Shown piece after piece: positions 1 through 37,019 of a stretch of 37,019 bases of DNA. How positions within the stretch are numbered: position 1 is the stretch's first letter; every line of letters starts with the position of its first letter. The position numbers and the translations under genes are program-made. The stretch covers positions 1 through 37,019 of the forward strand of contig DRQG01000048.1 in assembly GCA_011369465.1 (NCBI GenBank), in the 5' to 3' direction. Source of the stretch: Caldithrix abyssi (GTDB lineage: Bacteria; Calditrichota; Calditrichia; Calditrichales; Calditrichaceae). A model generated the notes under the pieces. The model saw only the letters and a program-made list of their open reading frames with translations. It ran no database searches and was not told where the DNA came from.

Positions 1-804
1 CGCTGGATACCGCCCACGGATGTCAGTCAGCTGCCGCCCGATATGGACCCCAGCCTATTCAATTTTACGCTGGCCTGGATTGAATATGTGAACCGCTTAA
101 TGGGCATGTTTGTCGGTATTGCCATCGCTATAACCGCTATTTTGGCAATTCGTTATATGCGTAAACACAAAACCATTTTGTTTACTTCCGTTGCCGCTGC
201 GCTGTTGGTGGCTTATCAGGGATGGCAGGGCAGTCAGGTGGTCGCTTCGGCGCTTGAACCCTTTATCATCACCATTCATCTGTTTATTGCTTTACTGATT
301 GTCAGTTTGCTCATTTATGTAGTGCAGCAAACCGCCTATTTGCAAACCGAAAGGCGGGTACCTGTAAAGGGTAAGAATCCTAAAACGATTGTACTGGGAT
401 TGTACCTGTTGGTGCTGCTGCAAATTGTCTTCGGAACGCAAATGCGCTCGCAACTGGAACGCCTGCGGGAAACCGCGCCGATGCTTTCGGAAGGACAGTG
501 GCTGGAAAAACTGGGCCCATTGGGTGATATACATATTTATCTGGGTGTTCTGGTCACACTGTTGTTTGTTTATGTCTTTTGGCGCTATGGTAAAAATGCG
601 CTTTTAGCGGATGCGCTGCAAAAAAAACTGACTATTTGGTCACTCATATTTTTTACTGCCCAGCTTTTGGTTGGGTTTGCTTTATACGAAATCGGTCTGC
701 CGCCCTTTTTGCAGGTGTTGCATCTCTGGCTGGCCAGTTTGGTGATGGGTACATTGCTGGTGTTGTATTTTGATTTAAAGAGAACGGATATGGTACATGA
801 ATAA
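1..804 (+). CDS. ctaA: Heme A synthase, COX15/CtaA family (5' end outside window)
   Basis: Integral membrane enzyme that converts heme O to heme A for cytochrome c oxidase. The frame is open from base 1 and the residues before the first ATG (43) read IPP...QLPPD, like the loop before helix II of CtaA, so the gene starts outside the window. Seven of the expected eight transmembrane helices are visible. Histidines on later helices match heme ligands: ITIH in helix IV, DIHIYLG in helix VI and QVLHLW in helix VIII. In helix II the family E-x-x-H-R motif reads E-Y-V-N-R, so Asn stands where Bacillus CtaA has an essential His. I think Asn also occurs in a Bacteroidetes-type clade, but that is from memory. 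The stop overlaps the start of the SCO gene by 8 bases, and the neighbours support a role in oxidase assembly. Confidence 0.88.
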   Translation, partial: RWIPPTDVSQLPPDMDPSLFNFTLAWIEYVNRLMGMFVGIAIAITAILAIRYMRKHKTILFTSVAAALLVAYQGWQGSQVVASALEPFIITIHLFIALLIVSLLIYVVQQTAYLQTERRVPVKGKNPKTIVLGLYLLVLLQIVFGTQMRSQLERLRETAPMLSEGQWLEKLGPLGDIHIYLGVLVTLLFVYVFWRYGKNALLADALQKKLTIWSLIFFTAQLLVGFALYEIGLPPFLQVLHLWLASLVMGTLLVLYFDLKRTDMVHE

Positions 805-1387
805 AAAAACAATCTTTCTTGGTTCGGTGTTAATTCTATTTCTATTAGCAGCGTTTTGGGTAATCGAAATGGCTCAGAAAAGCCAAAGCGATTTACCAAA
901 GCTGTATGCGTTGCCGGATTTCCGATTCAGCGATCAAAATGGTCAGCCTTTTGGTCTGGACGAGATGAAGGGCAAGATAAACGTGGTGGATTTTATTTTT
1001 ACCAGCTGTCAGGGGCCCTGTCCGATGATGTCTTCGCGGATGGCCCGTTTTTATCAACGTTTTGCGGGCAGCAGGCAGGTGCAATTTGTATCCATATCGG
1101 TCGATCCGGGGCGGGATTCTCTCCAGGCTTTGCGTCGGTACGCTAAAAAGTATGGTGTTACTGACGGCCGATGGGTCTTTTTACGCGGAGATATGGAACA
1201 GGTTATCGATTTATATGGCAACGGATTTAAACTGGGCGGAATGCTTCCCGCCGAACACAGTACCCGGTTTGTCCTTGTGGACGCCGATGGCATAATACGC
1301 GGTTACTACGACAGCAATGATGACATCAGTATGAATCGGCTGAACACCCACCTGGCGCAGTTGGCAAAGAGGCTGCATGACCGTTAA
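797..1387 (+). CDS. SCO1/SenC/PrrC-family copper chaperone
   Basis: Membrane-anchored thioredoxin-fold protein that delivers copper to the CuA centre of cytochrome c oxidase or reduces its cysteines. The 196-residue protein has one N-terminal membrane anchor (about residues 5-23) and a periplasmic domain. It carries the diagnostic copper-binding set: C71-x3-C75 in FTSCQGPCP and a distal histidine, H154, in PAEHSTRF. Length is typical of bacterial SCO proteins. The start ATG overlaps the ctaA stop by 8 bases and the stop overlaps the DUF420 gene by 11 bases, so the three genes are translationally coupled. No residue needed for copper binding is missing. Confidence 0.93.
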   Translation: MNKKTIFLGSVLILFLLAAFWVIEMAQKSQSDLPKLYALPDFRFSDQNGQPFGLDEMKGKINVVDFIFTSCQGPCPMMSSRMARFYQRFAGSRQVQFVSISVDPGRDSLQALRRYAKKYGVTDGRWVFLRGDMEQVIDLYGNGFKLGGMLPAEHSTRFVLVDADGIIRGYYDSNDDISMNRLNTHLAQLAKRLHDR

Positions 1388-1790
1388 CGATCTATCCACA
1401 GTAAATGCCCTGCTAAATCTGATTAGTTCCGTTTTTTTGCTGCGCGGTTTTCTGAAAATCAGACGAGAGGACAGGGAAGGGCATCGCAAAAATATGTTGG
1501 CCGCGTTGGGTTTTTCCTCTTTATTTCTTATCTCCTATCTGATCTATCACTATTATGTGGGCAGTGTACCGTTCCCTTATGGTGGATGGGTTAAAGTGCT
1601 CTATTTGACGATCCTCGTTCCGCATATTATTCTGGCCGGAACGATGGTACCCTTTATTGCGACAGCGGTCTGGTTTGCCGCTAAAGAACGTTTCGATGCG
1701 CACCGTCGATTAATGCGCTGGGTATGGCCGGTGTGGATGTATGTTTCCGTCAGTGGGGTTGTTGTCTATTTGATGCTGTACCATTTGTGA
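1377..1790 (+). CDS. DUF420 family membrane protein (CtaM/YozB-like oxidase assembly factor)
   Basis: Small 137-residue integral membrane protein of the DUF420 family. Four hydrophobic helices are visible, with the family hallmarks ALLNLISS near the N-terminus, HRKNML after helix I, SYLIYHYY in helix II, HIILAGTMVP in helix III, and a C-terminal AHRRLMRW...WMYVSVSGVVVYLML. Several conserved His residues sit at membrane edges. DUF420 proteins (CtaM in Staphylococcus, YozB in Bacillus) are needed for heme-copper oxidase maturation. Its 11-base overlap with the SCO gene and its place after ctaA fit that role exactly. It is the last gene of this operon; the sequence after it is non-coding. Confidence 0.87.
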   Translation: MTVNDLSTVNALLNLISSVFLLRGFLKIRREDREGHRKNMLAALGFSSLFLISYLIYHYYVGSVPFPYGGWVKVLYLTILVPHIILAGTMVPFIATAVWFAAKERFDAHRRLMRWVWPVWMYVSVSGVVVYLMLYHL

Positions 1791-2228
1791 TAACTTTCGA
1801 TGACGAAAAGACGGTATCGACCCAAATAAAACAGGACAGGAGCCATTTGTCACCCTTCGACTTTGCTCAGGGTGACAAGCGCCACTCAAAATTTTTCCTG
1901 TAACACACCTGATACTCCGATTCCATTGCTTAAAGGGATGGAGTCGGTATCTCTAAATTATATCTCTACTATCCTTCCGGTAGGAAGCGCCTGATAAAAC
2001 ACAATATTGTTTATTCCACTTTTCAGTTGAATCAAGTTAGTAAATAAAATAAAAATTTCTTATATTTTTGCTTCGGAAGCATAACCGTTAAAATGACATC
2101 ACGGTATTTTTGTTACAGGTGTCGATCGTTAATTTCGCTCAGGATGACGCTGTAGCGTCGGATTGTAGCGTAATTTTCATGTTGCCAATGTTCGTTTAAA
2201 TGAAAATATAGTAAATGTTAGGAGCACA
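1791..2228 (+). other. Gene-free spacer of 438 bases between the oxidase-assembly operon and ygeY
   Basis: No credible gene on either strand. It holds a strong hairpin at 1847-1878, a second partial copy of the same element (TTTCGCTCAGGATGACG, about 2133-2149) followed by a small hairpin GACGC-TGTA-GCGTC (2146-2159), a short hairpin CTTCC-GGTA-GGAAG (1974-1987), and a 9-bp inverted pair CCTGTAACA (1897-1905) / TGTTACAGG (2111-2119). A weak sigma70-like pair TTGAAT (2027-2032) and TAAAAA (2050-2055) with a 17-base gap might serve ygeY, but the match is poor and far from the start. Confidence 0.6.
1847..1878. repeat. REP-like intergenic palindrome (TTGTCACCCT ... AGGGTGACAA)
   Basis: Perfect 10-bp inverted arms TTGTCACCCT (1847-1856) and AGGGTGACAA (1869-1878) with a 12-base loop. 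A 'TTCGACT..GCTCAGG' core between GTCACCC/GGGTGAC arms is a form I associate with abundant scattered intergenic palindromes in many bacterial genomes. There is no T-run after it, so it is not a standard intrinsic terminator, though it lies just after the operon end and could protect or end the mRNA. A decayed relative lies about 270 bases downstream. Confidence 0.6.
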
Positions 2229-3431
2229 GTGGAAATGGATGCAAAACTGAAGGAACAAATCCGACAATTGGCCGAACAAAATACCCGCGCCTGTGCCGAT
2301 TACCTGCGTGAACTGATCGCCATTCCTTCCACAAGCTGTAACGAGAAGGAAGTGGTGCAGCGGATCAAGCGGGAAATGGAATCCATCGGGTATGATGAGA
2401 TCACCATCGATCCGATGGGCAATATTTTGGGGCGCATCGGGAACGGTAATAAAATTATCGCGTTTGATGCCCATGTGGATACAGTGGATGTAGGCAACCC
2501 GGAATTATGGGATTTTGATCCATTTGAAGGCAAGGAAGAAAACGGTATTATTTACGGCCGTGGCGCTTCGGATATGAAAGCCGGGATGGCGGCCATAACC
2601 TACGCCGGAAAACTGCTCAAAGAAATCGGCATACCGGATGATGTGACGGTGTATGTGGTGGGCAGCGTACAGGAAGAGGACTGCGACGGTCTGTGCTGGC
2701 AATATATCGTGAAGGAAGACCGGCTGCGCCCCGATCTTGTGGTGATTACCGAACCCACCAATCTCAATATCTATCGCGGCCACCGCGGACGTATGGAAAT
2801 CGAGGTGGAAACGGTCGGCCTTTCCTGCCACGGCTCGGCGCCGGAGCGCGGCGTGAATGCCATCTATAAAATGGCGCCGATTATTCAGGATATCGAAAAA
2901 CTCAACGAGCGGCTGCGCCACGATGACTTCCTGGGCAAGGGGACGGTTACGATCTCGCATATTCGTTCCACGTCACCCTCGCTATGCGCCGTGGCCGATA
3001 GCGCGACCATTCATCTGGATCGCCGCTTAACCGCCGGTGAAACCGAAGAAACCGCTCTGGATGAGATACGCAGTTTACCTTCGTTCCAGAACAATGAAGC
3101 CCGGGTGCGCGTGCTGGAATACGATACCCCCAGCTATACCGGCCTGCGCTATCCGACCAAAAAGTACTACCCCACATGGAAATTCGAGGAAGATCATCCG
3201 GCTGTACGGGCGGCCGTACAGGCGTACCGGCAAATGTTTGAGGATCAACCGAAAATAGATAAATGGACCTTTTCCACCAACGGGGTAGCCACAGCCGGTA
3301 TGTTTGGCATACCCACCATTGGTTTTGGCCCGGCCAACGAGGTCTATGCCCACAGCCCGCAGGATCAATGCCCGGTGGAACATCTCACCAAGGCGATGAT
3401 GTTTTATGCGGCAATAGCGAGGATGTTTTAA
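2229..3431 (+). CDS. ygeY: YgeY-family M20 metallohydrolase (selenium-metabolism-linked type)
   Basis: Zinc-dependent M20 amidohydrolase, cytoplasmic (no signal peptide), about 400 residues, very like E. coli YgeY along its whole length. Visible signatures: DAHVDT (metal ligand H82, catalytic D84), GRGASDMKAGMA, VGSVQEEDCDGLCWQYI with the catalytic/ligand pair E149-E150, RGHRGRMEIEV, SCHGSAPERG, WTFSTNG and the C-terminal ligand H375 in VYAHSPQD. The family sits in the E. coli ygeWXYZ purine-catabolism cluster; its substrate is not firmly known. GTG (2229) and ATG (2235) are both usable: AGGAG at 2220-2224 is 4 bases from the first and 10 from the second, so the start is uncertain by two codons. 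The next gene is YgeW-like, which supports the assignment. Confidence 0.9.
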   Translation: MEMDAKLKEQIRQLAEQNTRACADYLRELIAIPSTSCNEKEVVQRIKREMESIGYDEITIDPMGNILGRIGNGNKIIAFDAHVDTVDVGNPELWDFDPFEGKEENGIIYGRGASDMKAGMAAITYAGKLLKEIGIPDDVTVYVVGSVQEEDCDGLCWQYIVKEDRLRPDLVVITEPTNLNIYRGHRGRMEIEVETVGLSCHGSAPERGVNAIYKMAPIIQDIEKLNERLRHDDFLGKGTVTISHIRSTSPSLCAVADSATIHLDRRLTAGETEETALDEIRSLPSFQNNEARVRVLEYDTPSYTGLRYPTKKYYPTWKFEEDHPAVRAAVQAYRQMFEDQPKIDKWTFSTNGVATAGMFGIPTIGFGPANEVYAHSPQDQCPVEHLTKAMMFYAAIARMF

Positions 3432-3445
3432 AGAAGAATCGGGGA

Positions 3446-3545
3446 AAATGAATTATTTAATGAATTATTGAATTGATGAATTGGTGATTGGTTGGAATGA
3501 TGGAGTGTTGGAGTAGTGGAGTTTTGGATTGGTGGAATAGGGAAT
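3446..3545. repeat. Degenerate low-complexity repeat tract (TTGGA/ATGGA/GTGGA units)
   Basis: A purine/T-rich stretch made of short imperfect units such as GAATGA, TTGGA, ATGGAGT, GTGGAGT and TTGGATTGGTGGAAT, directly after the ygeY stop. It has no coding potential and no obvious promoter. It looks like replication-slippage sequence. Together with the palindromes at 3559-3638 it makes up most of the 319-base gene-free spacer between ygeY and the carbamoyltransferase gene; the rest (about 3640-3738) shows only a weak CATCAT/ATGATG inverted pair at 3719-3737 just before the ribosome-binding site. Confidence 0.5.
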
Positions 3546-3558
3546 AAAGAACCAGCGG

Positions 3559-3638
3559 CAACCCACCCCGATTCGTAAAAGCCACACGGCTGCCACGCTA
3601 CACCCCTCCCTTCGCAGGCGAAGGGAGGGGGTGGGTTG
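3559..3638. repeat. Nested inverted repeat, MITE/REP-like element
   Basis: Inner arms CCCCTCCCTTCGC (3603-3615) and GCGAAGGGAGGGG (3618-3630) pair perfectly over 13 bp around two bases. Outer arms CAACCCACCCC (3559-3569) and GGGGTGGGTTG (3628-3638) pair perfectly over 11 bp and share three bases with the inner right arm, so two mutually exclusive folds are possible. No T-run follows. The structure resembles the small palindromic elements scattered between genes in FCB genomes. It separates ygeY from its usual YgeW-like partner and may have been inserted in a formerly compact operon. Confidence 0.6.
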
Positions 3639-3750
3639 TGGCCAGGGTCCAGGTATACAATTTATTTGCAGTGCCCTTTTTCAAGTGGATACATTAATCC
3701 ATTATTCCGATAATTTTCCATCATTTAATTTATGATGAAAGGACAGCGGT

Positions 3751-4725
3751 ATGAATCTTAAAGGACGTGATTTTATTTCCACTCAGGATTGGAAAAAAGA
3801 GGAACTGTTGTATGCTTTGGACAAAGCGGACGAATTAAAACGCAAATTCAAAAACGGCGAACCGCACCGCGAATTGGCGGACAAGACCGCTTTTCTGATT
3901 TTTTTCGATAAATCCACGCGCACCCGTAATTCGTTTGAAGCGGGAATGACCCAGTTGGGCGGGCATGCCCATTTTATCGAAGCCCAAACATCGCAAATCG
4001 CCCATGGCGAGAGTCCCAAAGATATGGGGATTATCCTTTCCAGTTATGGCCACGCCATTGCCATCCGTCACGATTTGGTACCTGGCGAAGGAAACAGCTA
4101 CATGCGTGAAGTGGCCAAATGGGCTTCGGCGCCGGTGTTTAATATGCAATGCGATGTGGATCACCCTTTCCAGATGATGGCCGACCTGATGACCATCCGG
4201 GAAAAGTTCGGACAGGATTTAAAAGGAAAAAGAATTGCCGTTTCCTGGGCCTATGCGCCCAGTTATGCCAAGCCGATGTCCGTACCGCAAGGGCTGATTA
4301 TGCTGATGACCCGCTTCGGAATGGATGTGGTTCTGGCTCATCCCCCGGAATATACATTAATGGACGAACCGATGGCACATGCCCGTAAAAACGCCGAAGA
4401 GAACGGCGGCAGCTTTACGGTGGTGGATTCCATGGAAGAAGCTTTTCGGGATGCCGACATTGTTTATCCCAAAAGCTGGGGCATCCAATCGTTATTCGGC
4501 GAGCCGGAAAAAGCGCTGGAAATTTCCAAAAAATACACCCACTGGATTTGCGATGAAGAAAAAATGAAACTGACCAAAGAAAGTTCCATCTATATGCACT
4601 GTCTGCCGGCCGACCGCGGCTACGAAGTAACGGACGAAGTGATAGACGGGCCGCATTCGGTCATTTATCAGGAAGCGGAAAACCGGCTGCATACCGCCAA
4701 GGCCATTATGGCGTTGACGATGTAA
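3751..4725 (+). CDS. ygeW: YgeW/ornithine-carbamoyltransferase-like knotted carbamoyltransferase
   Basis: Cytoplasmic transcarbamylase-superfamily protein of 324 residues. The carbamoyl-phosphate loop is S55-T-R-T-R59 in FDKSTRTRNSFEAG, and the HCLP motif is at 283-286. YgeW-type signatures are SQIAHGES, GNSYMREV, MQCDVDHPFQMMADL, and WAYAPSYAKPMSVPQGL followed by MTRFGMDVVLAHPPEY. The C-terminus, however, reads PADRGYEVTDEV...YQEAENRLHTAKA, which is OTCase-like, and the protein is about 70 residues shorter than E. coli YgeW. The amino-group acceptor is unknown; ornithine is not assured. AAAGGA is 7 bases before the ATG. Pairing with YgeY mirrors the E. coli cluster, but ygeX and the selenium-hydroxylase genes are absent here. 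The symbol is given for family membership only. Confidence 0.8.
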   Translation: MNLKGRDFISTQDWKKEELLYALDKADELKRKFKNGEPHRELADKTAFLIFFDKSTRTRNSFEAGMTQLGGHAHFIEAQTSQIAHGESPKDMGIILSSYGHAIAIRHDLVPGEGNSYMREVAKWASAPVFNMQCDVDHPFQMMADLMTIREKFGQDLKGKRIAVSWAYAPSYAKPMSVPQGLIMLMTRFGMDVVLAHPPEYTLMDEPMAHARKNAEENGGSFTVVDSMEEAFRDADIVYPKSWGIQSLFGEPEKALEISKKYTHWICDEEKMKLTKESSIYMHCLPADRGYEVTDEVIDGPHSVIYQEAENRLHTAKAIMALTM

Positions 4726-4734
4726 GGAAATAAT

Positions 4735-6438
4735 ATGAAAAATTTTATCGCATTATCCCTTTTTCTACTCATCTTTACCGGCTGTGCAACCGAAAAAGCA
4801 GACCTGATACTCCTCAACGGTAAAATAGCAACCGTATATAAGCAAGTGCCCCGGGCGCAGGCCATTGCCATACGCGGCGATCGCATCCTGGCGGTTGGCG
4901 AACAACAGGAAATCGAAAAGCTAAAGGGTAGTGCAACAAAGGTGATCGACTTGCAGGGCCGGTTGGCCATTCCCGGCTTTATCGAAAGCCATGCCCATTT
5001 TATGAGTTTGGGTTATGCCAAAATGCGGTTGGATTTAAGCGCCGCGCATACCTGGAAAGAATTAATTGAAATGGTAAAAGAAGCAGCCGCGAAAGCCGAA
5101 CCGGGGGAATGGATACTGGGCCGTGGCTGGCATCAGGAAAAATGGCGGCCGCTACCCAAAAAATTGGTTGAAGGATATCCGGTTCACGAGCAATTGAGCG
5201 CGGCAACACCCGATAATCCGGTTTTACTTACGCATGCCAGCGGGCATGCCGTGCTGGCCAACGCTCTGGCCATGCAAAAAGCGGGTATAAACAATAGCAC
5301 GCCCGACCCGGACGGCAGACAAATTGTTCGCGACAAACAGGGTAGAGTCACAGGTATTTTTCTGGAGAATGCCGAAGAACCGCTTTGGACGGCTTATGAA
5401 GAATATAAGAAACAGTTAAGCGGCGCCAACGAGCGAAAGACCATGATTCGCGCTTTTCGGCTGGCTACCCAGGAATGTCTGAGCAATGGAGTGACCAGCT
5501 TTCACGACGCCGGAGAGCCGTTCAGCGTAATTGACTTTTTAAAAGAAATGGCCGATAAGGATAAACTGTTTGTTCGCCTATGGGTAATGCTCGGCGAAGA
5601 CAACGCCGCCCTGCGTCAGAGAATAAAAGAATACCGTCTGATCGGTTACGCGAACAACTTTTTGACGGTTCGTGCTATAAAGCGGTATATGGACGGCGCT
5701 TTGGGGTCGCGGGGCGCCTGGATGCTGGAACCGTATAGCGATGATCCCTCCACCAGCGGATTAAACACAACACCTCTTGCTGTTCTGGAAGAGACCGTGA
5801 AAATCGCTGCCGAAAACGATTTTCAGCTTTGCATTCATGCCATCGGCGACCGGGCCAACCGTGAAACGCTGGACCTATACGAGCGCACTTTTAAACAGTT
5901 CCCGCAGAATGGTGACCGGCGCTGGCGGGTGGAACATGCCCAGCATCTTTCGGCGCAGGATATACCCCGATTTGCACAACTCGGCGTTATCGCCGCCATG
6001 CAGGGCATCCATTGCACTTCGGACGGCCCGTGGGTGGTTAAACGCATCGGCCGGCAGCGGGCGGAAGAAGGCGCTTATGTGTGGCAAAAATTATGGCAGA
6101 ACGGTGCAACGGTCTGCAACGGAACCGATGCGCCGGTGGAACATCTCGATCCCATTGCCAATTATTACGCGCTGGTTACCCGGCGTCTTCCGGACGGCAG
6201 CCGATTTTTCCCCGATCAGGCCTTAAACCGCGAGCAGGCCTTGCAGGCCTATACCATTAATGGCGCTTACGCCGCTTTCGAAGAAGATATCAAGGGGTCG
6301 CTAACGCCCGGCAAACTGGCCGATATTGTCGTTCTGTCGCAGGATATTCTGACCGTTCCCGAAGAAAAGATTCCTGAAACGAAAGTGGATTATACCATTA
6401 TTGGCGGCAAGGTGGTTTTCAAACGAGGTAACCAATAA
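4735..6438 (+). CDS. Amidohydrolase family 3 (YtcJ-like), probable lipoprotein
   Basis: Metal-dependent amidohydrolase of 567 residues with the YtcJ/N-substituted-formamide-deformylase-like layout. It starts with a short signal sequence ending FTGC, a plausible but imperfect lipobox (Phe at -3), so it is probably anchored outside the cytoplasmic membrane. Visible metal and active-site residues: H86-A-H88 in ESHAHF, YMDGALGSRGAW, H368 in CIHAIGDRAN, H401 in VEHAQH and D465 in CNGTDAPVEH. The C-terminal beta-sandwich motif GSLTPGKLADIVVLS is present. The substrate cannot be told from sequence. AAGGA precedes the ATG and the gene follows the carbamoyltransferase by 9 bases, so the two are co-transcribed, although their different compartments argue against one shared reaction path. 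Confidence 0.85.
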   Translation: MKNFIALSLFLLIFTGCATEKADLILLNGKIATVYKQVPRAQAIAIRGDRILAVGEQQEIEKLKGSATKVIDLQGRLAIPGFIESHAHFMSLGYAKMRLDLSAAHTWKELIEMVKEAAAKAEPGEWILGRGWHQEKWRPLPKKLVEGYPVHEQLSAATPDNPVLLTHASGHAVLANALAMQKAGINNSTPDPDGRQIVRDKQGRVTGIFLENAEEPLWTAYEEYKKQLSGANERKTMIRAFRLATQECLSNGVTSFHDAGEPFSVIDFLKEMADKDKLFVRLWVMLGEDNAALRQRIKEYRLIGYANNFLTVRAIKRYMDGALGSRGAWMLEPYSDDPSTSGLNTTPLAVLEETVKIAAENDFQLCIHAIGDRANRETLDLYERTFKQFPQNGDRRWRVEHAQHLSAQDIPRFAQLGVIAAMQGIHCTSDGPWVVKRIGRQRAEEGAYVWQKLWQNGATVCNGTDAPVEHLDPIANYYALVTRRLPDGSRFFPDQALNREQALQAYTINGAYAAFEEDIKGSLTPGKLADIVVLSQDILTVPEEKIPETKVDYTIIGGKVVFKRGNQ

Positions 6439-6456
6439 AAATATAAGGAGCAGGTT

Positions 6457-8397
6457 ATGACTTTAATCTTTAACCATATATTTATTTCACAGCATCGCCG
6501 GTTTGCAAATATAATTCTGCTGATCAGCGCGCTGTTGGCGGTAACGTCTCTTCTTGCCCAGGATGTACCGGCGTCGTACAGCAATATGGGGTATGACAAA
6601 CAGGGCAGGCTGTATTTACAGGTTTCGGATACGTTGCGCTTATATGCCGATACATCAAGCTCCCCTTTAACACTTGAAAATCTGCGGGGTGATCCTAAGG
6701 GAACGGATGAGGGTATTGCCTTCAATTTCCAAAACCCTGATTTGAATGGAACTCTTTATTACGGTTTTATTCCCTATGAGGATGCACGTTATCCCTTACC
6801 GGTATATTTTGCCAGAACAGCCAAAATAAAAAACGGCAGGACGGAAATAAAAATAAAAAAGCGGATGAGCGGACGCTATGATATGATTCATTGGGAAGAA
6901 AAAGGAAAAGGTACACTGGGGTATCGTGTGGTGGATGATCGCGGTAATTTTCTTTATGACGGTATTATATCCTTCAAGGGCACAGGACCGTTCGAAATAG
7001 ACGATACCATTATCGAGGGACCCTTTGTCAATCTATTGACTGATCAGGGAGCGGTAATTTCTTTTGATACCAACACCAAAATCAAGGCTTCTGTAACGGT
7101 TGACGGAAAAAAGTTTGAGGATGCCCAATCCGCTTACCATCATGAAATAAATCTGAACGGGCTGAAACCGTCAACGCGCTATACATATACGATTCATTAC
7201 GGGGATAACAGCTTAAACTATGATTTTAAAACGGCTCCTCAGCCGGGCTCGCGCCGGCCTTTTGTATTTGCCTACGCCAGCGATTCACGCGCCGGCCGGG
7301 GAGGGGGAGAACGTAGTGTCTATGGCGTAAATCATTATATAACCAAACGAATTATCGCTTATGCCGCACAACAACAGGTCTCTTTTGTCCAATTTACCGG
7401 TGATATCATAAATGGATATGCGACGAAGACGGAGAACATGGATTTACAATATGCAAATTGGAAACGAGCGGTATCACCGTTTGGGGCGTATCTCCCTATT
7501 ATTGTAGGCATGGGTAACCATGAAGCATTGATTCATCGTTTTCCCGGGATTGGTCGTTATGGGCTATCCATAGATCGGTTTCCATTTGCGGATCAATCGT
7601 CCGAAGCCATATTTGCGCGCCATTTTGTAAATCCTTTGAACGGCCCTCTTAGCGAAGATGGCTCTATCTATGACCCAAACATGGATACAAATGATTTCCC
7701 ATCCTATAAGGAAAATGTTTTTTATTACAACTATGATAATTCTGCCATCATCGTACTCAATTCTGACTATTGGTATGCTCCCAGCCTGAAATATCATAAT
7801 GAATCTTCTGGAAATCTGCATGGTTACGTAATGGATAAACAATTTGAATGGCTCAAACAAACTCTGATTAAATTGGAAAATGATAAAAATGTTGATCATA
7901 TTTTTGTAACCATTCATACCCCATTTTTCCCCAATGGCGGGCACGTTGGAGATGCTATGTATTATAATGGCTCCAATGAAAAGCGAGCTTATGTTGCCGG
8001 CAAACCTGTAGCAAAAGGTATCATTGAACGCAGAGATGAGCTTTTAGACTTATTTATAAATAAAAGTACAAAAGTAGTAGCAATTTTGACAGGAGATGAG
8101 CACAATTATTGCCGTACGTTAATCGGGCCACAAACTTCTTTGTATCCTGAGGAATATACAGGCAATAAATTAAAATTGAGGCGTTCCATTTGGCAAATAA
8201 ATAACGGCGCAGCCGGGTCACCTTACTATGCCCAGGAGATAACGCCTTGGAGCGCTCAAACGTATGGATTTACGACCCAAAACGCTGTGGTTTTGGTGTA
8301 CGTGCATGGACAAAATGTGGATGTTAAAGTGTATAATCCGGATACATTGGAACCAGTTGACCGATTTAATCTGAAAAATGCAAAACAAAATGAATGA
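6457..8397 (+). CDS. Secreted calcineurin-like / purple-acid-phosphatase-like phosphoesterase
   Basis: Secreted binuclear-metal phosphoesterase of 646 residues. A hydrophobic signal segment ending near LLAQ is followed by a beta-rich N-terminal part, an Fn3-like domain of purple-acid-phosphatase type (about 185-265), and a calcineurin-like catalytic domain. Its metal-site motifs are D276 in YASDSR, D316 in FTGDIINGY, N354-H355 in GMGNHEA, H487 in VTIHTPF and D547-E-H549 in TGDEHNY. Two positions depart from the common family pattern: the first motif has Arg after D-x instead of His, and the last has Asp where GHxH has the first His. AAGGAG lies 6 bases before the ATG. It is 18 bases after the amidohydrolase gene and is closed by a terminator, so it ends that operon. 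Substrate unknown; the neighbouring glycerophosphate locus makes an organophosphate likely. Confidence 0.83.
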   Translation: MTLIFNHIFISQHRRFANIILLISALLAVTSLLAQDVPASYSNMGYDKQGRLYLQVSDTLRLYADTSSSPLTLENLRGDPKGTDEGIAFNFQNPDLNGTLYYGFIPYEDARYPLPVYFARTAKIKNGRTEIKIKKRMSGRYDMIHWEEKGKGTLGYRVVDDRGNFLYDGIISFKGTGPFEIDDTIIEGPFVNLLTDQGAVISFDTNTKIKASVTVDGKKFEDAQSAYHHEINLNGLKPSTRYTYTIHYGDNSLNYDFKTAPQPGSRRPFVFAYASDSRAGRGGGERSVYGVNHYITKRIIAYAAQQQVSFVQFTGDIINGYATKTENMDLQYANWKRAVSPFGAYLPIIVGMGNHEALIHRFPGIGRYGLSIDRFPFADQSSEAIFARHFVNPLNGPLSEDGSIYDPNMDTNDFPSYKENVFYYNYDNSAIIVLNSDYWYAPSLKYHNESSGNLHGYVMDKQFEWLKQTLIKLENDKNVDHIFVTIHTPFFPNGGHVGDAMYYNGSNEKRAYVAGKPVAKGIIERRDELLDLFINKSTKVVAILTGDEHNYCRTLIGPQTSLYPEEYTGNKLKLRRSIWQINNGAAGSPYYAQEITPWSAQTYGFTTQNAVVLVYVHGQNVDVKVYNPDTLEPVDRFNLKNAKQNE

Positions 8398-8430
8398 ACG
8401 ACGCCGAATTTAGATATTTTCTAATCTGGT

Positions 8431-8461
8431 AAAATACAGATTATTCTGTATTTTCTTTTTT
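8431..8461 (+). terminator. Rho-independent terminator after the phosphoesterase gene
   Basis: Perfect 10-bp stem AAAATACAGA (8431-8440) / TCTGTATTTT (8445-8454) with a TTAT loop, then C and six T residues (8456-8461). The stem is A/U-rich, so it may be leaky, but position and T-run fit. It separates the ygeY-phosphoesterase unit from the glp locus. Confidence 0.8.
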
Positions 8462-8482
8462 GTAAAAATATATCCTGCCTAC

Positions 8483-8511
8483 TTGATTAAATGTCTATAC
8501 ATTTATATATT
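8483..8511 (+). promoter_or_regulatory. Sigma70-like promoter of the glpT-led operon
   Basis: TTGATT (8483-8488, 4/6 to TTGACA) and TATATT (8506-8511, 5/6 to TATAAT) are separated by exactly 17 bases. The predicted start near 8518 gives a leader of about 69 bases before the glpT ATG. It lies just after the terminator of the previous unit, where a new promoter is needed, and its spacer contains a HutC-type operator. Confidence 0.65.
8491..8502. promoter_or_regulatory. Candidate GntR/HutC operator ATGTCTATACAT inside the glpT promoter spacer
   Basis: ATGTCTATACAT is an imperfect palindrome (10 of 12 positions symmetric). Its core GTCTATAC matches the HutC-subfamily GntR consensus that I recall as NyGTMTAKACNy at every defined position. 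It lies wholly between the -35 and -10 boxes, where bound repressor would block RNA polymerase. The same locus encodes a GntR regulator with a UTRA domain (18726-19532), the natural candidate to bind it. I saw no second copy of this core in the other intergenic gaps of the window. Confidence 0.6.
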
Positions 8512-8586
8512 AAGTCAAATTCAAAATACTGAATTTTTCTCTCCTGTAATAGTTTTTTTCGGATATCTTAATGAAAGGCAATATGA

Positions 8587-9939
8587 ATGTTGTTCGAACG
8601 CATTAAGAGTTTTTACGCACCGCCGCTTCCAATCCCTCGGTTACCCGAAAGCGAAATAGACCACACTTACAAAAAATACCGCTGGAGCACACTCGAGTCG
8701 ACCTTCTTGGGATATGCAACCTTTTATTTAGTTCGTAATAATCTGTCAACTGTAGCAAAAGATATAGAAGGCGCCCTAAACTACGATCATAATATGATCG
8801 GCAGTATCTTAGCAGTTACTGCTATTGCCTATGGTATAGGCAAATTTTTAATGGGCTCTCTTTCGGATCGTAGCGACCCGCGAAAATTTATGGCCACAGG
8901 CCTGCTTTTTACGGCTTTTTGTAATTTTGCATTCGGTGGGGTGGCGAGTTACACCGTACACTTTTTATTATGGGCTTTAAACGGTTTTATTCAGGGAATG
9001 GGTTGGCCTCCTTGCGGTCGTTCTATCGGTCATTGGTTTAGCATGCGTGAGCGTGGTTCCATATTTGCAATCTGGAATGTTGCGCATAATATCGGTGGGG
9101 GATTAGCTGGCATCTTGGCTGCTTACGCGGCTTCCCATTTTGGCTGGCAGGCAGCATTTTATGTTCCTGGGATGATCGCTGTTGTCGGATCAATGTATTT
9201 ATTTTGGCGATTACGCGATACCCCTCAATCCGTTGGGCTGCCTCCTATCGAAGAATATAAAAATGATTATTCGGAAGATGAAAAGAAATATGGTGTAAAT
9301 GAGAAAGAGCTAAGAACAAGAGAACTCTTTATTGACTATGTTCTAAAGAATAAGGCATTGTGGCTCATTGCCATATCCAATTTTTTTGTTTACATCGTGC
9401 GTTATAGTATGTTGGATTGGGGGCCAACCTATTTGCGTGAAATAAAAGGCGCCAGTCTGACTGATGGCGGGTTTGCTATTCTCGTCATTGAATTTGGCGG
9501 CATTCCTTCCACGATTTTAATGGGCTGGATTTCGGATAAAGTGGGTGGACGCCGGGGAATGGTAAGCTTGTTGTGCATGATTCCAATTTTTATGGCATTT
9601 ACGGGTATCTATTTGAATCCACCAGGTCATTTTTGGTTGGACATGTTCTTTCTATCGGTTATAGGGTTTTTTGTTTATCCTCCTGTGATGCTCCTGGGCG
9701 TTGCGGGTCTGGATTTAACATCAAAAAAGGCCGTCGGTACAGCCGCCGGATTTATAGGTTTATTTGGGTACATTGGGCGTACCGTTCAGGCAAAGGGTTT
9801 TGGTTGGATAGTCGATTATTTTGGTGGAATCTATGGTTCTGAGACGGCCTGGAATCTGGTGATTTTTGTCATATTGGGCAGTACTCTGCTGGCGATTTTC
9901 CTTTTAAGTTTTACTTGGAATATGAAACCGCGTGCCTGA
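8587..9939 (+). CDS. glpT: Glycerol-3-phosphate:phosphate antiporter GlpT (MFS, OPA family)
   Basis: Inner-membrane transporter of 450 residues with 12 expected helices, closely similar to E. coli GlpT throughout. Substrate-site residues are kept: R50 in FYLVRNN (E. coli R45), the His in IWNVAHNIGGG (E. coli H165) and the Arg in FVYIVRYSMLDWGPTYL (E. coli R269). Other shared signatures are GSLSDRSDPR, GMGWPPCGRSIGHW, RDTPQSVGLPPIEEYKNDY and GTAAGFIGLFGYIGR. It exchanges cytoplasmic phosphate for external glycerol-3-phosphate. A related hexose-phosphate or other organophosphate substrate cannot be excluded, but the full match to GlpT and the glpD/glpQ neighbours make G3P most likely. It is the first gene of the locus and sits behind an apparent repressible promoter; AAAGG lies about 9 bases before the ATG. 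Confidence 0.94.
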   Translation: MLFERIKSFYAPPLPIPRLPESEIDHTYKKYRWSTLESTFLGYATFYLVRNNLSTVAKDIEGALNYDHNMIGSILAVTAIAYGIGKFLMGSLSDRSDPRKFMATGLLFTAFCNFAFGGVASYTVHFLLWALNGFIQGMGWPPCGRSIGHWFSMRERGSIFAIWNVAHNIGGGLAGILAAYAASHFGWQAAFYVPGMIAVVGSMYLFWRLRDTPQSVGLPPIEEYKNDYSEDEKKYGVNEKELRTRELFIDYVLKNKALWLIAISNFFVYIVRYSMLDWGPTYLREIKGASLTDGGFAILVIEFGGIPSTILMGWISDKVGGRRGMVSLLCMIPIFMAFTGIYLNPPGHFWLDMFFLSVIGFFVYPPVMLLGVAGLDLTSKKAVGTAAGFIGLFGYIGRTVQAKGFGWIVDYFGGIYGSETAWNLVIFVILGSTLLAIFLLSFTWNMKPRA

Positions 9940-9991
9940 GCGCAAGGATACTTAACGTGTTTAGAGACTTGCCGAATTTTATGGAGAATAT

Positions 9992-12706
9992 ATGAACAGG
10001 TTAAAAATAATAGCCATCTTTCTGATGCCCCTTTTATATTTTAGTATAAGTTTCTCCGGCACAACCGGTAAAATTAAAGGCGTTGTTTTGGATAAAGAAA
10101 CAGGTGAACCGTTAGTCGGAGCGAATGTGGTTATCAAAGGCACTGCAATGGGGGCGGCTACAAATTTAGACGGGAGCTATTTTATAATCAATGTGCCGCC
10201 GGGAAAATATTCCCTTGAAATTATTGCCATCGGATATCAGAGTGTGGTTGTGAATGATGTTCAGGTGGTTACTGACCGCACAACGATTCAAAATTTTATG
10301 CTTTCTCAGCAAATATTGGAGGGAGAGGCGGTAGTGGTAGTGGCTTCTCGTCCGATAGTCGAAAAAGACCGTACAAATACAATGGCTTATGTAACCAGCG
10401 AGCAGATTGATGCTTTACCTGTCCAGGAGGTGGAAGATTTAATCTCGCTTCAGTCCGGTATCACCAAAGACGCTAGTGGAAAATTCCATATGCGTGGCGG
10501 ACGGGCCGGTGAAATTGCTTATATGGTCGATGGAATTCCTGTTACCGACCAATATCGCGGGGGTAGCCTTGTGGAAATGGAAAACAGTTGGATACAGGAA
10601 TTGCAGGTGATCTCAGGAACGTTTAACGCGGAATATGGTCAGGCGCAGTCCGGAGTTATCAATGTGGTCAGCAAAGGAGGTACGCAGGAATTCTCGGGAG
10701 ATGCAACGCTCTGGCTTGGTGACCATGTCAGTGGAAACGACGATATCTACATGAATATAGGAAAGGTGGGATTGGGGGAATACAATTTACAATTAAGTTT
10801 AAGCGGGCCTATATCGTTTTTCCCGGATGCATCCTTCTTCTTTTCCGGTCGAATCTATAATACGGATGGTTGGTTATACGGAGAGCGACGAACCCGTATT
10901 GACGATACGGTTCCTATCCAGGCCTATTATCATGAGGCTCAACAAAACCCGAGCGAAGAGGAAAGATTAATCGGTATCAAAATTCCTGATTCTTTGCAAA
11001 CCGGTGATGGATCTTACGTTCCCCTTAATCCACGTATGAAATATTCCATTTATGGTAATATGCGCTTTCGTTTATGGCAGGGAACGGATATAACCTACTC
11101 ATTGTTTGCCGACCAACAAACATGGAAAACATACAGCGATGCAAGGCGTTACGCTCCTGACGGTGTCCCCGAAAAATACCGTACCAGTTTTAACCATATC
11201 CTTAATTTTACGCATTCATTATCTAATCGCACTTTTTATAAACTTGGGTTTTCCTATTCATCCAAAGAGGATAAATCTTATCTCTTCGAGGACCCGCTTG
11301 ATAACCGGTACCAAGGTAAAGCACTCTACCTGAACGGGTTTTATTTTGGGGGAACCAACAATTCCCGATACGATAATATCGTAAATACTATGCTGGGTAA
11401 ATTTGATTTGACCAGTCAGGTTAATTCATATAATCTGGTCAAATTTGGGGGAGTGTTGAAATATCATGATATAACGCATAACACCTTAACCACAATTTCC
11501 CGCAGCGCGGTCTATGAACCGCCAAATCTGGAAATACCCGCCCGCAACACATCCAACAATAATTTCTACAATCACAAACCTCTGGAATTTGCTGTTTACA
11601 TACAGGATAAAGTCGAATTCAATGAGATTATTTTTAATGCCGGATTACGATTCGATTATTGGGACTCTCGATCGGAAGTACTTACAGACCTGGAAGCGAT
11701 CACCGACATCGATGACGGGATACGTAGCAGTTCGCCACGCGAGCCCAGCACCCCGAGCTGGCAGTTAAGTCCAAGGTTTGGCCTGGCCTTCCCGGTTTCG
11801 TCAACTGGGGTGTTTCATGTTTCTTACGGGCATTTTTTTCAAATTCCTCGCTTTTCCTATATTTTTGCCAATTCGGAATTTGAGATTGAGCTGGGCGATT
11901 TGGAAACAATTATGGGGAATGCCAATTTGCTACCGGAAAAAAATATATCGTACGAAATCGGTTTCCAGCAAGAATTAGCGGCCACCTGGGGCTTAAATAT
12001 TACGGTTTATTATAAAGACATTAAGAATTTGCTTGGTCAGGAAATCATTAACACTCGTGATAAAAAAGTGTATGCCCGTTACATTAATCGCGACTATGGC
12101 AATGTAAAAGGTATTACCCTCGCCCTGGAAAAAATCTATTCCGATATGTTCGCTGCAACTATAGATTATACCTATCAGGTGGCGCGGGGTAATGCTTCCG
12201 ATCCCAATTCAGTTTTTTATGATTTCCAATCTCATCCGCCGCGTGAAAGTGAAAAACAGGTTCTGCCATTGGATTGGGATCAACCGCATATAATCAATGC
12301 AACGGTGCGCATAGGCGATCCGCGTAGTTGGAATATTGGAATTATCGGAAGGTATGAATCGGGACAACCTTACACACCGTCAAATCCGGGCAGTGCCTTA
12401 ACCACTCAATTCCGTAACAGCGATCGTAAACCCGATATTTTCTATATAAATCTTAATCTTTACAAAACATTCAAACTGTTTAATCAAAAAATGCGGCTTT
12501 TTGCCAAAATATACAATCTGTTTGATAATTTGAACGAGATAAAAGTGTATTCGAGTACAGGAAGAGCACAGTTCCCCTATCGCACTAACGCCGACCGCCA
12601 AATTCTGGAAAGAAATCCTAATTTTACTTTAGAAGAAATGGACCTTCGGCCGGATTTTTATTACGAACCCCGCAGGGTTGTATTGGGATTAACCGTTTAT
12701 TTTTAA
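9992..12706 (+). CDS. TonB-dependent outer-membrane receptor with carboxypeptidase-regulatory-like N-terminal domain
   Basis: Outer-membrane active transporter of 904 residues. After a signal peptide ending near ISFSG comes a CarboxypepD_reg-like domain (about 25-110: GKIKGVVLDKETGEPLVGA ... LDGSYFIINVPPGKYSL), then a TonB plug (VEDLISLQSGI, FHMRGGRAGEIAYMVDGIP, FNAEYGQAQSGVINVVSKGG) and a long beta-barrel ending in the outer-membrane-type aromatic terminus VVLGLTVYF. The substrate is not readable from sequence. Its place between glpT and glpD suggests it imports a glycerophospho-compound or small teichoic-acid/phospholipid-derived piece too large for porins. GGAG lies 5 bases before the ATG. 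The next two genes encode a large surface protein and a PorV-like barrel, an arrangement that resembles a SusC/D-like unit built from different parts. Confidence 0.9.
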   Translation: MNRLKIIAIFLMPLLYFSISFSGTTGKIKGVVLDKETGEPLVGANVVIKGTAMGAATNLDGSYFIINVPPGKYSLEIIAIGYQSVVVNDVQVVTDRTTIQNFMLSQQILEGEAVVVVASRPIVEKDRTNTMAYVTSEQIDALPVQEVEDLISLQSGITKDASGKFHMRGGRAGEIAYMVDGIPVTDQYRGGSLVEMENSWIQELQVISGTFNAEYGQAQSGVINVVSKGGTQEFSGDATLWLGDHVSGNDDIYMNIGKVGLGEYNLQLSLSGPISFFPDASFFFSGRIYNTDGWLYGERRTRIDDTVPIQAYYHEAQQNPSEEERLIGIKIPDSLQTGDGSYVPLNPRMKYSIYGNMRFRLWQGTDITYSLFADQQTWKTYSDARRYAPDGVPEKYRTSFNHILNFTHSLSNRTFYKLGFSYSSKEDKSYLFEDPLDNRYQGKALYLNGFYFGGTNNSRYDNIVNTMLGKFDLTSQVNSYNLVKFGGVLKYHDITHNTLTTISRSAVYEPPNLEIPARNTSNNNFYNHKPLEFAVYIQDKVEFNEIIFNAGLRFDYWDSRSEVLTDLEAITDIDDGIRSSSPREPSTPSWQLSPRFGLAFPVSSTGVFHVSYGHFFQIPRFSYIFANSEFEIELGDLETIMGNANLLPEKNISYEIGFQQELAATWGLNITVYYKDIKNLLGQEIINTRDKKVYARYINRDYGNVKGITLALEKIYSDMFAATIDYTYQVARGNASDPNSVFYDFQSHPPRESEKQVLPLDWDQPHIINATVRIGDPRSWNIGIIGRYESGQPYTPSNPGSALTTQFRNSDRKPDIFYINLNLYKTFKLFNQKMRLFAKIYNLFDNLNEIKVYSSTGRAQFPYRTNADRQILERNPNFTLEEMDLRPDFYYEPRRVVLGLTVYF

Positions 12707-12726
12707 AATCAACTTGAGGGATTAGA

Positions 12727-15700
12727 ATGCATAAAAAGTTGACCACATTAATTATATTTTTCATCGCCTGGCTACTTTTATTTACTATAGCTAAACCTTT
12801 GTCTGCTCAGGAAGAGGATACAGATAAATCCAACCTACTGAAATTAAATAAACTAAGCGGCAGGGACGAACGACGCACCGGGGTACACGATGGAAATCTG
12901 GTATATACACGTTTTTCCAACTTCGGAAATCTGGGTAGCCGTTACGAACCACCCAAAATGGAATGGCCAAAGGGCTCCGGCATTTGGTACGGTTTCGAAT
13001 TTATTATGATTGCCGGTGCAGAAGTGGTTGATGCCCATGGAGATACCATCCACATCATGTCCGAAAACTACACCAATCCAAAATCATTCGACATTGCGCC
13101 GGATGGCTCGCATACTTACGGTTGGGAACCTCTGCCCGGTTATTTCAATGACGGGCCGGAAAACATAGATAACTATCCGGCTATGAGCCATAAACCGGAG
13201 ACCTGGCCAAAGTCGTGGCCTTACGATTATCCCGGCGAACCCGGTTCGCGTGACGGTAAATGGAATGGCGAATTTGGCGCCTATACCCGGGCAGACCAGG
13301 AAAGTTACTATGTGATGGATGACCGAAATAACGATGAATTCGACTATTATCCATTCATCGGCAGCTCGGAAGACTCGGCTGATTTTCCAACAGGCCGCCG
13401 CGGTTTAGGGCTGCAAGTTAAGGTGCGTGGATATCAATGGGTTCAGGTAGAAGCCGAAGATATTCTTATAGTCCGATATGATATTAAAAATGTTAGCGAT
13501 AAGGATCTGGAAAAAGTGGTTTTTGGCATGTATATAGATCCGGCTGTCGGAGGCGAAGGCGATTCGATGGATGATGATGCATATTTTGACACCGAGGATG
13601 ATATTACTTATTGCTGGGATCTGGATGGTTATGATAATAAAGGACGTCCAGGTGTTGGTTATTTTGGCTTTGCCTTTCTGGAAAGTCCGGGAGACCCGTT
13701 AAATGGGATTGATGATGATGAAGATGGTTTGGTGGATGAACGCCAGGACAATGATCGCGGCTCCTATATATTCGGTCCCATTGGAAATTTCGGACCGCCA
13801 AAATACCATTGGGAAGGCGACGAAGACGGCGACTGGCGCCCATATCATGATGCTAATGAGAACGGTAAATGGGATGAGGGCGAAGATATTTTTGACGATA
13901 AGGGTTCGGACGGAATTGGCCCGTATGATCAGGATTACCCGGGTCCGGATTTGGACGGCACAGAAGCCAATGGCATGCCGGACCAAGGCGAACCGAACTT
14001 CGGTAAAACCGATAATGACGAATCCGACCAAATCGGATTAACCAGTTTTCTGTTACGTCCGGCCGGTAATATCAGTGACGATGAGCGGTTATGGAATGAA
14101 ATGACCCCCGGTTTGTTCGGCGGGGCTTTGCCTTCTAACCTGGCCTTTATTTACGGTTCCGGATATTTTAGCTTGCCAAAGGGTGAAACACGCAAATTTG
14201 CCATAGCCTGTTTATTTGGCAACGATTTTGACGATATTTTACGTAACAAGCGTACTATGCAGCGCATCTATGATGCAGACTATAATTTTACCAAACCGCC
14301 GCTTCTGCCTACATTAAAGGCAACTGCTGGTGACGGAAAAGTAATTCTGAGGTGGGATAGCCGTGCAGAGCAATCCATAGACCCGATCTATGGTAAAGAT
14401 TTCGAGGGCTATCTGATTTACCGTTCTACAGATCCATCTTTCAATTCTATAAAAACAATAACAGACGCGTATGGTAATCCCATTTTTTGGAAACCAATTG
14501 CTCAATTTGATCTTAAAGACGGTTTAACCGGTCCCCATCCTATCCAAACCGGAGAAAGCGGCGCTCACTTCGCCATGGGCGAAGACACGGGTTTGCAATA
14601 TTATTTTGTAGATGAAGATGTGGATAACGGGCGTACATACTACTATGCAGTTACATCCTATGATAAAGGGTATGATGAAGATTTTTATGATCGTGGGATT
14701 GTGGATGAGCCGTTATTGGCCCCTGTGGCTCCAAGTGAGTGCAGTAAAATTATTCAAACCGATTTGGTGGGCAATGTAATCAATATTGGCCGAAATTGCG
14801 CTGTAGTAGTACCCAATGCCCCCAGCGCCGGGTATGTGGAAGGCAATATAGGGCAAGGTGTGGTTCATAAAAGCGGTATCGCCACTGGATCGGTAAATGT
14901 AAATGTTTTGTTGGCGGACAGCCTGAAAGACAATCACACCTATCGGATTACTTTTAAAGATTCCTCATTGGCGCGCTATACCCAGTCGGTGATTGTTGAG
15001 GATGTAACACTACAGGATACAGTGTATGTAGTGACTCCTTATGATGAATTCGAGTTGGGCAATGAAATTATTGACGGCTTACAGTTCGAATTTAATAACG
15101 ATTCTGCTAAGGTGACAGATTTCGGCTGGATAAAAGGAGAAGCCAACATGCCGGCAACGGTTGCCCTTCTTGAATCGAATAAATCATTACCCCTGCCCGA
15201 AGATTTTGAAATCAGGGTGATGCAGGCCAATGCCGATACATCCTTTGACCCGTTGCCCTTTTTGCGCAAGCCGGTGAATTTCCAGCTGTGGAGCACAACC
15301 ACAAATAAAAAATATAAGTTTTTATTCAACGAAAAAACCAATAAAGATGGTATGCTTAATTTTGGAGATGAAATTGTTGTCGCTTATAATATTGAAGGAT
15401 TCCGGTATAATACAGCCTGGCGTATTGTTTTTGGTGATAGCAGTGAGGTTGAGAACCCCCGCGCACCGGAAGAAGGGGATGTTTTTTTCTTTGAAGTCAG
15501 CAAACCGTTCACATCGGATGATGTATATGAGTTCATTACCTATACCAGCAAAAGAGATAAAAAATTAGCTGCAGATAATTTGGATAATATCTATGTTGTA
15601 CCGGACCCCTATGTTGTATCCGCATCCTGGGAAAAACCATTGTTTTATTCTTCGGGACGGGGTGAGCGTCGCATAGATTTTGTAAATCTTCCCACGGAAT

Positions 15701-15894
15701 GTACGATTCGTATTTTCACTATTAGTGGAAGATTAGTCAAAACGATAGAACATCGGAGCACTATATCCAACGGATCAGAATCCTGGGATTTAATTTCCGA
15801 TGATGGTTTAACCGTCTCATACGGCGTTTATATTTTTCATGTTCAGGCACCCGGTTTGGGTGAAAAAATTGGTAAATTTGCTCTGATAAAATGA
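12727..15894 (+). CDS. Large secreted surface protein with Ca-binding-like repeats, Fn3-like module and T9SS-type C-terminal domain
   Basis: No named family recognised. The 1055-residue protein has a signal peptide (to about LSAQEE) and a Trp/Tyr/Gly-rich N-terminal region. An acidic segment at about 327-435 has several EF-hand/thrombospondin-3-like loops (IDDDEDGLVDE, DANENGKWDEGED, DLDGTEANGMPDQGE, KTDNDESDQIG). An Fn3-like module follows at about 529-665 (GDGKVILRWD...GYLIYRSTD...YYYAVTSYD), then a region with VVPDPYVVSASWE, and a C-terminal domain from about 978 (IRIFTISGRLVKT ... YGVYIFHV) like type A T9SS sorting domains. It is predicted to be exported by T9SS and held at the surface, where it could serve as substrate-binding partner of the receptor encoded 20 bases upstream. 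GAGGG precedes the ATG. Confidence 0.75.
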   Translation: MHKKLTTLIIFFIAWLLLFTIAKPLSAQEEDTDKSNLLKLNKLSGRDERRTGVHDGNLVYTRFSNFGNLGSRYEPPKMEWPKGSGIWYGFEFIMIAGAEVVDAHGDTIHIMSENYTNPKSFDIAPDGSHTYGWEPLPGYFNDGPENIDNYPAMSHKPETWPKSWPYDYPGEPGSRDGKWNGEFGAYTRADQESYYVMDDRNNDEFDYYPFIGSSEDSADFPTGRRGLGLQVKVRGYQWVQVEAEDILIVRYDIKNVSDKDLEKVVFGMYIDPAVGGEGDSMDDDAYFDTEDDITYCWDLDGYDNKGRPGVGYFGFAFLESPGDPLNGIDDDEDGLVDERQDNDRGSYIFGPIGNFGPPKYHWEGDEDGDWRPYHDANENGKWDEGEDIFDDKGSDGIGPYDQDYPGPDLDGTEANGMPDQGEPNFGKTDNDESDQIGLTSFLLRPAGNISDDERLWNEMTPGLFGGALPSNLAFIYGSGYFSLPKGETRKFAIACLFGNDFDDILRNKRTMQRIYDADYNFTKPPLLPTLKATAGDGKVILRWDSRAEQSIDPIYGKDFEGYLIYRSTDPSFNSIKTITDAYGNPIFWKPIAQFDLKDGLTGPHPIQTGESGAHFAMGEDTGLQYYFVDEDVDNGRTYYYAVTSYDKGYDEDFYDRGIVDEPLLAPVAPSECSKIIQTDLVGNVINIGRNCAVVVPNAPSAGYVEGNIGQGVVHKSGIATGSVNVNVLLADSLKDNHTYRITFKDSSLARYTQSVIVEDVTLQDTVYVVTPYDEFELGNEIIDGLQFEFNNDSAKVTDFGWIKGEANMPATVALLESNKSLPLPEDFEIRVMQANADTSFDPLPFLRKPVNFQLWSTTTNKKYKFLFNEKTNKDGMLNFGDEIVVAYNIEGFRYNTAWRIVFGDSSEVENPRAPEEGDVFFFEVSKPFTSDDVYEFITYTSKRDKKLAADNLDNIYVVPDPYVVSASWEKPLFYSSGRGERRIDFVNLPTECTIRIFTISGRLVKTIEHRSTISNGSESWDLISDDGLTVSYGVYIFHVQAPGLGEKIGKFALIK

Positions 15895-15937
15895 GTGAAA
15901 ATAGAATATTATCTATCCACGGTTGCGAGGAACAATA

Positions 15938-17005
15938 ATGAGAAAACCTTTCATATATTTAGGTTTTATTTTACTTCTCTTGTTTATATTTTTGATTCCC
16001 CGTTTGTATGCCCAGGGTGGGGAAGAGGATTATGCTGTAAATTTTGCCGAAAATATTTCCAATCGCGGTACATCTGCGGCCGCTTTCCTGGAAATCGGAA
16101 TTGGAGCCAAAGCGTTGGGACTGGGCGGAGCATTTACTGCTTATGCCAATGATGCCTCAGCTCTTTATTGGAACCCCGCAGGAATTACCGAATTGAACAG
16201 AATCTCCGTTTCGGCAAATCATACGGGTTGGTTAGCAAACACCAAACTGGAATACTTTGGTCTCGTTCTGCCTGTGGGGGAATCCATTACTGTCGGATTG
16301 ATCCTTTCGGTCCTTGATTATGTTGATCAACAGCCGGTGCGTACAATCCTCCAGCCGGAAGGAACCGGTGAATATTATGATGCTTCGGATTTATTATTGG
16401 GTGTGAGCTTTGCTGTTAAATTGACCAATCGTTTTTCCTTTGGTTGTAATGCAAAGTATATTCAACAAAAAATATGGCACGAATCCGCTAAGGGTTTTGC
16501 GATTGATGTGGGCATACTTTATCATACGATTTGGGATGGCTTAACCATAGGCGCAAGTATATCAAACTTCGGAACAGATATGCAATTAAGCGGGCGAGAC
16601 CTTACACGCCCTTATGACGACGATCCGCAGAATTATTCTAATGATAAGCTAAATACACAGTTAAAAACAGATGCCTTTCCTTTACCCCTGCTTTTCAGGT
16701 TTGGGCTGGCATATACCATGGATATCAATTCTAATAATCAAATAACAGCCCTGATCGATCTAAATCATCCCAGCAGCAATGTTGAATATGTAAACACGGG
16801 TTTGGAATATATGCTGATGAAACGTTTTGCAATTAGAGCTGGATTCCAATCCCTTTTTGATTCCAGCCGTGAAAATGGGCTTACCTTTGGTGCCGGCCTG
16901 AATTACGATATCAGCAGCGCTTTTGGGATTACATTTAACTATGCCTATTCAGACTGGGGTATTCTGGGCAATGTACAACGTTTTTCTATAGACCTGGATT
17001 TCTAA
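15938..17005 (+). CDS. PorV/PorQ-family outer-membrane beta-barrel protein
   Basis: Outer-membrane protein of 355 residues, FadL-like barrel of the PorV/PorQ (UPF0164) family. Hallmarks: signal peptide ending LYAQ, then FLEIGIGAKALGLGGAFTAYANDASALYWNPAGI, the defining motif of the family, followed by alternating beta strands and a final aromatic residue (SIDLDF). PorV escorts T9SS cargo to the attachment machinery at the cell surface; other members accompany specific cargo. An in-frame TTG lies upstream at 15923, but GAGGA at 15927-15931 is 6 bases before the ATG at 15938 and the signal peptide starts there, so I chose 15938. It follows a T9SS-type cargo gene and sits in a locus with two more, so a cargo-specific shuttle role is plausible. 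Confidence 0.85.
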   Translation: MRKPFIYLGFILLLLFIFLIPRLYAQGGEEDYAVNFAENISNRGTSAAAFLEIGIGAKALGLGGAFTAYANDASALYWNPAGITELNRISVSANHTGWLANTKLEYFGLVLPVGESITVGLILSVLDYVDQQPVRTILQPEGTGEYYDASDLLLGVSFAVKLTNRFSFGCNAKYIQQKIWHESAKGFAIDVGILYHTIWDGLTIGASISNFGTDMQLSGRDLTRPYDDDPQNYSNDKLNTQLKTDAFPLPLLFRFGLAYTMDINSNNQITALIDLNHPSSNVEYVNTGLEYMLMKRFAIRAGFQSLFDSSRENGLTFGAGLNYDISSAFGITFNYAYSDWGILGNVQRFSIDLDF

Positions 17006-17017
17006 TGTTTTTGTATT

Positions 17018-18673
17018 ATGGGTAATAATTTAGTTCGCTCAAATAAAAAGAATAAGCTGTTCGATTTGGCAATTATAGGGGGAGGAATTAACGGAGCGGG
17101 TATTGCGCTTGATGCGGCATTGCGTGGTCTATCTGTTGTATTATTGGAAAAAGACGATTTTGGCAGTCATACTACCAGTGCATCGACTAAGCTTATTCAT
17201 GGTGGTTTACGTTATTTGGAATATTTCGATTTCGGCCTGGTAAGAGAATCCCTACGAGAGCGAGAACGGTTATTGCGCAATGCACCACATTTGGCCTGGC
17301 CGCTTAAACTGAATGTGCCGGTTTACCGGCACAGCAAGCGCGGTCCTGTACTTATAAAAGCGGGTATGATATTGTATGACATTCTCTCTTACGACAAGAG
17401 CTTACCTTCACACAACTTTTATCGGGTGGGAAATAACGGACATAGACTCCCTTTGGATAGTGGAATAAATAAGCAAGGACTAAGAGCAGTGGCCAGTTAT
17501 TATGACTGTCAGATCGGTTATCCCGAGAGGTTGTGTATAGAGGTTGTACTTAGCGCCCAAAGGGAAGGAGCGCTTACGCTGAATTATCATGAAGTATTAT
17601 CGGTCTCTGATCATACGGATCGTAAGACTTTGTTGATTCATGATAAAATCCATAACAGCAGATTAGAAATTTCTGCAAGAATGGTCGTAAATGCCGGTGG
17701 TATTTTCGTTGATGAGGTGAACAAACGCATAGATAACTCTATACCTCGGAAAATGGGGGGAACAAAAGGGAGTCATATCTTAATCCGTAAATTTGATCAT
17801 GGGCCTAAGAACGCGTATTATGTGGAAGCTGTTCAGGATGGTCGCCCATTTTTCGTTATTCCCTGGCGAGATTATTATTTAATAGGTACAACGGATATTT
17901 ATTATGATGGCGATTTAGATCATATTACTGCCAGCGAAGAGGAAGTTGACTATTTATTAACCGAATTACATCATCTTTTTCCCTCCTGGTCTGTAACAAA
18001 AAAAGATATTGTATATACCTATTCCGGGGTACGTCCATTGCCTTATGAGCCGGGGAAAAAAGAAAGTCAAATCACACGCAACCATATAATTTTGGACCAT
18101 GGAAAATTTGAGGGACCGGATAATTTAATTTCTATCATAGGAGGTAAACTTACCACCTATCGTAGTTTGGCTGAAGAATGTGTGGATCTGGTTTGCAGGA
18201 AACTCGGCTGTAGTACAAAATGTCTCACCCAATCTTATACATTAATCGGTGGTAAAGGATTCGTATCATATACTACAGATTTGGATAATCAGGTACGGGA
18301 ATATGCGCGAAGATTTACATTAAGTGAGAAAGTTGTTAAGCATCTTATATTGTATTATGGCAGTCGTTTTAAAGAGATATTAGCCCTCACCGAGAAAAAT
18401 CCGGAATTAAAACAAACAGTTTGCAAAAATAATTCAGACATTTTAGCGCAGGTTGTGTATGCAATTCAGGCTGAGCAGGCCAAAACTCTGGAAGATATAC
18501 TGCTTCGCCGCACATCGATTGGTACAAGTTTTTGTATGGGGCTGGATTGCGTTCAGAATATTGCTCCGCTTGCATCCGAATATTTGGACTGGAATGAAGA
18601 GCAGATGATGCAAGCAATAGAAAATTATATTGAATACATTTATATAAACCATAAAAATCATCTAAAAAACTAA
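17018..18673 (+). CDS. glpD: Aerobic glycerol-3-phosphate dehydrogenase GlpD (FAD, quinone-linked)
   Basis: Membrane-associated flavoenzyme of 551 residues that oxidises glycerol-3-phosphate to dihydroxyacetone phosphate and passes electrons to quinone. The FAD Rossmann motif G21-G-G-I-N-G-A-G28 is followed by the glutamate in VVLLEKDDFGSHTTSASTKL, and then IHGGLRYLEYFDFGLVRESL, the standard GlpA/GlpD signature. Further markers are GGTKGSHILI, FVIPWRDYYLIGTTD, YSGVRPL and GGKLTTYRSLAEE; a C-terminal helical domain with DILLRRTSIG closes the protein. Length fits GlpD. The start has no visible Shine-Dalgarno sequence; it lies 12 bases after the PorV-like gene and may depend on coupling. It is the cytoplasmic end of the pathway begun by GlpQ and GlpT. 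Confidence 0.95.
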   Translation: MGNNLVRSNKKNKLFDLAIIGGGINGAGIALDAALRGLSVVLLEKDDFGSHTTSASTKLIHGGLRYLEYFDFGLVRESLRERERLLRNAPHLAWPLKLNVPVYRHSKRGPVLIKAGMILYDILSYDKSLPSHNFYRVGNNGHRLPLDSGINKQGLRAVASYYDCQIGYPERLCIEVVLSAQREGALTLNYHEVLSVSDHTDRKTLLIHDKIHNSRLEISARMVVNAGGIFVDEVNKRIDNSIPRKMGGTKGSHILIRKFDHGPKNAYYVEAVQDGRPFFVIPWRDYYLIGTTDIYYDGDLDHITASEEEVDYLLTELHHLFPSWSVTKKDIVYTYSGVRPLPYEPGKKESQITRNHIILDHGKFEGPDNLISIIGGKLTTYRSLAEECVDLVCRKLGCSTKCLTQSYTLIGGKGFVSYTTDLDNQVREYARRFTLSEKVVKHLILYYGSRFKEILALTEKNPELKQTVCKNNSDILAQVVYAIQAEQAKTLEDILLRRTSIGTSFCMGLDCVQNIAPLASEYLDWNEEQMMQAIENYIEYIYINHKNHLKN

Positions 18674-18693
18674 ATATTTGAATAAACACAGTT

Positions 18694-18703
18694 AAGTTAA
18701 CTT
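18694..18703. promoter_or_regulatory. Palindrome AAGTTAACTT upstream of the gntR-type gene
   Basis: Perfect 10-bp palindrome in the 52-base gap between glpD and the regulator gene, touching a TATAAA (18704-18709) that could be a -10 box; TTGAAT (18678-18683) is the nearest -35-like word but the 20-base gap is too long. It does not match the HutC core found at the glpT promoter. It may be an autoregulatory site or chance in A/T-rich sequence. Confidence 0.3.
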
Positions 18704-18725
18704 TATAAATACAAGCGAGAAAGAC

Positions 18726-19532
18726 ATGGCGCCGTTTAATAAAAACTTTATGCCTAAGTTCTACCAAATATTCGAAGATTTGTATAAGGATATACGGGAA
18801 GGACATTATCAGGAAGGGGATCGTATTCCCAGCGAGAGCGAACTCATACAAAAGTATCAGGTAAGCAGGGGAACCATTCGTGAGGCGCTTAAGATGCTTT
18901 TGCACCAGGGTTTTATTATACGCGAAAAAGGTAAGGGCACTTTTGTTACTTATAAAAAAATCGAACAGGATGCGATGCGTTTAATGGGCTTTACCGAATT
19001 AATGAATATGCATAATAAGAAGGCCTCAGCGCGGATTCTGGAAATTAAAACCAAAAAGGCAAGTAAAAGAATCCGCAAGTTAATGGGGCTTAGCGAAACG
19101 GGTTTGATTACCAAAATTCAACGACTTCGGTTCGGAAATGATGAGCCTTTGATAATTGAACGTTCATATTTTGTTTACGAGTTGTTTAAAATATTCCTGA
19201 AATTTGATCTGGAAAAAGAATCGATCTACAGCCTGATGTACCGTGAAACGAATTTACGTTTAGGTAGTGCTCAACAAAGTTTTGAAGCGGTTTTGGCCGG
19301 ACCTGAAGAAAGCAAACTGTTAAATATCCAACCGGGCAGCCCTTTATTGTTAATGAAACGACTTATTTTTACAAATGAAGGAAAACCATTTCAGTATTCG
19401 GAAGATATGTATCGAAGTGATAAACTTAAATTTACCGTCAAAACGCTGATGTATGACGAAACTCACTCCCGTTTTGACACCTCGATTGGATTGGTAATAA
19501 ACGATCTCAAAACCAACGTACCCACAACCTAA
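18726..19532 (+). CDS. GntR-family (HutC subfamily) transcriptional regulator with UTRA domain
   Basis: Cytoplasmic one-component regulator of 268 residues. The winged helix-turn-helix (about 10-75) has the canonical GntR sequence: YKDIREGHYQEGDRIPSESELIQKYQVSRGTIREAL...FIIREKGKGTFV. The C-terminal part (about 90-255) has UTRA-domain features: an early beta strand with ILEIK, TGLITKIQRLRFGNDEPLIIERSYF, LLNIQPGSPLLLMKRLIF and YSEDMYRSDKLKF. UTRA domains bind small effectors, often sugars or phosphorylated metabolites, which relieve repression. Inside a glp locus the effector may be glycerol-3-phosphate or a related compound (inference). A HutC-consensus site lies in the glpT promoter. This differs from the E. 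coli design, where a DeoR-type GlpR controls the regulon. Confidence 0.9.
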   Translation: MAPFNKNFMPKFYQIFEDLYKDIREGHYQEGDRIPSESELIQKYQVSRGTIREALKMLLHQGFIIREKGKGTFVTYKKIEQDAMRLMGFTELMNMHNKKASARILEIKTKKASKRIRKLMGLSETGLITKIQRLRFGNDEPLIIERSYFVYELFKIFLKFDLEKESIYSLMYRETNLRLGSAQQSFEAVLAGPEESKLLNIQPGSPLLLMKRLIFTNEGKPFQYSEDMYRSDKLKFTVKTLMYDETHSRFDTSIGLVINDLKTNVPTT

Positions 19533-19606
19533 GGAGGCTGCTTATGGTACAACAGTTCCTATCTCAGATAAGTCTAAATTATTTAATCAACAAGAAAGGA
19601 GAATGT

Positions 19607-22174
19607 ATGAAGAAGTTTCTTTTTACCATTCTGCTAATTGCTATCTTATTGCCTGCTACAACATTTGCGCAATGGGGTAATGCTCTTCATTTTACCTGGC
19701 AGGAGCATGACAGGGTAATTGTACCAAGCGCACCGGACCTGTTTCCGTTTGTGCTTAACGCAGGAACAATTGAAATGTGGTTTAAACCCGATTCTATCCT
19801 GAAATCGGATACCCATGATCCTGACTATACCTATTTGTTCAGTAAAAATCTGGGTGGGAACAATGAAGGGGATATGGGCCTCACCTGGAAACGGGGTTCG
19901 GGTAGTTTACAATGCTTTGTTCAGGATGGCAATGTAACCCAGGATGTGTATCCTGATATCACAATATGGGAACCTCGTTGGTATCACATAGCGTATGTCT
20001 GGGATACCGAGGACTCCATGCGCGTTTTTATAGACGGCGTAATGAGCGCAGATATTGAGCCAAATGAAGAAGGTGAAACCTGCCTGCCCGTTTATGGCGG
20101 AACTCAGGAAATCGTTATCGGAAGTGGCGCCGTGAATCTGTTGGATGCCCGTTTTGAGACATTCCGGGGCACGATTGATGAAGTACGTCTTTCGGCAATC
20201 GCCCGTTATACATCCGATTTTACGCCAGCGACCCAACCTTTTGAAGTAGATGAATATACCATAGCCCTGTGGCATTTTGATGAGGGAAGCGGGGACGTTG
20301 CCGAAGATGTTACGGGTAATGGCTTCACCGGTATTTTGGGCGATCCGGATTCGGTCGGTTATGCCGACCCGGAATGGGTAAAAGTGCAGCGTGATTTAAA
20401 ACTGCTCATTAACGAAGTGTTAGTAGATCCTGCGACTTCCGTGGAAGATGGTGACGCGAATGGCGATGGTGTCAGACACGCTCAGGAAGATGAGTTTGTC
20501 GAATTCATCAATGTTTCCGGTTCACCTTTGGATTTAACAGGCTGGAAAGTAGGAGACGATGAACGTATCGACTTCCAATTTCCGGATGGCTATGTATTGG
20601 AACCATACGACTTTTTAACCATCTTTGGTGGAGGCGATGTTTCCAATGTACCGGGGTATGATCCGGATCCGTTAAAAACACGTGTTTTTGCTACAGGAGA
20701 TAGTATAGGAAACGGATTAGCCAATAGCGGAGACTACTTAGTTGTTCAATCGCCCGATGGTAACCACGATATGTACTTTGCCTATGGGAAAAAATATGGC
20801 GCCGGGCCGCCTACCAGCGATGCCGTTTCTGGTATTGATACCTGGGAATTTGAGATAGAAACTGCAGCAGATGCAGGCAATAATAACTCGGTAACTCGCT
20901 ATCCGGATGCTGATCAGGAGAAAGAAGATCCATTTGTTGAACATTTGGTAGCTAGTGACAGCTCTGCAACGTTTTCTCCCAATACAACAATTGATGGGCA
21001 TCCTAAATTATCCTTTAGTATTGATGTGAATGCAGTACCCGCTAGCGGGGGTACGGTGAGCAAAGATCCGGATAGCTCCAGTTACACCTATGGCGATTAT
21101 GTCTCACTCCAGGCAACGCCGGCCGACTTTTTCGTCTTTGACCATTGGGGATTTGGTGACGAAACTAACAATGCCAATCCCCTGGATATTGTAGTGACGG
21201 GTAGCCAAACTTATACGGCCTATTTCAGCAACATGTATGGCGTAACTCCCACGATTATAGTCAATGAATTGCTTGCTGACCCTTCTTCCGATCCTATTTT
21301 AGGCGACGCCAACGGTGATGGCGTTCGGGACGGAAGCCAGGATGAATTTGTTGAACTTATTAATGTAGGTACGGAAGAGGTTGATATGACCGGTTTTCAG
21401 GCCGGTGATGATGAACAGCTCAGTTTTACTTTCCCTGATGGTTACATTATGAAACCGGGACAAATCGTAGCTATCTTCGGAGGCGGTGATATATCCAATG
21501 TACCTGGTTATGATGCTGACCCGCTGAAGACTAGGGTTTTTGTGTCGGATACAACGGATAAACTGGGTAACGGTCTGGCCAACAGTGGCGACTATTTTCT
21601 GCTTATTTCACCGGATGGAAGTTATGACCTGTATATGGGTTATAACAGCAAATACAATAATGGTCCGCCAACATCCGATGTGGTTTCCGGAATAGATTTT
21701 GAAATTCGTATTGAAACTCAAGCGGTGGCTAATAACAATAACTCGGTCACCCGGAATCCGGATGGCGATGTTAGTGTAAGTGATCCGTTTATGGAACACG
21801 ATTCGGTAAACGGTAAGCCTTTCTCACCTGCTCAGACGATTAATGGTAAAGATTCGCTGACTACTATTACCAATGACGACAATACCGGGTTACCACGAAA
21901 GTTCAGCTTAAAACAAAATTATCCGAATCCATTCAATCCGACTACAACCATCGCTTTTGACGTACCCAGATCCTCGAAAATTGTTCTATCTATTTATAAC
22001 GTACGGGGACAAAAAATAAGAACTCTGGTTAATCAAACGTTTTCTCCGGGGCGATATAAAGTGGAATGGGATGGTAAAAACAATCTGAACAGACAAATGC
22101 CCACCGGAATTTACTTTTACAAGATAGAAGCGGATGGATTCGAATCTGTTCATAAAATGATTTTAATGAAATGA
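19607..22174 (+). CDS. T9SS-exported protein with LamG-like domain, two lamin-tail (LTD) domains and a sorting domain
   Basis: Secreted 855-residue protein. Order of parts: signal peptide (ending ATTFAQ); LamG/concanavalin-like domain (about 18-250: GTIEMWFKPDS...WYHIAYVWD...GTIDEVRLS); LTD 1 (about 266-465: LINEVLVDP...FVEFINVS...LTGWKVGDD); a short 'bacterial repeat' beta module (about 466-545); LTD 2 (about 551-748); and a type A T9SS sorting domain (about 766-855: NYPNPFNPTTTI...IYNVRGQKIRTL...GIYFYKI). Each LTD carries an EF-hand-like loop of the form DANGDGVR...DEF. Two in-frame starts exist: ATG 19544 behind AAGGAGG and ATG 19607 behind AAGGAG (5-base gap). The second begins a clean signal peptide, so I prefer it. 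Role unknown; probably surface binding of polymer or lipid material. Confidence 0.8.
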   Translation: MKKFLFTILLIAILLPATTFAQWGNALHFTWQEHDRVIVPSAPDLFPFVLNAGTIEMWFKPDSILKSDTHDPDYTYLFSKNLGGNNEGDMGLTWKRGSGSLQCFVQDGNVTQDVYPDITIWEPRWYHIAYVWDTEDSMRVFIDGVMSADIEPNEEGETCLPVYGGTQEIVIGSGAVNLLDARFETFRGTIDEVRLSAIARYTSDFTPATQPFEVDEYTIALWHFDEGSGDVAEDVTGNGFTGILGDPDSVGYADPEWVKVQRDLKLLINEVLVDPATSVEDGDANGDGVRHAQEDEFVEFINVSGSPLDLTGWKVGDDERIDFQFPDGYVLEPYDFLTIFGGGDVSNVPGYDPDPLKTRVFATGDSIGNGLANSGDYLVVQSPDGNHDMYFAYGKKYGAGPPTSDAVSGIDTWEFEIETAADAGNNNSVTRYPDADQEKEDPFVEHLVASDSSATFSPNTTIDGHPKLSFSIDVNAVPASGGTVSKDPDSSSYTYGDYVSLQATPADFFVFDHWGFGDETNNANPLDIVVTGSQTYTAYFSNMYGVTPTIIVNELLADPSSDPILGDANGDGVRDGSQDEFVELINVGTEEVDMTGFQAGDDEQLSFTFPDGYIMKPGQIVAIFGGGDISNVPGYDADPLKTRVFVSDTTDKLGNGLANSGDYFLLISPDGSYDLYMGYNSKYNNGPPTSDVVSGIDFEIRIETQAVANNNNSVTRNPDGDVSVSDPFMEHDSVNGKPFSPAQTINGKDSLTTITNDDNTGLPRKFSLKQNYPNPFNPTTTIAFDVPRSSKIVLSIYNVRGQKIRTLVNQTFSPGRYKVEWDGKNNLNRQMPTGIYFYKIEADGFESVHKMILMK

Positions 22175-22186
22175 TTTTTTTAACCG

Positions 22187-22219
22187 GCCACCATAGCTAT
22201 TAGCTATGGTGGCTTTTTT
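22187..22219 (+). terminator. Rho-independent terminator between the two LTD genes
   Basis: Perfect 12-bp stem GCCACCATAGCT (22187-22198) / AGCTATGGTGGC (22202-22213) with loop ATT, followed by six T residues (22214-22219). This is a textbook intrinsic terminator 12 bases after the stop of the first LTD gene. The following gene starts only 19 bases beyond the T-run, leaving almost no space for a promoter of its own, so partial readthrough is likely. Confidence 0.92.
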
Positions 22220-22238
22220 AACATTAGATTTGATCAAA

Positions 22239-24863
22239 ATGATAATAAAAAAAATATTATTCGTATTTATTTTACTGTTATTTATCCACAGCAATGCCGC
22301 AGCTCAGCATAAAATTTTGTTCCGATATAATGCGGACTACGATGTAAGCTCGGAATTACAAACTCCGGTCATAGTCTCAAATGTATCTGTGAATCAACGT
22401 ACGGAAGATAGCGAAGAAGTGGCGCGCGGGACAGATGGGTGGGGGTATTCATCCCGCAATACGGCATATTTTTATGTTGATTCTTCTACCATTGTCTCAA
22501 CAGAAAATGCGTATTTGAGCGCTTTTGGTTATTTTGAAGTAGCCGGTGAATTGTGGGTTAAAATATTTTCGCTCGATGGCAATTTGGTAACCTGGGACGA
22601 TACAAGCAAAGCTCACGGCGTCAGGTTGTCTCTCCAGGATGGTCATTTGATTTTATATGCTCGCCTTTCCAATGAAACTTATAGTCTTGTAATGCCTGAA
22701 CAAGTTTCTACATCCGAATGGCTCAGGATAGGCTGGTATTGTCGGGTAGGTGACGATTCCATTGAACAAAGCATCCAAATAAATGGGTTTGAACAAGCGT
22801 ATCAAAAAGTAGCGTTACGAGCTGGAGTGGGCTTCACAGTGCTCAATGCGCAGGTTCAATTGGGATATACTGCGGTAGATAGTTTAGAAAAAAGCTTTAA
22901 AGGAGAGCTGTATGCTGCCATACTGAGAAATTATATTCCTGTTAATGCATACCGTTCGGCAGGCGGTCCTGCCGATGGCAGTGCCTATATGGGGTTGGTT
23001 GCCTATCATGATTATCCGCCAAATGGCAGCGAAGAATCCATGGACATGCGTATAAGCGATAATCTGACACCCATAACGAGGACAATATTCGTTCCCTATT
23101 TGAATGATGAATTTATCCCCCAGGGAGTAACCAATTCATACGAAGATGAAGATTTTGCCGATTCAACCGGGATGATCTATATATCGTTATACCATAAAAC
23201 CGTTGATGGGACTACTCGTCTCAAGCGTTCCATTATTGTGGAAATTGATCCCGAAAATGGAAAGGTGCGGCGTTGTTTTCGCCTTACCGGACAAATGAAA
23301 ACCGGGCACAATGGAGGTATTGCCTTCAAAAATAATGCTATTTATGTAGCCACAGGTTCACAGGTGGAAGTCTATCCTATACCGCAGTTTACGGGATCAG
23401 GAACTGAAAAATATCAGGATCTGGCAACAGACTATAGTAATCTGTACACTGTTCAGTCAAAGGCATCGTTTATTACCTATTATAGTGATACAATCTGGGT
23501 TGGAGATTATCGAACTTCTAGTGACTCGAACAAACCATATCTTTACGGATATCCTTTGGATGATGCTGGTCGAATATTGACTTCCGAGGTTCCCAAAATT
23601 TACCGCTTACCGTATAATACTCAAGGTGTAGCCTGGCGTATTATACATGGTGAGCGATATTTATTTATCAGCAAAACGGGTATGAGTGATGGCAGTCGTA
23701 TTTACCGTTGTAAGTACAGCGATTTATCTAAGTTTGCTGAACCCGTGATCGACACATCCTTCACAGTTCCCAGTGGCGGAGAGGACATCAGTTTTAATGC
23801 AAAGGGCGAATTGATTAATGTGTCAGAATCTGGCGCTAAGTATTTTCAGAAGAAATCCTCGCCGTGGAACACATTCTATCCCTTTATTTTTACTATATCC
23901 GAAGAAGTCCTTTCCGAAAACATCGATGAAGATGAAAATGAAATACCGATCCTTATAAATGAAGTTCTGGTTGACCCCGATACCGATGAAAAAATGGGGG
24001 ATGCCAACAATGATGGAATGCGCAACAGCTGGCAGGATGAATTTGTGGAAATTTTAAATATTTCAGACCTGCCGTTTGATTTGAGCGGATGGAAACTGGG
24101 CGACGATGAGCGATTGAATTTTACTTTTCCCGAAGATTATGTATTATACGCCCATCAGTTCGTTGTGGTCTTCGGTGGAGGAAATGTCAGCAAAGTGCCG
24201 GGCTATGACCCCGATCCCCTAATAACAAAAGTCTTTGCAACGGATGACAGTATAGGAAACGGTCTAGCCAATTCCGGAGACTATGTATTACTTGTATCTC
24301 CATCAGGACAGATGGATATGTATTTAGCTTACGGTTCCAAAGCTGATGCCGGGCCTCCGAGCGGTTCAATTGTTGAAGGTATTGCCTGGGAAGTACAAGA
24401 ATCCACTTTTGCCAAAGCTGATAACAATAATTCCCTCACACGTAGTCCGGATGGTCAAAATTCCCTTAACGATAACTTTGTGGAACATTTGGCGGTTTCT
24501 GATAAACCTTTTTCGCCAGGTACAACAATAAATGGCCTGGATTCTGTTGTCACAATATTCGGTGATGAAAAGAGTACTCTTTTATATAAAAACCGTATTT
24601 ACAATAGCTATCCTAATCCTTTTAATAGCTCTACGGTTGTCACATTTGAGTTAAATGATGATTTTGATTTGGAAATAACTATGTATAATTTGCTTGGTCA
24701 AAGAGTGCGCACTTTTGAACCCAGAAAGTATTACAAAGGTTCTAATTTGCTACGCTGGAATGGTACGGACGATGAAGGAAATGTGCTTCCCTCGGGGGTT
24801 TATTTTATAGCCATTAGGTCAAAAAAATTTTCTTTGCTTCATAAAATGGTTCTTGTCCGATAA
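22239..24863 (+). CDS. T9SS-exported protein with beta-rich/propeller-like region, LTD domain and sorting domain
   Basis: Secreted 874-residue protein, partly paralogous to the LTD protein upstream. Order: signal peptide (ending NAAAQ); a LamG-like beta-sandwich (about 40-245); a middle region (about 270-555) with strand repeats such as GMIYISLYHKT, GGIAFKNNAIYVATGSQVEVY and DTIWVGDY that suggest a beta-propeller; one LTD (about 571-770: LINEVLVDP...FVEILNIS...LSGWKLGDDE) with the EF-hand-like loop DANNDGMR...DEF; and a T9SS sorting domain (about 789-874: SYPNPFNSSTVVTF...MYNLLGQRVRTF...GVYFIAI). An in-frame ATG at 22206 lies inside the terminator stem and has no signal peptide directly after it; ATG 22239 does, so I chose that. 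The propeller may be catalytic (esterase/phytase-like) but I see no decisive motif. Confidence 0.75.
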   Translation: MIIKKILFVFILLLFIHSNAAAQHKILFRYNADYDVSSELQTPVIVSNVSVNQRTEDSEEVARGTDGWGYSSRNTAYFYVDSSTIVSTENAYLSAFGYFEVAGELWVKIFSLDGNLVTWDDTSKAHGVRLSLQDGHLILYARLSNETYSLVMPEQVSTSEWLRIGWYCRVGDDSIEQSIQINGFEQAYQKVALRAGVGFTVLNAQVQLGYTAVDSLEKSFKGELYAAILRNYIPVNAYRSAGGPADGSAYMGLVAYHDYPPNGSEESMDMRISDNLTPITRTIFVPYLNDEFIPQGVTNSYEDEDFADSTGMIYISLYHKTVDGTTRLKRSIIVEIDPENGKVRRCFRLTGQMKTGHNGGIAFKNNAIYVATGSQVEVYPIPQFTGSGTEKYQDLATDYSNLYTVQSKASFITYYSDTIWVGDYRTSSDSNKPYLYGYPLDDAGRILTSEVPKIYRLPYNTQGVAWRIIHGERYLFISKTGMSDGSRIYRCKYSDLSKFAEPVIDTSFTVPSGGEDISFNAKGELINVSESGAKYFQKKSSPWNTFYPFIFTISEEVLSENIDEDENEIPILINEVLVDPDTDEKMGDANNDGMRNSWQDEFVEILNISDLPFDLSGWKLGDDERLNFTFPEDYVLYAHQFVVVFGGGNVSKVPGYDPDPLITKVFATDDSIGNGLANSGDYVLLVSPSGQMDMYLAYGSKADAGPPSGSIVEGIAWEVQESTFAKADNNNSLTRSPDGQNSLNDNFVEHLAVSDKPFSPGTTINGLDSVVTIFGDEKSTLLYKNRIYNSYPNPFNSSTVVTFELNDDFDLEITMYNLLGQRVRTFEPRKYYKGSNLLRWNGTDDEGNVLPSGVYFIAIRSKKFSLLHKMVLVR

Positions 24864-24867
24864 TTCT

Positions 24868-24896
24868 TTGACAAAACGACTACGTTATGTTAAAAT
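24868..24896 (+). promoter_or_regulatory. Sigma70-like promoter just upstream of glpQ
   Basis: TTGACA (24868-24873, perfect) and TAAAAT (24891-24896, 5/6) with exactly 17 bases between them. The predicted start near 24902-24904 would leave only 5-7 bases before the ATG at 24909 and would cut off the GGAG ribosome site at 24899-24902, giving a near-leaderless transcript. Either glpQ has such a transcript in addition to readthrough mRNA, or the match is chance. Confidence 0.4.
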
Positions 24897-24908
24897 GTGG
24901 AGAATAGA

Positions 24909-25982
24909 ATGAAAAAACTGATTTTCCAAACTGTTATTTTAGGAGTTATAGTTTTGTCCAATGGAATAGCGGGTGAAAAAATCGTTATTGCTCATCGAGG
25001 TGCTTCCGGTTATTTACCCGAGCATAGTATGGAAACCAAAGCCGTATCTTATGTCATGGGCGCCGATTATATAGAGCAAGACCTGGTTTTGACCAAAGAT
25101 AACAGGCTGGTTGTTTTACATGATATTTTTTTAGACCGGGTTACAAATGTGGCGGATATTTTTCCTGATAGAAAGAGGTCCGACGGGCGTTATTATGTAA
25201 TAGATTTTACGCTGGCGGAAATAAAACAACTGGATATGACCGAGCGCTATAAAATTAAAAATGGAAAACGGGTGGCTGTATATCTCAACCGGTTTCCTTT
25301 GGGTAAATCTTCTTTTAAGGTTCATACTTTCGAAGAAGAAATAGAGTTGATTCAGGGTATGAATAAAAGCTTCGGAAAAAATGTCGGCTTATATCCGGAA
25401 ATAAAATCACCTGCTTTTCATCATGCAGAAGGGAAAGACATAGCTCTAATCAGTCTTAAGATTCTGAAAAAATACGGCTACGATACAAGAAATAGTAAAA
25501 TTTATTTTCAATGTTTTGAGGCTAAAGAATTGAAGCGTATTAAGAATGAACTATTTAACCAATTAAGTATGAATATCCCACTCGTTCTGCTTCTGCCCGG
25601 CTCGAATAAGAAGAAATATGCTGTTTTACACAACGGTGAGAAATTCTTACTGAATGAGTATAACTGGGATTCAGAAAACATAAATTATACGGAAATTAGC
25701 GAATATGCCGATGGCATCGGGCCGTCATACAATTCACTTGTGGCTCGTGACTCGCAATTAGAACAAATCAAAATTACTCCTATGGTATCGGAAGCGCACA
25801 AGGCGGGCCTGGTTGTCCATCCGTACACATTCCGCAGCGATAAACTTCCCCAATATGCCGCTTCATTCGATCAGCTTTTATTTATTTTTTATTTCATGGT
25901 TGATATTGATGGAATTTTTACGGATTTTCCGGATAAAGCGGTTGATTTCTTAAATAGCTTTAGTAATCATACACATAAATAG
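24909..25982 (+). CDS. glpQ: Periplasmic glycerophosphodiester phosphodiesterase GlpQ
   Basis: Hydrolyses deacylated phospholipids (glycerophosphodiesters) to glycerol-3-phosphate and an alcohol. The 357-residue protein has a signal peptide ending near NGIAG and a TIM-barrel GDPD domain very close to E. coli GlpQ. Catalytic residues are visible: H29-R30 in IAHRGASGYLPEHS, the metal-binding E-x-D in ADYIEQDLVLTKD, H71 in VVLHDIFLDRVT, and YPEIKSPAFHH; FTDFPDKAVDFL closes the barrel. An in-frame GTG lies at 24897, but GGAG is 6 bases before the ATG at 24909 and the signal peptide begins there. It supplies G3P to the GlpT encoded at the start of the locus; E. coli keeps glpT and glpQ adjacent, whereas here about 15 kb of outer-membrane and surface genes lie between them. 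Confidence 0.95.
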   Translation: MKKLIFQTVILGVIVLSNGIAGEKIVIAHRGASGYLPEHSMETKAVSYVMGADYIEQDLVLTKDNRLVVLHDIFLDRVTNVADIFPDRKRSDGRYYVIDFTLAEIKQLDMTERYKIKNGKRVAVYLNRFPLGKSSFKVHTFEEEIELIQGMNKSFGKNVGLYPEIKSPAFHHAEGKDIALISLKILKKYGYDTRNSKIYFQCFEAKELKRIKNELFNQLSMNIPLVLLLPGSNKKKYAVLHNGEKFLLNEYNWDSENINYTEISEYADGIGPSYNSLVARDSQLEQIKITPMVSEAHKAGLVVHPYTFRSDKLPQYAASFDQLLFIFYFMVDIDGIFTDFPDKAVDFLNSFSNHTHK

Positions 25983-26053
25983 TTGTAATTCTTACCATCA
26001 AGGCAATATTGTTTTTATCTTTGAAACCGATTGTATGTATTTAGGGGTTGACC

Positions 26054-26899
26054 ATGTTCAAAGATCAGATATTAAAAGATAAAACGATCCTCATTACCGG
26101 CGGCGGGACGGGATTGGGGAAATCCATGGCCACGCGGTTTTCCGAACTGGGAGCCAATGTGTGCATCAGCAGCCGCAAGTTGGAAGTGCTGGAACAGACC
26201 GCAGAGGAAATTAACGGGAAAACAGGAAATGCGATTATACCCCTGCAGCACGATGTGCGCGATTACAAAAATCTGGACGCCCTTCTTTCACAAATAGAGG
26301 AAAGATTCGGCGCTCTGCATATGCTGGTGAACAACGCCGCGGCCAATTTTATAAGCCCAACGGAATATTTGAGTTACAAAGCTTTCGATACCATTGTGGA
26401 TATCGTGCTCAAAGGAACCTATTATACGACTCTGGCTGTGGGAAAAAAGTGGATTGAAAGCAAAACCAAAGGTACGGTTCTCAACATTGTTACCACCTAC
26501 GCTTCCACCGGTTCGGGTTATGTGGTGCCTTCGGCGGTAGCAAAGGCCGGGGTGCTTAATCTGACCCGTTCGCTGGCTGCGGAATGGGGCAAATACGGCA
26601 TCCGATTAAATGCCATCGCGCCGGGGCCCTTTCCTACCAAAGGCGCCTGGGAACGCCTGATGCCCGATCCCTCTTTCGAAGAAAAAATGATACAGCGCAT
26701 TCCGTTAAAACGGGTGGGAAAACACGAGGAACTGGCCAATCTGGCTGCTTACCTGCTTTCCGATTTTTCCGCCTATATCACGGGCGAAGTGGTCACCATC
26801 GACGGCGGGGAATGGCTGGCCGGTGCCGGCGAGTTCAATTTTTTGGAACAGCTGCGTCCCGAAGATTGGCTGGCCTTAAAATCAAAAATGAAGCGTTAA
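26054..26899 (+). CDS. 2,4-dienoyl-CoA reductase-like short-chain dehydrogenase (DECR type)
   Basis: NADPH-dependent SDR of 281 residues, cytoplasmic, similar to mitochondrial DECR1. The cofactor loop is T15-GGGTGLG-22, followed by SSRK, which favours NADPH. The usual SDR YxxxK is absent; instead Y149 (TTYASTGSG), S160 and K164 (PSAVAKAG) have exactly the spacing of DECR1 Tyr199-Ser210-Lys214. Other DECR-like segments are NNAAANFISPTE, LAAEWGKYGIRLN, PGPFPTKGAWERL and ITGEVVTIDGGEW. It would reduce unsaturated acyl-CoA intermediates during beta-oxidation; a different enoyl-CoA substrate is possible. An in-frame TTG exists at 26048, but AGGGG lies 6 bases before ATG 26054. It is 71 bases after glpQ and nothing else in the window belongs to fatty-acid oxidation, except perhaps the DUF4442 protein nearby. 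Confidence 0.85.
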   Translation: MFKDQILKDKTILITGGGTGLGKSMATRFSELGANVCISSRKLEVLEQTAEEINGKTGNAIIPLQHDVRDYKNLDALLSQIEERFGALHMLVNNAAANFISPTEYLSYKAFDTIVDIVLKGTYYTTLAVGKKWIESKTKGTVLNIVTTYASTGSGYVVPSAVAKAGVLNLTRSLAAEWGKYGIRLNAIAPGPFPTKGAWERLMPDPSFEEKMIQRIPLKRVGKHEELANLAAYLLSDFSAYITGEVVTIDGGEWLAGAGEFNFLEQLRPEDWLALKSKMKR

Positions 26900-26937
26900 T
26901 CCAAACGGAAAAAGAGTTGCTTTATCCCTATCTTAGT

Positions 26938-26956
26938 TGTACATTTTAATTGTACA
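26938..26956. promoter_or_regulatory. Paired TGTACA operator upstream of the antitoxin gene
   Basis: Two TGTACA hexamers (26938-26943 and 26951-26956), centres 13 bases apart, within an inverted repeat TTGTACA (26937-26943) / TGTACAA (26951-26957). TGTACA is the core of the operator bound by YefM-YoeB complexes in E. coli, where two copies lie about one helical turn apart. The site ends 19 bases before the antitoxin ATG, as expected for autoregulation. Confidence 0.65.
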
Positions 26957-26975
26957 ATTAACAGGATGGTGTAAA

Positions 26976-27206
26976 ATGAATTATATTGCCATCAGCGACC
27001 TGAGAGCAAATTTAATGAAAGCGCTTAAACAGGTTGAAAAAGGAACAACGCTGATCATAACCTCCAGAGGGAAACCGGTAGCAAAACTCGTTCCGACCGA
27101 TGACTCTGTAAAACAGGCTCAAAACAAACTGAAGGAGCTGAAGAAGACGGCCAAAATCCACGATATCCTCTCTCCCGTATCCGAAACCTGGAAGGCGGAA
27201 CGTTGA
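26976..27206 (+). CDS. Phd/YefM-family antitoxin
   Basis: Small 76-residue DNA-binding antitoxin. The N-terminal fold has the Phd/YefM pattern: YIAISDLRANLMKALKQVEKGTTLIITSRGKPVAKLVP, then a charged, probably disordered C-terminal arm (about 45-76) that would wrap the toxin. An in-frame TTG at 26937 would start the protein inside the TGTACA operator; ATG 26976 gives the standard family N-terminus and is preferred. It overlaps the toxin gene by 4 bases (TTGA), so the two are translationally coupled. The complex probably represses its own promoter at the TGTACA pair. Confidence 0.87.
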   Translation: MNYIAISDLRANLMKALKQVEKGTTLIITSRGKPVAKLVPTDDSVKQAQNKLKELKKTAKIHDILSPVSETWKAER

Positions 27207-27601
27207 TTGTTACCGTTGATACACATATTATGATCTGGGATGCGCTCTCGCAGGATAAGCTCAGTCGTAAAGCGCGGGAAGCGCTTCTCAACGCTAATAA
27301 TTCCGATGGAATTATTATTTGTGATATTTCTTTATGGGAAATATCCATGCTCATGGAGAAAAAAAGGCTTGAGATTGATGCGGAATACCCGGAATTTATT
27401 GATCTTCTGTTGAGATCGAGAAACTACATTGTACAGCCCATAACACCGGATATTGCTTATCTTTCCGCCAAACTTTATCCAAAAATAAACGCCGACCCGG
27501 CAGACCGGCTGATTGCGGCCACGTCCATTTACAGAAAAGCGCCTCTCATCACGGCTGACCGTAATTTGTGCCAGGCCGATTCCGTTATAAGCATCTGGTA
27601 G
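27203..27601 (+). CDS. vapC: PIN-domain toxin, VapC family
   Basis: Ribonuclease toxin of 132 residues that cuts RNA (often tRNA or rRNA) in a metal-dependent way. The PIN acidic set is complete: D6 in TVDTHIMIW, E46 in SLWEISML, D98/D101 in DPADRLIAATS and D119 in LITADRNL, so the enzyme looks active. The start is TTG, overlapping the antitoxin stop; no better in-frame start exists upstream of the DTH motif. A Phd/YefM-type antitoxin with a VapC-type toxin is a common mixed pairing. The pair sits between fatty-acid-related genes and may be an insertion, but no attachment site or flanking repeat is visible. Confidence 0.88.
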   Translation: MIVTVDTHIMIWDALSQDKLSRKAREALLNANNSDGIIICDISLWEISMLMEKKRLEIDAEYPEFIDLLLRSRNYIVQPITPDIAYLSAKLYPKINADPADRLIAATSIYRKAPLITADRNLCQADSVISIW

Positions 27602-27627
27602 TTGAACATATACTGAGATTAAACAAA

Positions 27628-28092
27628 ATGAATCTCAAAGAAACCGTCAAACTGCGCCTGTTTACGCTGTTCAAAATTCCGTTGATCCATTTTTGTCGGC
27701 CGGTGGTTTTGCAATTGGATGAAAACGAATGCAGAGTGCGCATTCCTTTCCGGCACAGGGTAAAAAACCACATCGGTTCCATGTATTTCGGGGCTATTGC
27801 CGCCGGGGCGGATTTGGCCGGCGGACTGATGGCGTTATATTTAATAGGTAAATCCGGCCGCAAAATTCATTTTGTTTTTAAAGAAGTGCACGGCCATTTT
27901 TTGCGCCGTATACACGGCCCGGCAGATTTTTATTGTGCTGATGGCGCAGCTATTCGGCAGGCCATAAACGAAACAATACAAAGCGGAGAACGCATACACA
28001 TCCCCGTCAAAGTAAGCGTTACCAGTCCGGTTCAGCAGGAAGAAGGCGAACTGGCCCGCTTTGATCTGACACTTTCTATAAAGATGAAATAA
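27628..28092 (+). CDS. DUF4442 / hot-dog thioesterase-like protein
   Basis: Cytoplasmic protein of 154 residues with hot-dog-fold features of the DUF4442/YiiD-C/PaaI-like group: an N-terminal amphipathic segment (VKLRLFTLFKIPLIHFCRPVV), a strand CRVRIPFRHRVKNHIGSMYFGAIAAGADLAGGLMAL with the long central helix, then VFKEVHGHFLRRIHGPADFYC and a final strand RFDLTLSIKMK. Members are acyl-CoA thioesterase-like; no activity can be assigned here. An open frame reaches back into the toxin gene (to 27568), but the first sensible start outside it is ATG 27628. There is no strong ribosome site. It might work with the dienoyl-CoA-reductase-like SDR upstream. Confidence 0.7.
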   Translation: MNLKETVKLRLFTLFKIPLIHFCRPVVLQLDENECRVRIPFRHRVKNHIGSMYFGAIAAGADLAGGLMALYLIGKSGRKIHFVFKEVHGHFLRRIHGPADFYCADGAAIRQAINETIQSGERIHIPVKVSVTSPVQQEEGELARFDLTLSIKMK

Positions 28093-28109
28093 TTCGTTGC
28101 CGGTTCGCC

Positions 28110-28123
28110 TTCGAAATTTCGAA
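28110..28123. repeat. Perfect 14-bp palindrome TTCGAAATTTCGAA
   Basis: A fully self-complementary 14-mer, 17 bases after the stop of the DUF4442 gene, in the 152-base gap before the GHL10 gene. There is no T-run, so it is not an intrinsic terminator. It could be a binding site for a dimeric regulator. The rest of the gap holds a TTGACA at 28215-28220 with no usable -10 box, and nothing else I can support. Confidence 0.35.
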
Positions 28124-28244
28124 AATGAGTAATAAAACCATGCAGCCCAATCGAGTGAAAGCGTTCTCCCATCTTATAGTTTAATCTTGCATTACTTAAC
28201 CGCCTTCCATATATTTGACATTATTTATTATAAATCAATATGTT

Positions 28245-29402
28245 ATGACTTTATTTCGTTTTATTGTAATCCACGTCCTAATCCTGTGCACCGTTACCGG
28301 TCTTGCTGCGAAAGAGCATCGTGGTTTGTGGGTTGTGCGTTACGCGCTTTCTTCCGAAGCGGAAACGCGGGAAATCGTCAACACTGCACTTGATTTACGG
28401 ATAACCGATTTATACGTACAGGTTTACGCTCTCGGACAGGCCTGGTATCCGTCGGCTGTGGCGCCGGTTGCCAATACCGTAAAACAGGATGAGTTTGGAC
28501 GGTTGGTGAAAATTGCCCGGGAAAAAGGCTTAAAAGTGCATGCCTGGTTAAACGTATTCTATATTTGGGCTGGTAAAACCCCGCCTGCCAATCCGGAACA
28601 TGTCTTCAACCGCCGGCGTCACAGCATTCTCAATCCGCCGGTGGTAAATTCATTCAAATCTTATACATGGTTTCTTGGCCATGGCGTCGAAGGGTTTTTT
28701 ATCGATCCGGCTGATAAGGCATATCTTGAACGGATAAAAGACCTGATCAGCGAATTGATCTTCCGGTACAACATTGAAGGTATCCACCTGGATTATTTAC
28801 GGTATCCTCAGCGCGAGGTTACGTTTTCCGTCACAGGAAGAACTCTTTTCCGGGAGAAATACTTTGCCGATCCGTTAAATATAGTGGACAAACAGAACAG
28901 CTATATCAAAGATTATGGTTTAGACGGCATAGCTGATTTTTACGGCATTTATAAAAATTTTCTAAACAAAAATCTCTATACATTTTTAAAAAACTTACGT
29001 AACCATCTAAAACAACTGGATAAAGATGCTCTGTTAACCTGTGCCGTAAAAGCCGATCCGATACAAGCGAAAGAGGTGTATTATCAAAACTGGCCGTCCT
29101 GGATAGAGGATAATTTATGCGATGAACTGCTTTTGATGAACTACACGGAAGAGAAGCGGATTTTTAAAGAAATTCTTTCGCGGGTGGGTTCAATCAGCGG
29201 TTATAAAAATATCCGTATAGGTATAGCGGCCCATAAACAAACCGTTGATTCCTTGTTAGAAAAGATAAGATGTATCGAAACATCCGGATTTGAAGGCTAT
29301 GTCCTGTTCTCGTATAATTATTTGAGAGAACATCCGGCGTATTTAAACCGGCTTTATCAGGGCATTACGGCAATAAAAAACAGTCGCAAATCAACTCCAT
29401 AG
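28245..29402 (+). CDS. GHL10/YngK-like secreted glycoside-hydrolase-family protein
   Basis: Exported 385-residue protein with a TIM-barrel of the glycosyl-hydrolase-like 10 (DUF187/YngK) family. Signal peptide (ending GLAAK), then HRGLWVVRYAL, LRITDLYVQVYALGQAWYPS, GLKVHAWLNVFYIW, RHSILNP, FIDPADKAYLERI, IEGIHLDYLRYP with conserved acidic D183, and later LLMNYTEEK and GFEGYVLFSYNYL. Family members are thought to act on cell-wall or surface glycans, but the substrate is not known for most. Shorter than YngK (about 510 residues); it looks complete without extra C-terminal domains. An in-frame TTG at 28215 exists; ATG 28245 starts the signal peptide and is preferred, though it lacks a Shine-Dalgarno site. 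It stands alone between the thioesterase-like gene and the chemosensory operon. Confidence 0.83.
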   Translation: MTLFRFIVIHVLILCTVTGLAAKEHRGLWVVRYALSSEAETREIVNTALDLRITDLYVQVYALGQAWYPSAVAPVANTVKQDEFGRLVKIAREKGLKVHAWLNVFYIWAGKTPPANPEHVFNRRRHSILNPPVVNSFKSYTWFLGHGVEGFFIDPADKAYLERIKDLISELIFRYNIEGIHLDYLRYPQREVTFSVTGRTLFREKYFADPLNIVDKQNSYIKDYGLDGIADFYGIYKNFLNKNLYTFLKNLRNHLKQLDKDALLTCAVKADPIQAKEVYYQNWPSWIEDNLCDELLLMNYTEEKRIFKEILSRVGSISGYKNIRIGIAAHKQTVDSLLEKIRCIETSGFEGYVLFSYNYLREHPAYLNRLYQGITAIKNSRKSTP

Positions 29403-29491
29403 GGGTTTTCAGACAGAATATTGCGTAACTTATAAAAAATCCTTGAGTTATAGAGGAATTTGCCGAATAATCGTATCTAACGCGGGCTTAG

Positions 29492-29521
29492 TTGACATGA
29501 GCATGAATATATATCTAAATT
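29492..29521 (+). promoter_or_regulatory. Candidate sigma70 promoter of the parA-chemosensory operon
   Basis: TTGACA (29492-29497, perfect) with TAAATT (29516-29521, 4/6) at 18 bases, or CTAAAT (29515-29520) at 17 bases. The predicted start near 29528 leaves about 67 bases before the parA ATG. It is the best match in the 192-base gap after the GHL10 gene, where the next operon must begin. The -10 box is weak. Confidence 0.4.
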
Positions 29522-29594
29522 ACTTTTACTTTTCCGGATATCGAAATGATAACTGCGGCAACGGAAGCTGTGAAGGAAGGTTGTTAAATAGCTG

Positions 29595-30407
29595 ATGAGC
29601 GAAGTTATTGCCATAGCAAGCCAAAAAGGAGGTGTCGGCAAAACCACAACGGCGGTCAATCTGGGAACCAGTCTGGCTATCCTTGGGCAGCGTGTATTAT
29701 TGGTGGATTTGGATCCGCAGGGCAGCATTGCAGCAAATTTTCATCTGGAAGATATAAACGTCGAATATGGATTATTCGATGTAATCGTGAACAAAATTCC
29801 TTTGGCTTTGGCCATTTGCGACATCGGCCTGGATAATCTGGAAATTGTACCGACAAACATAAAAAATGAGGAAGAAGAAATTAATTATTTTACACATGCT
29901 TTGCAGGTTAGGCTGCTAAAGGGTATATTAAGCAAAATCAGAAAAGAGTATGATTATATTATTCTTGATTGTCCGCCCAGCCTTGGAACAGTTACCATAA
30001 ACGCGCTAACTGCGGCCGATGCTCTGCTTATACCGGTACAGCCGGAATATTTCTCATTAAAAGCGCTGGGGAAATTTTTAAGATCAATAAAAAATATTGG
30101 AAAAAAACATAATCCCCAATTGAAATTAAAAGGTATTTTGATTACAATGTTTGACCGGCGTTTAAAACGAAGCAAAGCCATTATAGGCGAACTTCAATAC
30201 AGTTTTAAGAATATTGTTTTCGAGACGATCATTCCGCGTAATTCTAAGCTGGCAGAAGCTCCGGCAGTCGGCAAACCCGTGGCTTTGCTGGATATGTCTT
30301 CTCCGGGGGCCGTTGCCTATTTTAAATTGGCGGAAGAAATCATAAATTCCAGGAACAGGCGTACGAAAACCATTATGAAAGGAATTAGTGGTGAACAAAA
30401 CGTATAA
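29595..30407 (+). CDS. ParA/MinD-type ATPase associated with chemosensory genes
   Basis: Deviant-Walker P-loop ATPase of 270 residues. Walker A K11-G-G-V-G-K16-T-T with the signature lysine K11; A' motif LLVDLDPQGS; Walker B YIILDCPPSLG; and later IPVQPEYFSLKAL and TMFDRR. Chromosome-partition ParA usually precedes parB, which is absent here. Instead the gene overlaps by 20 bases a response-regulator gene and leads cheW, MCP and cheA-like genes. This favours a role in placing or segregating the chemosensory array, like ParC/PpfA in Vibrio and Rhodobacter. The C-terminal tail (RNRRTKTIMKG) is basic. The ribosome site AAGGAAGG is rather far (about 15 bases) from the ATG. Confidence 0.88.
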   Translation: MSEVIAIASQKGGVGKTTTAVNLGTSLAILGQRVLLVDLDPQGSIAANFHLEDINVEYGLFDVIVNKIPLALAICDIGLDNLEIVPTNIKNEEEEINYFTHALQVRLLKGILSKIRKEYDYIILDCPPSLGTVTINALTAADALLIPVQPEYFSLKALGKFLRSIKNIGKKHNPQLKLKGILITMFDRRLKRSKAIIGELQYSFKNIVFETIIPRNSKLAEAPAVGKPVALLDMSSPGAVAYFKLAEEIINSRNRRTKTIMKGISGEQNV

Positions 30408-31539
30408 ACGCATCGAAAATATCGACGAGAAAATTCATGATGTAAAGCTCCCTTATAATGCATGGAAAGTGCTCTTTTTGGTGGATGTGGATACCACGGT
30501 TGATTCGGTAGCAGAGCTTTTGGGAGAAGAACCCGCTGTGGTTGAACAGGCGCTTGCGCGATTGGAACAGGAAGAATTGATTGTAAGCGCAGAGGCTGCG
30601 CCACAGGAAGAACCGAAAGCCGAAGAACAGGCAACAGAGCCTCTTGCCGAAACAGCAGATTTGGCAGAAGAACCTGTTTCACAAGAAGAACCCACAATCG
30701 TAGAGGAAACCCCTCAGCCGGAAGCCCAAACGGAGGAAGAGGCTGAGGCTGTATTGGATGAAGAGGTCATTGAAGAAGTCCCGGAAACACAAGCAGAAGA
30801 AGAGGATACAATCGTTAAGGAAGAGCCTTCGGCAGAGACAAAAGATGTGGAAGAAGCGGTAATCGAATCGGAAATTCCGGAAGAAACAACGGAAGAATTA
30901 CCGGATGAAATCCCGTCGGAAATCTTGAGCGAAGAACCTGTTGCTGAAGAGATAGAAGAAACGGAATTGGCAACCAAAGAACCGGACGAGCCGGAAATAC
31001 AGATTGACATTGACGAACAGAAAGAAGAAGAACCACAAACTGAAAATTTAGATATCGAGTTTAGCAGCGAGACGGCTGTTGAAAAAGTTGCGGAAGAAGA
31101 GGAATCCGCTGAAGAAAAAACGGCCGAAGAACCTCAGGAAACGCCGGAAGAAACAACGGAAGAGATAACCAGCGAAGCAAAAAAGACCATCCTGGTTGTG
31201 GATGATAGTATTGTAATTCGAAAGATGGTGGAAATTGCGCTGGAGGATGAAAGCGACATTCGTGTGGAAACCGCAGTAAAGGGTAAAGAGGGTCTGGAAG
31301 TTTTGGATAAAGTCCAGCCTGACCTGGTTATCCTGGATTTGATGTTACCCGACATTGGTGGAATAGAACTGTTAAAGACAATAAAAGCATCCAGAGGTAT
31401 TCCGGTTATTATGCTTTCGGGTAAAGATTCGCCCCAAATGATAGAAAACGCCCGTAATGAAGGCGCCGACGCCTTTTTGCCCAAACCCTTTAAAGATGAA
31501 GAGTTGGTAGAAAAGATAAAAAATCTATTAGATATCTAG
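30388..31539 (+). CDS. Response regulator with N-terminal winged-helix-like module, long acidic linker and C-terminal receiver
   Basis: 383-residue protein in three parts. The N-terminal part (about 20-67: NAWKVLFLVDVDTTVDSVAELLGEEPAVVEQALARLEQEELI) resembles a small winged-helix module. Residues about 70-262 are a linker dominated by Glu, Pro, Thr and Ala, with almost no aromatic residues, surely disordered. A receiver domain fills about 266-383 with acidic pair D272/D273, phospho-acceptor D317 in LDLMLPDIGG, Ser in MLSGKDS and K366 in LPKPF. It should be phosphorylated by the CheA/ChpA-like kinase encoded three genes later, and fits the place of PilG in Pil-Chp operons. GTG at 30388 or 30391 is the start, behind AAAGGA; it overlaps parA by 20 bases, so translation is coupled. 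Confidence 0.85.
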   Translation: MVNKTYKRIENIDEKIHDVKLPYNAWKVLFLVDVDTTVDSVAELLGEEPAVVEQALARLEQEELIVSAEAAPQEEPKAEEQATEPLAETADLAEEPVSQEEPTIVEETPQPEAQTEEEAEAVLDEEVIEEVPETQAEEEDTIVKEEPSAETKDVEEAVIESEIPEETTEELPDEIPSEILSEEPVAEEIEETELATKEPDEPEIQIDIDEQKEEEPQTENLDIEFSSETAVEKVAEEEESAEEKTAEEPQETPEETTEEITSEAKKTILVVDDSIVIRKMVEIALEDESDIRVETAVKGKEGLEVLDKVQPDLVILDLMLPDIGGIELLKTIKASRGIPVIMLSGKDSPQMIENARNEGADAFLPKPFKDEELVEKIKNLLDI

Positions 31540-31568
31540 CTCATAGTCCAACGATTGATGGAGTCTGA

Positions 31569-32054
31569 TTGAAAAAGGAAGTGCAGCCGGCAATGCCGAT
31601 ATTGGACGAAAGTTTCCGCTATACCATAACAAGCATTTCCGGACACAGTTTTGGCATAGAAGTCAAAAACGTAAGAGAAGTTATTCCTTTCCCAAAAGTC
31701 ACTAAAATACCGAATGTTCACCCAAGCACGCTTGGTGTATTCAATTTGCGGGGGCAGATTTTTTCACTAATCGATTTAAGGGTTTTATTGCACATGGAAA
31801 AGGAATCTTCCGGCCCGGAATCTATGGTGATCATTCTGGCTTACGATAAACTGAATTTTGGTATTCAGGTGGATAAGGTGTTGGGAATCCATCGGGTCGA
31901 TGCGGCCAAAATTCAACTGCCAACACGGGATCAGGCCATTCAATACGTTCAGTATATGGCCGGCTTTTACAGAGATGAAACATACGGCCTGGTGTACCTG
32001 TTGGATGTACCCGCGATAATCGATGCGCCGGAAATACGACAGTATCTTTATTAA
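31569..32054 (+). CDS. cheW: CheW-like chemotaxis coupling protein
   Basis: Adaptor that links receptors to the CheA kinase. The 161-residue protein shows the CheW beta-barrel pattern: [57 protein letters not shown], then [24 protein letters not shown], and [12 protein letters not shown] near the end. [13 protein letters not shown] is the diagnostic segment. Start is TTG at 31569, 5 bases after GGAG; no ATG lies ahead of the first strand except the internal M9. It follows the response regulator by 29 bases and precedes the MCP gene by 10 bases. It corresponds to PilI in Pil-Chp order. Confidence 0.92.
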
Positions 32055-32064
32055 AGAGGGCATA

Positions 32065-33852
32065 ATGAAAAAGACCAGTTTGTATCTTCTTAAAGTATTG
32101 CTCACCTTTGTCTTTTTTCTCATTCTTCTTATTGCTGTGGTATCGGCCTGGCTGCAATATAAGGGCCAGGTAGAACAAATTGAACGGGATCGGCTAAATA
32201 CCGTTTTGATAACGGCCCGTACAGCGGTTTTATCAATAGAGTCCGAAACGCTCAATTCGATCCGGGAAGCAAAAGATTACACATCGGCAGGGTATAACGC
32301 TATCCATAATAAACTGGTCGAGCTGCAACAAGCTGCCGGGCTCCCTGCCTCAGGAGTTAGAATTTTACGCAAAGCAGGCACCCACACCGAAATGGTCGTA
32401 ACCGCAGAAAAGCAAAATCGCATAGGACAGAGTTTCGATTTATGGACAGAAATGAACGGGGTATTCAATAAAGGCCTCGCCGCCGCCCGTATAAATGAAA
32501 TAAAAGGGGTAAACTATGCCGTGGCTTTTGCGCCGATAAAAAATACACACGGCGAAACGGTTGCTTTATTGATGATTGAAAAAGAGCTCAACGAGCTGCC
32601 ATCATTCTTTGAGGTTTTGTTTTGGCCGTTGATCATAGGATTGGTTCTTTTTATTTTGATCGCCGTGGTGGCCACGGTTGTTCTTAAACGGCTGGATGGA
32701 GCCGTAAACGAGATACATTTCAACCTCGAGCGTCTCAAAAAGGGCGAACCGCTGCGTCGTTCGGAAACGGATACGCTTTTGCTTAGCGAGATAACCGAAG
32801 ACCTCAAAGCTTTGGAAACACGTATAAAAGGAACAGAGGAATCCAAAGAGGAACGGGAAAAAATACAAAAACAGATAACCGAACTTCTTAAGATTGTAAG
32901 CGCGGCCGCTGATGGCGATTTTACGGTAACCGCGCGGGTTACGGCCGATACTCTGGGCGCATTGGCCGATTCCTTTAATTTGATGATCAGCGATTTGAGC
33001 GAACTGGTACGGGATGCCAAGAACGCCGCGGAAGAAGTGGCCAGCACAACCGCGGGTATCCTGAAAAATGTGGAAGTGATGGCTAAAGGAGCCGCCGACC
33101 AGGCCTCGCAAACAGAAACTATCAGTAATTTTGCCAAAGATATGGCCGATCTGATCACCAATACCAATCAAAACGCCCAACGGGCCGCCGAAGCCGCCCG
33201 AAAGGCTAAAGAAGTGGCAGAAACCGGATCGCAGATCGTAAAAAAATCTATCGAAGGAATGCAGCACATCCGCGAATCCGTACGCGATGCTTCCAAACAG
33301 GTAAAAGTGCTGGGAGAAAATTCTACGCGTATCGGAGAGATTACCGATTTTATCAGCGAAATTGCCAGCCAAACCAACCTTTTGGCGCTTAACGCTTCTA
33401 TCGAAGCCGCCCGGGCAGGGGAAGCCGGCCGCGGTTTTAGTGTGGTAGCCGATGAAATCCGCAATCTGGCCGAGCGATCCAGCCGATCCGCGGACGAAAT
33501 ATCCAAACTGATCGGTGATATTCAGGATGGCATATCCAAAACGATGGATGCCATGGATAAAGGTACCCTGCAGGTGGCCGAAGGAACCAAAATGGTGGAC
33601 AGCGCCGGTGTAACTTTGCGGGAAATTTTGGGCAGCATCGAGATTTCTACCAAATCTGCAGTTGAAATATCCAATGCCACACAGGAACAAACCAAGTATA
33701 GTCAGGAAATCGTACAATCTTTGGAACACATTGCCGGAATTGCCCGCGAAACTGCGGACGGCGCCAAACAATCCAAAGAATTTGCCACCAAGCTGGAAGC
33801 CCTTTCGACTAAGTTGAATCAGGCGGTTTCCAAGTTTAGACTGGCTAAATGA
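32065..33852 (+). CDS. Methyl-accepting chemotaxis protein (PilJ-like position)
   Basis: Membrane chemoreceptor of 595 residues. TM1 about 8-30; periplasmic sensor about 31-183 (single-domain, Cache/four-helix-like, family not certain); TM2 about 184-206; a HAMP-like and helical stretch about 207-275; a second HAMP-like unit about 274-320 ([13 protein letters not shown]...[12 protein letters not shown]); and the signalling coiled-coil with the conserved hairpin from about 432 ([21 protein letters not shown], then [16 protein letters not shown]). There is no C-terminal CheR-tether pentapeptide. ATG 32065 follows GAGGG by 5 bases and begins the TM1 signal; an in-frame ATG at 32023 inside cheW is less likely. 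It should form an array with the CheW and ChpA-like proteins encoded on either side. Confidence 0.93.
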
Positions 33853-33866
33853 AAGCGGAGTTTTTT

Positions 33867-36800
33867 ATGATCAATCCTACCAAAGACCTGAGTTTTAATA
33901 AATTCTATCTTACGGAATTTTTTAACCAGGCCCTGGAACGGGGTAAAAATATCATCCCGGAAAAGCAGTACGCGATTTTACGCGAACTGGTGGATTATAT
34001 CGTTATTGATGAAAACTTTATCCGACCGCTGGAAATGCTGGCCAAATACCACGGTACCAACGAATTAACCATCTTTCTTTTTGATATGATGGGCCGGGTG
34101 GAAGATTACGAACCGGATATGATTTACGCGGCCTTACCCGATCTGGCTGATGATTTTGTGAGTGTGTACAATTTGGTTTGTGAAGAGGATTTTGCTGTTA
34201 ACGATTTGCAAAAGGCGCTGGAAGATTTCCGGGAAAAATATGCAGCTGCAGAAACCGTTTCAACACCGCCCCAACCGGAAAAAGAAGAAGAAAAAACATT
34301 CACGTTTAACGAATTCTATAATAAAGAATACCTCCTGCATCTGAATGCCCGTCTGGATGCTCTGGACGAAGAAAAAAAAGCACAATATTTAGCCATTATA
34401 AATGCCTTTTTCCAAATCTGGAATGAAGAGAAAAACTATAAGGATTTCGAATTCGGTTTACCTGTTTACCGCATTTTTGAAGTACTGGAAAATCTGTTCC
34501 CTGCTAAAGAAAACCAGTTGCCGCCCTTTCGGCAAATGCAGGAGTTGAGCGGGCATATTAATGAGCTGGTAAACAGAATACGCTTATTTGAAGAATCCGA
34601 CCAGGCGCTGTTTAATGAAATATTGAGAACCGGTACTTTACCGCATAAAATACCCGAACCTGCGCCGGAGAAAACGTATTTGCCGCCGGAAGAAGTTCCC
34701 GAGGAAGCCCTTACCATCGATGCGCTGCTGCGTGATTATTTCAAAAGTGAAGTGCAGGATCATCGGGACAGCTTCATTAAGGAATTTGATGAAATAAAAG
34801 TAGGGAAAGAACAGGACGCGCCGCTGCAACGTATCATCAGCCAGGTAAAGTCTTTAAAAGAAATCAGTATGATCCACGGGTATAACGGGATCGAATATGC
34901 CTGCGGAGCTCTTATCGCCAAACTGGAAGACGCCCGGCGGAAAAATAAACAGCTTACGCCGCAGTCGCTGGAAATTTTGAATACTTTGTTAGATGAATTT
35001 TTACAGGTTGACAGATTTATCGCTACGGAAAAAAACGATCCTGTGCTACAAAACGTCTATGAACTGCTCGATCGGTTGGAGGCGACATTTGCCGCAAAAG
35101 AAATTTCCGCAACCAAAGAAGCCGAACCGGAAGAAATATCCTTTGATGATACGGCCAAAGTATTGGATATTTTAAGCGATCTGTTACAGCAAATTCATCA
35201 TAAAATACAACCGCTGCACAACGGTCTGAAAGAAACCGATACCGCCGACGCCTTGTTCGGAATACTCGAAAAGCTGCGCCGCTCTACCAGCGGAGTCTTC
35301 CCGCCGCTTAAACAACACTTTCTCGATCCGCTGGATGATGCCTACCGTACCCTGATTCATGTTACAGACGACCGTTTTGAACAGGGGCAGCAGATGATTG
35401 AAGGTATCTGGCAAATGCTGTTCAGTCTGCTCAAAGAGCCGCTGAATCTGGCGCCGTTGGCGGAAGAATTTGAAAAATTTCACCAGTTTGTAAATGCGGC
35501 CAAAGAGCCGTTGTTCAATAGCGGTAATGATCAGGTTGTTAGCGCTTTCGCCGAAGCTCATCTGGCTTTCTGGAAACGGGAAAAGATAAAATACAAAACA
35601 TTGCTTGTTGAGACGGATCCAAAAAACCGTAAAACGGTCCATAATTATTTTTTGCGGGTAAAAGCGGAAATGAGCTGGCTTAAACTGGATGGCTATGTTC
35701 CTTTATGCTCCTATCTGGAAATGGTAACCCGGCAAGACAGCGGTCTGGCTTTTAATGAAGACATGGCTTTTGAGTTACTCCAATCATTCGAGTTGGCGCT
35801 GGAGCGCATTAAGACTCAGGGAAAAAGCGGGTCTGCTGAGGACATTTTATCTGTAATAAGCGAGCTTGTGGAAGTGGAGCAGCAACCCGGCCAGGCCATG
35901 GAAGAAATACCCGGGGCAGCCGAGGAAGCGGTGGAAGCTCCTGCGGAAGAGAAAGAACAAAGGGAAGAAATTACCGAAGCAGCGGTTGACGAAGAAGAGG
36001 AAGAAGATGTTGAAGAAATGTTTCTGCAAGAGGTGCGCTTGCATCTGGATATGGCCAGAGATGCTTTGCGCGAACTGGATAATCAGCCTAAAAACCGCAC
36101 TTTCTTAAATCAGGTGGAAAACGCTCTGCATTCCGTAAAAGCTTCGGCACAGGTGCTCAATAAAGACACCATTGCGCATCTTGCCGGTCAGGTGGAAGAG
36201 CTGGCCGAAATCTATGGTAAAAGCACCCTGCCCATTCCGGATAACCTTTATGCTGCGCTTAATGACGGAGTTGTTGCTCTTTTAGAATTGGCAACGGGCA
36301 AAACGGATAAACCGGCAGAGATCGAGCAGACCCTGCAGGATATGCTGGATACCGTGCCCATAACAGACGGCGAACCGCTGCAAAAGGAATCGGTTGAAGA
36401 AAAAGACGCCGTTAGCGAAACCGAGGAAAAGACAGTTGCCGAAAAACCGCTCTTCGCGGAACACGAGGATGTGGATGAAGATTTATTGGATATTTTCGGA
36501 CAGGAAGCGAAAAGCTTCTTAAGCATTATAGACACATCCTTCCGGAAATTGAAAAAAGATAATACAGATCTGGAAGCGTTAAACCAGTTTGAATACGCTG
36601 CTCACTCACTCAAATCGGCTGCCAAAATGTTGGGATTCCGCGAAATCGCACAGGTTACCGACAGCATGGAACAGATGATCGAAGCCATTAAAAACGGTGA
36701 AATCCAGAACAGCAATCAAATAGAAAACGCCCTGGGCCAGGGCATCGAAGCGGTTAAGAAATTGAGCTCCGGAGAAAAAGTATCTTCCTCTCATCTATCG

Positions 36801-37019
36801 CATATTATCAATATTTTGGAGTTGGCGGAACCGGAAATCTTGCAGGAAGAAGATATCTCGACCGAAGAACCGGAAGAAACCACCGAGACGGCCAAACCCG
36901 AGGTGGCAGCCTATTTTATCGAGGAAGCCAATGAACTGCTTACCGGTTTGAATATGGATTTACTGGAACTGGAAAAAATGCCCCAAAGCGAAACATTACT
37001 TTCTAATATTCTGCGCAAC
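33867..37019 (+). CDS. CheA/ChpA-like multi-HPt histidine kinase (3' end outside window)
   Basis: Open frame of 1051 codons with no stop before the window edge; GCGGAG lies 6 bases before ATG 33867. The protein is mostly helical, with several HPt-like modules joined by Glu-rich linkers, as in ChpA/PilL. Two modules keep the phospho-accepting His: H755 in ENALHSVKASAQVL and H913 in AAHSLKSAAKMLGF. Two earlier ones have lost it: K328 stands at the His position in QVKSLKEISMIHGY, and an Arg in NYFLRVKAEMSWLKLDGY. Another classical CheA HPt begins at the edge (YFIEEANELLTGLNMDLLELEKMP). The kinase core (dimerisation, HATPase, CheW-like) and perhaps a receiver must lie beyond the window. Order RR-cheW-MCP-this gene matches pilG-pilI-pilJ-chpA. 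Confidence 0.85.
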   Translation, partial: MINPTKDLSFNKFYLTEFFNQALERGKNIIPEKQYAILRELVDYIVIDENFIRPLEMLAKYHGTNELTIFLFDMMGRVEDYEPDMIYAALPDLADDFVSVYNLVCEEDFAVNDLQKALEDFREKYAAAETVSTPPQPEKEEEKTFTFNEFYNKEYLLHLNARLDALDEEKKAQYLAIINAFFQIWNEEKNYKDFEFGLPVYRIFEVLENLFPAKENQLPPFRQMQELSGHINELVNRIRLFEESDQALFNEILRTGTLPHKIPEPAPEKTYLPPEEVPEEALTIDALLRDYFKSEVQDHRDSFIKEFDEIKVGKEQDAPLQRIISQVKSLKEISMIHGYNGIEYACGALIAKLEDARRKNKQLTPQSLEILNTLLDEFLQVDRFIATEKNDPVLQNVYELLDRLEATFAAKEISATKEAEPEEISFDDTAKVLDILSDLLQQIHHKIQPLHNGLKETDTADALFGILEKLRRSTSGVFPPLKQHFLDPLDDAYRTLIHVTDDRFEQGQQMIEGIWQMLFSLLKEPLNLAPLAEEFEKFHQFVNAAKEPLFNSGNDQVVSAFAEAHLAFWKREKIKYKTLLVETDPKNRKTVHNYFLRVKAEMSWLKLDGYVPLCSYLEMVTRQDSGLAFNEDMAFELLQSFELALERIKTQGKSGSAEDILSVISELVEVEQQPGQAMEEIPGAAEEAVEAPAEEKEQREEITEAAVDEEEEEDVEEMFLQEVRLHLDMARDALRELDNQPKNRTFLNQVENALHSVKASAQVLNKDTIAHLAGQVEELAEIYGKSTLPIPDNLYAALNDGVVALLELATGKTDKPAEIEQTLQDMLDTVPITDGEPLQKESVEEKDAVSETEEKTVAEKPLFAEHEDVDEDLLDIFGQEAKSFLSIIDTSFRKLKKDNTDLEALNQFEYAAHSLKSAAKMLGFREIAQVTDSMEQMIEAIKNGEIQNSNQIENALGQGIEAVKKLSSGEKVSSSHLSHIINILELAEPEILQEEDISTEEPEETTETAKPEVAAYFIEEANELLTGLNMDLLELEKMPQSETLLSNILRN

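Follow-up and report, generated by a model that had tools for sequence, protein, structure and literature searches.

A predicted HutC-type operator in the glpT promoter of Caldithrix abyssi and a candidate GntR/UTRA repressor of glycerol-3-phosphate uptake

Results

The glpT gene run and its surroundings

The window analysed here, the whole 37,019-nt stretch of contig DRQG01000048.1 from Caldithrix abyssi, carries a run of seven genes on the forward strand (8587-22174), separated by gaps of 11-52 nt. The run opens with a glpT-like organophosphate:phosphate antiporter gene (8587-9939; TIGR00712, E 3e-135, below the equivalog cut-off), followed by genes for a TonB-dependent receptor with CarboxypepD_reg and Plug domains (9992-12706), a secreted-protein-like ORF of 1055 aa (12727-15894), a PorV/PorQ-family outer membrane protein (15923-17005), a glpD-like glycerol-3-phosphate dehydrogenase scoring above the NF008899 cut-off (17018-18673), a GntR/UTRA regulator of the HutC type (18726-19532) and a secreted protein with a lamin-tail domain (19544-22174), the last gene before a strong terminator. 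This terminator, an intrinsic-type hairpin of 13 pairs followed by a T-run (22186-22214, forward strand), is the probable end of the glpT operon. The earlier note on this DNA had placed a HutC-family gene about 10 kb downstream of the glpT promoter, and the GntR/UTRA gene indeed starts 10.2 kb beyond it, on the same strand. Judging from their spacing, the seven genes would form one transcript and, if so, the regulator would repress its own synthesis.

Beyond the terminator lies a forward-strand glpQ-like glycerophosphodiester phosphodiesterase gene (24897-25982; above the NF008354 cut-off) that has no HutC site upstream. Directly before it is a strong promoter-like sequence, TTGACA-17-TAAAAT (24868-24896; 11/12), also free of a HutC site and leaving almost no leader. 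On the other side, a gene for a purple-acid-phosphatase-like metallophosphoesterase (6457-8397) lies immediately before the glpT promoter and may belong to the same phosphorus-scavenging island. Further along the window, a palindrome with a 16 bp perfect core, TTTTAATTGTACAATTAACA (26944-26963), lies in the gap that precedes a probable PIN-domain (VapC-like) ORF (27203-27601) and may be a toxin-antitoxin operator.

A HutC-type palindrome fills the glpT promoter spacer

The glpT promoter sits in a 189-nt gap (75% AT) between the phosphoesterase gene and glpT, and is parted from the former by a terminator-like inverted repeat, AAATACAGATTATTCTGTATTT (8432-8461, forward strand), which is followed by a T-rich run. 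The -35-like hexamer TTGATT (8483-8488) and the -10-like hexamer TATATT (8506-8511), both on the forward strand, lie 17 nt apart, such that the spacer is filled by a palindrome in the layout TTGATT-AAA-TGTCTATACA-TTTA-TATATT. Sequence and comparative evidence mark the predicted operator as TAAATGTCTATACATTTA (8488-8505), an 18-bp near-perfect palindrome with 8 of 9 pairs complementary. Its centre, ATGTCTATACAT (8491-8502), is the element that had been proposed as a HutC-type operator, and the observation holds: it falls within the 17-nt spacer, and the core GTCTATAC (8493-8500) fits the published HutC operator consensus NyGTMTAKACNy (PMC4494728). Under a Markov model of the gap, the probability of a chance GTMTAKAC in the 189 nt is 0.0067, and that of an 18-bp palindrome with at least 8 of 9 pairs and GT-N4-AC is 0.0006. 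The promoter hexamers alone are not significant, with 44 promoter-like sites found against 49.7 expected.

Both the site and the regulator stand nearly alone in their own genome, which is 98.5% complete at 4.31 Mb. The 18-mer TAAATGTNTANACATTTA finds a single match with fewer than two mismatches, the operator itself at 8488-8505, and of the five occurrences of TGTMTAKACA the copy in the glpT promoter is the only intergenic one, the other four lying inside long ORFs. Within the window, no further site turned up at glpD, gntR or glpQ; the coding sequence of glpD does contain a near-operator match, TTGTATATACCT (18009-18020), some 0.7 kb ahead of the regulator gene. No UTRA protein other than the one encoded at 18726-19532 was found in the genome, and the remaining GntR-like winged-helix proteins, one GntR without UTRA and three of the DeoR family, are all encoded on other contigs.

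Family and recognition residues of the regulator

The regulator combines an N-terminal GntR winged helix (PF00392, E 2.1e-19, 69.4 bits against a 27-bit cut-off) with a C-terminal UTRA domain (PF07702, E 3.1e-36, 124.7 bits against 23.8) and is, by its domains and the type of its site, a member of the HutC subfamily. Its best matches among solved structures are NagR (YvoA; E 1.7e-38) and DasR (E 1.1e-30). Matches to the TreR, PhnF and HutC equivalogs (TIGR02404, TIGR02325, TIGR02018) run the full length, but all fall below the curated NCBIfam cut-offs (140.9 of 212, 122.5 of 156.8 and 128 of 220 bits, respectively), as does LSA1692 (162 of 275 bits), and the three differ from the window regulator in gene context.

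In NagR, Arg38 reads the G at -5 and Arg48 the G at -4 of the operator (PMC4333415). Among the glp-linked regulators compared here, Arg48 is present in all nine and Arg38 in none, and their operators carry a G at -4 but none at -5; the window regulator has Ser at position 38 and its operator T at -5, unlike the Arg38 and GG at -5/-4 that characterize NagR and DasR. The retention of Arg48 and the absence of Arg38 would thus match an operator with T rather than G at -5. The residues that contact phosphate in NagR, at positions 90, 133, 135, 165 and 167 (PMC4333415), are largely retained, with Arg133, Arg135 and Tyr167 in 9/9, Ser165 in 8/9 and Thr or Ser at 90. At the position of NagR Ser226, all nine glp-linked regulators share an Asp that is absent from the 21 other HutC-type proteins compared. 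A tree of 30 proteins places the nine in a single group (support 88/89, group not starred). However, the branch of the window regulator is long and its identity to the Bryobacterales proteins, 32-34%, is not clearly above that to NagR-type proteins elsewhere, so that orthology is moderately supported.

Related regulators and sites at glp loci of Bryobacterales

A scan of genome contigs with the window regulator protein found no relatives, and GTDB genomes were therefore scanned with a GlpT alignment instead, which yielded 57 loci; a search of Acidobacteriota with the regulator of one of these, L061, added six more (L101, L102, L108-L111). Eight loci of Bryobacterales (Acidobacteriota) have a related gntR beside glpT, glpD, glpQ and/or a TonB receptor. 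In L061 and L071 (Bryobacteraceae), glpQ-glpD diverges from glpT-gntR, and the divergent gap holds two copies of ATGTCTAGACAG in each, the only exact copies in the respective genome. Across the seven loci with usable flanks (L108 ends at a contig edge and was left out of the count) 14 TGTCTANACA sites were counted where shuffles predict 0.04, although these loci share ancestry and the counts are therefore not independent events. In the eight genomes (~49 Mb), TGTCTAGACA occurs 14 times, 12 of them within the regulator's own locus and the other two at the start codons of unrelated genes; the regulon that these predicted sites define is small and specific.

The placement of the sites, with promoter hexamers assigned by eye, falls into two kinds. 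Four promoters have the site in a -35/-10 spacer of 17-18 nt, namely the window glpT, L101 glpQ (TTGACT-TCT-TGTATAGACA-GGCT-TATAGT), L061 glpT (TTGACA-GAGA-TGTCTAGACA-GGGA-TATCGT) and L071 glpT (TTGACG-CCGA-TGTCTAGACA-GGTG-TAACGT). At glpD of L061, L071, L102 and L111, and at the TonB-receptor promoters of L110 and L111, the site follows just after the -10-like hexamer. Sites between the two hexamers or directly after the -10 normally block polymerase, and both placements would suit a repressor. In locus L109 (genome G838), two operator sites (4330-4447) follow the regulator gene and have no evident target gene; one of them is preceded by a promoter-like TTGACA.

TonB-type receptors lie beside the regulator in four Bryobacterales loci (L110:1195-4512, L111:593-3919, L101:1795-5217 and L109:7679-10909). 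They are 62-69% identical to the L110 receptor, with OMP_b-brl_4 domains in the three that were scanned, and are candidates for glycerol-phosphodiester uptake proteins.

Relatives that lack the pairing

In a set of 40 genomes from the phylum, the window's genome alone has a glpT at E <= 1e-100, and no member of the family carries the regulator at E <= 1e-40. The closest glpT relatives are in Calditrichaeota CLD2 (L080, 79% identical), KSB1 (L036, 76%) and a Bacteroidales MAG (L037, 73%); none of the three has a regulator on its contig, their genomes yielded no UTRA protein, and the two nearest also lack the site. The earlier note had looked to conservation of the palindrome among orthologous promoters as the test. 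TGTCTAKACA sites are present at the Bryobacterales loci that have a related regulator, which tell more in this respect, but are absent from the close glpT relatives without one, with the exception of L037. There, TTGTCTATACAT (L037:420-431) lies 300 nt upstream of glpT, an orphan site that is unexplained and could be due to chance, a relic or a missing contig.

G315, G302 and G166 encode GlpT at 58-60%, but no other protein of the island, the regulator included, was found nearby. Four Verrucomicrobia UTRA/GntR loci (L065, L069, L072 and L082), which have Asn at positions 38 and 48, form a separate clade and contain no TGTCTA sites, were set aside, and a near-match in L015 was rejected as lying within an apparent coding region (AraC-like by eye). 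In Neomarinimicrobiota, L043:6640-15302 carries glpT (64%) and, after it, genes related to the two lamin-tail proteins encoded in the window (48% and 38%), with no regulator found on the contig. The upstream regions of Candidatus Solibacter glpT (L051:8391 and L083:9837) hold the palindromes GGTTTAAAC/GGTCTAAACC, possibly the site for another HutC regulator.

Discussion

Taken together, the findings make it very probable that the operon's own GntR/HutC regulator binds TAAATGTCTATACATTTA and controls the operon. The core TGTCTAGACA is a generic HutC-type core and does not by itself name the regulator; the pairing of regulator and site is supported by comparison, as it recurs at glp loci in another phylum. 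In the switch that can be envisioned, the regulator dimer without effector would bind TAAATGTCTATACATTTA between the -35 and -10 hexamers and keep RNA polymerase off the glpT promoter, which would repress glpT, the TonB receptor, the PorV-like protein, glpD and, by autoregulation, the regulator's own gene. A phosphorylated effector, most likely glycerol-3-phosphate (G3P) entering through GlpT, would then bind the UTRA domain and release the regulator. The phosphorylated nature of the effector fits the phosphate-binding residues retained in the predicted pocket. The best reading of the locus is thus a locus-specific, autoregulating repressor of glycerol-3-phosphate uptake, with binding, repression and co-transcription all predicted.

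That the effector is G3P itself we consider somewhat better than an even proposition. The same regulator and operator could instead respond to a glycerophosphodiester head-group compound, a downstream triose phosphate or phosphate status, a possibility that we take seriously but hold to be the less probable one. UTRA pockets accept varied ligands, the shared Asp226 could suit an amine head group, and the gene run includes a TonB receptor with glpQ nearby. On the other hand, glpT and glpD, the metabolic genes present most consistently at the linked loci, act on G3P, and the residues that bind phosphate are kept. The GlpQ of E. coli is exported to the periplasm, and a periplasmic GlpQ here would leave G3P as the imported species.

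It is improbable that the palindrome is bound by another regulator, of the DeoR family (GlpR-like) or an FCD-type GntR, while the HutC gene regulates something else. Candidates for such a role exist in the three DeoR-family proteins and the other-type GntR encoded elsewhere in the genome, but none of the DeoR proteins reaches the GlpR cut-off, the GT-N4-AC core has the HutC spacing (PMC4494728), and this core is also found, in a genome-specific manner, with related HutC regulators at the glp loci of Acidobacteriota. Still less credible is a chance AT-rich match in the promoter without any regulatory role: in spite of the base composition of the gap, the frequency of degenerate 12-mers with two mismatches in the window (22 found against 12.9 expected) and the orphan site of L037, the low model probabilities, the near-uniqueness of the site genome-wide and the recurrence of this architecture with a regulator of the same type in another phylum argue against it. 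Equally remote is activation rather than repression by the bound regulator, for which the dual regulation reported for the HutC member NagR of Bacillus thuringiensis (PMC6141813) offers a precedent, but which is at odds with the position of the sites in the aligned promoters.

The regulator that we favor, a HutC-type repressor acting on its own operon, resembles NagR of Bacillus subtilis and DasR of Streptomyces coelicolor, both GntR/HutC repressors, in its GntR and UTRA architecture, the palindromic GT-N4-AC operator, Arg48 and the phosphate-binding residues. Nevertheless, it is not an equivalent of either. Besides its lack of Arg38, the missing G at -5 of its operator and the Asp at position 226, it is linked to glpT, glpD and a TonB receptor and not to nag or amino-sugar genes. 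The enterobacterial GlpR has the physiological role proposed here for the window regulator, in that it controls glpT, glpD and glpQ, but it is of the DeoR type, a family unrelated to the GntR and UTRA proteins, and its operator is of another type than the HutC site. The contrast with GlpR drawn in the earlier note is reasonable, since there is no DeoR-type protein at the locus. We found no HutC/UTRA regulator of glp genes in the literature, where subscription papers were mostly outside the scope, making this weak evidence of absence.

A wider interpretation, to which we give about even chances, is that a new G3P-specific HutC subfamily, marked by Asp226 and the lack of Arg38, controls glp modules (glpT, glpD, glpQ and TonB receptor) in Bryobacterales and one Calditrichota lineage. 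Such a subfamily may have moved between phyla and would be a non-homologous replacement of GlpR that also ties TonB uptake across the outer membrane to glycerol-phosphate sensing.

Conclusions

Glycerol-phosphate scavenging in these bacteria appears to be under a repressor unlike the DeoR-type GlpR of E. coli, and the analysis provides a predicted regulator, an operator and a likely effector for this process in Calditrichota and soil Acidobacteriota. It also offers a clean case in which HutC operator specificity may be read from two recognition residues; if the specificity does rest on these, an S38R substitution would move the preference towards GGTCTAGACC. Finally, it assigns a probable substrate class to the TonB receptors linked to the regulator.
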